From assembly GCF_033568475.1 (NCBI RefSeq), contig NW_027331831.1, forward strand, positions 15,872,001 through 15,936,000: 64,000 nucleotides of DNA, written 5' to 3'. Origin of the DNA: Henckelia pumila. Taxonomy: Eukaryota; Streptophyta; Magnoliopsida; Lamiales; Gesneriaceae. Below the pieces are notes generated by a model that saw only the letters and a program-made list of their open reading frames with translations, was not told the origin of the DNA and did not search any database. This document shows positions 1 through 64,000 of this stretch, piece after piece. How positions within the stretch are numbered: the first letter of the stretch is position 1; each line of letters starts with the position of its first letter. The translations under genes and the position numbers were made by a program.

Positions 1-1832
1 CGAGAAGAAATCTGTTGATGGCTACTGTTAAAAGAGCTAGTCTCCAGAGAAAGGTTTTCTAACAACTGATTAGAAGATAATTCATCATTTTCAATGCTTA
101 ATTCCTTGGTTTTCTTCTTCTTCTTCTTCTTTTTCTGTTTCTTTGATTTGGCACTTGGCTTTGAATCTGCAGCTTTAAGTGTTGAGGCATGATCACCACC
201 GTCACAATTTGAAGTCTCGTCAACAATGTTACCCTTTTCCTGCAGATAAACTGGCATTTAAACCAACAAAAATTTCTAACAGCAATCTCATTAACAAAAC
301 ATAAAGAAAAGCATTTTTCCATTTAACGATTTAAGCATACAAAAGAGATGCGGTTATAGGCATGAATTTCAGGAGAAATAAAAAATACCCTGCCTTTGAA
401 TATGATTGAAATACATGTGCACTTTGAAAATGCTTCCATCACAACTTCTAGTCATTAGACTCATTACAAAGCCGGTACTGAAGTATAGCTTCACACATTT
501 TGAAGCGGACAACGCCAAGTTCAATTAATAAACAGTTGGAGCTTTTGAACATAGACGTGCTTTAACAATGGTGCTATAATGGCATCAATTGCAGGAATTA
601 AGTGTTTTGCTTCCCGGAGTGACAAATATGTCATAAATTTCTGACAGCTATCTATACATTTAACTCCTTTCTTTCTCTGAGCTGTGTTAAGTGAATGATC
701 TTATTTTTCTCGCTAGTTTCTATTTAACACGATAAAAATCTATAGATCCAGAAAAGAAAGGAAGTCTACATCACAACCTATCCGACTATACGAGAACCAA
801 GAGCACAACGAACGAGCATCAGGTTTTAAGACTTAGTTAGCCTCAGGACTCCTCTTAGGAGAGTCTCAGTCACTGTGTCATCCACCAGAGTCCAGACGGG
901 AATAAATCATGAAATGGTTTCAAGAAATATATACCACCATTATTCGGGAGCAATAACCTACATCGAATATACATAAACGACATCTTACGGCCAACCAATT
1001 ATGCTAGAAATTGGAAAGCGAAAATGCCACATGATATTCAATCGTAAGGGATGTGAGAGAAAGCAATTTCCAACTCAATAAGTGATTTTCTGCTTGAGTG
1101 CCACTAAGCAATTTCCAATTCAAGAATTGTTTTTTTTTGTTTTTGTTTTGGAGCTACAAGTAGTTCCTACTATGTTGAAGGCCCAAGACTCACTAATCAG
1201 CCACATGCTAAATTCTGACATCAGCTACGCTAGGTACTCACGTTTCACCTGACAGATCAGTCTTATGGTCCCTCCTCCAAGGTTTTAAGTCATAAATCCA
1301 CAGGAATGTTCATTAGTGTTACCCACGTAGCACGAAATATAGCTAAAATCTCTACCGAGCTCGATCATTAACAAAAGATTGTAGGAAAACAAAATTTTAT
1401 GATTTTCGCGTCCAGCGAGGTATGATTGTGAACAAAATTCTTCCAGGTTGTACCACGGGCACCCAAAATTTCCCTATATCCTCAATTCGAAACTTAAAAT
1501 TGATTACTCCGCATAGAGTCTCCACCCAAAGCACAAATTCACGAATCCTCCTCTTTGTTCTCATACAGTAATTAGTCCAAGATTCAGGCTTAAGTAACAA
1601 TAGCAGCAAGAAAGAAGAAGGGGAAACAAAATTGTGAGAATAATGATTAAAAAATAAATAACAATAAAAATTTGACCTGGTCTGAGGCGGTGGAGTCGTC
1701 GTCCTGAAGGAGATTGAAAGAATTTGGCCGCCGTACAGGGGCGGCGCCGGAATCGTCGGAATCATCGGAGTTGAGGTGAGGATGCGGTGGTGCTTGCTCG
1801 TTAAGCACCTTTTTCAGCAATCGGGCCGACAT
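1..1832 (-). CDS. TCF25: TCF25-like (Rqc1/Nulp1 family) gene, 5' part only
   Basis: First two exons of a minus-strand gene that runs off the left edge. Exon 1 is 1832-1677, starts MSARLLKKVLNEQ and ends at the donor CAG|GTCAAA. Exon 2 starts at 239 after a TTATCTGCAG acceptor and stays open to base 1. Both junctions are phase 0. An in-frame ATG four codons upstream exists (1844), but the MSARLLKK start matches what I recall of plant TCF25 proteins. The visible 131 residues have an acidic Asp/Ser stretch (about 22-30 and 44-46) and a run of eight lysines near residue 92, as expected of the low-complexity N-terminus of TCF25/Rqc1, a ribosome quality-control factor. The conserved C-terminal domain lies outside the window, so the name rests on the N-terminus only. 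Intron 1 (240-1676) contains the donor segment copied into the tandem array further right. Confidence 0.65.
855..1353. repeat. Intron segment that is the source of the array filler
   Basis: This 499-bp stretch of TCF25-like intron 1 recurs, essentially identical and in the same plus-strand direction, at five sites: 11013-11511, 14435-14933, 17859-18358, 21279-21777 and 24704-25202. I see about one fixed substitution (T in the intron, C in the copies, near 1230) and a T-run length change in copy three. At both ends the intron continues into unique sequence, whereas the copies switch abruptly into transposon sequence. The intron is therefore the donor. Confidence 0.95.
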
Positions 1833-2044
1833 TTTCTCTTCCAATGGCTTCTCAAGCTAATGACAGTATTACAAAGTTTTTCGATATTTTTATATTTGAG
1901 ACATGCCCTGGCCTGATTTAAATATATATTTAAATAGGTCTGATTTTGCTTTTAATTCAATAAAAAGATAAAAGTATTTTTGATAAAAGAAATTTTTGAC
2001 TTTTTAATTCAGTCAAAGAGTTAGGGTATTTTTGGAAAAAAAAA

Positions 2045-2130
2045 ATCAATCATCCCATCCCTTCTTTCTCCCTAGGATTCGAATATGGGTCTCACCCTTT
2101 TTCCCTGAATTCTAACCACTAGACCATCAA
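2045..2130 (-). mobile_element. tRNA-like SINE head (fragment)
   Basis: Read on the minus strand this begins TTGATGGTCTAGTGGTTAGA, close to a tRNA A-box region, followed about 40 bp later by ATTCGAATCC, a B-box-like motif. The pair and spacing suggest the tRNA-related head of a short SINE. No clear tail or target duplication was found, so it may be a degraded copy. It sits about 210 bp upstream of the TCF25-like start codon. Confidence 0.45.
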
Positions 2131-2169
2131 TATTTTTAATAATAATACTAAACAACAAAATATATATAC

Positions 2170-2250
2170 GATTTGGGTGGACCCAAGCCTGGGTCGACCA
2201 AAGCGGGCGGGTCGACCAAGGCTTGGGTCGACTGCTTTGGGTCAACCCAA
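2170..2250. repeat. GGGTCGACC-type short palindromic cluster
   Basis: Several imperfect copies of the palindrome GGGTCGACC and close variants occur in about 80 bp. An 95-codon open frame here is composed of this repeat plus A-rich sequence and is not a credible gene. The cluster lies just outside the hAT-type element that starts at 2351. Confidence 0.5.
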
Positions 2251-2350
2251 TTCTAAAAAAGAAAAAATACGAAAAAGAAAAGAAGAAAAAAAAGGAGTAA
2301 AGAAGAATGGAAAACGCAGGAGAGAGAAAATAATATTTTTTATTCAGATG

Positions 2351-2956
2351 CAGTGTTTTTATAATTGGACCGGTGATCGAACCGGTCTACCTAAAACAAA
2401 CGGTCCAACCGGTTGGACCGTTTTAACCGGACGGTCCAACCGAAAAATCGTTTATATAATATAATATAATAAATAATATATTTTGAATTTTAAAAACTCA
2501 AAAATATATTTAAATAGACAAAAAAATATATATTTGTCATAATTTGAAAGCTAAATAAAGATGTTAATATATTCAAAATATCAACTATAGTTATAAATTA
2601 TTTAAATAATGAAATATTTAATTTTAAAAAAACAAATAACTATTAAAATAAATTTTTTTAATGAAGTAAAAATTTTAAATAATAATGTATATACATAAAA
2701 AAAATTAAATTTAAAGTTTTAAAAATAAAAATTTAAATTTTCAAAATAAAATAAAAAAAATTCGGAAAACCGGTTCAACCGGTTCAACCGGTTGAACCGG
2801 TTATTGACCGGTCCAACCGGTTCTTGATCGGTTTTGATCGGTTCTGACCGGTTGGACCGGTTTTCCGGTTCTTAGAAGAGAACCGGACCGGACCGGCGAC
2901 CGGTTCCCGGTCGAACCGGTCGAACCGGCCGGTTCGGTCCGATTTTAATAACACTG
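2351..2956. mobile_element. Non-autonomous hAT-type element, CCGGTT-rich, 606 bp
   Basis: The left end reads CAGTGTTTTTATAATTGGAC. The right end, reverse-complemented, reads CAGTGTTATTAAAATCGGAC, so the two form terminal inverted repeats. The flanking 8 bp are TTCAGATG (2343-2350) and TTCAGAGG (2957-2964), a 7/8 match consistent with the 8-bp duplication typical of hAT elements. Both subterminal regions (about 2363-2450 and 2762-2945) are dense in ACCGGTT motifs in both orientations, as in hAT elements with many transposase-binding sites. The centre is AT-rich and has no transposase reading frame. Confidence 0.8.
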
Positions 2957-2964
2957 TTCAGAGG

Positions 2965-3511
2965 TTTATTTATTGAATTAAAACCAAGACCAAATCTATA
3001 TCCCTCATTTTTCCCATTTTCGTCCGGGTGCTTGTTCATTTATTTTAAAAATCACAAAATAATGGAAAAAATTTTACGGATCAATTTTGTGGCAAAGATC
3101 TTTTATTTGGTCAATCATAAAAAAAATATTATTTTTTATATTCTACTTTTGATTGTAATTGTGAGTATGATTGATTGGCTCGTCTCGTAGATAAATATCT
3201 GTGAGACTGTCTCACAAAGAGACCTACTATTTAAAAATAAGTAGTTAAAGTGTTTGAATGAACTTATTTTAAAGTAAATGTTGATGTGTTTTGTATATGA
3301 ACATCCTTTTATTGTCAAAATTAAAAAAAAATATAATAATATGAATGTAATGTAATAGTTATATATATATACAAAAAAATAGTTTTGTTAAACATACATT
3401 AAAAAAATAAACTTATTTTATATTTTATTTATAAAAAAAATTGAAAAATTATGTAAAAAAAATGTACGGAGGAAATGGTGGATATTTAACAAAATATATG
3501 ACGATAATATG
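2965..3511. other. AT-rich intergenic sequence, no gene seen
   Basis: No credible coding region. The only structure I see is a 17-bp palindrome TGTGAGACTGTCTCACA at 3200-3216, embedded in a motif that I recall as common in dispersed plant repeats. Confidence 0.6.
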
Positions 3512-4230
3512 TAGGGATGGCAATGCGCCGGGTTAAAACCCAGCTCCCCATCAAACCCACCCCTAATGGGACGGGTTAAAACCCGGTCAAACGAGTCCCA
3601 GGACGGATCCAGACCCGGTCAACGGGTCTGAAAGCGCGTCCGGGGCTGGTAGCGGGTTTTAGGTAACCCAGCCCGAACCCGCCCCAGATATTATATATAT
3701 ATTATAAAACAAATAATAAGTATATATATATATATAATAATAAATATATATATAGATACGCAATATCAGTAAAAAAATGTTGCCCTAATTCTCAATCCTC
3801 TCTATTTCCCTATTCACATTTCACGCCGTATTTGGTCGGCCTCTACCCCTTGTAGTCTTCTCTTCTTCAAGAATCAAGAATCAAGAATCAAGCCGTCACT
3901 CAAAGGCCAAAGCTCAAGAGATTTTCATTTTTCCGGAAGCCTTCGTGAATCGAGATCAAGCCGTCAAGGACTCAAGCTCAAGCGATTTTCGATTTTCCAG
4001 AAGCCTTCGAGAATCGAGAATCGAGATCTTCGTCGGTGAAAACTCCAGTTAGAATTAAGGTAACAAACTTTTTAATTCGTGCATTTTCTGAACTCAACTT
4101 CACTGTTTTTCTCTTATCCCATTTTGATCGGTTTGGCTGGTCCAACCCGCTTTAAACCCGCCGGGTTTTTAAGGCCGAGGCGGGACGGGTTTCGGGTTTA
4201 GCAAAATCCGCCCTGCTGCCACCATCACTA
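3512..4230. mobile_element. Non-autonomous hAT-type element, GGGTTT-rich, 719 bp
   Basis: Ends are TAGGGATGGCA on the left and, reverse-complemented, TAGTGATGGTGGCA on the right. The flanking 8 bp ATAATATG are identical on both sides (3504-3511 and 4231-4238). Subterminal regions carry repeated ACCC/GGGT motifs (3527-3690 and 4140-4215). The interior (about 3780-4070) contains partly duplicated TCAAGCCGTCA and TCGAGAATC segments and has no open frame of note. A truncated relative of the left end lies at 34364. Confidence 0.82.
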
Positions 4231-4257
4231 ATAATATGTAGAAAAAAATATTAAAAT

Positions 4258-4500
4258 TGTTGAAAATATATTATATTATATTATATTAGAATTGTTGAAA
4301 ATTGAGTTGTATTATTTTGAAAATTAGTGTGTGATGATGTAGATGATGATGATTTAATTTTTGGACTAATCTTTCATTGAGATCTATAAATAGGTCTCTC
4401 CATTTGTGTAGAAAAACACAATTTGAGAGAATAAATTTAAAGTGTGGAGTTTGAGAATATTTTGAGTTTTTGAGTTTAATAAATTTTATTTTTCACAACA
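4258..4500 (+). repeat. Copia 5' LTR
   Basis: 243 bp, TG...CA termini, matching the 3' LTR at 32398-32644 closely except for a rearranged AT-rich first 60 bp. A TATAAATA promoter motif lies at 4385-4392 inside AGATCTATAAATAGGTCTCT, also conserved in the 3' copy. Confidence 0.93.
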
Positions 4501-5203
4501 CGTTATCAGCACGATCGCTCGAAGGTTTTTTATAATTTCTGACGCTCCAAAATACAAGAAGTAAAAAATATTCAACAAGTAAGAATTTTTATTTTACTGT
4601 TTATATATTTTTATTGTGTATATATTAATATATAATATCATGTTATGAATTTTTTAAAAAACTTGTTATAAATCTTGGGAGGATGTTAAGACGACATTCC
4701 ACACTCTCGGTAAGGGATACGACAAGTATAAAAGCTTCTAAGGTTTTTAAACATTATAATCATATTTGTATAATGTCATGTTATTATATAAAAAGTTGTT
4801 TATTACATCGATCTTATAATAATATGATATGATATACTATACTATACCTGACTTTATACTAACTATATTGGTATAATTTCACAATATTATATAAAAGGCT
4901 GTCTACGACATCGATCTTATAATAATGTGATATGATATACATAATTATTTAATTATGATTATCATTATATGCATTGTATCATTATCACAAATTTTTATTC
5001 AACACATACTCGATTTTTCTTTACCCCCAATGGTCACAAACGGCTAGTTTTTGGCCTATAAATATTTTCACTCAAACTCATTTTCAATCACACCAAAATT
5101 CATTCTTCATCTCAAAACATTTTCTCCTTGGTTTTTTTTCGAAAAAGAAGAAGATGGAGTTTTTGGCTTTTCTAAGGATATTTTTCATAACGATTATGAT
5201 CAT
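4501..5203 (+). other. Copia primer-binding site and leader (first part)
   Basis: Directly after the LTR the sequence CGTTATCAGCACGA (4501-4514) resembles the tRNA-iMet-type primer site of many plant copia elements. The AT-rich leader contains a roughly 100-bp tandem duplication (about 4765-4945) sharing ACATCGATCTTATAATAAT. The leader is cut at 5203 by the LARD-like insertion and resumes at 10312. A 130-codon open frame here (4974-5366) runs across the insertion boundary and is not a gene. Confidence 0.7.
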
Positions 5204-6592
5204 TGACCGACTAAATCGGTTTGATAAAAATCTACTGGCAAGCGCACCAAGTCAAGTAATAGTAAAGTGGACAGAGAGTCCAAGTATCGATCCCACAAGG
5301 ACTGCAGTCAATTCTCAAGAATTAATTATTTTACTTAATCTAGACAAAATAATAGAAGGATTTTGAATTAAATAAAATAAGAATATAAAATAAAAACTGA
5401 TTAAGAAATAAGAATAAAAATAACTGAAGATAAAAATAATCAAGACAAAGACAACCAAGACACACGTAGGTACCGAACAAATTTTGTAACATGTAGTCGA
5501 TTCAGGACTCAGATTTAATCTTAATTCACGGGAATTCTCCTAATTTGTTCAAAGGACTATTTCTAGAACAATCAAACCTATTCAAATATTGATGAACTAA
5601 TCTTTCGTAATTCTAATCAAATTTGAATGCATTAAATATTTGTAAAAATTCAGTTTACACCCAAACCGCACACTGAAACCGAATTCTATTTCTAGTCGGT
5701 TTTACAATATGTTAATTATCAGAGTGATCAAAATCAAAACCTCCTCTGTCGATTTGGAATTGATTAACATGCAAGCAAACAGTTGATCAGACTATTCACA
5801 AGACAAATATAAATCTGACAATCAATAAAATAAAATCAACTCTAAAAAAAATCCCAAACAAACATCCAAGTTTTCTACATAAATTTGTTCGGCCCAATCA
5901 CGCCGTCTTGGTTGAAAATAAACTACTCAATAATTAAAAACAATAATTCAAAAATAAAAATAAAAAGAAGAAAAGAAAGAAGAAATCTTCTCTCCCAAGC
6001 CTTGTAGCCATCTCCTCTTGCGTTGTCTGCGCTCTCGAGCTTCCGAAACCCTCAAAAATATGTTATATCTTCTATATATATGGTCCGAAACGCCTACCAG
6101 TTAATTTCCTCTCAAAATAAGGATTTTTCGGCACACGTATGACCCCCGAACACGCGCGCGCGCGCGGCATAGGCCTCGCACGAGCGCAGCACATAAAAAC
6201 AGAAGGCTGTACGTCGGACTCGCGCGTGCGCGAGCTTGATTCTCGCGCGCGCAGTACAAAAAATCTGCGCCGAGCTATAATTTTCAAAAATTCATATCTC
6301 AAGATCTAGCCGTCGGATTGAGCTGAAATTTTGACAGCAGCTTCAAAACATCTTTAACTTTAATTTGAACGGTGGAGATTGGATTTCAATGTCTCTAAAA
6401 TTAAATATTATTTTTCGATCAAGGCTGCTCCGTAATTCACTCTTCAAAAATTCATTTTCCTACAAAATTAACCCAAGGAGTGAAATACACACACATGCAC
6501 TAAAACACATAAAAACACATAAAAATAATATAAATGCACACAAAATAGACATAAAAATAACATGAAATAATGCATACAAAATGCACTTATCA
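5204..6592 (-). repeat. LARD 3' LTR (left copy)
   Basis: 1389 bp, plus-strand ends TGACCG...TTATCA, i.e. TGATAAGTGC...CGGTCA on the element's own strand. It carries a CG-alternating tract around 6153-6260. It differs from the right copy by scattered substitutions, for example in the CG tract and at the terminus. Confidence 0.93.
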
Positions 6593-7844
6593 ACACTCCC
6601 ATACTTAAACCTTGCTCGCTCGAGCAAGACATGCAAAAACAACATGCAAACAACAACATAAGTGAGGACAAGTCATGAATGTGCACAGCCTCTGAGAAGT
6701 TCAATCACCAACAAAAAATCACAGACATGCTCTCAACTTTTTATAATACACCTTCGGTTTAACGTGAACGTATGTGTGTGAAATGTCATTCCAGTTTCAT
6801 ACAACTTAGACCGAATTCGTCTCAAATCTGCTTAGCGACCTATGACAAGTCAATGCAAGTTTCACTCTTCAAGTGCTCATTCCTTCCAACGACCTCTAGA
6901 CTAAACCCACCTCCCTTGAGATAATGAATTACACACCTCCGGATTTTGCACCCGGTATTGCATTAGCCCCAATAATTACCCGCTGACTTAGCTATAACTG
7001 GCTAGGATACGAAAAATCATTCTATTTTTTCTTTCTAATCCTCTCGTCTATAGCCCGGATGGAGCATCAATCCCATTTTACCCGCATACTTAGCCTTAAA
7101 TTTAATTTTTTTTTTTTTTTTAGGATTTTAATCCTTTCAAGGCCCGGATGGAATTGTATATAAATTTTTTCTAGGTGCGCCCAAGATCATAAGTGTAAAC
7201 TAGAGCCTCATCAAAATTCATAGAACACAATCAAAATCCACAAACCATCTATTGCCGTGCAATGGTCAAACAGACAGAAACTTCATCAAACTTTTCGCTA
7301 CAATTCACTGGTCTAACATTAGTGCTTAAAAATATTCACGGTTCAACCTACAGTTTCTCATGTCCAGTCAAGAGCAAATTTTTCTCAAAAATCCATTTTC
7401 AAATAAACTTCATCATCATTGGCTATTATGATTCATCCTACTCATGCAAGACAACACAAACGAACTTAAACAAACAATATGAAAACAAACACGAAACATG
7501 ACAGATGCAACACAAACAATGCAAATAAACTATTCTACCCCCCCATACTTATCCAAAGCATTGCCCTCAATGCTTCAGAACAATGAACAGAATGCAGACA
7601 AACACACAATGCAATGAAAAACAAAAACACAAAGAAAACAAAAATAACACTCCCCTGGTTTTCGATTCATTCTCTTTCTTCTTGAAAGAATCCTTCGGGA
7701 CGGTATCAGCATTCTAGAATATCGGCAGGCACAACCAACTGGCATAGGAAAGAAACAAAAATAAAAACAAAACAAAACAAAAACAAAATAAAAATAAAAA
7801 GCAAAAACACTGGGTTGCCTCCCAGTCAGCGCTAAATTTATAGT
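6593..7844 (-). other. LARD 3' non-coding interior
   Basis: No convincing protein. Next to the left LTR the element strand reads AGTATGGGAGTGT, a weak polypurine tract. A stronger purine run, AAGTATGGGGGGGTAGAAT, lies internally near 7540. Just 3' of the gag-like stop, the motif GGGAGGCAACCC (about 7813-7824) matches a stretch I recall from Athila-like elements. A T-rich run occurs at 7108-7123. Confidence 0.6.
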
Positions 7845-8756
7845 CTATAGCCCGACTATGCAGAAGCCACCATCAAAGAGCGGCTGCCGCCTATAGTAAG
7901 AATCATACGATTCTACGTATGGGTTTTGAATTTCTTCGCCCTCAAGCTTGGCGTGATATTTGCATTTTAAGCTTGTCGGTCCAACAGTACTCGGCATGAA
8001 ATTTTTCCTTTGGAAAGAGACTCTGATTCTAGGCTGAAGCTCAAAGAGGATGTAATACTGTGGAGGTGGCGTCAATGGCAAAAAAGTATCTTCTAACGGT
8101 GTACATAAAACGACCACTGACGAGGTAAAATCTCTCTCCTTGTATAGTTCTTCCTCCTCCACTATTACGTTTGGCTCTTCTTCACAAGAAGATTCCTCAA
8201 AAATGATTTCTTCATGCTCTGGCTCAGTTACTTCACTCTCTTGATAGATCTCAAAAATTGGTTCTCTAAGAAGCGCAATCTGTTCATCCAAAAGACTCAT
8301 GCGGCTTTCTAAGAATTTATTTGACTCTGTCTGCTGTCGCACAAGATTTTCCAACTGAGCCACATAATCTTCGGAACGCCCTATGCACTTTTCTTGATGC
8401 TCCGGTGGCTGGTTCGCAAAATTTTTAGAGTTGATATCTGGAGGATATTGGTGACTCCAACCCTGTAGTGAAGGATCACAATGCCAATGGTAGTCAAAAT
8501 CTGCCATATCATTTAACAATTGCATCGCACTGTCTTCATCTCTTCTAAACAATTTACTGCCAGTGGCCAACGTTCCATAATCCACCCAACTTCTTGTAAT
8601 CTCATCCAAACCACCATAAAAAAATTGAGTGAGGGTGTAGCTCGAAAATTTATGGCATCGAAATCTGTTCGCCAAATCATTGAATCTCCCCCAAACAGCA
8701 TAGAATGGCTCCAAGTATTGCTGGCCAAATCTTGTGAACACCTGATGGTGATCCAT
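7845..8756 (-). CDS. Gag-like protein of the LARD element
   Basis: 303 residues from the ATG at 8756 (MDHHQVFTRF). The open frame extends further upstream into the LTR, but homology-like sequence begins here. Residues about 20-75 (FNDLANRFRCHKF ... LTQFFYGGLDEITRSWVDYG) resemble the retrotransposon gag domain of Athila/Tat elements. Residues about 115-145 form a likely coiled coil (DYVAQLENLVRQQTESNKFL), followed by a very acidic stretch at about 165-200 rich in Glu. I see no zinc knuckle. This is the only copy with its natural C-terminus. In the array copies the end is replaced by sequence from the TCF25-like intron. Confidence 0.7.
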   Translation of the reverse strand: MDHHQVFTRFGQQYLEPFYAVWGRFNDLANRFRCHKFSSYTLTQFFYGGLDEITRSWVDYGTLATGSKLFRRDEDSAMQLLNDMADFDYHWHCDPSLQGWSHQYPPDINSKNFANQPPEHQEKCIGRSEDYVAQLENLVRQQTESNKFLESRMSLLDEQIALLREPIFEIYQESEVTEPEHEEIIFEESSCEEEPNVIVEEEELYKERDFTSSVVVLCTPLEDTFLPLTPPPQYYILFELQPRIRVSFQRKNFMPSTVGPTSLKCKYHAKLEGEEIQNPYVESYDSYYRRQPLFDGGFCIVGL

Positions 8757-8898
8757 CTCCAAGTACCTCACAAGCAAAAGAAAAGAAAAAAAATCAAAAT
8801 TAAAATAAAATAAAAAAAACGAAAAGAACGAAAAGATAGAAATAAAAAAAAAATGTCTAGCCTCAAGCAAATAATCTATCCTAATATCAACTAAACAG

Positions 8899-8916
8899 TC
8901 CCCGGAAACGGCGCCA
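8899..8916 (-). other. LARD primer-binding site
   Basis: TGGCGCCGTTTCCGGGGA on the minus strand, 6 bp inside the right-hand (5') LTR. This is one base from the GTTGCC form I recall as common in Athila/Tat elements. The sixth array copy has that GTTGCC form (26010-26027). Confidence 0.8.
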
Positions 8917-8922
8917 AAAACT

Positions 8923-10311
8923 TGACCGGCTAAATCGATTTGATAAAAATCTACTGGCAAGCGCACCAGGTCAAGTAATAGTAAAGTGGACAGAGAGTCC
9001 AAGTATCGATCCCACAGGGACTGCAATCAATTCTCAAGAATTAATTATTTTACTTAATCTAGACAAAATAATAGAAGGATTTTGAATTAAATAAAATAAG
9101 AATATAAAATAAAAACTGATTAAGAAATAAGAATAAAAATAACTGAAGATAAAAATAATCAAGACAAAGACAACCAAGACACACGTAGGTACCGAACAAA
9201 TTTTGTAACATGTAGTCGATTCAGGACTCAGATTTAATCTTAATTCACGGGAATTCTCCTAATTTGTTCAAAGGACTATTTCTAGAACAATCAAACCTAT
9301 TCAAATATTGATGAACTAATCTTTCGTAATTCTAATCAAATTTGAATGCATTAAATATTTGTAAAAATTCAGTTTACACCCAAACCGCACACTGAAACCG
9401 AATTCTATTTCTAGTCGGTTTTACAATATGTTAATTATCAGAGTGATCAAAATCAAAACCTCCTCTGTCGATTTGGAATTGATTAACATGCAAGCAAACA
9501 GTTGATCAGACTATTCACAAGACAAATATAAATCTGACAATCAATAAAATAAAATCAACTCTAAAAAAAATCCCAAACAAACATCCAAGTTTTCTACATA
9601 AATTTGTTCGGCCCAATCACGCCGTCTTGGTTGAAAATAAACTACTCAATAATTAAAAACAATAATTCAAAAATAAAAATAAAAAGAAGAAAAAAAAAGA
9701 AGAAATCTTCTCTCCCAAGCCTTGTAGCCACCTCCTCTTGCGTTGTCTGCGCTCTCGAGCTTCCGAAACCCTCAAAAATATGTTATATCTTCTATATATA
9801 TGGTCCGAAACGCCTACCAGTTAATTTCCTCTCAAAATAAGGATTTTTCGGAACACATATGGCCCCCAACACGCGCGCGCGCGCGGCATAGGCCTCGCAC
9901 GCGCGCAGCACATAAAAACAGAAGGCTGTACGTCGGACTCGCGCGCGCGCGAGCTTGATTCTCGCGCGCGCAGTACAAAAAATCTGCGCCGAGCTATAAT
10001 TTTCAAAAATTCATATATCGAGATCTAGCCGTCGGATTGAGCTGAAATTTTGACAGCAGCTTCAAAACATCTTTAAATTTAATCTGAACAGTGAAGATTG
10101 GATTTCAATATTTCTAAAATTAAATATGATTTTTCGATCAAGGCTGCTCCGTAATTCACTCTTCAAAAATCCATTTTCCTACAAAATTAACCCAAAGAGT
10201 GAAATACACACACATGCACTAAAACACATAAAAACACATAAAAATAATATGAATGCACACAAAATAAACATAAAAATAACATGAAATAATGCATACAAAA
10301 TGCACTTATCA
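8923..10311 (-). repeat. LARD 5' LTR (right copy)
   Basis: 1389 bp, element-strand start TGATAAGTGC, end CCGGTCA. It includes alternating CG tracts (about 9871-9886 and 9937-9972). Five further copies of this LTR occur in the tandem array, because the amplified unit includes it. Confidence 0.93.
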
Positions 10312-10471
10312 ATCATCATGCTCACGAGTTTTGTACTCACCAGCGATTTTCCACCACATGCTTTTTCTCTATTTGTACACTTACTTGTACTCATCGTTTA
10401 TCCATTATTTTGTATTGTCATATTAATAGAAATTAACTAATAAAATCCATTGTTATTTTTCTAGTACCACC

Positions 10472-11134
10472 ATGTCAAACTTGGCAAAGCTTGAATTCGT
10501 TGCACTCGATATCACTGAAAAAAATTATATGCCATGGACTCTTGATGTTGAGATGCATCTTGAGTCATTGGGTCTAAGTGAAAGCATTAAAGAAAATAAT
10601 ATATCAACCTCACAAGATAAAGCAAAAACTATGATTTTCTTGCGCCGACATCTTGATGAAGGGTTGAAATGTAAGTATCTCACAGAAAAAGACCCAATAA
10701 CTTTATGGAAAGGGCTGAAAGAAAGATTTGAGCATATAAGGGAAGTGATACTTCCGACCGCCCGTGATGAATGTAATACGTTGAGATTCCAAGACTTTAA
10801 AAAAGTCAGTGATTATAATTCTGCGATGTATCGAATAGTCTCGCAATTAAAATTCTGTGGACTTGAAGTCACAGAGATGGAAATGCTTGAGAAAACATTT
10901 TTCACTTTTCACGCATCGAATATAACTCTACAACAACAGTATAAAGTGCGTGGATTTTTGAGATATTCCGAACTAATCGCATGTCTTCTTGGCGGAAAAG
11001 AACAACGAATTGTTAGGAGAGTCTCAGTCACTGTGTCATCCACCAGAGTCCAGACGGGAATAAATCATGAAATGGTTTCAAGAAATATATACCACCATTA
11101 TTCGGGAGCAATAACCTACATCGAATATACATAA
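10472..11134 (+). pseudogene. Truncated copia gag, copy 1, with intron-encoded tail
   Basis: Begins MSNLAKLEFVALDITEKNY, the N-terminal gag domain of copia. It follows CTAG|TACCACCATG, which looks like a splice acceptor and start context. A 2-bp deletion shifts the frame near codon 172, and the remaining tail to codon 220 is read from the captured TCF25-like intron. It lacks the Arg-Gly region and zinc knuckle. Confidence 0.85.
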
Positions 11135-11447
11135 ACGACATCTTACGGCCAACCAATTATGCTAGAAATTGGAAAGCGAAAATGCCACATGATATTCAAT
11201 CGTAAGGGATGTGAGAGAAAGCAATTTCCAACTCAATAAGTGATTTTCTGCTTGAGTGCCACTAAGCAATTTCCAATTCAAGAATTGTTTTTTTTTGTTT
11301 TTGTTTTGGAGCTACAAGTAGTTCCTACTATGTTGAAGGCCCAAGACTCACTAATCAGCCACATGCTAAATTCTGACATCAGCTACGCCAGGTACTCACG
11401 TTTCACCTGACAGATCAGTCTTATGGTCCCTCCTCCAAGGTTTTAAG

Positions 11448-12176
11448 TCATAAATCCACAGGAATGTTCATTAGTGTTACCCACGTAGCACGAAATATAG
11501 CTAAAATCTCTTCTAACGGTGTACATAAAACGACCACTGACGAGGTAAAATCTCTCTCCTTGTATAGTTCTTCCTCCTCCACTATTACGTTTGGCTCTTC
11601 TTCACAAGAAGATTCCTCAAAAATGATTTCTTCATGCTCTGGCTCAGTTACTTCACTCTCTTGATAGATCTCAAAAATTGGTTCTCTAAGAAGCGCAATC
11701 TGTTCATCCAAAAGACTCATGCGGCTTTCTAAGAATTTATTTGACTCTGTCTGCTGTCGCACAAGATTTTCCAACTGAGCCACATAATCTTCGGAACGCC
11801 CTATGCACTTTTCTTGATGCTCCGGTGGCTGGTTCGCAAAATTTTTAGAGTTGATATCTGGAGGATATTGGTGACTCCAACCCTGCAGTGAAGGATCACA
11901 ATGCCAATGGTAGTCAAAATCTGCCATATCATTTAACAAGTGCATCGCACTGTCTTCATCTCTTCTAAACAATTTACTGCCAGTGGCCAACGTTCCATAA
12001 TCCACCCAACTTCTTGTAATCTCATCCAAACCACCATAAAAAAATTGAGTGAGGGTGTAGCTCGAAAATTTATGGCATCGAAATCTGTTCGCCAAATCAT
12101 TGAATCTCCCCCAAACAGCATAGAATGGCTCCAAGTATTGCTGGCCAAATCTTGTGAACACCTGATGATGATCCAT
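11448..12176 (-). pseudogene. LARD gag-like ORF with intron-encoded C-terminus, unit 2
   Basis: 242 codons from MDHHQ. The gag-like, coiled-coil and acidic regions are intact up to ...VVLCTPLE. The original last 80 or so residues are then replaced by about 20 residues (EILAIFRATWVTLMNIPVDL) read from the captured intron segment on the minus strand. Not expected to be functional. Confidence 0.75.
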
Positions 12177-14933
12177 CTCCAAGTACCTCACAAGCAAAAG
12201 AAAAGAAAAAAAATCAAAATTAAAATAAAATAAAAAAAACGAAAAGAACGAAAAGATAGAAATAAAAAAAAAATGTCTAGCCTCAAGCAAATAATCTATC
12301 CTAATATCAACTAAACAGTCCCCGGAAACGGCGCCAAAAACTTGACCGGCTAAATCGATTTGATAAAAATCTACTGGCAAGCGCACCAGGTCAAGTAATA
12401 GTAAAGTGGACAGAGAGTCCAAGTATCGATCCCACAGGGACTGCAATCAATTCTCAAGAATTAATTATTTTACTTAATCTAGACAAAATAATAGAAGGAT
12501 TTTGAATTAAATAAAATAAGAATATAAAATAAAAACTGATTAAGAAATAAGAATAAAAATAACTGAAGATAAAAATAATCAAGACAAAGACAACCAAGAC
12601 ACACGTAGGTACCGAACAAATTTTGTAACATGTAGTCGATTCAGGACTCAGATTTAATCTTAATTCACGGGAATTCTCCTAATTTGTTCAAAGGACTATT
12701 TCTAGAACAATCAAACCTATTCAAATATTGATGAACTAATCTTTCGTAATTCTAATCAAATTTGAATGCATTAAATATTTGTAAAAATTCAGTTTACACC
12801 CAAACCGCACACTGAAACCGAATTCTATTTCTAGTCGGTTTTACAATATGTTAATTATCAGAGTGATCAAAATCAAAACCTCCTCTGTCGATTTGGAATT
12901 GATTAACATGCAAGCAAACAGTTGATCAGACTATTCACAAGACAAATATAAATCTGACAATCAATAAAATAAAATCAACTCTAAAAAAAATCCCAAACAA
13001 ACATCCAAGTTTTCTACATAAATTTGTTCGGCCCAATCACGCCGTCTTGGTTGAAAATAAACTACTCAATAATTAAAAACAATAATTCAAAAATAAAAAT
13101 AAAAAGAAGAAAAAAAAAGAAGAAATCTTCTCTCCCAAGCCTTGTAGCCACCTCCTCTTGCGTTGTCTGCGCTCTCGAGCTTCCGAAACCCTCAAAAATA
13201 TGTTATATCTTCTATATATATGGTCCGAAACGCCTACCAGTTAATTTCCTCTCAAAATAAGGATTTTTCGGAACACATATGGCCCCCCAACACGCGCGCG
13301 CGCGCGGCATAGGCCTCGCACGCGCGCAGCACATAAAAACAGAAGGCTGTACGTCGGACTCGCGCGCGCGCGAGCTTGATTCTCGCGCGCGCGCAGTACA
13401 AAAAATCTGCGCCGAGCTATAATTTTCAAAAATTCATATATCGAGATCTAGCCGTCGGATTGAGCTGAAATTTTGACAGCAGCTTCAAAACATCTTTAAA
13501 TTTAATCTGAACAGTGAAGATTGGATTTCAATATTTCTAAAATTAAATATGATTTTTCGATCAAGGCTGCTCCGTAATTCACTCTTCAAAAATCCATTTT
13601 CCTACAAAATTAACCCAAAGAGTGAAATACACACACATGCACTAAAACACATAAAAACACATAAAAATAATATGAATGCACACAAAATAAACATAAAAAT
13701 AACATGAAATAATGCATACAAAATGCACTTAATCATCATGCTCACGAGTTTTGTACTCACCAGCGATTTTCCACCACATGCTTTTTCTCTATTTGTACAC
13801 TTACTTGTACTCATCGTTTATCCATTATTTTGTATTGTCATATTAATAGAAATTAACTAATAAAATCCATTGTTATTTTTCTAGTACCACCATGTCAAAC
13901 TTGGCAAAGCTTGAATTCGTTGCACTCGATATCACTGAAAAAAATTATATGCCATGGACTCTTGATGTTGAGATGCATCTTGAGTCATTGGGTCTAAGTG
14001 AAAGCATTAAAGAAAATAATATATCAACCTCACAAGATAAAGCAAAAACTATGATTTTCTTGCGCCGACATCTTGATGAAGGGTTGAAATGTAAGTATCT
14101 CACAGAAAAAGACCCAATAACTTTATGGAAAGGGCTGAAAGAAAGATTTGAGCATATAAGGGAAGTGATACTTCCGACCGCCCGTGATGAATGTAATACG
14201 TTGAGATTCCAAGACTTTAAAAAAGTCAGTGATTATAATTCTGCGATGTATCGAATAGTCTCGCAATTAAAATTCTGTGGACTTGAAGTCACAGAGATGG
14301 AAATGCTTGAGAAAACATTTTTCACTTTTCACGCATCGAATATAACTCTACAACAACAGTATAAAGTGCGTGGATTTTTGAGATATTCCGAACTAATCGC
14401 ATGTCTTCTTGTGGCGGAAAAGAACAACGAATTGTTAGGAGAGTCTCAGTCACTGTGTCATCCACCAGAGTCCAGACGGGAATAAATCATGAAATGGTTT
14501 CAAGAAATATATACCACCATTATTCGGGAGCAATAACCTACATCGAATATACATAAACGACATCTTACGGCCAACCAATTATGCTAGAAATTGGAAAGCG
14601 AAAATGCCACATGATATTCAATCGTAAGGGATGTGAGAGAAAGCAATTTCCAACTCAATAAGTGATTTTCTGCTTGAGTGCCACTAAGCAATTTCCAATT
14701 CAAGAATTGTTTTTTTTTGTTTTTGTTTTGGAGCTACAAGTAGTTCCTACTATGTTGAAGGCCCAAGACTCACTAATCAGCCACATGCTAAATTCTGACA
14801 TCAGCTACGCCAGGTACTCACGTTTCACCTGACAGATCAGTCTTATGGTCCCTCCTCCAAGGTTTTAAGTCATAAATCCACAGGAATGTTCATTAGTGTT
14901 ACCCACGTAGCACGAAATATAGCTAAAATCTCT
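11512..14933 (+). repeat. Array unit 2
   Basis: LARD LTR copy 12343 to about 13731, lacking the terminal TCA (CACTTAATCATC instead of CACTTATCAATCATC). Gag at 13892; intron filler 14435-14933. Confidence 0.95.
13892..14485 (+). pseudogene. Truncated copia gag, copy 2
   Basis: 197 codons: 182 gag residues ending ...NNELL, then GESQSLCHPPESRRE encoded by the captured intron, then a stop. The Arg-Gly region and CCHC knuckle are missing. Confidence 0.88.
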
Positions 14934-15598
14934 TCTAACGGTGTACATAAAACGACCACTGACGAGGTAAAATCTCTCTCCTTGTATAGTTCTTCCTCCT
15001 CCACTATTACGTTTGGCTCTTCTTCACAAGAAGATTCCTCAAAAATGATTTCTTCATTCTCTGGCTCAGTTACTTCACTCTCTTGATAGATCTCAAAAAT
15101 TGGTTCTCTAAGAAGCGCAATCTGTTCATCCAAAAGACTCATGCGGCTTTCTAAGAATTTATTTGACTCTGTCTGCTGTCGCACAAGATTTTCCAACTGA
15201 GCCACATAATCTTCGGAACGCCCTATGCACTTTTCTTGATGCTCCGGTGGCTGGTTCGCAAAATTTTTAGAGTTGATATCTGGAGGATATTGGTGACTCC
15301 AACCCTGCAGTGAAGGATCACAATGCCAATGGTAGTCAAAATCTGCCATATCATTTAACAAGTGCATCGCACTGTCTTCATCTCTTCTAAACAATTTACT
15401 GCCAGTGGCCAACGTTCCATAATCCACCCAACTTCTTGTAATCTCATCCAAACCACCATAAAAAAATTGAGTGAGGGTGTAGCTCGAAAATTTATGGCAT
15501 CGAAATCTGTTCGCCAAATCATTGAATCTCCCCCAAACAGCATAGAATGGCTCCAAGTATTGCTGGCCAAATCTTGTGAACACCTGATGATGATCCAT
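14870..15598 (-). pseudogene. LARD gag-like ORF with intron-encoded C-terminus, unit 3
   Basis: Same 242-codon chimera as in unit 2, with one His-to-Asn change in the acidic region (EPENEE). Confidence 0.75.
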
Positions 15599-18358
15599 CT
15601 CCAAGTACCTCACAAGCAAAAGAAAAGAAAAAAAATCAAAATTAAAATAAAATAAAAAAAACGAAAAGAACGAAAAGATAGAAATAAAAAAAAAATGTCT
15701 AGCCTCAAGCAAATAATCTATCCTAATATCAACTAAACAGTCCCCGGAAACGGCGCCAAAAACTTGACCGGCTAAATCGATTTGATAAAAATCTACTGGC
15801 AAGCGCACCAGGTCAAGTAATAGTAAAGTGGACAGAGAGTCCAAGTATCGATCCCACAGGGACTGCAGTCAATTCTCAAGAATTAATTATTTTACTTAAT
15901 CTAGACAAAATAATAGAAGGATTTTGAATTAAATAAAATAAGAATATAAAATAAAAACTGATTAAGAAATAAGAATAAAAATAACTGAAGATAAAAATAA
16001 TCAAGACAAAGACAACCAAGACACACGTAGGTACCGAACAAATTTTGTAACATGTAGTCGATTCAGGACTCAGATTTAATCTTAATTCACGGGAATTCTC
16101 CTAATTTGTTCAAAGGACTATTTCTAGAACAATCAAACCTATTCAAATATTGATGAACTAATCTTTCGTAATTCTAATCAAATTTGAATGCATTAAATAT
16201 TTGTAAAAATTCAGTTTACACCCAAACCGCACACTGAAACCGAATTCTATTTCTAGTCGGTTTTACAATATGTTAATTATCAGAGTGATCAAAATCAAAA
16301 CCTCCTCTGTCGATTTGGAATTGATTAACATGCAAGCAAACAGTTGATCAGACTATTCACAAGACAAATATAAATCTGACAATCAATAAAATAAAATCAA
16401 CTCTAAAAAAAATCCCAAACAAACATCCAAGTTTTCTACATAAATTTGTTCGGCCCAATCACGTCGTCTTGGTTGAAAATAAACTACTCAATAATTAAAA
16501 ACAATAATTCAAAAATAAAAATAAAAAGAAGAAAAAAAAAGAAGAAATCTTCTCTCCCAAGCCTTGTAGCCACCTCCTCTTGCGTTGTCTGCGCTCTCGA
16601 GCTTCCGAAACCCTCAAAAATATGTTATATCTTCTTATATATGGTCCGAAACGCCTACCAGTTAATTTCCTCTCAAAATAAGGATTTTTCGGAACACATA
16701 TGGCCCCCCAACACGCGCGCGCGCGCGGCATAGGCCTCGCACGCGCGCAGCACATAAAAACAGAAGGCTGTACGTCGGACTCGCGCGCGCGCGAGCTTGA
16801 TTCTCGCGCGCGCGCAGTACAAAAAATCTGCGCCGAGCTATAATTTTCAAAAATTCATATATCGAGATCTAGCCGTCGGATTGAGCTGAAATTTTGACAG
16901 CAGCTTCAAAACATCTTTAAATTTAATCTGAACAGTGAAGATTGGATTTCAATATTTCTAAAATTAAATATGATTTTTCGATCAAGGCTGCTCCGTAATT
17001 CACTCTTCAAAAATCCATTTTCCTACAAAATTAACCCAAAGAGTGAAATACACACACATGCACTAAAACACATAAAAACACATAAAAATAATATGAATGC
17101 ACACAAAATAAACATAAAAATAACATGAAATAATGCATACAAAATGCACTTATCAATCATCATGCTCACGAGTTTTGTACTCACCAGCGATTTTCCACCA
17201 CATGCTTTTTCTCTATTTGTACACTTACTTGTACTCATCGTTTATCCATTATTTTGTATTGTCATATTAATAGAAATTAACTAATAAAATCCATTGTTAT
17301 TTTTCTAGTACCACCATGTCAAACTTGGCAAAGCTTGAATTCGTTGCACTCGATATCACTGAAAAAAATTATATGCCATGGACTCTTGATGTTGAGATGC
17401 ATCTTGAGTCATTGGGTCTAAGTGAAAGCATTAAAGAAAATAATATATCAACCTCACAAGATAAAGCAAAAACTATGATTTTCTTGCGCCGACATCTTGA
17501 TGAAGGGTTGAAATGTAAGTATCTCACAGAAAAAGACCCAATAACTTTATGGAAAGGGCTGAAAGAAAGATTTGAGCATATAAGGGAAGTGATACTTCCG
17601 ACCGCCCGTGATAAATGTAATACGTTGAGATTCCAAGACTTTAAAAAAGTCAGTGATTATAATTCTGCGATGTATCGAATAGTCTCGCAATTAAAATTCT
17701 GTGGACTTGAAGTCACAGAGATGGAAATGCTTGAGAAAACATTTTTCACTTTTCACGCATCGAATATAACTCTACAACAACAGTATAAAGTGCGTGGATT
17801 TTTGAGATATTCCGAACTAATCGCATGTCTTCTTGTGGCGGAAAAGAACAACGAATTGTTAGGAGAGTCTCAGTCACTGTGTCATCCACCAGAGTCCAGA
17901 CGGGAATAAATCATGAAATGGTTTCAAGAAATATATACCACCATTATTCGGGAGCAATAACCTACATCGAATATACATAAACGACATCTTACGGCCAACC
18001 AATTATGCTAGAAATTGGAAAGCGAAAATGCCACATGATATTCAATCGTAAGGGATGTGAGAGAAAGCAATTTCCAACTCAATAAGTGATTTTCTGCTTG
18101 AGTGCCACTAAGCAATTTCCAATTCAAGAATTGTTTTTTTTTTGTTTTTGTTTTGGAGCTACAAGTAGTTCCTACTATGTTGAAGGCCCAAGACTCACTA
18201 ATCAGCCACATGCTAAATTCTGACATCAGCTACGCCAGGTACTCACGTTTCACCTGACAGATCAGTCTTATGGTCCCTCCTCCAAGGTTTTAAGTCATAA
18301 ATCCACAGGAATGTTCATTAGTGTTACCCACGTAGCACGAAATATAGCTAAAATCTCT
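14934..18358 (+). repeat. Array unit 3
   Basis: LARD LTR copy 15765-17155. Gag at 17316 with a Glu-to-Lys change (GATAAATGT). Intron filler 17859-18358 has one extra T in its T run. Confidence 0.95.
17316..17909 (+). pseudogene. Truncated copia gag, copy 3
   Basis: Same 182 + 15 residue chimera as copy 2, with one Glu-to-Lys substitution near residue 100 (ARDKCN). Confidence 0.88.
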
Positions 18359-19023
18359 TCTAATGGTGTACATAAAACGACCACTGACGAGGTAAAATCT
18401 CTCTCCTTGTATAGTTCTTCCTCCTCCACTATTACGTTTGGCTCTTCTTCACAAGAAGATTCCTCAAAAATGATTTCTTCATGCTCTGGCTCAGTTACTT
18501 CACTCTCTTGATAGATCTCAAAAATTGGTTCTCTAAGAAGCGCAATCTGTTCATCCAAAAGACTCATGCGGCTTTCTAAGAATTTATTTGACTCTGTCTG
18601 CTGTCGCACAAGATTTTCCAACTGAGCCACATAATCTTCGGAACGCCCTATGCACTTTTCTTGATGCTCCGGTGGCTGGTTCGCAAAATTTTTAGAGTTT
18701 ATATCTGGAGGATATTGGTGACTCCAACCCTGCAGTGAAGGATCACAATGCCAATGGTAGTCAAAATCTGCCATATCATTTAACAAGTGCATCGCACTGT
18801 CTTCATCTCTTCTAAACAATTTACTGCCAGTGGCCAACGTTCCATAATCCACCCAACTTCTTGTAATCTCATCCAAACCACCATAAAAAAATTGAGTGAG
18901 GGTGTAGCTCGAAAATTTATGGCATCGAAATCTGTTCGCCAAATCATTGAATCTCCCCCAAACAGCATAGAATGGCTCCAAGTATTGCTGGCCAAATCTT
19001 GTGAACACCTGATGATGATCCAT
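18295..19023 (-). pseudogene. LARD gag-like ORF with intron-encoded C-terminus, unit 4
   Basis: Same 242-codon chimera as in unit 2. Upstream the open frame is shorter, because the leader differs (AAAACAAC for ATATCAAC near 19151). Confidence 0.75.
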
Positions 19024-21777
19024 CTCCAAGTACCTCACAAGCAAAAGAAAAGAAAAAAAATCAAAATTAAAATAAAATAAAAAAAACGAAAAGAACGAAA
19101 AGATAGAAATAAAAAAAAAATGTCTAGCCTCAAGCAAATAATCTATCCTAAAAACAACTAAACAGTCCCGGAAACGGCGCCAAAAACTTGACCGGCTAAA
19201 TCGATTTGATAAAAATCTACTGGCAAGCGCACCAGGTCAAGTAATAGTAAAGTGGACAGAGAGTCCAAGTATCGATCCCACAGGGACTGCAATCAATTCT
19301 CAAGAATTAATTATTTTACTTAATCTAGACAAAATAATAGAAGGATTTTGAATTAAATAAAATAAGAATATAAAATAAAAACTGATTAAGAAATAAGAAT
19401 AAAAATAACTGAAGATAAAAATAATCAAGACAAAGACAACCAAGACACACGTAGGTACCGAACAAATTTTGTAACATGTAGTCGATTCAGGACTCAGATT
19501 TAATCTTAATTCACGGGAATTCTCCTAATTTGTTCAAAGGACTATTTCTAGAACAATCAAACCTATTCAAATATTGATGAACTAATCTTTCGTAATTCTA
19601 ATCAAATTTGAATGCATTAAATATTTGTAAAAATTCAGTTTACACCCAAACCGCACACTGAAACCGAATTCTATTTCTAGTCGGTTTTACAATATGTTAA
19701 TTATCAGAGTGATCAAAATCAAAACCTCCTCTGTCGATTTGGAATTGATTAACATGCAAGCAAACAGTTGATCAGACTATTCACAAGACAAATATAAATC
19801 TGACAATCAATAAAATAAATCAACTCTAAAAAAAATCCCAAACAAACATCCAAGTTTTCTACATAAATTTGTTCGGCCCAATCACGCCGTCTTGGTTGAA
19901 AATAAACTACTCAATAATTAAAAACAATAATTCAAAAATAAAAATAAAAAGAAGAAAAAAAAAAGAATAAATCTTCTCTCCCAAGCCTTGTAGCCACCTC
20001 CTCTTGCGTTGTCTGCGCTCTCGAGCTTCCGAAACCCTCAAAAATATGTTATATCTTCTATATATATGGTCCGAAACGCCTACCAGTTAATTTCCTCTCA
20101 AAATAAGGATTTTTCGGAACACATATGGCCCCCAACACGCGCGCGCGCGGCATAGGCCTCGCACGCGCGCAGCACATAAAAACAGAAGGCTGTACGTCGG
20201 ACTCGCGCGCGCGCGAGCTTGATTCTCGCGCGCGCGCAGTACAAAAAATCTGCCGAGCTATAATTTTCAAAAATTCATATATCGAGATCTAGCCGTCGGA
20301 TTGAGCTGAAATTTTGACAGCAGCTTCAAAACATCTTTAAATTTAATCTGAACAGTGAAGATTGGATTTCAATATTTCTAAAATTAAATATGATTTTTCG
20401 ATCAAGGCTGCTCCGTAATTCACTCTTCAAAAATCCATTTTCCTACAAAATTAACCCAAAGAGTGAAATACACACACATGCACTAAAACACATAAAAACA
20501 CATAAAAATAATATGAATGCACACAAAATAAACATAAAAATAACATGAAATAATGCATACAAAATGCACTTATCAATCATCATGCTCACGAGTTTTGTAC
20601 TCACCAGCGATTTTCCACCACATGCTTTTTCTCTATTTGTACACTTACTTGTACTCATCGTTTATCCATTATTTTGTATTGTCATATTAATAGAAATTAA
20701 CTAATAAAATCCATTGTTATTTTTCTAGTACCACCATGTCAAACTTGGCAAAGCTTGAATTCGTTGCACTCGATATCACTGAAAAAAATTATATGCCATG
20801 GACTCTTGATGTTGAGATGCATCTTGAGTCATTGGGTCTAAGTGAAAGCATTAAAGAAAATAATATATCAACCTCACAAGATAAAGCAAAAACTATGATT
20901 TTCTTGCGCCGACATCTTGATGAAGGGTTGAAATGTAAGTATCTCACAGAAAAAGACCCAATAACTTTATGGAAAGGGCTGAAAGAAAGATTTGAGCATA
21001 TAAGGGAAGTGATACTTCCGACCGCCCGTGATGAATGTAATACGTTGAGATTCCAAGACTTTAAAAAAGTCAGTGATTATAATTCTGCGATGTATCGAAT
21101 AGTCTCGCAATTAAAATTCTGTGGACTTGAAGTCACAGAGATGGAAATGCTTGAGAAAACATTTTTCACTTTTCACGCATCGAATATAACTCTACAACAA
21201 CAGTATAAAGTGCGTGGATTTTTGAGATATTCCGAACTAATCGCATGTCTTCTTGTGGCGGAAAAGAACAACGAATTGTTAGGAGAGTCTCAGTCACTGT
21301 GTCATCCACCAGAGTCCAGACGGGAATAAATCATGAAATGGTTTCAAGAAATATATACCACCATTATTCGGGAGCAATAACCTACATCGAATATACATAA
21401 ACGACATCTTACGGCCAACCAATTATGCTAGAAATTGGAAAGCGAAAATGCCACATGATATTCAATCGTAAGGGATGTGAGAGAAAGCAATTTCCAACTC
21501 AATAAGTGATTTTCTGCTTGAGTGCCACTAAGCAATTTCCAATTCAAGAATTGTTTTTTTTTGTTTTTGTTTTGGAGCTACAAGTAGTTCCTACTATGTT
21601 GAAGGCCCAAGACTCACTAATCAGCCACATGCTAAATTCTGACATCAGCTACGCCAGGTACTCACGTTTCACCTGACAGATCAGTCTTATGGTCCCTCCT
21701 CCAAGGTTTTAAGTCATAAATCCACAGGAATGTTCATTAGTGTTACCCACGTAGCACGAAATATAGCTAAAATCTCT
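18359..21777 (+). repeat. Array unit 4
   Basis: LARD LTR copy 19189-20575 with a shortened CG tract and a lost C in the primer-binding site region (CAGTCCCGG). Gag at 20736; intron filler 21279-21777. Confidence 0.95.
20736..21329 (+). pseudogene. Truncated copia gag, copy 4
   Basis: Same 182 + 15 residue chimera as copy 2, with no amino-acid change that I can see. Confidence 0.88.
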
Positions 21778-22442
21778 TCTAACGGTGTACATAAAACGAC
21801 CACTGACGAGGTAAAATCTCTCTCCTTGTATAGTTCTTCCTCCTCCACTATTACGTTTGGCTCTTCTTCACAAGAAGATTCCTCAAAAATGATTTCTTCA
21901 TGCTCTGGCTCAGTTACTTCACTCTCTTGATAGATCTCAAAAATTGGTTCTCTAAGAAGCGCAATCTGTTCATCCAAAAGACTCATGCGGCTTTCTAAGA
22001 ATTTATTTGACTCTGTCTGCTGTCGCACAAGATTTTCCAACTGAGCCACATAATCTTCGGAACGCCCTATGCACTTTTCTTGATGCTCCGGTGGCTGGTT
22101 CGCAAAATTTTTAGAGTTGATATCTGGAGGATATTGGTGACTCCAACCCTGCAGTGAAGGATCACAATGCCAATGGTAGTCAAAATCTGCCATATCATTT
22201 AACAAGTGCATCGCACTGTCTTCATCTCTTCTAAACAATTTACTGCCAGTGGCCAACGTTCCATAATCCACCCAACTTCTTGTAATCTCATCCAAACCAC
22301 CATAAAAAAATTGAGTGAGGGTGTAGCTCGAAAATTTATGGCATCGAAATCTGTTCGCCAAATCATTGAATCTCCCCCAAACAGCATAGAATGGCTCCAA
22401 GTATTGCTGGCCAAATCTTGTGAACACCTGATGATGATCCAT
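21714..22442 (-). pseudogene. LARD gag-like ORF with intron-encoded C-terminus, unit 5
   Basis: Same 242-codon chimera as in unit 2, with no protein difference that I noticed. Confidence 0.75.
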
Positions 22443-25202
22443 CTCCAAGTACCTCACAAGCAAAAGAAAAGAAAAAAAATCAAAATTAAAATAAAATAAA
22501 AAAAACGAAAAGAACGAAAAGATAGAAATAAAAAAAAAATGTCTAGCCTCAAGCAAATAATCTATCCTAATATCAACTAAACAGTCCCCGGAAACGGCGC
22601 CAAAAACTTGACCGGCTAAATCGATTTGATAAAAATCTACTGGCAAGCGCACCAGGTCAAGTAATAGTAAAGTGGACAGAGAGTCCAAGTATCGATCCCA
22701 CAGGGACTGCAGTCAATTCTCAAGAATTAATTATTTTACTTAATCTAGACAAAATAATAGAAGGATTTTGAATTAAATAAAATAAGAATATAAAATAAAA
22801 ACTGATTAAGAAATAAGAATAAAAATAACTGAAGATAAAAATAATCAAGACAAAGACAACCAAGACACACGTAGGTACCGAACAAATTTTGTAACATGTA
22901 GTCGATTCAGGACTCAGATTTAATCTTAATTCACGGGAATTCTCCTAATTTGTTCAAAGGACTATTTCTAGAACAATCAAACCTATTCAAATATTGATGA
23001 ACTAATCTTTCGTAATTCTAATCAAATTTGAATGCATTAAATATTTGTAAAAATTCAGTTTACACCCAAACCGCACACTGAAACCGAATTCTATTTCTAG
23101 TCGGTTTTACAATATGTTAATTATCAGAGTGATCAAAATCAAAACCTCCTCTGTCGATTTGGAATTGATTAACATGCAAGCAAACAGTTGATCAGACTAT
23201 TCACAAGACAAATATAAATCTGACAATCAATAAAATAAAATCAACTCTAAAAAAAATCCCAAACAAACATCCAAGTTTTCTACATAAATTTGTTCGGCCC
23301 AATCACGCCGTCTTGGTTGAAAATAAACTACTCAATAATTAAAAACAATAATTCAAAAATAAAAATAAAAAGAAGAAAAAAAAAGAAGAAATCTTCTCTC
23401 CCAAGCCTTGTAGCCACCTCCTCTTGCGTTGTCTGCGCTCTCGAGCTTCCGAAACCCTCAAAAATATGTTATATCTTCTATATATATGGTCCGAAACGCC
23501 TACCAGTTAATTTCCTCTCAAAATAAGGATTTTTCGGAACACATATGGCCCCCCAACACGCGCGCGCGCGCGGCATAGGCCTCGCACGCGCGCAGCACAT
23601 AAAAACAGAAGGCTGTACGTCGGACTCGCGCGCGCGCGAGCTTGATTCTCGCGCGCGCGCAGTACAAAAAATCTGCGCCGAGCTATAATTTTCAAAAATT
23701 CATATATCGAGATCTAGCCGTCGGATTGAGCTGAAATTTTGACAGCAGCTTCAAAACATCTTTAAATTTAATCTGAACAGTGAAGATTGGATTTCAATAT
23801 TTCTAAAATTAAATATGATTTTTCGATCAAGGCTGCTCCGTAATTCACTCTTCAAAAATCCATTTTCCTACAAAATTAACCCAAAGAGTGAAATACACAC
23901 ACATGCACTAAAACACATAAAAACACATAAAAATAATATGAATGCACACAAAATAAACATAAAAATAACATGAAATAATGCATACAAAATGCACTTATCA
24001 ATCATCATGCTCACGAGTTTTGTACTCACCAGCGATTTTCCACCACATGCTTTTTCTCTATTTGTACACTTACTTGTACTCATCGTTTATCCATTATTTT
24101 GTATTGTCATATTAATAGAAATTAACTAATAAAATCCATTGTTATTTTTCTAGTACCACCATGTCAAACTTGGCAAAGCTTGAATTCGTTGCACTCGATA
24201 TCACTGAAAAAAATTATATGCCATGGACTCTTGATGTTGAGATGCATCTTGAGTCATTGGGTCTAAGTGAAAGCATTAAAGAAAATAATATATCAACCTC
24301 ACAAGATAAAGCAAAAACTATGATTTTCTTGCGCCGACATCTTGATGAAGGGTTGAAATGTAAGTATCTCACAGAAAAAGACCCAATAACTTTATGGAAA
24401 GGGCTGAAAGAAAGATTTGAGCATATAAGGGAAGTGATACTTCCGACCGCCCGTGATGAATGTAATACGTTGAGATTCCAAGACTTTAAAAAAGTCAGTG
24501 ATTATAATTCTGCGATGTATCGAATAGTCTCGCAATTAAAATTCTGTGGACTTGAAGTCACAGAGATGGAAATGCTTGAGAAAACATTTTTCACTTTTCA
24601 CGCATCGAATATAACTCTACAACAACAGTATAAAGTGCGTGGATTTTTGAGATATTCCGAACTAATCGCATGTCTTCTTGTGGCGGAAAAGAACAACGAA
24701 TTGTTAGGAGAGTCTCAGTCACTGTGTCATCCACCAGAGTCCAGACGGGAATAAATCATGAAATGGTTTCAAGAAATATATACCACCATTATTCGGGAGC
24801 AATAACCTACATCGAATATACATAAACGACATCTTACGGCCAACCAATTATGCTAGAAATTGGAAAGCGAAAATGCCACATGATATTCAATCGTAAGGGA
24901 TGTGAGAGAAAGCAATTTCCAACTCAATAAGTGATTTTCTGCTTGAGTGCCACTAAGCAATTTCCAATTCAAGAATTGTTTTTTTTTGTTTTTGTTTTGG
25001 AGCTACAAGTAGTTCCTACTATGTTGAAGGCCCAAGACTCACTAATCAGCCACATGCTAAATTCTGACATCAGCTACGCCAGGTACTCACGTTTCACCTG
25101 ACAGATCAGTCTTATGGTCCCTCCTCCAAGGTTTTAAGTCATAAATCCACAGGAATGTTCATTAGTGTTACCCACGTAGCACGAAATATAGCTAAAATCT
25201 CT
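21778..25202 (+). repeat. Array unit 5
   Basis: LARD LTR copy 22609-24000. Gag at 24161; intron filler 24704-25202. It is very close in sequence to unit 3. Confidence 0.95.
24161..24754 (+). pseudogene. Truncated copia gag, copy 5
   Basis: Same 182 + 15 residue chimera as copies 2 and 4. It is the last copy with the intron-encoded tail. Confidence 0.88.
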
Positions 25203-25867
25203 TCTAACGGTGTACATAAAACGACCACTGACGAGGTAAAATCTCTCTCCTTGTATAGTTCTTCCTCCTCCACTATTACGTTTGGCTCTTCTTCACAAGA
25301 AGATTCCTCAAAAATGATTTCTTCATGCTCTGGCTCAGTTACTTCACTCTCTTGATAGATCTCAGAAATTGGTTCTCTAAGAAGCGCAATCTGTTCATCC
25401 AAAAGACTCATGCGGCTTTCTAAGAATTTATTTGACTCTGTCTGCTGTCGCACAAGATTTTCCAACTGAGCCACATAATCTTCGGAACGCCCTATGCACT
25501 TTTCTTGATGCTCCGGTGGCTGGTTCGCAAAATTTTTAGAGTTGATATCTGGAGGATATTGGTGACTCCAACCCTGCAGTGAAGGATCACAATGCCAATG
25601 GTAGTCAAAATCTGCCATATCATTTAACAAGTGCATCGCACTGTCTTCATCTCTTCTAAACAATTTACTGCCAGTGGCCAACGTTCCATAATCCACCCAA
25701 CTTCTTGTAATCTCATCCAAACCACCATAAAAAAATTGAGTGAGGGTGTAGCTCGAAAATTTATGGCATCGAAATCTGTTCGCCAAATCATTGAATCTCC
25801 CCCAAACAGCATAGAATGGCTCCAAGTATTGCTGGCCAAATCTTGTGAACACCTGATGATGATCCAT
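25139..25867 (-). pseudogene. LARD gag-like ORF with intron-encoded C-terminus, unit 6
   Basis: Same 242-codon chimera, with a Phe-to-Ser change (REPISEIYQ). Its C-terminal codons lie in the filler of the unit 5/6 junction. Confidence 0.75.
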
Positions 25868-28130
25868 CTCCAAGTACCTCACAAGCAAAAGAAAAGAAAA
25901 AAAATCAAAATTAAAATAAAATAAAAAAAACGAAAAGAACGAAAAGATAGAAATAAAAAAAAAATGTCTAGCCTCAAGCAAATAATCTATCCTAATATCA
26001 ACTAAACAGTCCCCGGCAACGGCGCCAAAAACTTTACCGGCTAAATCGATTTGATAAAAATCTACTGGCAAGCGCACCAGGTCAAGTAATAGTAAAGTGG
26101 ACAGAGAGTCCAAGTATCGATCCCACAGGGACTGCAGTCAATTCTCAAGAATTAATTATTTTACTTAATCTAGACAAAATAATAGAAGGATTTTGAATTA
26201 AATAAAATAAGAATATAAAATAAAAACTGATTAAGAAATAAGAATAAAAATAACTGAAGATAAAAATAATCAAGACAAAGACAACCAAGACACACGTAGG
26301 TACCGAACAAATTTTGTAACATGTAGTCGATTCAGGACTCAGATTTAATCTTAATTCACGGGAATTCTCCTAATTTGTTCAAAGGACTATTTCTAGAACA
26401 ATCAAACCTATTCAAATATTGATGAACTAATCTTTCGTAATTCTAATCAAATTTGAATGCATTAAATATTTGTAAAAATTCAGTTTACACCCAAACCGCA
26501 CACTGAAACCGAATTCTATTTCTAGTCGGTTTTACAATATGTTAATTATCAGAGTGATCAAAATCAAAACCTCCTCTGTCGATTTGGAATTGATTAACAT
26601 GCAAGCAAACAGTTGATCAGACTATTCACAAGACAAATATAAATCTGACAATCAATAAAATAAAATCAACTCTAAAAAAAATCCCAAACAAACATCCAAG
26701 TTTTCTACATAAATTTGTTCGGCCCAATCACGCCGTCTTGGTTGAAAATAAACTACTCAATAATTAAAAACAATAATTCAAAAATAAAAATAAAAAGAAG
26801 AAAAAAAAAGAAGAAATCTTCTCTCCCAAGCCTTGTAGCCACCTCCTCTTGCGTTGTCTGCGCTCTCGAGCTTCCGAAACCCTCAAAAATATGTTATATC
26901 TTCTATATATGGTCCGAAACGCCTACCAGTTAATTTCCTCTCAAAATAAGGATTTTTCGGAACACATATGGCCCCCCAACACGCGCGCGCGCGCGGCATA
27001 GGCCTCGCACGCGCGCAGCACATAAAAACAGAAGGCTGTACGTCGGACTCGCGCGCGCGCGAGCTTGATTCTCGCGCGCGCGCAGTACAAAAAATCTGCG
27101 CCGAGCTATAATTTTCAAAAATTCATATATCGAGATCTAGCCGTCGGATTGAGCTGAAATTTTGACAGCAGCTTCAAAACATCTTTAAATTTAATCTGAA
27201 CAGTGAAGATTGGATTTCAATATTTCTAAAATTAAATATGATTTTTCGATCAAGGCTGCTCCGTAATTCACTCTTCAAAAATCCATTTTCCTACAAAATT
27301 AACCCAAAGAGTGAAATACACACACATGCACTAAAACACATAAAAACACATAAAAATAATATGAATGCACACAAAATAAACATAAAAATAACATGAAATA
27401 ATGCATACAAAATGCACTTATCAATCATCATGCTCACGAGTTTTGTACTCACCAGCGATTTTCCACCACATGCTTTTTCTCTATTTGTACACTTACTTGT
27501 ACTCATCGTTTATCCATTATTTTGTATTGTCATATTAATAGAAATTAACTAATAAAATCCATTGTTATTTTTCTAGTACCACCATGTCAAACTTGGCAAA
27601 GCTTGAATTCGTTGCACTCGATATCACTGAAAAAAATTATATGCCATGGACTCTTGATGTTGAGATGCATCTTGAGTCATTGGGTCTAAGTGAAAGCATT
27701 AAAGAAAATAATATATCAACCTCACAAGATAAAGCAAAAACTATGATTTTCTTGCGCCGACATCTTGATGAAGGGTTGAAATGTAAGTATCTCACAGAAA
27801 AAGACCCAATAACTTTATGGAAAGGGCTGAAAGAAAGATTTGAGCATATAAGGGAATTGATACTTCCGACCGCCCGTGATGAATGTAATACGTTGAGATT
27901 CCAAGACTTTAAAAAAGTCAGTGATTATAATTCTGCGATGTATCGAATAGTCTCGCAATTAAAATTCTGTGGACTTGAAGTCACAGAGATGGAAATGCTT
28001 GAGAAAACATTTTTCACTTTTCACGCATCGAATATAACTCTACAACAACAGTATAAAGTGCGTGGATTTTTGAGATATTCCGAACTAATCGCATGTCTTC
28101 TTGTGGCGGAAAAGAACAACGAATTGTTAG
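25203..28130 (+). repeat. Array unit 6 (distal, without intron filler)
   Basis: LARD LTR copy 26034-27423, with the first bases mutated (TTACCGG) and the primer-binding site in the GTTGCC form. Gag at 27584 passes the position where the other copies switch to intron (TTAG at 28127-28130) and continues as intact gag. Confidence 0.95.
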
Positions 28131-28624
28131 TAAGAAATCATCAATCCCGACCCACTGGATCAACGACATTTCCTGAAGCAAATGTCGTAATGAAAAATAA
28201 AAACCAAAATCAAAGGAATAGACCAGATTTTGGTCGTGGACGAGGTCGAGGACGTGGGCGTAGACGTGGACGTAGAAATGACCGTGGTCGTGGACGCGGT
28301 CGTGGATATGAAAATAATCGAGATAGTTATTTCAGTAACTCATCTCAAAAGAGCGTCACGCACCACCCACTAAAAAGACAGCATGAAAACATGAGTGAAA
28401 ATGAAAATCACTCAAAAAAAACCGAGAGTGTTTGTTATAGATGTGGCACTCCGGGACATTGGTCACGAACTTGTCAAGCCCCCGAGCACCTTTGTAAGCT
28501 CTATAAAGAATCGATAAAGGGGAAAGGAAAAGAGACCAATTTTGTTGAAAATAGTGACCATTTAATTGGTTCAACTAGTTTCAGTGTTGCAGATTTTTTG
28601 AATGATTTCGAAGACATTGATTAA
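27584..28624 (+). CDS. Copia Gag, full length (sixth copy)
   Basis: 346 residues, the only intact gag of the element. Residues 1-182 are the capsid-type domain shared with the truncated copies. Residues about 205-250 are an Arg/Gly-rich basic stretch (GRGRGRGRGRRRGRR), likely to bind nucleic acid. A CCHC zinc knuckle follows (CYRCGTPGHWSRTC, about residue 285-298). Gag would package the element RNA into cytoplasmic virus-like particles. It ends with a stop 125 bp before the pol start, and pol is in another frame, so the two are not one polyprotein here. One substitution from the other copies (Val to Leu in HIRELIL). Confidence 0.92.
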   Translation: MSNLAKLEFVALDITEKNYMPWTLDVEMHLESLGLSESIKENNISTSQDKAKTMIFLRRHLDEGLKCKYLTEKDPITLWKGLKERFEHIRELILPTARDECNTLRFQDFKKVSDYNSAMYRIVSQLKFCGLEVTEMEMLEKTFFTFHASNITLQQQYKVRGFLRYSELIACLLVAEKNNELLVRNHQSRPTGSTTFPEANVVMKNKNQNQRNRPDFGRGRGRGRGRRRGRRNDRGRGRGRGYENNRDSYFSNSSQKSVTHHPLKRQHENMSENENHSKKTESVCYRCGTPGHWSRTCQAPEHLCKLYKESIKGKGKETNFVENSDHLIGSTSFSVADFLNDFEDID

Positions 28625-28749
28625 AAGATTGGTGGGACTAGATTGTAACAAATTTTTATTTTTCATGCATTTTTGTATTATAAAGCATGTTATATTTTAC
28701 ATTTGTATTGTACTTAATTTTTCTTTATTACATTTTTGTGAAGTTTGAT

Positions 28750-31700
28750 ATGGAAAATGCTATGAGCAAACATGGAAATAATATCATGGAAATTTGCATA
28801 CCGGATAATGGTACAATGCACACTATTCTGCGAGATGAAAGATATTTCTTGGAACTAAAACCAACAAAAACAATGGTGAATACAATATCAGGTCCTGTAG
28901 ACTTGATTGAAGGTTTTGGTAAAGCGAAATTTTTGTTACCTAATGGTACAAAATTTTTGATAAATGATGCTTTATATTCACCACGATCGAAAAGAAATTT
29001 GTTGAGTTTTAATGACATATATTCTCATGGGTATGATACTGAGACAATGACTGATGGAAATCAGAAATATATGTGTCTTACCACATATAATTCAGGAAAG
29101 AAATTTGTAGTTGAGAAACTACCAATGCTCCCTACTGGATTGCATTATACACATATAAGTCCAATTGAATCAAATATGGTGATGGATAATTCATCAATAT
29201 TAACAAATTGGCATGATCGATTGGGACATCCTGGTTCAACAATGATGCGAAGAATTATTGAAAATACACATGGTCATCCACTGAAAGACCAGAAGATCTT
29301 TCAGAATAATAAGTTTCAATGTAAAGCATGTTCACTTGGAAAACTTATTATAAGACCATCACCAGCTAAAATCCAAACTGAATCACCCATATTTCTTGAA
29401 CGTATTCAGGGTGATATTTGTGGGCCAATTCATCCACCATGTGGACCATTTCGATACTTTATGGTATTGATCGATGCCTCTAGCAGATGGTCACATGTAT
29501 GCTTATTGTCAACTCGGAATGTGGCATTTGCAAGATTGATGGCTCAAATAATAAAATTGGGAAATCAATTTCCCGATTATACAATCAAAAAAATAAGACT
29601 TGATAATGCTGGAGAATTTACATCCCAGACCTTCAATGATTATTGTATGTCAATGGAAATCACTGTTGAACATCCTGTAGCTCATGTTCATACGCAAAAT
29701 GGATTAGCTGAATCATTGATTAAACGTCTACAACTAATTGCTAGACCAATAATTATGAAAACAAAACTCCCTATTTCTATATGGGGACATGCAATTTTAC
29801 ATGCTGCGGCATTAATTCGCATCAGACCAAGTGCATATCATAAATTCTCTCCATTGCAACTTGCATTTGGTAAAGAACCAAATATCTCTCATCTAAGAAT
29901 TTTTGGATGTATGATGTATGTGCCTATTGCACCACCTCAACGATCAAAAATGGGTCCTCAAAGAAAAATCGGTATTTATATCGGTTATGATAGTCCATCA
30001 ATCATTCGATATCTTGAGCCTTAGACAGGCGATGTGTTTACAGCACGCTTTGCTGATTGTCATTTTAATGAAGAAATATTCCCAGTGTTAGGGGGAGAAA
30101 AGAAACACATCGAAAAAGAAATCACATGGTATGTACCATCATTGTTACATTTGGATCCAAGGACCAAACAATGTGAAAAAGATGTACAGCAAATTGTACA
30201 TTTGCAAAGAATAGCAAATCAAATGCCAGATGCATTTGCAGACACAAAAGGGGTGACAAAATCATATATACATGCTGTAAATGCCCCAACTCGAATTGAA
30301 ATTCCAAAAAAAAAGATTGAAGACACTCATGATGTCATTAAACGCCTGAAGCGTGGAAGGCCAGTCGGTTCCAAGGATAAAAATCCTCGGAAAAGAAAAG
30401 GCATAGAGAAGCACGATGATCATAAAATAGAAAATGGTGTTCCAAAAGAAACACCTGATGATGAAAATGTTCTGTCAGAACCACAAACTAACGAGAATCG
30501 TGAAATCTCTATCAATTATATTAATACTGGAAAAATATGGAACCGAAAAGACATAGAAGATATTGATGAGATATTTTCTTATAATGTGGCTTGTGACATC
30601 ATAAATGAAAATGAGGATCATGAACCAAAATCTTTTGGTGAATGTAAAACTCGTCATGATTGGGCCAAATGGAAAGATGCCATCCAGGTTGAATTGGATT
30701 CGCTGAATAAACGTAATGTTTTTGGACCTATAGTCCTCACACCTGAAGGTGTAAAACCTGTTGGATATAAATGGGTTTTTATTCGAAAGCGAAATGAGAA
30801 AAATGAAATAGTCAGATATAAAGCTAGACTTGTTGCACAAGGTTTTTCTCAAAGGCCTGGAATTGATTATGAAAAAACGTATTCTCCTGTTATGGATGCA
30901 ATTACGTTTTGATATTTGATTAGTTTGACAGTGTCTGAAAATTTGGAAATGTGTCTTATGGATGTTGTTACAGCTTACTTATACGGATCACTTGATAGTG
31001 ATATATACATGAAAATCCCTGAAGGATTTAAGATGCCTGAAGCACAAAGTTCAAAACCCAGAGAATTTTATTCTGTAAAATATCAAAGATCATTATATGG
31101 GTTGAAACAATCAGGCCGAATGTGGTATAATCGGCTAAGTGATCACTTGATGAAAAAGGGATATGTAAATGATCCAATATGCCCTTGTGTTTTCATCAAA
31201 AAAACAACATCCGGATGTATAATTATTGCTGTATATGTTGATGATTTAAACATCATTGGAACGAATAAAGAAATTCATGAAGTTATGATGTACTTGAAAG
31301 AAGAATTTGAAATGAAGGATCTTGGAAAAACCAAGTACTGTCTGGGTTTGCAAATCGAACAAAAAGAATGTGGAATTTTTGTTCACCAGGAAAATTATAC
31401 AGAAAAGATCCTTAAACGTTTTAATATGGATAAATCAAATCCATTAAGTACTCCAATGGTTGTAAGATCATTAAACATAGAAAAGGATTCATTCCGTCCA
31501 TGTGAGGATGATGAAGTTATTCTTGGTCCAGAAGTACCATATCTAAGTGCCTTTGGTGCCCTTATGTATCTTGCAAATTGCACTAGACCTGATATATCTT
31601 TTGCTGTAAATTTATTTGCAAGATTCAGTTCATATCCAACAAAGAGACACTGGAACGGAATTAAACATATATTCCGTTATCTACGAGGAACGACAGATTT

Positions 31701-32232
31701 GAGACTTTTGTACTCAAAAGACACCAATCAAAGTATCACTGGTTATGCTGATGCTGGATATTTATCTGATCCACATAAGGCACGTTCCCAAACCGGATAT
31801 GTATTTACTCGTGGAGGCACCGCAATTTCTTGGCGTTCACAGAAACAAACACTCGTAAAAACTTCATCAAATCACGCCGAGATTATTGCATTACATGAAG
31901 CAAGTCATGAATGTGTATGGTTAAAGTCAATGACCAAACATATTCAAATATCGTGTGGATTGAGAGTAGAAAAGAAGCCTGTGACACTATATGAAGATAA
32001 TGCTGCATGTATTGCTCAAATGAAAGAAGGATACATCAAAAGTGACAGAACCAAACATATCCCCCCAAAGTTCTTTGCCTACACTCAAGAGATTGAGAAG
32101 AATAAAGATATTGATATCTGTTACATTCAATCAAGTGAGAACTCATCAGATCTCTTCACAAAGGCACTTCCCACGACGATATTCAGAAAGCATATATACA
32201 ACATTGGGATGCGCAATCTACGGAATATGTGA
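28750..32232 (+). pseudogene. Copia Pol: protease, integrase, reverse transcriptase, RNase H (two stops)
   Basis: One reading frame from MENAMSKHG, broken by two in-frame stops: TAG at 30022 and TGA at 30910. The protease is near the start, but its active-site motif is PDNG where DSG or DTG is expected. The pre-integrase zinc region (NWHDRLGHPG ... CKACSLGK) and integrase follow, with GDICGP, RLDNAGEF and NGLAES supplying the D, D and E. Reverse transcriptase has YVDDLNIIGT at about 31235. RNase H has GYADAGYLSDPHKARSQTGY, and the frame ends NLRNM. Removing the gag stop would not join the frames. Few lesions suggest a relatively young copy that is nonetheless not autonomous. Confidence 0.92.
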
Positions 32233-32385
32233 AGAATCACTCATGTTAACATGAGGGGGAGTTTACGTTGCTGCACTCTTTTTTTCTTAATATGGTTTTT
32301 ATCCCACTGGGTTTTTCCTAGTAAGGTTTTTAACGAGGCAGCATAAAACACGTAATAAAGACAATCATCATATGACGATCATCAT

Positions 32386-32644
32386 CACAAGGGGGAGTGT
32401 TGAAAATATATTATTTTATTATTGTTGAATATTGAATGTTGAATATTGAGTTGTAAAATATGGAAAATTAGTGTGTGATGATGTAGATGATGATGTTTTA
32501 ATTTTTGGACTAATCTCCCATTGAGATCTATAAATAGGTCTCTCCATTTGTGTAGAAAAACACAATTTGAGAGAATAAATTTAAAGTGTGGAGTTTGAGA
32601 ATATTTTGAGTTTTTGAGTTTAATAAATTTTACTTTTCACAACA
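32386..32644 (+). repeat. Copia polypurine tract and 3' LTR
   Basis: The purine run AAGGGGGAG (32389-32397) directly precedes the LTR (32398-32644, 247 bp), as needed for plus-strand priming. The TATAAATA motif is at 32529-32536. It ends CACAACA followed by the target duplication AAAAT. Confidence 0.92.
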
Positions 32645-32649
32645 AAAAT

Positions 32650-33403
32650 AAAATTTTTTTAATAAAAAAGTAGGAGTGTGCCTTCTTTTATAAAATCGAC
32701 TTATAATTTGTGTAGCAGTTTATTTTGAAAGTTTATAAGTTATTTGAAAAAAAAAATCCAAACATATTTAAAAATCTAACTTATAAACTATGTCAAACAC
32801 CCTTTAAACTTATTTAAAATAACATATAAATTAAATTATGCTGGTTTAAGAGCTTATAAGCTTTCAAAACTTATTTAAAAATAAGCTGATCATAAAGTTT
32901 TTGAATGAACTTATTTTAAAAAAATTTAAGATATTGATGTGTTTAGCATTATAAAATTTCTTAATCGACAAAATTATCGAAAATGATATAATACTATGAA
33001 GGTTATTTAAAAATAGTTTTAAAATTTAACAATAAATATTAAACTTGTGTTACAAAAAATAAAATTGTTTCATATTTTAATTTAGAAAATTGATATTATT
33101 TGATTTTTTAAAAAATATTAAATACTTAATGGGTGGAGGGCATGGCAGAAATTTATGAAAATATACAAAACTATTTTGAATAAGTAAAATTTTAAAATAA
33201 GTTTTTGTTTTTTTTTTAAAAAAAAGTATGGTCATCCCAATTTTTTTAAAAATATCTTTTAAATTGTCAAACAACTTTAGTTTTAAAAGAGTATTATAAG
33301 TTGTTTTGAAGCTTGTAAGCTTAACCAAACATACACTCTTACTAATTACTCTTATGATAATATATTTTGTTAAAAGTTTAGTCTTAATGTTGTTTTTTTT
33401 TAA
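32650..33403. other. AT-rich sequence, no gene seen
   Basis: Repeated AACTTATTT / TTATAAGTT-type motifs but no protein I can support. A 126-codon minus-strand open frame at 33077-33457 is Lys/Ile/Leu-rich low complexity and crosses the SINE boundary. Confidence 0.6.
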
Positions 33404-33421
33404 AACTTTTGACAATTTATT

Positions 33422-33743
33422 TAAAAAAAGTTGATCCCGAAGGGGACCCCATCTCACATGAGTCAGAGGCCCATTGGCTCATGCAGAGGTAAAATCGAGG
33501 GATGTGCACGAGTGGCAGGGACCTGCGGGAGGGAGCAACATGGCCAACCCCCACAATATTCATGCGAGGGTTAAATCGAGAGATGTGCACGAGCGACAGA
33601 GACCTGCAGGAGGGAGCAACATGGCCAACCCCCACAATATCTCAGCAGGAAATATGCTCCACACGAGGATCGAACCCGCAATGTTGGAAGATTTCTTCCC
33701 AAGTCATCTCAGGTCTTACCAATTCGCCTATGCCTCTGTGTGC
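33422..33743 (-). mobile_element. tRNA-derived SINE with internal duplication, about 322 bp
   Basis: The flanks carry an 18-bp direct repeat AACTTTTGACAATTTATT (33404-33421 and 33744-33761), a typical LINE-mediated target duplication. On the minus strand the element starts GCACACAGAGGCATAGGCGA. It has an A-box-like TAGGCGAATTGG and, about 45 bp on, a B-box GGGTTCGATCC (about 33667-33677), the two internal RNA polymerase III promoter motifs. The body contains a segment of about 75-90 bp in two tandem copies (TGGGGGTTGGCCATGTTGCT). The 3' end is a short T-rich run, not poly(A), as in Au-like SINEs. Confidence 0.85.
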
Positions 33744-34363
33744 AACTTTTGACAATTTATTATTTTTTTATGATAGTGGTGCACGGATTTGCACGTATGG
33801 ACGCCAAATTAATACGAAAATACGTTAATTGCACAAAAAATTCATAAGCACATTGACTCAAACTAAGGGATTATATAAAAATTATACATTTAATAGCATT
33901 AGGGACTAATGAAATATGATCAAACATCGTGTTTTCTCACAAGCTAAATCAGACATCAATTGGCAAATTGTTTGGAATTTGAAAGTTTTTGGTGAAGTCC
34001 GACATTTTTTTTAATTTTGGAAATTCTTGTTTTCATGTTGTTGAACTTTGAAAGCCTTATAAGTTCGAAGCCTCGAACAATGGACGTGTAAGAACGGTTG
34101 TCACTTTGTCTCAATGAGGGAGAATATGAATTTCATGTCCTAATTTTTTGGTCTTTTGCCAGTAGTATGTCGTGTATTTCTCACGTAGAGAATCATATTG
34201 GATTTCTCGTTTGTATACTCTCTTATTAATTGGTGTTAAAATAATTTTGTTTAAAGAAGCCATTTCAATGAATTTGATTGGAGGAATGATGTTGGCTTTG
34301 TCAATTGTAGCTATTTGGCCAATACAAAGACAGATCCATATGAAGGCTGTGGTGGGCTGTAGC

Positions 34364-34480
34364 TAGGGATGACAATGGGTTGGGTCTAAATCCAGCCCCG
34401 CATCGAACCCGGTTCGGCGGGGCGGGTCTAAACCTCAAGCGGGTCCATATGCGGGTCCGGGGCGGGTCTCGGGCCAAAAA
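34364..34480. mobile_element. Truncated hAT-type end, GGGTCC-rich
   Basis: Begins TAGGGATGACAATGGGTTGGG, related to the left end of the element at 3512, followed by repeated GGGTC/GACCC motifs. No matching right end or 8-bp duplication was found, so this looks like a fragment. Confidence 0.55.
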
Positions 34481-35302
34481 TATATATTAATATATAAATA
34501 TAAAATATAATATGTATATATATTAATAATATATAATTATATTTTTATATTAAATAATCAATATTTTACTCATAATTTGAGCTTATAATATTTTTAGGTT
34601 GAAATAATTTTAATATATCATGATATTTTTAATATAAAAATATATTATTATAAAATTTATTTAGTTTTTAATTAATAATTAAATAAAAAATAATACATAG
34701 ACTCATAGGTACCGTTCCTTCCTGCATCCCCTTGTGAACTTTTCACAGTTATCTACAAAATCATGAAATATAAGCTTCACCGAAAACCAGAAGAAACGAC
34801 GAAGATGGCTTCAAAAGTATGCCAAGGTTATTCACCTTATGGTTCAAAAGTTTATCAAATGCGACGAAGACTTCACAATCTCCAGTACAGGCCCCTGTTC
34901 ACAATTATTAAAATATGGCGTCAAACGGGCAGGCGTCTGCTAAGGCGCAATACTTGGCCTACCTCAATATATCCCCAGACAGATTTTGGGTCATATTTGA
35001 GCTGCAAAAAGTTTTCCTGAGTAATCTCAATCGAGTTCTTTCTCAAAGCACCTTGCACTATCACACCTTCAATGCCATTATTGGAGTGCTAATTCCAAAT
35101 GGATCATCAAACATTCCAGCATCGAGAACTGTATCCCATAAAAGACATAAATATATATACTTCGACTTAACGTCTTTTGGGCCTGCTATGATTTTATCAG
35201 AAATAGTTCATATCAAACTTATAGAAATGTTAACCAAATGAGAGCTTAACTAGAGTATTTGCGTTTGATTATCCATCATTAACGTGTTCATGCATCTTTT
35301 AT
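34481..35302. other. Sequence with no recognised gene
   Basis: AT-rich at first, then more complex from about 34700. Two overlapping open frames (34763-35020, 34915-35241) show no motif that I recognise and are probably chance. Confidence 0.5.
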
Positions 35303-35303
35303 A

Positions 35304-35391
<88 letters not shown>
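35303..35391. repeat. (TA)n(TG)n microsatellite
   Basis: About 48 bp of TA repeats followed by about 40 bp of TG repeats. It marks the left limit of the recognisable transposase sequence. Confidence 0.95.
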
Positions 35392-35406
35392 TAATTAGCT
35401 AAAAAT

Positions 35407-37168
35407 TATGCAGTTAGTACGAGACGTTCTTTTTTGTACAGAAAGAATGATAACGAGAAGATTATTCTTGTTTGTGCTTCTGACAATTGTTCTTGGAGAA
35501 TTTATGCCTCGCGACACAAATCTGACAATCTGTTTGGCATTAGAAAATGTAATTTGATACATTCTTGTGGAGATGATAATCTTCGTACTAGAGGACATCC
35601 CAAAGCTGATTCTTCTTGGGTTGCCAATGTTGTGATGGAAAGGCTGAGGGAAGAGCCCTCATATCGACCATGTATGATGTTGAAAGATATACAAAGAGAT
35701 TTTGGGGTCGAGCTCAGTTACCACAAGGTTTGGAAAGGGAAAGAATTGGCTATGCATGACATTCACGGTGCAGATGATGAGTCTTATGATAAATTGAGAT
35801 GATATTGTAGTGCGATCAAAGAAACTAATCCTGGAAGTATTGTTGAATGTGAAATTGATCAGCGCAATAATAAATTTAAACGGCTTTTCATATGTTTCAA
35901 TGCATGTGAAACTGGTTTTGTCCGTGGATGTAGGCCATTGGTTTTCTTGGATGGCACACACATAAAAAATAAATACAAGGGAAATATTTTGGTTGTTGTT
36001 GTGAAAGATGCTAATGATGATCTTTTTACATTAGCATACGCAGTCGTGGATGCTAAAAATGATGATAATTGGAGATGGTTTTGTTTCCATCTTAGAGGCG
36101 CTCTTTGTTCACATAATTGTATGGGGTTCGATGAATTCACTTTCTTCTCTGATAGACATCCCGGAATAATCAATGGAGTTGAGTTAATATTCCCAAGCAG
36201 TCATCATGCGTACTGTCAACGCCATTTGGTAGATAATTTCGTGAAACAGGTTCGTAAAAAATTGTATGTTTGTGTCAAAAACATTTTTTAAAAACATAAT
36301 ATTATTTTTTTTATAATCTTTTATACATATTTGTTTAAATAGGTGATGCGAATATACCCGCTTCACAACAAGAAACATTGGTCGTCTGTCTTCAAGAAAG
36401 CTGCATATGCTCCATCAAGGTCGGAGTTTGAACATCATATTAACAGTATTATAACGTCAATGCCACTTGCCAAAGACTTCATTGTAAATTCATGTCCAGA
36501 AAGATGGGCAAATGCATTGTTTCGTGGAAATCGATGGGGTGTAATAAACAATAATATGGCCGAGTGTTGGAATAGTTGGGTTAAATCGGCACGATTTCTC
36601 CCTATTGTGCGCATGGTGGACCACATACGCATTCAAATCATGGACATGATGCACAGAAGACGTGAAACAACAATGAAGATGAAAAAAAGGTTGAGTCCAT
36701 CAAAAGAAAATATTCTTGCAAGAACATATGCTGAAACTCGCAACTTGCAAGTACGCAAGGCAAGTGGTTGGAGTTTTGAGGTTGTGGACGGGGATAAATC
36801 GTTTGCCGTTGATTTGTCTTCTACAAGTTGTTCATGTAAATCCTGGAAGCTTACAAGACTTCCATGCAAGCATGCATGTGCCGCGATAGAGTCGAAGTCA
36901 TTGTCTATATATGTTTTGTGACAAATACTTTACGATTGAGTTATATCGTGAAAGTTATGCAGGAATCCTAAATCCAATTCCTACATTTGAGATGCATGAA
37001 TCCAGTGTCAATTGCACATTTGTAATCAATCCTCCCGATGTTCAAAGCCAACCTGGTCGAAGAAGAACTAAAAGGATACCATCGCAAGTAGAACTCCGGG
37101 TGACAAAGTGTGGTCGTTGTCGTAAACAAGGCCACAACCGACGAAGTTGCAAAGAACCCATTACCTAG
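35407..37168 (+). pseudogene. Mutator-like (MuDR/MULE) transposase, decayed
   Basis: Frame 1 from about 35407 reads NYAVSTRRSFLYRKNDNEK, the MULE N-terminal zinc-binding region (CASDNCSWRIYA), truncated upstream. The catalytic core follows: FLDGTHIKNKY (first Asp), FFSDRHPG (second Asp) and NNNMAECWNSW (Glu). A 93-bp phase-0 intron lies at 36250-36342 (CAG|GTTCGT ... AAATAG|GTGATG). The SWIM zinc finger (CSCKSWKLTRLPCKHAC) is at about 36832-36880. The end carries a zinc knuckle (CGRCRKQGHNRRSC), as in many MULEs. Lesions are a TGA stop at 35800 and a 1-bp loss near 36900 that moves the C-terminus to the 36911-37168 frame. It would cut and paste Mutator-type elements if intact. Confidence 0.9.
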
Positions 37169-37735
37169 CCTTTGGATTATGTTTTGTTAACATAGTTTTT
37201 AGTATTTTTGGAATACAAGTAATATTATGATCCTATACTTTAGTCTTGAAATATTATGATTATTTGAAAAACAAACTAATGTGTTTTCTAATGTCATAGG
37301 AAAAGGAGGATGGTAGATCAAAGACTTTGCAAAACCACGTCTACAAGAAGGTTTACTCGATCAGGCAAAAGTATTAGTGATGCATCATTTCCTTATTCCT
37401 TTTGCGAGACTCGCTTTTTGATTTTGTTGTATTTTGTTGAGTCGTAAGCCATGTACTTGTGTGGTGGTAAGTCATGATCTCACTTTTATATTATTATATT
37501 TTGTTGAGGTTGGTTCCTGACTTGCCAGCTAAACGATTTATTATTAGATGTTACATTTAGTTTCCATGTTTGGCCGGCACATGTTGGTGTAGTGTTTTAA
37601 ATTTTTGAGAATGTAGTTTGAAATAATCAAATATAAGTTTGTCTGAGTTTTTGGGATGTCCTATTTATGGGAAGGTCATGCCGAAATTTTGTAGACCCAA
37701 AATCTTCCTTTTAAAATCAATCATTGTTAGTCTAT
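37169..37735. other. Spacer after transposase, no gene seen
   Basis: T-rich sequence with no coding region that I can support. It probably holds the 3' end of the transposase transcript. Confidence 0.55.
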
Positions 37736-39353
37736 TTTATATCGAATATTATGTTAAAATAATTTTATTCACATTGGATGCAAATAACAACAATATTTTT
37801 ATTTTCACCACTAAACTACTTCTAGGAGACTAGACAATTTGAACATGGAGCACATCTTTCTTCAAAATATATGTGCTCGAATACCCTTGTTATATGCTGA
37901 AATAGGTTCGGATTATGCCACAAATGATCTAATATATACTAACTTTTAGGTATTTCTATACCGAATATTATGTTAAAATAATTTTATTCACATTAGATGC
38001 AAATAACAACAATATTTTTATTTTCACCGCTAAACTACTTCTAGGAGACTAGATAATTTGAACATGGAGCACATTTTTCTTCAAAATATATGTGCTCGAA
38101 TACCCTTGTTATATGCTGAAATAGGTCCGGATTATGCCACAATTGACCTAATATATGCTAACTTTTAGGTATTTTTATACCGAATATTATGTTAAAATAA
38201 TTTTATTCACATTAGATTGCAAATAACAACAATATTATTATTTTCACCACTAAACTACTTCTAGGAGACTAGATAATTTGAACATGGAGCACATTTTTCT
38301 TCAAAATATATATGCTCGAATACCCTTGTTATATGCTAAAATAGGTCCGGATTATGCCAAAATTGACCTAATATATGCTAACTTTTAGGAATTTCTATAC
38401 CAAAAAATATGTTAAAATAAATTTATTCACATTAGATGCAAATAACAACAATATTATTATTTTCACCACTAAACTACTTCTAGGAGACTAGATAATTTGA
38501 ACATGGAGCACATTTTTCTTCAAAATATATGTGCTCGAATACTCTTGTTATATGCTGAAATAGGTTTGGATTATGCCACAATTGACCTAATAAATGCTAA
38601 ATTTTAGGTATTTTTATACCAAATATTATGTTAAAATAATTTTATTCACATTAGATGCAAATAACAACAATATTATTATTTTCACCACGAAACTACTTCT
38701 AGGAGACTAGATAATTTGAACATGGAGCACATTTTTCTTCAAAATATATGTGCTCGAATACCCTTGTTATATGCTGAAATAGGTCCGGATTATGCCAAAA
38801 TTGACCTAATATATGCTAACATTTAGGAATTTCTATACCAAAAAATATGTTAAAATAAATTTATTCACATTAGATGCAAATAACAACAATATTTTTATTT
38901 TCACCACTAAACTACTTCTAGGAGACTAGATAATTTGAACATGGAGCACATTTTTCTTCAAAATATTTGTGCTCAAATATTCTTGTTATATGCTGAAATA
39001 GGTTCGGATTATGCCACAATTGACCTAATATATGCTAACTTTTAGGTATTTTTATACCGAATATTATGTTAAAATAATTTTATTCACATTAGATGCAAAT
39101 AACAACAATATTATTATTTTCACCACTAAACTTGTGACGCCCGGGGCTGAAGAGGCAGGGAGTGATCGCCGGTGCCAAGAGGTTGCACGGACAATGAGCG
39201 GCTCCTGGTAGGCTTCTAAGCGGAGGGAGACATGAATGAACCGATCCCATGCTGGAATGAGAGGGATTTTGAGACTGTTACTACATGGTTGAGGAGGGCT
39301 TAAAAGATTTTATATGTGCTACTCATATCAAGAAGGTGCATCTTTTTTTCGGA

Positions 39354-39446
39354 AGCTCATCACATAAGAACTCCAAAGTTAAGCGTGCTTGACTTGGGGC
39401 AATTATAGGATGGGTGACCCATTGGAAATTTTCTCAGGGTGCGTGT
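39354..39446 (+). promoter_or_regulatory. 5S-rRNA-like Pol III promoter region, Cassandra LTR 1
   Basis: AGTTAAGCGTGCTT (39377-39390) matches the 5S A-box region, and TAGGATGGGTGACC (39406-39419) matches the 5S C-box. In real 5S genes these recruit TFIIIA and TFIIIC. The remainder departs from 5S rRNA, so this is a promoter-bearing relic, not an rRNA gene. Confidence 0.85.
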
Positions 39447-39802
39447 GAGTGAGAACATAAGCACGCCGAAAAGACCCGTCTTGATACAGTGGGTCGTTAC
39501 AAATGATATCAGAGCCGACCTCTCTTAGTACGGTATGGTTCGTGGACGAACCAAGCGGAAGCTGGTGGGCATGTGACGCCCGGGGCTGAAGAGGTAGGGA
39601 GTGATCGCCGGTGCCAAGAGGTTGCACGGACAATGAGCGGCTCCTGGTAGGCTTCTAGGCGGAGGGAGACATGAATGAACCGATCCCGTGTCGGAATGAG
39701 AGGAATTCTGAGACTGTGTAGGTATAGGACTACATGGTTGAGGAGGGCTTAAAAGATTTCATATGTGCTACTCATATCAAGAAGGTGCATCTTTTTTTCG
39801 GA

Positions 39803-39895
39803 AGCTCATCACATAAGAACTCCAAAGTTAAGCGTGCTTGACTTGGGGCAATTATAGGATGGGTGACCCCCTGGAAAGTTTCTCAGGGTGCGTGT
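39803..39895 (+). promoter_or_regulatory. 5S-rRNA-like Pol III promoter region, Cassandra LTR 2
   Basis: Same A-box (39826-39839) and C-box (39855-39868) motifs as in LTR 1, spaced the same. The C-box flank here (GACCCCCTGG) is slightly closer to 5S than in LTR 1 (GACCCATTGG). Confidence 0.85.
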
Positions 39896-40990
39896 GAGTG
39901 AGGACATAAGCACGCTGAAAAGACCCGTCTTGATACAGTGGGTCGTTACAAAACTACTTCTAGGAGACTAGATAATTTGAACATGGAGCACATTTTTCTT
40001 CAAAATATATGTGCTCGAATACCCTTGTTATATGCTGAAATAGGTCCGGATTATGTCAAAATTGACCTAATATATGCTAACTTTTAGGAATTTCTATACC
40101 AAAAAATATGTTAAAATAAATTTATTCACATTAGATGCAAATAACAACAATATTATTATTTTCACCACTAAACTACTTCTAGGAGACTAGATAATTTGAA
40201 CATAGAGCACATTTTTCTTCAAAATATATGTGCTCGAATACTCTTGTTATATGCTGAAATAGGTTCGGATTATGCCACAATTGACCTAATATATGCTAAC
40301 TTTTAGGTATTTTTATACCGAATATTATGTTAAAATAATTTTATTCACATTAGATGCAAATAACAACAATATTTTCACCACTAAACTACACATTTTTTTT
40401 CAAAATATATGTGCTCGAATACCCTTGTTATATGCTGAAATAGGTCCGGATTATGCCAACATTGACCTAATATATGCTAACTTTTAGGTATTTCTATACC
40501 AAAAAATATGTTAAAATAAATTTATTCACATTAGATGCAAATAACAGAAATATTATTATTTTCACCACTAAACTACTTCTAGGAGACTAGATAATTTGAA
40601 CATGGAGCACATTTTTCTTCAAAATATATGTGCTCGAATACTCTTGTTATATGCTGAAATAGGTTCGGATTATGCCACAATTGACCTAATATATGCTAGC
40701 TTTTAGGTATTTTTATACCGAAAACTCAGACATCAATTTATATGAAATTAATTCAAAGTATGACTTCAAAAATCTAAAATACTACACCAACAAGTGCCGG
40801 TTGGGCATGAAAACTAAATAAAATTAAAGTGAGTACATGGATTAGCTTCACACAAGTAACATAGCTTACGACTCAAAAAAATACAATAAAATCAAAAAAT
40901 GAGTCTCGCAAAAAGATCAATGGAATGATGCATCTACTAAGTTAACATATGTCCCTTTGCAAACATATCCAATATAATAAATTATATATT

Positions 40991-43491
40991 TCATGAAACT
41001 TTTCCGAACAACCCATTTTTGTCAGACAATATGGTTGCGGCAATCCGTGCTCTGACACTATTCATTGTGCAATCTTTTTCGTAGATCCATGTTTCATCAT
41101 CGTCTCGAGCGTAGCACTCCAACCACAAACATGTGTAAATTCCACAATCCAAATCTGCACCTTGTTGTCGACAATCAACTCGCTTAATTTGTTTATCCAT
41201 GTCGTAACCGAACATAACTCTCGTATAACCCATTAAGAAATTTACCTGGGGAAATGTATTGACCATTAAATAACAAAAACAACATTTGAAAGTGGTAGAA
41301 ATGTAGTTAAATATAAAACTTACATAAGATCTTGCAGTTCCAAGTGCTTAAGGAGTGTGTATTGAGTTCCTTAATTCAAAATCCCTTGTATCTGTTTTGT
41401 ATATCAACAAAAACCAATGGTCATTTCTATTCATTGGGAACAATAAAAATCTGCAACGATCCATTGAGTTTTTATTTACTTCCTCCAGTTGTTTCCTCGA
41501 ATCCTTTGTCAGTTGTGACAAAAAATGAAGATAATCATTATCTTTCAACATTCGCTTTTTGTTTGACCTTTCTAACGCACTCAACACCTCATCCTGAATA
41601 TCATAAGTTACTAATTATTAACCATATATGAAAAATATCATTCAAAGTCTACAAAAATGTATACCTGTACTGTTGTATCCATGCAGAGTATGTCAAAACC
41701 ATTTTTTCGACTATATCCACTTACAATTTGCATATAAGAGTTGATGATATCACCTCTGAATTTTTTTCCAAATAACAAATGACACAATTGATCTCCAAAA
41801 ATTGGAAATCTTTCTCCTTCCCACATTGTCCCACTAGATAAATAAGAAAATGATTATAAAAAAAATTTAAATCAATTAAAGATATCATACGAGTCGTACC
41901 ATATTTTTTCTTGTGTTAGATAATCCATAATAATTTTGCGATCATCACTCGAGACTTTTATGCTACCACATAAATCTTCTCGGCCTTTGTATATATCAAG
42001 GGCCGACTCATCTTCATAACCAGATTCATTTGTGCCTTTGCTTTCCTTCGAGAAAAAAAAATCAAAAAATAAAATACTAGAATATTTTTTAAAAAAATTA
42101 TGGTACCTCGTCACTGATTATGGTAAAGTATCTGTCTCTCATTATAGACTTTGTTTTATGTCTTGGAGTAGAACTCGGAGGAGTCACAAACATATTTGGT
42201 TTTCTCTTTTTCAAACGATCAGTTCTTGTCATTACATTCTTGACAATCGAAGATATAAAATTACTGACGTTTTCTTCTACGGAGCCCGCGATATCACTTT
42301 CACTGTTGCGCTCATCCACAACCTCTCTCAAATAAACATCCTCAATAATCTTATTTTCAACATTCAACTCAGAGAAATAAGCACCATCGCCTTTGAAATC
42401 AGCAACAACATTAATATTCCAGCTTTCATCATATCCACCTTTGTATTTGTCAAAATCTTTCAATTCATCTACAATAGGAACATTCTTGCCATCATTTTTC
42501 TTCTCAACAGCCTCACCATCATCCAAACTAGCCCCGATTTATTTCCTAATGATTCTACTTGTTTGGCATTATTCTTTAAGCCTTTGAATCTCACGGAGTT
42601 GATCCTCCAAAGTTTTCTCCAACCTCTGTATTCTCCACGCCGTTTCTTCCTCTTTCATTTTAGATGAAACCTGAAAAATTAACACATTTAAATCAATATA
42701 AATTCTTAATTGCAATCATATAATATATTTTCTGACATTAAATAATTTACCCGTTCATTTCTATGCCCCTCGCCAAAAATCTCTAGTTCCTCACCAAATG
42801 GAGTTATGCTCAACACCTAGCTTTTTCATCACTTTTCTAAAATAGGTTGAAGAACAACGTGGCATTACATCCTTTCCAATCGACCCATTTCGCTCTTTTT
42901 ATTCAATACAATTTTCATCTTCAACCATCTCTCTAAAAAAAATTAAAACAATATCACTAAAACAACTAATTCCAGTAGAAATCATAAACTTCTTAACTTC
43001 GCCCAAACAACACATAATATCGAACGCAATGTTTGAAACCACAACATAATTGAAGACAAAAACTAACACAAACTTCAAACTACAGTGAAGTTGAATCCTT
43101 TCCAAAAAAACTATTTCATATTACCAAATGTATTGCTATCCAACCAGTTCAAATACTCTATTTCATTCATTTTATCAAAATATAATGCTTCAAAACCAGC
43201 ATAATTTGAACCAAAATCAGTTAGTCACATCAAAATCAGAAACAACAAAATTTCAAGAAAACCAACACGATTAAAAAAGGATGACAACGAAAAAAATAGC
43301 GTTAAACAAATTAAATCGACACAAACAAAAATATCATCATAAAATTTGCACAAAAATATTCCGAAAATAACACAATAAGTACAAACCAGCTTTTTCCTTG
43401 GTCGGAGGCATTTGTAGGTTGGGGGTCTTCCTCGGTCGGTCAGCTTCAAGGGACAGTAGGTTTCGAGATTGTTTTCTTCCCCGTGGAGCCA
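40991..43491 (-). pseudogene. Ulp1/C48 cysteine protease-like gene, probably carried by the MULE
   Basis: Minus-strand exons with consistent splice sites: 42670-42107, 42045-41900, 41833-41665, 41593-41324 and 41245-40991. A possible first exon starts MAPRGRKQSRNLL at 43491. The last two exons hold the Ulp1 fold: NDHWFLLIYKTD supplies the catalytic His, ELRNS the acidic/Asn position, and DCRQQGADLDCGIYTC the oxyanion Gln and nucleophile Cys. Ulp1 proteases remove SUMO. Such genes are known cargo of plant MULEs (KI/CUMULE types), and the tail-to-tail transposase at 35407-37168 fits that. In-frame stops (in the 42670-42107 exon near 42560, and TAA near 41348) show decay. The exon before 42670 is uncertain. 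Confidence 0.75.
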
Positions 43492-44214
43492 TTATCGTAG
43501 TTCTCGTGTTATACGAAAATCTTGATAATAACATGAATGTAGAGTACAAGATGAGTAAACTTCTAGTTGCTAACATTTTATCGGAAATTGTAGAAAAAAA
43601 TACTTGCAATTTTTACTAACTAAAATAGGTAATTATCCAAGGAATGAAGTATTAACTGTCTTTAACCCACTAGGAACTTTTAGTCTTCTTGGAAGTGTAC
43701 ATCATACCATAAATTAAATTGATAACCAACAAAAAAACCGCATAAACTTAGTCTTGATAAGTAAGAAATAAGTACTTGTTCAAAATAAATATTTAGGAAT
43801 CAATTCATAAATATAATAATACATATTAATTAGTTATCATCCAATCATAAACAATAAGATCACATACCAGGAAACCGACATTAAAAATCAAGTTGAACTT
43901 GAGAAATTCAACAATATATAATCTTGAAACTTGAAACAATTGAATCAATGACATTTCAATTTTTTATTTTTCTTATTTTTCTATTTTTTTATTTTTATAA
44001 AGCATCGATTAGCTTACATTAATTTCTAATCCAAAAAAATATAACCACAAACTTAGATTATATTAACGTAATCTCTAATTCAATTCAAAAAAATACAACC
44101 AAGAATTTCTAATAGTTTCGATGCTACTGCTGCTTTGATTAGGACAATAAAAATCATTCATCAATCTATCTATACACGCACGTCAAGAAATTTGAATCAA
44201 AATCACGAGGCTTA

Positions 44215-44435
44215 AATGTAAAAAATCAAATCCAGGAGAACTAGAGAAACATCGGCATACTTACTGGGCATACATATATTAATTCAAGGATTTTTGATTC
44301 TCTTCTTTCACAATTAGAAGATCAGCAGGCATAAACTTGAAAAAATTAAATCTTGGAGAACTACAGAAACCGCGGCATACTTACTGACAATACAAATATT
44401 AATTCAAGGATTTCTGATCCTCTACTTTCACAAGT
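44215..44435. repeat. About 120-bp segment in two tandem copies
   Basis: Both copies share GGCATACTTACTG and ATTAATTCAAGGATTT in the same order. They diverge by a handful of substitutions. Confidence 0.8.
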
Positions 44436-44574
44436 CGCGTGCGAGTCGACTGCCTAATGTTCTTCCAGTAGCCTTTGTCGTTCGATGGCCTAGGGATTTA
44501 CAGTAGAAATCATGAAATAGATGAGATGAGAAAATCATGAAGGGAAGACCACAAGAAAATAGATGAATGAGGGG

Positions 44575-44800
44575 AAGAGATGATATACCGTGGCAGTGGC
44601 TCCAAGCTTCCAGTCGCCTTCACCCTCGGTGGAAGAAAACGAGATGGAGGGGAAGAAATGATTTTCCGTGATAAAAGCTCCAAGCGCTTCCAGTCTCCTT
44701 CCTTGGCCTTTGCCCTCGGTGGAAGAAAACGAGATGGAGGGGAAGAACCGATTTTCCGTGATAGTGGCTCCAAGCGCTTCCAGCCGCCTTCGTTGGAGTC
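44575..44800. repeat. About 100-bp segment in two to three tandem copies
   Basis: Repeated CCTCGGTGGAAGAAAACGAG, GGAGGGGAAGAA and GTGGCTCCAAGCGCTTCCAG blocks. Open frames on both strands here simply follow the repeat. Confidence 0.8.
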
Positions 44801-45917
44801 TAGTGATTTACTGTAAATAGCATGAAATAGAAGATAAGAGAAAATCGTGAAAGGAAAAGAAGAATCAGAAGGAGGGGAAGATGATTTACCATATAATTTT
44901 TACCCCATATTTAGCTTTCTATCAATCTCCTTCAATGTCGATGAGGTTAGGGATTTCCATTTGCAAAAGAGGGGATGAGAACAGAGAAAGATAAAAAAAA
45001 ACGTTCAAGAAAGAGAGAGAAAAATAAATAAAATTATTTGTTGACCAGGGACCTAAATTTATTTATATAAGAGGATCAGGGAGTGCAGAATTAAATTTTA
45101 AGGGGTGGGAACTGATTGTGGAGCCCTGTTTGTGAAGAGGGATTTATGACCAAATTTCAGATTTTTATTTGCACCGTGAATGTAAATTAATAAAATACCA
45201 CCGGAGAAGGTCGGTAAGCCAGATTCAAAAAAAAGAAAAGAAATAGATATTTAACCTTTATATATTAATTTATGTAGTTAAGATTCATCGACAAACCCAT
45301 TAAAAGAAAAAAAAGTAGGAATTGAGTTGGTTTCCTTCCGTTTTCTTTTTAATTTATTCAAACCAGCAACCATGGCTGCCCAAACAAACAAGAAGTGCCT
45401 AAAAATGGCAAAGCTTCTAGATATTCATTGTCCGTACACGCTGCCCTTCGTCACAGTTTTATTCCAACAAGCGATGCACCGACGCTGAAATTTCAAAGCG
45501 CACGCGCAGGTGGTCGATGACCATAGCACGATCAATTACTATGACGAGTGTGCGGCAAAAGAGACCGCAGCAAGGTCAGTAAAATATCGATGGTATGTTA
45601 CTAACCGACAATGTATAATGGTTAAATTCACTACAATGATGGGGTGACAGCGGCGTTGGGAAGGAGTTAGGGAAGAAGACGATGCCTGATAGACTAACGT
45701 AATGGGCTTTTATTTCACACGTTGATTTTATGGGCCCAATTACGGGTCAGTATATTTTAATTTTAAAAGTACTCTACCAAAAGTTGAAGGGCCTCAATTT
45801 GCATGTACAATGGATTTATAAATCTATAACAACTTTGGAAAATTTCATTTTATTCAATCAGTATTGATGATCGTTCATCTTGTTTTGATAGATCTTAGGA
45901 TTTAATTTTTTTAATTT

Positions 45918-46441
45918 TGTTAGCCAAAATCTAAACTCAAAATGTGAATATAACAGAAACTATATACTAAAAACAAATAATGAACATAGTACAATACAAC
46001 AGTAATATAACGATGATGTATATATTGAACAATATGAATTGAATGAGTAAAAAAATAGTTAAGCAAACTGAGACATGTAATTAGTACAGTTTCATTAAAA
46101 CAGATTCGTCTCCTCTAGAGTATGCTTTGAGGATTACACGAACGTCTGTTTCCCAGGATACAACGGAAAAACCTTGTAGACACCTAGCACGAAGGCACTA
46201 CACTGGCGAACCGAGAATGTACCTGAACAGTACCACGATGGGACAGATGCACAAGAGTAGCGGGAGCAGAGTGCAGAGACAGAGAGGGTCTCGAAATTGG
46301 TTCAGATTATTGAGAGTTTGTTTTGAAGGACTGGATTTTGCCTCTATAAATAGGCACTTGAGTTTCATATGGACAGTCACAGCAGCCAGCTGAAAATCCA
46401 AAGGTCAGGCAGATAAAGCACTAGCAGTCAGCAGCTAGATG
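45918..46441 (-). repeat. Copia (minus) 3' LTR, distal half
   Basis: Continues the LTR half at 55553-55969 once the chromovirus is removed. Bases 45931-46150 match 59306-59480 in the 5' LTR remnant, apart from an internal gap. A palindromic TATA-like block GCCTCTATAAATAGGCAC lies at 46340-46357. Confidence 0.8.
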
Positions 46442-48510
46442 TGTAACGCCCTGTTTTTTATCTTAAATGAGTTTATTTGAGTTAATCAGAGATTACAGAG
46501 TTCTCGAGCCGGTTTGATTTTTGATCAGGGTCCTTTTTGCAAATTTTGGAAATTTCAGGGACTAAAATGCAAATATTGATTTTTATATATTATCTACACA
46601 TAGATTTTAATTGGATAAGTATTCATCTTCTACTCCTTAGCCGCCTCCTCCATTAGAGCCGCCCCCTTCTCATTCCAAGCTTTGGGATTTCAGTCCGAGC
46701 TCGATCCGTCCGTTGGAAATTATTTCTGAAGGCAGATTAGCGATCACTGCTGCGAGAGCTTCGTTCTATCGTAAGTTTTTCTACGATCAGATACATTCTA
46801 GTTTTTGGATGTTGTTAGAATCGTTCTAGATTCGAGTATGTTGTTCTCTTCAGAGTTCTGATCGTTTATTATCTGTCGAATTTGAATTAGAGCGACGTTC
46901 GGAATTGTTATGATTTTTGGAAGCTATTTTCGAAAATCATGGTTTTGAGATTTGTTGGGTTTGTCTTGTTGTTGTTGTATTAGCATTGAATTGAGTTGAT
47001 ATCGGTATTGAACTGCTGTCTGCGTTGCCGGTTTGTTCAGTTATAGCCGTTATGCCGTCGGTTTGAGTTTTGGAGTTTCAAACCGTTTTGAGTTATGAAC
47101 TTGGCTTGTAAGTTGATCGTGGCTATTGATCAATCATCTCTTGTATTCGTACAGATTCGTTGGAGTTGTCGAGCCCTGTGTTAGCAGCATTTGATCTTCG
47201 AGAGTTGGACGAAGAACGGTAAAGAGATTTCCATGAACCGTTGATTGTTGTTTAGGTTGTATAGTTGTTGATACAATCTTTTGTTGTAGCTTTCCAGAAG
47301 TTGGAACTACTGCCTTGAGAGGTAAAAGCAGTCATCGTAGCGGGATAGCATACTCGAGACAGCTTAGTTCTTGAGTTTCCCTTTTTAAATCACATACTTG
47401 TTTGTACACTTGTTCTAGCATGAAGAACTTGTGTCTTGTTGATTTCTTGGACTTTTGTTATGTGGCTTATGTTATGTTTCTGTTATGCATTCATCTTGAG
47501 CCAATCTTGCTTTCAGCGGGCAGAACCGCCCTTTTTGTTTAGACGTTTGGGAACTATGATTGAGTGGCCTGTGTCGTAGTCGTTTCGCCTGGTGCTAGCA
47601 TACTCATTATAGTTTCTCAAAGTCTAGAGGAGTGGGATATGTGGCACCACCTCGATTGGGAGAGTCGGTGAGTCGTTACGTGATCTCATCCTCGGGATCC
47701 CAAAAGCACTGCAACAATCCCTTGTTTATCAGAATCAATATCCTGGTTTTTAAAGACATGGATATCATTAACCTTGACTTGAATATGTTGTCTTGATAGC
47801 ATGTTTTCTATTTATTATTTGATATGTTGCTTTTACTGGGATTATCATTCTCACCGGTTATCTGGCTGTTGCTTTGTTTTGTATGTGTACTTGGCAACAG
47901 GTGGGGCAGGACCAAGTCAGAAGAGGCATGGTTAGCTTCGAGGGAAAGATGTAGAAGTGAGACTCGGTTTAGAAGTCGTGTCGGCATGTCTACCTAGTTT
48001 ATGTTAGAACATGTTTAGATCTCGAACTTCGTTGTTTATGTTGTATCGATTATGCGAGCTCCTCGATTTCATGTTTTTCCATATGCGTAGTTGAACGACT
48101 CTAGAATCTTCATGTATTAATTGGAGATAGTATGTTTTGATGCATGATTGTATATTGAATGTGTGAGTTTGAGTTCAGCTAGCTTCTGCTATTCTTTTTG
48201 CCATGTTTCTGTCCTCGCTCGATCTGCAAGATCTTGCGGATCAAGCGAGAGAAAATGTTCAGTCCTCTGTTTTAGGATTTTTGTGTCTCGCTCGATCCGT
48301 AAGATCTTGCGGATCGAGCGAGGGCTGTTTTGCCTCGGACAAAGGATTGAGATTTTTGGCTCGCTCGATCTGCAAGATCTTGCAGATCGAGCGGAGCACT
48401 GTTCATTTTAAAAAAAAAAAAAGAAAATTTTTATTGCTTTTAATCTTGGTTCTTGATTGACTAATTGTTGTTTAATACCGAGATTAGTTGTTTAGAACCG
48501 AGGTCTCACA
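46442..48510 (+). repeat. Chromovirus 5' LTR
   Basis: 2069 bp. By eye it matches the 3' LTR (53478-55547) over its full length. Differences cluster around 46625-46650. It contains three 73-bp-spaced palindromes near its end. Confidence 0.95.
48214..48392. repeat. Three palindromes at 73-bp spacing, 5' LTR
   Basis: 36-bp near-palindromes at 48214-48249 and 48287-48322, centred on AAGATCTT, and a perfect 30-bp palindrome at 48363-48392 (GCTCGATCTGCAAGA and its complement). The first has two arm mismatches and the second one. Transcribed, each would form a stem of about 15-18 bp. Confidence 0.9.
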
Positions 48511-48515
48511 TTAAA

Positions 48516-48530
48516 TGGTATCACAGAATT
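48516..48530 (+). other. Chromovirus primer-binding site
   Basis: TGGTATCACAGAATT begins 5 bp after the LTR. It resembles the tRNA-iMet complement TGGTATCAGAGC of many plant LTR elements, with mismatches after TATCA. Confidence 0.75.
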
Positions 48531-48811
48531 AAGATTCTTGGTTGAACTAGAGTGAGCGGGGTAGATCGAGTCTGCGTGTATTGGCTCCTCGCATGTGTTT
48601 GAATTATTTTAACTGTGTACTTAATTCCATGCGAGCATGCTTTATTATTGAGAATTATTGAATTACATGTTTATGTGATTTAATTTATAATGCATGATCT
48701 ACTTGAGATATAACTTTTTCTGTTATCGACTGGTATCCGATATTCCAAGCGGTTATAAGGGCACTGATTGTAGCGATTGAGATATCTCGTGTCCTAACCT
48801 TTGATTATCAG

Positions 48812-51800
48812 ATGGGTCCTCGTCGAGTGATAAACAGAAATACACCGCCAGTTATTCCTACGACTGAGCAAGCTAGCACTGAAGTTGATCAGTTGGATGC
48901 TTCAGCAACTCCTATGGAAACCTTGTTGAAGAGGTTTTAGTCGTTCAATCCGCCGTTGTTGATGAGTTCAGAAAACCCAGTTGACTGTGAAAGTTGGTTG
49001 GATGATATTGATCAGTTGTTTGATTCCATTGACTACACAGATGATCGTAGAATTAGGTTAGTCATTCATCAGCAACGTGGGGTTGCTAAGAGCTGGTGGA
49101 TTATGACAAAGAAAGCAATAGAGAATAGAGGTACGGAAGTTACTTGGACTCTTTTTAAATCTGAATTCTATAAGCGGTTTTTCCCTATCTCGTACCGTAA
49201 GGACAAGGTAGCAGAATTTGCCAATTTGAGACAAGGGAATCTGAACATCGAAGAGTACGTTGCCAAGTTTGATAGTCTGTTGCATTTTGCACCACTAATT
49301 GCAGGAGATGAAGAAGCTAAGGCAGATCACTTCATTAATGGCTTGAATCCTGACATCTTCACTTTGGTGAACACTGCTAGGCCAGACAACTTTGCGGACG
49401 CCATGAATCACGCAAAGGGAGCAGAAGCAGGCTTGTGGAGGCAAAGAGGTAATCAGGTAGCACCTCAGCAGCAGAGGCAGTATCAGAACCAACCATCTCA
49501 GTATCATAATCAGCCACCACAGCATCAGAACCAGCAGCAAAGGTATGAAGGTGGAAACAGTGGGGGAAACAGAAAGGATCAGTACAAGGCAAGAGGTAAA
49601 CAGTTCAAGAGGCAGGGAAACAGTTCGTCCAGTTCCGGTGGTTCGAAGCAATTCGGTTCAGGACCAAGTTCTGGGTCATCATCCTTGTACTGCAGCAAGT
49701 GTGGACGAAGACACTCACCGGATCAGTGTGTGGGAGTCTTTGGTAATTGTAACACCTGTCAGCAACCGGGACACTTCTCTAATGTGTGCCCACAGCGTAA
49801 CAGAGATAGAGCTCAGAGTGGGAGTTCGTCTAGACCTGCAGCTCAGATTGAGAGGCAGTCTTCTGCAGTTCACTCTTTCCAGCCTCAGCAGCAGAACAGA
49901 CAGGGAGGTAACTCTAGTGCAAATCAGCCTCCGAGACAGCAGGCACGAGTCTTTGCATTGACAGAGGATCAGGCTCAGGCAGCACCTGACGATGTTATAG
50001 CAGGTAACTGTTCAATTTTCGGTTATTCTGCTTATGTCTTGATAGATACAGGTGCTTCCCATTCCTTTATCTCTGAGAAATTTGTGTTATTGCATGCTTT
50101 GCCTACTGAGTTGTTGCCTACAGTAGTAGCTGTTACTTCACCTTTGGGTGGAGGAATTGTTTCTGTCAGATTAGTCAGGAACTGTGAACTGTGTTTTGAA
50201 GGAAATTTGTTAGAATTCGACTGTATTGTACTTGGACTGTCAGATTTTGATTGTATTGTCGGTATACATGCTTTAACCAAGTACAGGGCAACAGTCGATT
50301 ATTTTCTGAAGGTTGTCAGGTTCAGACCTGAAATGGCAGACGAGTGGAAGTTCTTTGGTAAGGGTTCTCGATCTAGAATTCCTTTGATTTCAGTGTTATC
50401 TATGACTCGTTTACTACAGAAAGGTGCAGAAGGATTTTTGGTGTATGCAGTTGATGTACTGAAATCTAGCCCAGCTTTGGTAGATTTACCGGTGGTTAGA
50501 GAATTTGCGGATGTATTCCCGAAAGATATTCTTGGATTGCCGCCTATTCGAGAAATCGAATTCAGCATTGACTTAGTGCCAGGTACTCAACCTATTTCAA
50601 AAGATCCTTATCGTATGACACTTGTTGAATTGAGAGAGTTGAAGGAACAACTTGAGGATTTGATTGCCAAGGGATACATCAGACCTAGTGTATCGCCTTG
50701 GGGTGCTCCTGTGCTTTTTGTTCGGAAAAATGATGGTTCTATGCGGCTCTGTATCGAATACCGCCAATTGAATCAGGCTATAGTTAAGAACATGTATCCT
50801 TTACCCCGAATAGATGACCTTTTTGATCAGCTGCAGGGTTCTTCTGTCTACTCTAAGATTGATCTGAGGTCAGGTTATCACCAGTTGAGAGTGCAAGAGG
50901 AAGACGTTCCTAAGACCGCATTCAGGACGAGGTATGGTCACTTTGAGTTTATAGTCATGCCGTTCGGTTTGACCAACGCTCCAGCGGTTTTTATGGTTTG
51001 ATGAACCGTATCTTTCAGCGCTATTTAGATGAGTTTGTCATTATCTTTATCGATGATATTCTTATCTACTCGAAGAACCGTATTGACCATGCAGAGCACT
51101 TGAGGACCGTACTGCAGATTTTGCGAGTTGAGCAGTTGTTTGCCAAGCTGTCTAAGTGTGAATTCTAGTTAGATCGAGTTGTCTTTCTCGGTCATATTAT
51201 TTCTGAAGATGGGATTTCTGTCGATCCCAGCAAGATTGAAGCGGTTATGAATTGGCCTAGACCTACATCAGTACCTGAGATCCGAAGCTTCATGGGTTTA
51301 GCTGGTTATTACCGTCGTTTCATCGAGGGTTTCTCGTCTATTGCCAAGCCAATTACCCAGCTAACTCAGAAGAATGCGCCTTTTGTTTGGACTCCAGATT
51401 GTGAGGCTAGCTTTGTTGATCTGAAGAGGAGACTGACCAGTGCTCCAATTCTTTCTATTCCGAAGGGTACTGGAGGTTTCACAGTCTATTGTGATGCTTC
51501 TAACCAAGGCTTGGGTTGTGTTCTTATGCAGCATAAGCATGTGATAGCGTATGCATCGAGACAGCTGAAACCGCATGAGACCCGTTATCCGGTTCACGAT
51601 CTTGAACTAGCTGCGATCGTCTTTGCACTGAAGATCTGGCGTCACTATCTTTATGGTGAGTCTTTCGAGATCTTTTCTGACCATAAGAGCCTTAAGTATT
51701 TGTTTTCACAGGCGGAGCTGAATATGAGACAGAGAAGATGGTTAGATCTGTTGAAAGATTTTGACTGCGAAATCAAGTATTATCCCGGGAAGTCGAATGC

Positions 51801-53379
51801 AGTTGCAGATGCCTTGAGCCGAAAGCTTTGTTCTTTATCTCTTTCTACTATTGGTGTTTCTCAGTTGATCGATGATTGTTGCACTTCTGGTTTAGAGTTT
51901 GAAACAGATAGGGAGACTATCAGAGTGTTTGCTATTCAAGCCGAACCGGAGTTATTTGTTGCAATCAGAGAAGCACAGAAGTCTGAGCCGAGCATTCAGG
52001 TTTCAGTAGAGAAAGTCAAATCTGGGCATCAGTCAGAATTCCAGGTTAGAGATGACGTCTTGTTTGTGAATAACCGTATTGTTGTGCCTGATGTTGCGGA
52101 GTTGAGACAGCGTATTCTCCGAGAGGCTCATTGCAGTCGGTTCAGTATTCATCCTGGAGGTCGTAAGATGTACAACGATCTGAAGAGTCAGTTCTGGTGG
52201 AAGAGAATGAAGAGCGACGTAGCAAGGTTTGTATCTCGGTGTTTGAATTGTCAGCAGGTAAAAGCAGAGCGGAAGCGACCAGGAGGTCTTTTGCACAGTC
52301 TATCTGTTCCTGAATGGAAATGGGATCACATTTCTATGGATTTTGTCACGAAGCTACCATGATCCGTTTGAGGATGCGATGCTATTTGGGTAGTGATCGA
52401 CCGATTGACGAAGTCTGCTTGTTTTATTCCGTACAAGATGACGTATCGTCATGATCAGATGGCTGAGTTGTATGTTAGCAATGTTGTGAGATTGCATGGT
52501 GTGCCGAAGTCGATCATTTCAGACAGAGATCCTAGATTCACTTCGCACTTCTGGCATAGTCTTCAGGAGGCACTTGGTACTCGATTGCATCTGAGTACAG
52601 CTTATCATCATCCTCAGACAGATGGACAGTCAGAGCGGACTATCCAGACATTAGAGGATATGCTGCGAGCGGTGGTGCTAAACTTTGGCACTAGTTGGCA
52701 GGATTCTATGCCTCTTGTCGAGTTTTCTTACAACAACAGCTTCCAAGCGAGTATCGGTATGGCGCCTTTTGAGGCTTTGTATGGCAAGAAGTGCCGATCT
52801 CCGCTGTTTTGGGATGATTTGTCCGAGTCACCAGATTTGGGGCCGGAAATGCTTCGAGATATGGCAGAGCAGGTTAAGATCATTCAGACCAGAATGAAGT
52901 CAGCTCAAGATAGACAGGCGAAGTATGCGAATGTCAGACGTAGACCTCTGAGTTTCGAGCAGGGAGACCGCGTTTTCCTTAAGATTTCTCCGTTCAAAGA
53001 CACTGTCAGATTCGGTAAGAGAGGGAAGTTATCTCCGAGATTCATCGGGCCGTACGAGATTCTCGAGAAGATAGGCGATCTTGCTTACAGACTTGCACTT
53101 CCTCCGTCTTTATCTGGTATTCACGACGTTTTTCACGTCTCTATGCTGCGAAATTATCATCCAGATCCTTCTCATATCCTTCAGCCTGACGAAGCCGAGT
53201 TAGACGAGACTCTGAGCTATTTTGAACGACCGATTCAGATCCTTGATCGGAAAGAAAAGCAACTCAGAACCAAGTTGATTCCGTTGGTGAAAGTACAGTG
53301 GAGCCGTCACGGAGTCGAGGAAGCGACTTGGGAGACAGAATCTGACATGAGACAACGATTTCCGGAGTTATTCGGATGA
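48812..53379 (+). pseudogene. Chromovirus Gag-Pol polyprotein (four stops, one frameshift)
   Basis: Starts MGPRRVINRN at 48812. A TAG at 48938 stops it at codon 43, and the frame then runs open to 51001. The gag domain (SWWIMTKKA ... FINGLNPD) is followed by Gln-rich sequence, a CCHC knuckle ([14 protein letters not shown]) and the protease motif [11 protein letters not shown] 1-bp loss near 50997 shifts frame 2 to frame 1 within reverse transcriptase, whose [10 protein letters not shown] lies in the new frame. Further stops are TAG at 51166 and TGA at 52360 and 52369. RNase H has [15 protein letters not shown]. Integrase has the HHCC zinc region ([10 protein letters not shown] ... CLNCQQVK), then VVIDRLTKSA, ISDRDPRF and DGQSERTIQTL. 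The last about 50 residues (VKVQWSRHGVEEATWE) form a chromodomain-like module that directs integration to marked chromatin. Confidence 0.95.
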
Positions 53380-53464
53380 CGTGAGTTCTTTTTACTGTCT
53401 TTAGTTCTTTATTCTATCTTATGAGTTGTGGTTCTCGTTGATTTCGAGGACGAAATCTCTTCTT

Positions 53465-53477
53465 AGTGGGGGAGAAT
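53465..53477 (+). other. Chromovirus polypurine tract
   Basis: AGTGGGGGAGAAT directly before the 3' LTR, the expected plus-strand primer. Confidence 0.85.
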
Positions 53478-55547
53478 TGTAACACCCTGTTTTTATCTTA
53501 AATGAGTTTATTTGAGTTAATCAAAGATTACAGAGTTCTCGAGCCGGTTTGATTTTTGATCAGGGTCCTTTTTGCAAATTTTGGAAATTTCAGGGACTAA
53601 AATGCAAATATTGATTTTTATATATTATCTACACATAGATTTTAATTGGAGAAGTCTTCATCTTCTCCTCCGTAGCCGCCTCCTCCATTAGAGCCGCCCC
53701 CTTCTCATTCCAAGCTTTGGGATTTCAGTCCGAGCTCGATCCGTCCGTTGGAAATTATTTCTGAAGGCAGATTAGCGATCATTGCTGCGAGAGCTTCGTT
53801 CTATCATAAGTTTTTCTACGATCAGATACATTCTAGTTTTTGGGTGTTGTTAGAATCGTTCTAGATTCGAGTATGTTGTTCTCTTTAGAGTTCTGATCGT
53901 TTATTATCTGTCGGTTTTGAATTAGAGCGATGTTCGGAATTGTTATGATTTTTGGAAGCTATTTTCGAAAATCATGGTTTTGAGATTTTTTGGGTTTGTC
54001 TTGTTGTTGTTGTATTAGCATTGAATTGAGTTGATATCGGTATTGAACTGCTGTCTGCGTTGCCGGTTTGTTCAGTTATAGCCGTTATGCCGTCGGTTTG
54101 AGTTTTGGAGTTTCGAACCGTTTTGAGTTATGAACTTGGCTTGTAAGTTGATCGTGGCTATTGATCAATCATCTCTTGTATTCGTACAGATTCGTTGGAG
54201 TTGTCGAGCCCTGTGTTAGCAGCATTTGATCTTCGAGAGTTGGACGAAGAACGGTAAAGAGATTTCCATGAACCGTTGATTGTTGTTTAGGTTGTATAGT
54301 TGTTGATACAATCTTTTGTTGTAGCTTTCCAGAAGTTGGAACTACTGCCTTGAGAGGTAAAAGCAGTCATCGTAGCGGGATAGCATACTCGAGACAGCTT
54401 AGTTCTTGAGTTTCCCTTTTTAAATCACATACTTGTTTGTACACTTGTTCTAGCATGAAGAACTTGTGTCTTGTTGATTTCTTGGACTTTTGTTATGTGG
54501 CTTATGTTATGTTTCTGTTATGCATTCATCTTGAGCCAATCTTGCTTTCAGCGGGCAGAACCGCCCTTTTTGTTTAGACGTTTGGGAACTATGATTGAGT
54601 GGCCTGGGTCGTAGTCGTTTCGCCTGGTGCTAGCATACTCATTATAGTTTCTCAAAGTCTAGAGGAGTGGGATATGTGGCACCACCTCGATTGGGAGAGT
54701 CGGTGAGTCGTTACGTGATCTCATCCTCGGGATCCCAAAAGCACTGCAGCAATCCCTTGTTTATCAGAATCGATATCCTGGTTTTTAAAGACATGGATAT
54801 CATTAACCTTGACTTGAATATGTTGTCTTGATAGCATGTTGTCTATTTATTATTTGATATGTTTCTTTTACTGGGATTATCATTCTCACCGGTTATCTGG
54901 CTGTTGCTTTGTTTTGTATGTGTACTTGGCAACAGGTGGGGCAGGACCAAGTCAGAAGAGGCATGGTTAGCTTCGAGGGAAAGATGTAGAAGTGAGACTC
55001 GGTTTAGAAGTCGTGTCGGCATGTCTACCTAGTTTATGTTAGAACATGTTTAGATCTCGAACTTCGTTGTTTATGTTGTATCGATTATGCGAGCTCCTCG
55101 ATTTCATGTTTTTCCATATGCGTAGTTGAACGACTCTAGAATCTTCATGTATTAATTGGAGATAGTATGTTTTGATGCATGATTGTATATTGAATGTGTG
55201 AGTTTGAGTTCAGCTAGCTTCTGCTGTTCTTTTTGCCATGTTTCTGTCCTCGCTCGATCTGCAAGATCTTGCGGATCGAGCGAGAGAAAATGTTCAGTCC
55301 TCTGTTTTAGGATTTTTGTGTCTCGCTCGATCCGCAAGATCTTGCGGATCGAGCGAGGGCTGTTTTGCCTCGGACAGAGGCTTGAGATTTTTGGCTCGCT
55401 CGATCTGCAAGATCTTGCAGATCGAGCGGAGCACTGTTCATTTAAAAAAAAAGAAAAAAGAAAATTTTTATTGCTTTTAATCTTGGTTCTTGACTGACTA
55501 ATTGTTGTTTAATACCGAGATTAGTTGTTTAGAACCGAGGTCTCACA
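53478..55547 (+). repeat. Chromovirus 3' LTR
   Basis: 2070 bp, same ends and content as the 5' LTR. Confidence 0.95.
55249..55427. repeat. Three palindromes at 73-bp spacing, 3' LTR
   Basis: Counterparts of those in the 5' LTR, starting at 55249, 55322 and about 55395. Here the arms are more nearly perfect: one mismatch in the first, none in the second. The 5' copies have therefore decayed slightly. Confidence 0.9.
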
Positions 55548-55969
55548 AGATGGATACAACAGTCAGTCAGACTGAAGGTCACATCCAGAAGGTTCGAAAT
55601 TAAATTTCGAAAATTAGAAAAAGAAAATAGCAAAAAGTGGCCAACACTGGGTAGGAAATTTTTCCTTGATCGGTCCAACATTTGACGCACCCAGGTCACA
55701 CTCGTACGCTTGCACACAACTCAAGCCTTTTTTGTGCAAATCGGGCCCTTGATTTGCACTCCCCTGCACAGGCACGCGCGCGAGAGAGAGCCTCTTGACC
55801 AATAAATTTTACACCTTCATAAAATGTAACTCAATATAAGCTCACCAATTTTTCTTTTCCTATTCAATGTGGGATACTTCCACATGCCTTCCATATGGAA
55901 AAACCAATTTCCATTCATTATGGAAAAAGCCCAATATTATCTCAAGCCAATAAATCTCAAAGTCCAACA
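55548..55969 (-). repeat. Copia (minus) 3' LTR, proximal half
   Basis: From the second copy of the chromovirus target duplication (55548-55552) to the LTR start TGTTGGACT (minus strand, 55969). Directly outside is the purine tract ATGTGAGGGAT. It shares AATATTATCTCAA...AATCTCAAA with the 5' LTR remnant near 59820-59858. Confidence 0.8.
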
Positions 55970-56537
55970 ATCCCTCACATAAATGGAAATTAAAAGATAA
56001 ACGAAGATAGTCGTGATAAAGTTCAACAGTTGAATCCTACATAAGATAGGTAGGCATTACCCTTTGAACCTTTCCTTGTGAAAGTATAATAATTCACTGG
56101 TTGACAGTAGACGCGATGTATTTAAACTGTACATCTGTTTGTGTAAATTAAGATATACTTCACACAGGACTCTCCCTGATACAATTCAATTCTCATGATT
56201 GTGTTCATTTTGGCCATGAACACACGCTTGGTTCTGTAAGAGGGTCTAGAATTTAGCCTTGTAATTCCTTCGAAGCGGCCCCACTTCTCTCTCACATAGG
56301 TGATTCTACATTGAATTTCATCAGAATCATTAAAAGCAATATGCTTATCCTCAACATTCACTGTTTGCAATAGGAATAGACTAGGGATAACCTCCACAGT
56401 GATCTACCAAATCAGTGCGATTAGGTTGTCCCGTTGAACCTAGTTCTTGGGATCTCCAGTCAGCATAGGTTGGGTTTTCCTTCGCACCAATTTATTTTAT
56501 AGGCTTTAGTCTCATTCCTTTTGATGATTTCAACTAA

Positions 56538-59130
56538 CTATCTGTTTAACCCTTTGGTTAACGGATCTGCTATATTATCCTTTGACTTTACATAGTCAAT
56601 AGAGATAACTTCAGTTGAGAGTAGTTGTCTAATGGTATTGTGTCTACGACGTATATGTCTAGACTTACCATTATACATGTTGCTTTGTGCCCTTCCAATT
56701 TCAGATTGACTATGACAATGAATGCAAATAGTCGGTACAGGTTTAAACCATCCTGGAACATCTTCTAAGAATAGACGTGATAACGACATTTTGTGTGCAT
56801 TATTTTATGTTATTTTTATGTATATTTTGCATGCATTCGTATTGTCTCATTTTGTTTTTGTGTGTTTTTATGTGATTTAATGCATATGTGTGTATTTCAC
56901 TCTTCCGGTTGATTTTTGTAGGAATTTGTGAAGAAATCATGATTTTAGGGCAAGAGAAGAGCCGTAAGAATGAATTATGGAGCAGTAATGGTCAAAAATT
57001 CATTTTTAATGATTGCCAAATCAAATCTTCACCGTTCAAAATAAATTTCAAGATGTTTTGAAGCTGCTGTCCAAATTTCAGCTCGATCCAACGGTTAAAA
57101 TTCAAGTTATGAATTTTTCAAGAATTATGCGCGAGATGGAATATTTTAATGGGAAGAGGACAGATCACAACTCGCCTGAGCGCACGAACAGGCGCCCGAG
57201 CGAGCCTGGAACAACTTGAAAAAAATAAAACATAAAATATCTCACTCGGGCGCATGTTCTTGCGCTCGAGCGTGATCTTGGAGTCCAGAAAAATAAAATT
57301 CTGAGAAAATTAAATTGTGGACTCGTCGGGCTTTATTTTATGGGCTTTCAAAGCCATATAAAAGGGAGACTTAACAACAGATGAAAGGGGGATTCACGCA
57401 GCAAAACAGAAGGAGGCGGCTAGGCTTGGAGATTGGAGATCTGCTCCATTTTCTTCAGAGTTTTTTCTTCCTTTCTTCTCTTGATTATTAAACCTTTTGT
57501 TTGAATTATTGTTTTCATTATTTGATTAGTTTCTCTTCAACCAAGACGATGAGATTGGACCAAACAATTTTATGTTTAACATGTGGATGTTGATTTGAGA
57601 TTTTTAGATTTTTATTAAGATTATTGATTGTTGGATTTATATTCTATCTTATGAATAACCTGATCAATTATTTACTTGCATGTTAATTGATTCTAATTCG
57701 ACAGATTAAGAATTGATTTCGATCACTCCAATAATTGACATATGGTTAAACCGACTAGAAATAGTATTCGGTTTCAGTATGCGATTTTAGGTGAAAAATG
57801 AATTCTCACGATTCTCAATGCATTTGAATTTGATTTGAATTATGAAAGATTAATCCGTCAATATTTGAATAGGTTTAACTGTTCTAAAAATAGACTGTTA
57901 AATAAATTAGAAAAATTCGTCGTGATTTAAGATTAAATCTGGATCCTAGATTTGCCACTTGTTTGTAATTTTTTTGGTATCTGTGTGTGTCTTGGTTGTC
58001 TCAATTTAATTGAATTTATTCTTATTCTATTTTAAATTCTTATTATTTTTAATAATTGAATTTTTATTTAATTATTAGCACTCCTATTTATTATTCTGTC
58101 TAGATTAAGCTAAATAATTAAATCTTGAGATTTTTGACTACAGTCTCTGTGGGATCGATACTTGGACTCATTGTCCACTTACTATAACTTGACCTGGTAT
58201 GCTTGCCAGTAATTATTTTTAATACCGAATTAAGCGGTCAAAACGCAACCATTCAGCTTCTTCAGCACACTTATCAAGTGCGATAAACTCAGATTCCATC
58301 GTGGATCTGGCTATTACAGTTTGTTTAGAAGATTTCCAAGCAATTGATGCACCTCCTAAAGTGAATACAAATTCACTTATAGATTTTGAGTCTTTCATAT
58401 CAGATATTCAGTTTGCATCACTGTATCCTTCAATAACAGCACGATATCTAGTATAGTGCAGCCCAAGATCACAAGTGTACCTTAAGTACCTTAGCAATAT
58501 GATAGTTGTTTTCCAGTGTTCATCTCCTGGATTACTCGTGAATTTTCTCAATTTGCTTACTGCATAGGCTATGTCTGGTCGTGTACAACTCATTAGTACA
58601 TCAAACTTCGAATTACTCGAGAGTATTCTAATTGGGAGATACTCTCACCCCGATTCTTCGATAGATGTTGACTCGTATCTATCGGGGTTCTAGCCAGTGC
58701 AGATTCATCCTTATTGAATTTTTCCAGTATTTTATCTACATAATGTGATAGACTTAGAACCATCCCTTCTGATGTTCTATGAATTTTAATTTCAAGGATG
58801 ACATCGGCTAATCCCAAATCCTTCATGTCGAATTTCGATTTCAGCAGTTTTTTAGTGGATTTGATCATCTTATCATTGCTTTCGATGATAAGTATGTCAT
58901 CTATATAAAGACATAAAATGACATAGCCACTTTCAGTGTTCTTTACGTATACACATTTTTCACACTCATTGACTTTAAATCTACTTTTTAGCATGACTTT
59001 GTCAGTTTTTTTCGTGTCATTGTTTTGGTTTTTGCTTTAAGCCATACAAAGACTTCACCAATTTACAAGCCTTATTTTCTTGCACAGGTGCAGAAAATCC
59101 TTTAGGTAGTTCCATGTAAATTTCTTCTTC
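56538..59130 (-). pseudogene. Copia (minus) Pol: end of reverse transcriptase and RNase H, interrupted
   Basis: Reading leftward: LVKSLYGLK-type sequence near 59060-59130, the RT active site LYIDDILII (about 58905), and connection sequence to [14 protein letters not shown] (about 58590). RNase H (EGYSDAN, then the EF-ALD region near 58290) follows. The solo LTR then breaks the frame at 58241/56777, after which the C-terminus resumes (ICIHCHSQSEIGRAQ, RHNTIRQLLS, ADPLTKGLNR) and ends at 56538. Several frameshifts and stops are present. Domains before RT are absent. Confidence 0.88.
56778..58240 (+). mobile_element. Solo LTR related to the LARD family
   Basis: 1463 bp, starts TGATAACGACATTTTGTGTG and ends AATTAAGCGGTCA. 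The flanks AGACG (56773-56777) and AAACG (58241-58245) are a target duplication with one mismatch. Near its end, GGGATCGATACTTGGACTC and CTTGACCTGGT match the element strand of the LARD LTRs at 5204 and 8923. It is thus the same LTR family in the opposite orientation, a diverged member. No internal sequence remains, as expected after LTR-LTR recombination. Confidence 0.88.
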
Positions 59131-59296
59131 TACAAGGCGGCAATTGCAAGTATCACTCGAACTGAATTGAAGTTATTCTCGCTACTAGAGAATAAGTGTC
59201 AAAGTAATCAAGCCCTTCACGTTGACGGTAACCCTTGACTAACATCTATTGTTCCATATGATTTCATTTTCATCTTTCCATTGAGGTCCATCAGAT

Positions 59297-59858
59297 GAAT
59301 ATAAACTCAAAACGTGAATATAACAGAAACTATATACTAAGAACAAATAATGAACATAGTACAATACAATAGTAATATAACGATGATGTATATACTGAAC
59401 AATATGAATCAAATGAGTAAGGAAATAGTTAAGTGAGTGTGCTTTGAGGATTACACGGACGTCTGTTTAGCAAAAGGTGACATAACAGACCATTTCTGAA
59501 TTTTTGAATGGGATAATACTCTGAAACAAATTCTCTTGCTGATCATTCTGTTCACACATCAAAATCTGTATCTATTCTTCTTCACCTGTTGTGGGGACCT
59601 CGGGTTGCTAATCTTGTTTAAGGCAAATTATACATTAAACATCATTAATGTATCAATTCATCACTATCAATATTCAATCTGAATACTAGTTTGCTTAATA
59701 ATAAAAAACATAATACATAACATTTGGCGACGCAAAAACACTGTCGCTAAAAGAATAATTTTTTTTTTTTGTTTTGATCGGTCCGACATTCGATGTGGGA
59801 CATTCATTATGAAAAAAACCCAATATTATCTCAACCTAATAAATCTCAAATTCCAACA
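59297..59858 (-). repeat. Copia (minus) 5' LTR remnant
   Basis: The first about 100 bp (from 59858 leftward) and the last about 180 bp (59480-59297) match the 3' LTR. The middle is replaced or deleted and includes a small inverted-repeat piece TTTGGCGACGC...GTCGCTAAA (about 59723-59753) of MITE appearance. The junction to pol at about 59296 lacks a normal primer site, so the 5' half of the element was deleted. Confidence 0.75.
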
Positions 59859-59863
59859 AATTT

Positions 59864-60806
59864 GATATGTTATATATTTAGCGATGAGAGTGGCCTTCAA
59901 CTTGGTTAAAATTGGTACATTAATTGGATTCCTATGGTTAAAATAAATACCACTAATAGTAAAAAAAACATAATTAAAAAATAAATCACACACTTTCTTT
60001 CTTCTTTCTTTTATTTTTTTCCAAAGATACTTCTTTAACAATATCTTCAGGAACTCTCTCGATATCGTGATACACTTCTCTTGTAAAATAGATGTGCACT
60101 TCAGGTTCGAAAACCTTCGAATTTAAAGCATCTTCGATAAAAATAAAAAAAAATTCACGGGAAAGTTGTCAAGCACGCGTGACAACTTTGTTAAGGAAAA
60201 GCTATCACGCGTGACGCTGCAGTAGACAACGGACCCTGCAATTTATTTTGCAGGATCCGTTGTTACTGATAGTGTTTTGCAGTAAACTCTTCGGACCAAA
60301 GTAATTTTGAAATTAATTTTTTAAAAAAAAATTAATACAAATTTTTTGCATTTTTTAAATTCAAAAATTTCACCCGATGTTCATTAAAAACAGGTTTTGG
60401 AGTAATTTTCCCTATTTTTTTAACCTAAAAATATAGTTGCAAATATTAATAGAATATTGCTAAAACCAATTTTGGATTATCATGTTATATGAATTTTTCA
60501 TAGAATTACAATTTTTTTAATCAAATAAACACCGGTTAAATCAAACTAATGAATAAAAAGTATATTACTACGTTTTACCTGACTAACGTAGTTTGCTGAT
60601 TATTGCGTTAGTATGAAGGTTTACCATTGCGCACGAAAAGTTTTTAAAATAAATAAAGATATTACAAATGATCTACCGATCCGAGGTTTCAAAAACTACT
60701 ACTTGTCTCAACACACGTTATAAATAGGCTACAAAAAAGACATGCTCAACATGTTATAGGCAAATTATGCGAAAACTACTTGGGAAAAAAAAAAAAAAAA
60801 AAAAGA
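59864..60806. other. Downstream flank of GSA, AT-rich with two hairpins
   Basis: No gene seen. A 10-bp stem with 8-nt loop is at 60162-60189 (AAAGTTGTCA / TGACAACTTT). A 16-bp stem with one mismatch and a 6-nt loop is at 60226-60263 (ACAACGGACCCTGCAA / TTGCAGGATCCGTTGT). These look like a MITE remnant. A run of A at 60785-60804 lies just after the GSA stop codon in transcript sense. Confidence 0.6.
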
Positions 60807-63566
60807 TTACAAAGTCCGGAAAACCTTCTCCGCGGCCTCTATGGTTTGCTGAATATCCTCGGGAGTATGCGCCAAGCTGGTAAAACCGGCCTCAAACTGA
60901 GAAGGCGCCAAGTAGACACCTTGCTCCAGCATTCCTCTGTAAAACTTGGCGAATTTTGCAGTATCACTCTTCTTTGCATCATCGAAGTTATAAATCAGGC
61001 CTTCTGTGAAAAAGAAACCGAACATCCCATTTATATACCCACCACAGATTGCATGACCGGCCTTCTTTCCGGCATCCAGGATCCCTTGAATCAGTTCACC
61101 CGTGATCTTGTTCAAATATTCATACGTGCCTGGTTCTTTGAGACGTTTAAGTGTGTGGATTCCAGCAGTCATTGCTAATGGGTTCCCACTCAGTGTTCCA
61201 GCCTGATACATTGGCCCTGCTGGGGCAACCATCTCCATGATCTCTCGTCTCCCTCCATAGGCACCGACTGGCAGGCCACCACCTATAATCTTTCCCAGTG
61301 TGGTCAAATCGGGAGTTATGCCAAAATATTCCTGAGCGCCACCATAGGATATACGGAAACCGGTCATAACTTCATCGAAAATGAGAAGAGTTCCGTTATC
61401 TTTAGTGATCTTGCGCAAAGTGTTCAGAAAATCAAGTGTTGGTGGAATAAAGCCAGCATTTCCTACAACAGGTTCAAGGATCACAGCTGCTATTTCTCCT
61501 TTGTTTGATTCAAAAAGTTTTTCAACTGTGGAGATGCTATTGTAAGGAGATGTTAATGTCTCAGACGTAGCTCCCTTGGGAACACCGGGGGAATCAGGGA
61601 GTCCCAAGGTAGCAACCCCACTTCCTGCCTTAACGAGGAATGGGTCAGCGTGGCCATGGTAGCAACCCTCAAACTTGATTATCTTTTCTCGGCCTGTGAA
61701 TGCACGTGCCAATCGCAGTACACCCATGCATGCTTCTGTGCCGGAGTTGACAAACCGAACCATTTCTATGCTTGGAACGGCAGAGATTACCATTTCCGCC
61801 AGCACATTTTCTAGGAGACATGGAGCACCAAAGCTGGTTCCTTTTTTCATCGTTTCACCCAAGGCAGCCAGTACCTGCAGATTGTCAACATGCCAGGGTT
61901 ACATCTTGAATGGATAGCATTTTAATGTCTTTTATTGTCAAATAATTAAGCAGCTGCCACAGTGTATGAGGGAAAAGTGGTACGTCTTTCATCATATCTC
62001 AGATGTTCTAGCACAGTGAAAATGAAATAAATTCTTCAGACGATATCTACCCTCGGCCACAATAAATTTTAAATCAGCGTGTTGCAAAACCCCTAATATA
62101 ATGTTAGGAAAAAAACATTCGAAGCCTCAACAACAACAATAATCAAGTCTCTCTCAGTAAATAGAGTAGGCTAAATGAATTCTTGATATATCGTTATCTA
62201 TATTTAAAAGAATTTATCCTATTTTATCGTTGCTAGCCAAATCTTCTTGATCTCCCTTTTTCCTTGGTTAATGTACGTATTTCTCATGGTCTCACGAAAG
62301 AGATTCTAGGAAACCTTTCCATCCACCAATCCCAGGAACAAACTAGAGCTTATTTCAAATTTTAGCGCCTACTTTTCATTTCCATTTAAAAACACCAAAT
62401 AGAACACATGTTCTTAAAAGGTTCTCACAACAGGCAATCAGTTCTTTGCTACCTTTCTCAACATATAAATGAATTAAATGGAAAAATAACAAACCTCATC
62501 ATCGGCATGCCCAATGATGGCTGGCCCCCAAGATCCAACATAGTCAATGTACTCGTTGCCATCTATATCCCACATGCGAGACCCCTTGACAGAGTCAATC
62601 ACAATAGGCTGGCCGCCAACTGATTTGAAAGCACGTACAGGGGAATTCACACCTCCAGGCATCAGCTCCTGTTAATATTCAAAGTATACATGAATTTTTT
62701 CATATCTAATCAAATACATACTTCAATAAAGGCGTATGTCATCCAAGTGTTTTACCCCTACCCTTACTGTGAGCAAAAATTATTCCTAACTTGTTAAACT
62801 CTTCCATTCTTTGACTTAAGTTAATTGGGAAATGGATAAAGTAAGTTGATCATTAATTTGACTCATAAAACACTGAACCAATATATATTTGTTCGATGTC
62901 ATATAAGAAAAAGTAAACCAAGATTAGTTTTTCCCTTCACCACCACCCAAATATGGAAGACACTGCCCAAATGCTAAAAGAAACTAAGATAAGCCTTTGC
63001 GAATCAATCTGAGCAGCAATGGCCTGGAATAGAAATCCATGAAAAACACGATCAAATCTGAACTCCAACATTTAAAAAGGTCTCATTTCGGTACTACAAA
63101 ATGCAGCCTTATCAATTGATCCCAATTTTTACTTTACTCCAAGCGAGCCATTTTTCACTCAGATAACAATCCACACTATAAGCATCATCGCGTTAAAGAT
63201 CTCTTGCACGTAATAAATTGCAACATATTAAATTTCGACCAACATCTAATCCAGAAAATCACGAGCTCCCAAAAGTTGAACTGTGACGCAATTGACTTCA
63301 ACTCACACAAGAATATGAACTCTAAACACATTTCCGAAGAATATTCAACGAGCGAATCGCAAACATTAGACGAGTACCTTGGCGGCGTTGAAAGCCTCCT
63401 CCGATTTCTTGAGAGTGAAAGTTTTCTTGCTTTCCTCGACGATGGAAGATGATGAGAGCACATTGACTCGGATGATCGAAGAAGATCGCTTAGGGCGGCG
63501 GGGAACAGAGGTTTGACTCAATTTTGAGGGACATGATAAACATACACCTGCAAATGCAGCCGCCAT
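60807..63566 (-). CDS. GSA: Glutamate-1-semialdehyde 2,1-aminomutase, plastid (GSA-AM)
   Basis: Three exons on the minus strand: 63566-63378, 62668-62495 and 61874-60807. Splice junctions are AAG|GTACTC, ACAG|GAGCTG, GAG|GTTTGT and TGCAG|GTACTG, all phase 0. They give 475 residues, normal for plant GSA. Residues 1 to about 45 (Ser/Arg-rich, [16 protein letters not shown]) are a plastid transit peptide. [43 protein letters not shown] and [17 protein letters not shown] (PLP-binding Lys near residue 316) are typical class III aminotransferase/GSA motifs. The enzyme turns glutamate-1-semialdehyde into 5-aminolevulinate in the chloroplast stroma, the first committed precursor of chlorophyll and heme. 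I chose the ATG at 63566 because the open frame upstream is GGGTCC-repeat sequence. No lesion seen; introns of 709 and 620 bp. Confidence 0.97.
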
Positions 63567-63689
63567 GAAGAACGGTGGAGGACTTTCCGACGGCGCTGGC
63601 GCAAATTTCCAATTTTGAAGTGAAGCTTCACAACACAATCTTACCCACAGAAGATAAGAAAAAAAGATAAGAGTAGATATAGACCTAGC

Positions 63690-63868
63690 CACGGTCCGGG
63701 TCTGGGTCGGACCCGTCGGGTCCGGGTTGGCATTTAGCCAACCCTTAACCGGCCCGCCAATGGCCGGTTCCGGTCCGGGTCGGTGAACCGGAGGTTCCGG
63801 TCTGGGTCCGGGTCTGGGTCCGGGTCCGGTTAACCGCCGGTTCAGGGTCCGGGCTAACCGTGCCATTT
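63690..63868. repeat. GGGTCC-rich repeat in the GSA upstream region
   Basis: Dense GGGTCCGGGTC / GGCCGGTTCCGG motifs in both orientations, like the subterminal regions of the hAT-type elements at 2351 and 3512. I found no certain inverted ends or 8-bp duplication. It starts about 125 bp upstream of the GSA start codon. The remaining bases to 64000 are AT-rich with nothing recognised. Confidence 0.6.
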
Positions 63869-64000
63869 AAAAAATAATAATAATAATTGCAGCGCCCAAC
63901 CTTCGAAATTTAATTTTTTTTAAATTTTTAAACAAATTTTTAATAAGACATATTCTTTAAATAATCTCAATCAAATATTTCATATTTTCATAATAAAAAT

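Follow-up and report, generated by a model that had tools for sequence, protein, structure and literature searches.

How a single retrotransposon locus came to hold six long tandem units, each joined to the next by a piece of a neighbouring gene's intron, is the question raised by this stretch of DNA (the window, 64,000 nucleotides in all). Comparison of the window with itself revealed near-identical units (99.4–99.7% identity) arranged head to tail over 20 kb, from 8092 to 28130, with a period of 3419–3425 bp; the first-pass annotation had reported six units here, and its coordinates agree with ours to the base. Positions 8082-24707 aligned with 11503-28130 at 99.63% identity over 16,644 columns, and the four longer shifts gave 99.42–99.67%. 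With 99.6% identity across 16.6 kb, chance repetition is ruled out as the source of the array. The units measure 2,924–2,930 bp without the bridging sequence and are joined by five bridges, each 499 or 500 bp long, with start-to-start spacings along the array of 3420, 3422, 3425, 3419 and 3425 bp (Table 1). A tandem-repeat finder returned no row for 8092-28130, the longest period it reported being 500. Elsewhere in the window, a 219-bp satellite-like array (37733-40724) contains 6.4 copies at 94%, followed by a second block, and an internal pair of ~370–380 bp (39133-39503 and 39572-39952) that is 96% identical over aligned sites.

Table 1. Positions, within the window, of the array units, the bridges between them and the sequences from which both derive.
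Feature	Position	Strand	Details
Copia LTR retrotransposon holding the whole structure	4258-32644	+	LTRs 4258-4500 and 32398-32644; PPT-like AAGGGGGAG ahead of 3' LTR
Antisense LARD-like element	5204-10311	-	Length including unit 1, 5.1 kb; LTRs 5204-6592 and 8923-10311
Donor of bridge	855-1353		Interior of first intron (240-1676) of minus-strand gene; 499 bp, 99.6–99.8% identity to the five bridges
Unit 1	8092-11016		LARD-like internal end, LTR, copia leader, first gag part
Bridge 1 (intron copy)	11013-11511		TTAG in common with gag, TCT with LARD
Unit 2	11512-14438
Bridge 2	14435-14933
Unit 3	14934-17862
Bridge 3	17859-18358		500 bp, one extra T
Unit 4	18359-21282		Most one-unit substitutions, 7 of 17
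Bridge 4	21279-21777
Unit 5	21778-24707
Bridge 5	24704-25202
Unit 6	25203-28130		Continues into remainder of copia gag-pol
gag ORF of unit 6	27584-28624	+	346 aa; sole gag ORF of six uncut by a bridge
Copia pol	28687-32232	+	Three ORFs: 28687-30024, 30034-30912, 30916-32232

The whole structure lies inside a copia element of 28,387 bp, in keeping with the 28-kb locus of the first-pass annotation. Its LTRs (243 and 247 bp) are 92.6% identical over 243 aligned sites, and the target-site duplication (TSD) AAAAT flanks it on both sides. The Pfam zinc knuckle, pre-integrase, rve and RVT_2 domains scored above cut-off, and the gag match (E 0.00046) fell under the Pfam curated cut-off. Paired LTRs with a TSD, a PPT-like tract, gag, and an integrase ahead of RVT_2 place the element in Ty1/copia, with an interrupted pol. 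The top-ranked match of its gag comes from Henckelia pumila (87% identity across 85% of the query), followed by a protein with 62% identity. A gypsy element also occurs in the window (46442-55547), with gag, protease and RT domains and ~2.07-kb LTRs that are 98.7% identical over aligned sites; a 136-bp direct repeat at 93% (45928-46063 and 59298-59433) flanks it.

A second, antisense element sits in the copia leader, between two copies of the TSD ATCAT. Its LTRs of 1,389 bp are 98.2% identical over 1,388 sites, and a PBS-like sequence, GTTTTTGGCGCCGTTTCCGGGG, lies beside the right (5') LTR. LARDs are over 4 kb in size; with paired LTRs and a TSD, a length of 5.1 kb, a PBS-like sequence and no gag-pol, this element is LARD-like. 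It contains one ORF of at least 200 aa (7845-9026), for which no Pfam family was found. This minus-strand ORF runs to 303 aa in unit 1 and stops inside the bridge in units 2–6, at 242 aa from the same methionine. The array places LARD LTRs in series with the PBS-like sequence, and the new LTR-internal-LTR cassettes would need a PPT as well as a PBS beside their flanking LTRs in order to retrotranspose. By eye, no purine tract lies directly adjacent to the LTR end in the array, the run AGAGAAAAAG lying ~50 bases away, and a clean purine tract is likewise missing beside the 3' LTR of the element itself.

From left to right, every unit consists of the internal end of the LARD-like element, one of its LTRs, the copia leader and the first part of gag; the copia share is the last 160 bp of the leader plus the gag start (545 bp in unit 1). 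The first-pass annotation had described a fusion of three unrelated sequences. LARD-like, copia and intron parts are indeed all present, but because the LARD-like element is nested in copia with its own TSD, these two form one continuous stretch. Only two non-adjacent stretches were joined, for which two new joints suffice, a simpler account than a three-way fusion.

The second stretch is the intron. All five internal junctions carry the same filler, as had been claimed: a 499–500-bp copy of 855-1353 in the interior of the first intron of the neighbouring gene, some 10 kb to the left (10,158 bp from the start of the source to the first bridge). Four bridges are 499 bp long and one is 500 bp, lengths that include the 4-bp overlap with gag. 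One substitution, common to all five, separates them from the source (position 1231, T in the source and C in the copies), and there are no substitutions among them, where ~2.4 would be expected at the rate of the units. The donor gene, modelled from its sequence alone, lies on the minus strand; its ATG is at 1832, and its first intron runs from a GT donor at 1676 to the final G of an AG acceptor, at 240. We take it to be TCF25-like from its N-terminal pattern; this name, also used in the first-pass annotation, is unproven and found no confirmation in two protein searches. A search with the 131-aa peptide encoded by exons 1 and 2, of which exon 2 is truncated at the window edge, found no match among PDB chains at E values up to 1, and none at E 0.001 among 17 candidates, which were limited to proteins of ~72–229 aa. 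At the other end of the window, a minus-strand gene fragment resembling glutamate-1-semialdehyde aminomutase (60807-61862; Aminotran_3) has a 98% match to a 476-aa protein, followed by one from Rehmannia glutinosa at 93%. Together with the gag match, these would point to a host in Lamiales, perhaps Gesneriaceae.

In a motif count, the gag/bridge joint occurred five times, uninterrupted gag once, and uninterrupted LARD sequence at the left breakpoint once. The bridge/LARD joint occurred four times as an exact motif, and the fifth copy, before unit 4, carries a C-to-T change close to the joint, on the LARD side. Microhomology is present at both, with 4 bp (TTAG) between gag and intron and 3 bp (TCT) between intron and LARD. 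Among 100,000 random joints drawn from the same regions, 2.1% had at least 4 bp, 6.6% had at least 3 bp, and the sum reached at least 7 in 0.58%; at either joint taken alone, the microhomology is modest. Neither stretch has been inverted, and the two are at most ~10.2 kb apart. The five bridges, alike save for one extra T, and their identical joints point to one founding event. The earlier proposal of an intron used as bridging DNA, a single set of founding joints and later amplification is supported. The joints, the kept orientation, the short distance and the donor still in place agree with a template switch over a short range or with joining by microhomology. The locus shows the features of a duplication by template switching, namely a re-replicated host segment, a distant copied segment at the joint, a donor left in place, and microhomology.

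We consider it likely that this is a nascent, retrotransposon-derived array of long units, founded by one local template-switching repair event. The proposed course begins with the insertion of the copia element upstream of the minus-strand gene, ~2.4 kb from its start codon, and continues with the antisense insertion of the LARD-like element into the copia leader, both steps being shown by their TSDs. Within copia gag, a DNA end or a replication fork may then have paired through TTAG with the intron ~10 kb away; 499 bp would have been copied before a return through TCT to the interior of the LARD-like element, where copying went onward. To judge from the joints, the product would have been a 2.9-kb tandem duplication that included a templated insertion of 0.5 kb. 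With 2.9 kb of homology between the copies, the number of units could then have risen to six through unequal exchange or, alternatively, through a circle re-entering by homologous recombination. The unbroken intron suggests that copying ran from intron to array. The donor's left boundary (855) falls within a small perfect inverted repeat seen by eye, CTCCT-CTT-AGGAG (849-861), which may have helped the template switch there. No function is required for the array.

Variation among the six units bears on the age and growth of the array. An alignment of 2,931 columns contained 36 variable ones, including 18 substitution sites, 17 of which set a single unit apart. These one-unit substitutions are unevenly distributed over units 1–6 (3, 0, 3, 7, 0 and 4; chi-square p 0.03); the three in unit 1 fall outside the LTR and are not polarisable. 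The remaining site, 9026, is shared among units: from unit 1 to unit 6 its states are A A G A G G, the outside (left) LTR having G, a mixture of both end types of the kind that exchange between units would give. At 9962, in a CG-rich tract in which recurrence is possible, a CG indel sets unit 1 and the outside LTR apart from units 2–6, which may have a later common ancestor instead of belonging to a six-unit star. Unit 2 also lacks three bases at the LARD/copia boundary (unit 1 positions 10308-10310). When growth was simulated as gradual, at least 17 one-unit sites of 18 arose with probability 0.096 (Kingman) or 0.076 (Yule); thus neither a burst nor stepwise growth is demonstrated, and a one-step burst is not established.

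The array is probably recent, given that 17 of 18 substitutions single out one unit. Identities of 92.6% between the copia LTRs and 98.2% between the LARD LTRs, together with a one-unit divergence of 0.097%, fit the proposed order of events. Substitution rates are 1.3e-8 to 7e-9 per site per year, which would put the LARD insertion at roughly 0.7–1.3 million years ago and the array, if the one-unit changes are real mutations, at roughly 75,000–140,000 years.

Other origins must be weighed against the same data. The LARD/gag stretch (2.9 kb) and the intron piece (0.5 kb) might have been joined in one extrachromosomal circle, copied by rolling-circle replication and returned to their own locus by homologous recombination. 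Such a circle predicts the head-to-tail structure, the equal joints and the scarcity of shared variation, but it requires re-entry at the parental site and left no direct sign of itself, and the pattern at 9026, although only one site, is easier to obtain by exchange between units. We regard this route, which the data do not separate from template switching, as possible but rather unlikely. That the chimeric unit is a dispersed element family, with the array as one of its loci, or that the 499 bp are a dispersed repeat, is very improbable: both ends of the array continue straight into the parental sequences, which also rules out the array as a freshly inserted product of retrotransposition, and beyond array and source the 499-bp bridge has only short, weak matches within the 64-kb window. 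The bridge has no inverted ends by eye and its joints differ between the two sides, and its identity as a small transposon was rejected.

An assembly artefact, either a chimeric molecule or an assembly-graph cycle walked several times, would account for the dominance of one-unit changes, which polishing noise would also give, and for their uneven spread over the units. The kinds of change point in the same direction in one comparison. One-unit changes comprise 7 transitions and 10 transversions (7:10), against 20:5 for the LARD LTRs, 6:12 for the copia LTRs and 16:11 for the gypsy LTRs (46442-48510 and 53478-55547). With the LARD LTRs counted in an alignment of more copies (19:6), the difference gave Fisher p 0.03, in a contrast picked after looking, and with the shared site added (8:10) p rose to 0.055. 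However, against the three LTR pairs pooled (42:28) it was not significant (p 0.18), and a transversion excess is not established. Nor was there a significant strand bias among changes of the G/T type, which a count by eye put at 6 to 1 (p 0.125). Some one-unit changes may be consensus errors. Yet site 9026 groups three of the six units with the state found outside the array, several indels distinguish the units, and both joints recur five times, all of which make an artefact an improbable source of the array as a whole.

The array has side effects. Bridges spare gag only in the last unit. In units 1–5, gag begins at 10472, 13892, 17316, 20736 and 24161, and reading continues into the intron copy; the ORFs of units 2–5 are 197 aa long, with the final ~15 residues from the intron. 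The ORF of unit 1 changes frame just before the joint and stops after 220 aa; at 10989, just ahead of this joint, unit 1 lacks two bases that the other five units have. Five copies of the intron now lie in a transposable-element array beside their gene. It is conceivable, though a long shot, that small RNAs from a silenced six-unit array, including the five copies of part of intron 1 (99.6–99.8% identical), direct methylation to that intron in trans. If so, activity of the host gene would be tied to the copy number of the array, and unit gain or loss by recombination would change the state of the gene.

As head-to-tail copies of a unit derived from an LTR retrotransposon, the units form a retrotransposon-derived tandem repeat, a class for which a review table lists examples born from LTR retrotransposons (PMC9659126). 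Satellites extend over tens to hundreds of kb, and with six units in 20 kb the present locus is a nascent array, not a satellite. The first-pass annotation knew of no described family with this architecture, which goes too far in view of Sobo and CRM1TR (PMC3648361) and of cycles of templated insertions (PMC7025897). The most similar construction is that of the Solanum bulbocastanum satellite Sobo (Tek et al. 2005), whose long monomer (4.7 kb) is described as similar to retrotransposon LTRs, to a satellite and to genomic DNA; in that account, however, Sobo spans ~360 kb of a pericentromere, whereas our six units still lie within their parent elements and beside their donor (PMC3648361). The maize repeats CRM1TR and CRM4TR also derive from an LTR and the adjoining untranslated region of a retrotransposon, and their amplification began at least ~4 and ~1 My ago, respectively; as described there, their monomers are ~0.7–1.4 kb long and wholly CR-derived, without a host-gene bridge (PMC3648361). 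In the Ogre-derived satellites of Lathyrus sativus, array expansion also begins inside an LTR retrotransposon, but the founders given are short tandem repeats already in the element, downstream of gag-pol (PMC7004042).

For the founding step, the closest counterpart comes from cancer genomes, in which cycles of templated insertions are a defined class of rearrangement: replication of a host segment is repeated and a templated piece comes to lie at the joint, as at this locus. Templated insertions are grouped there with tandem duplications and linked to template switching, and a small template (<1 kb) joined to one of any size is one of their two size patterns (PMC7025897). In contrast to our array, which lies in cis, has six units and is found in a genome assembly, those cycles are reported as somatic, with segments typically on different chromosomes (PMC7025897). 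Tandem duplications of more than 1 kb, up to 4.9 kb, are reported in rice (PMC7971508). Among the matches listed (titles and abstract openings of open-licence papers), none described a retrotransposon array bridged by a host intron. Each step of the origin we propose, by local template switching and later amplification, is familiar; the state of the locus is unusually complete and early, with parent elements and donor still adjoining a young array. The origin of new satellite repeats has been called elusive (PMC3648361). Here the parent elements with their TSDs, the donor intron, the joints and six little-altered units all lie within 33 kb, and the founding step and early growth of such an array can be read directly.
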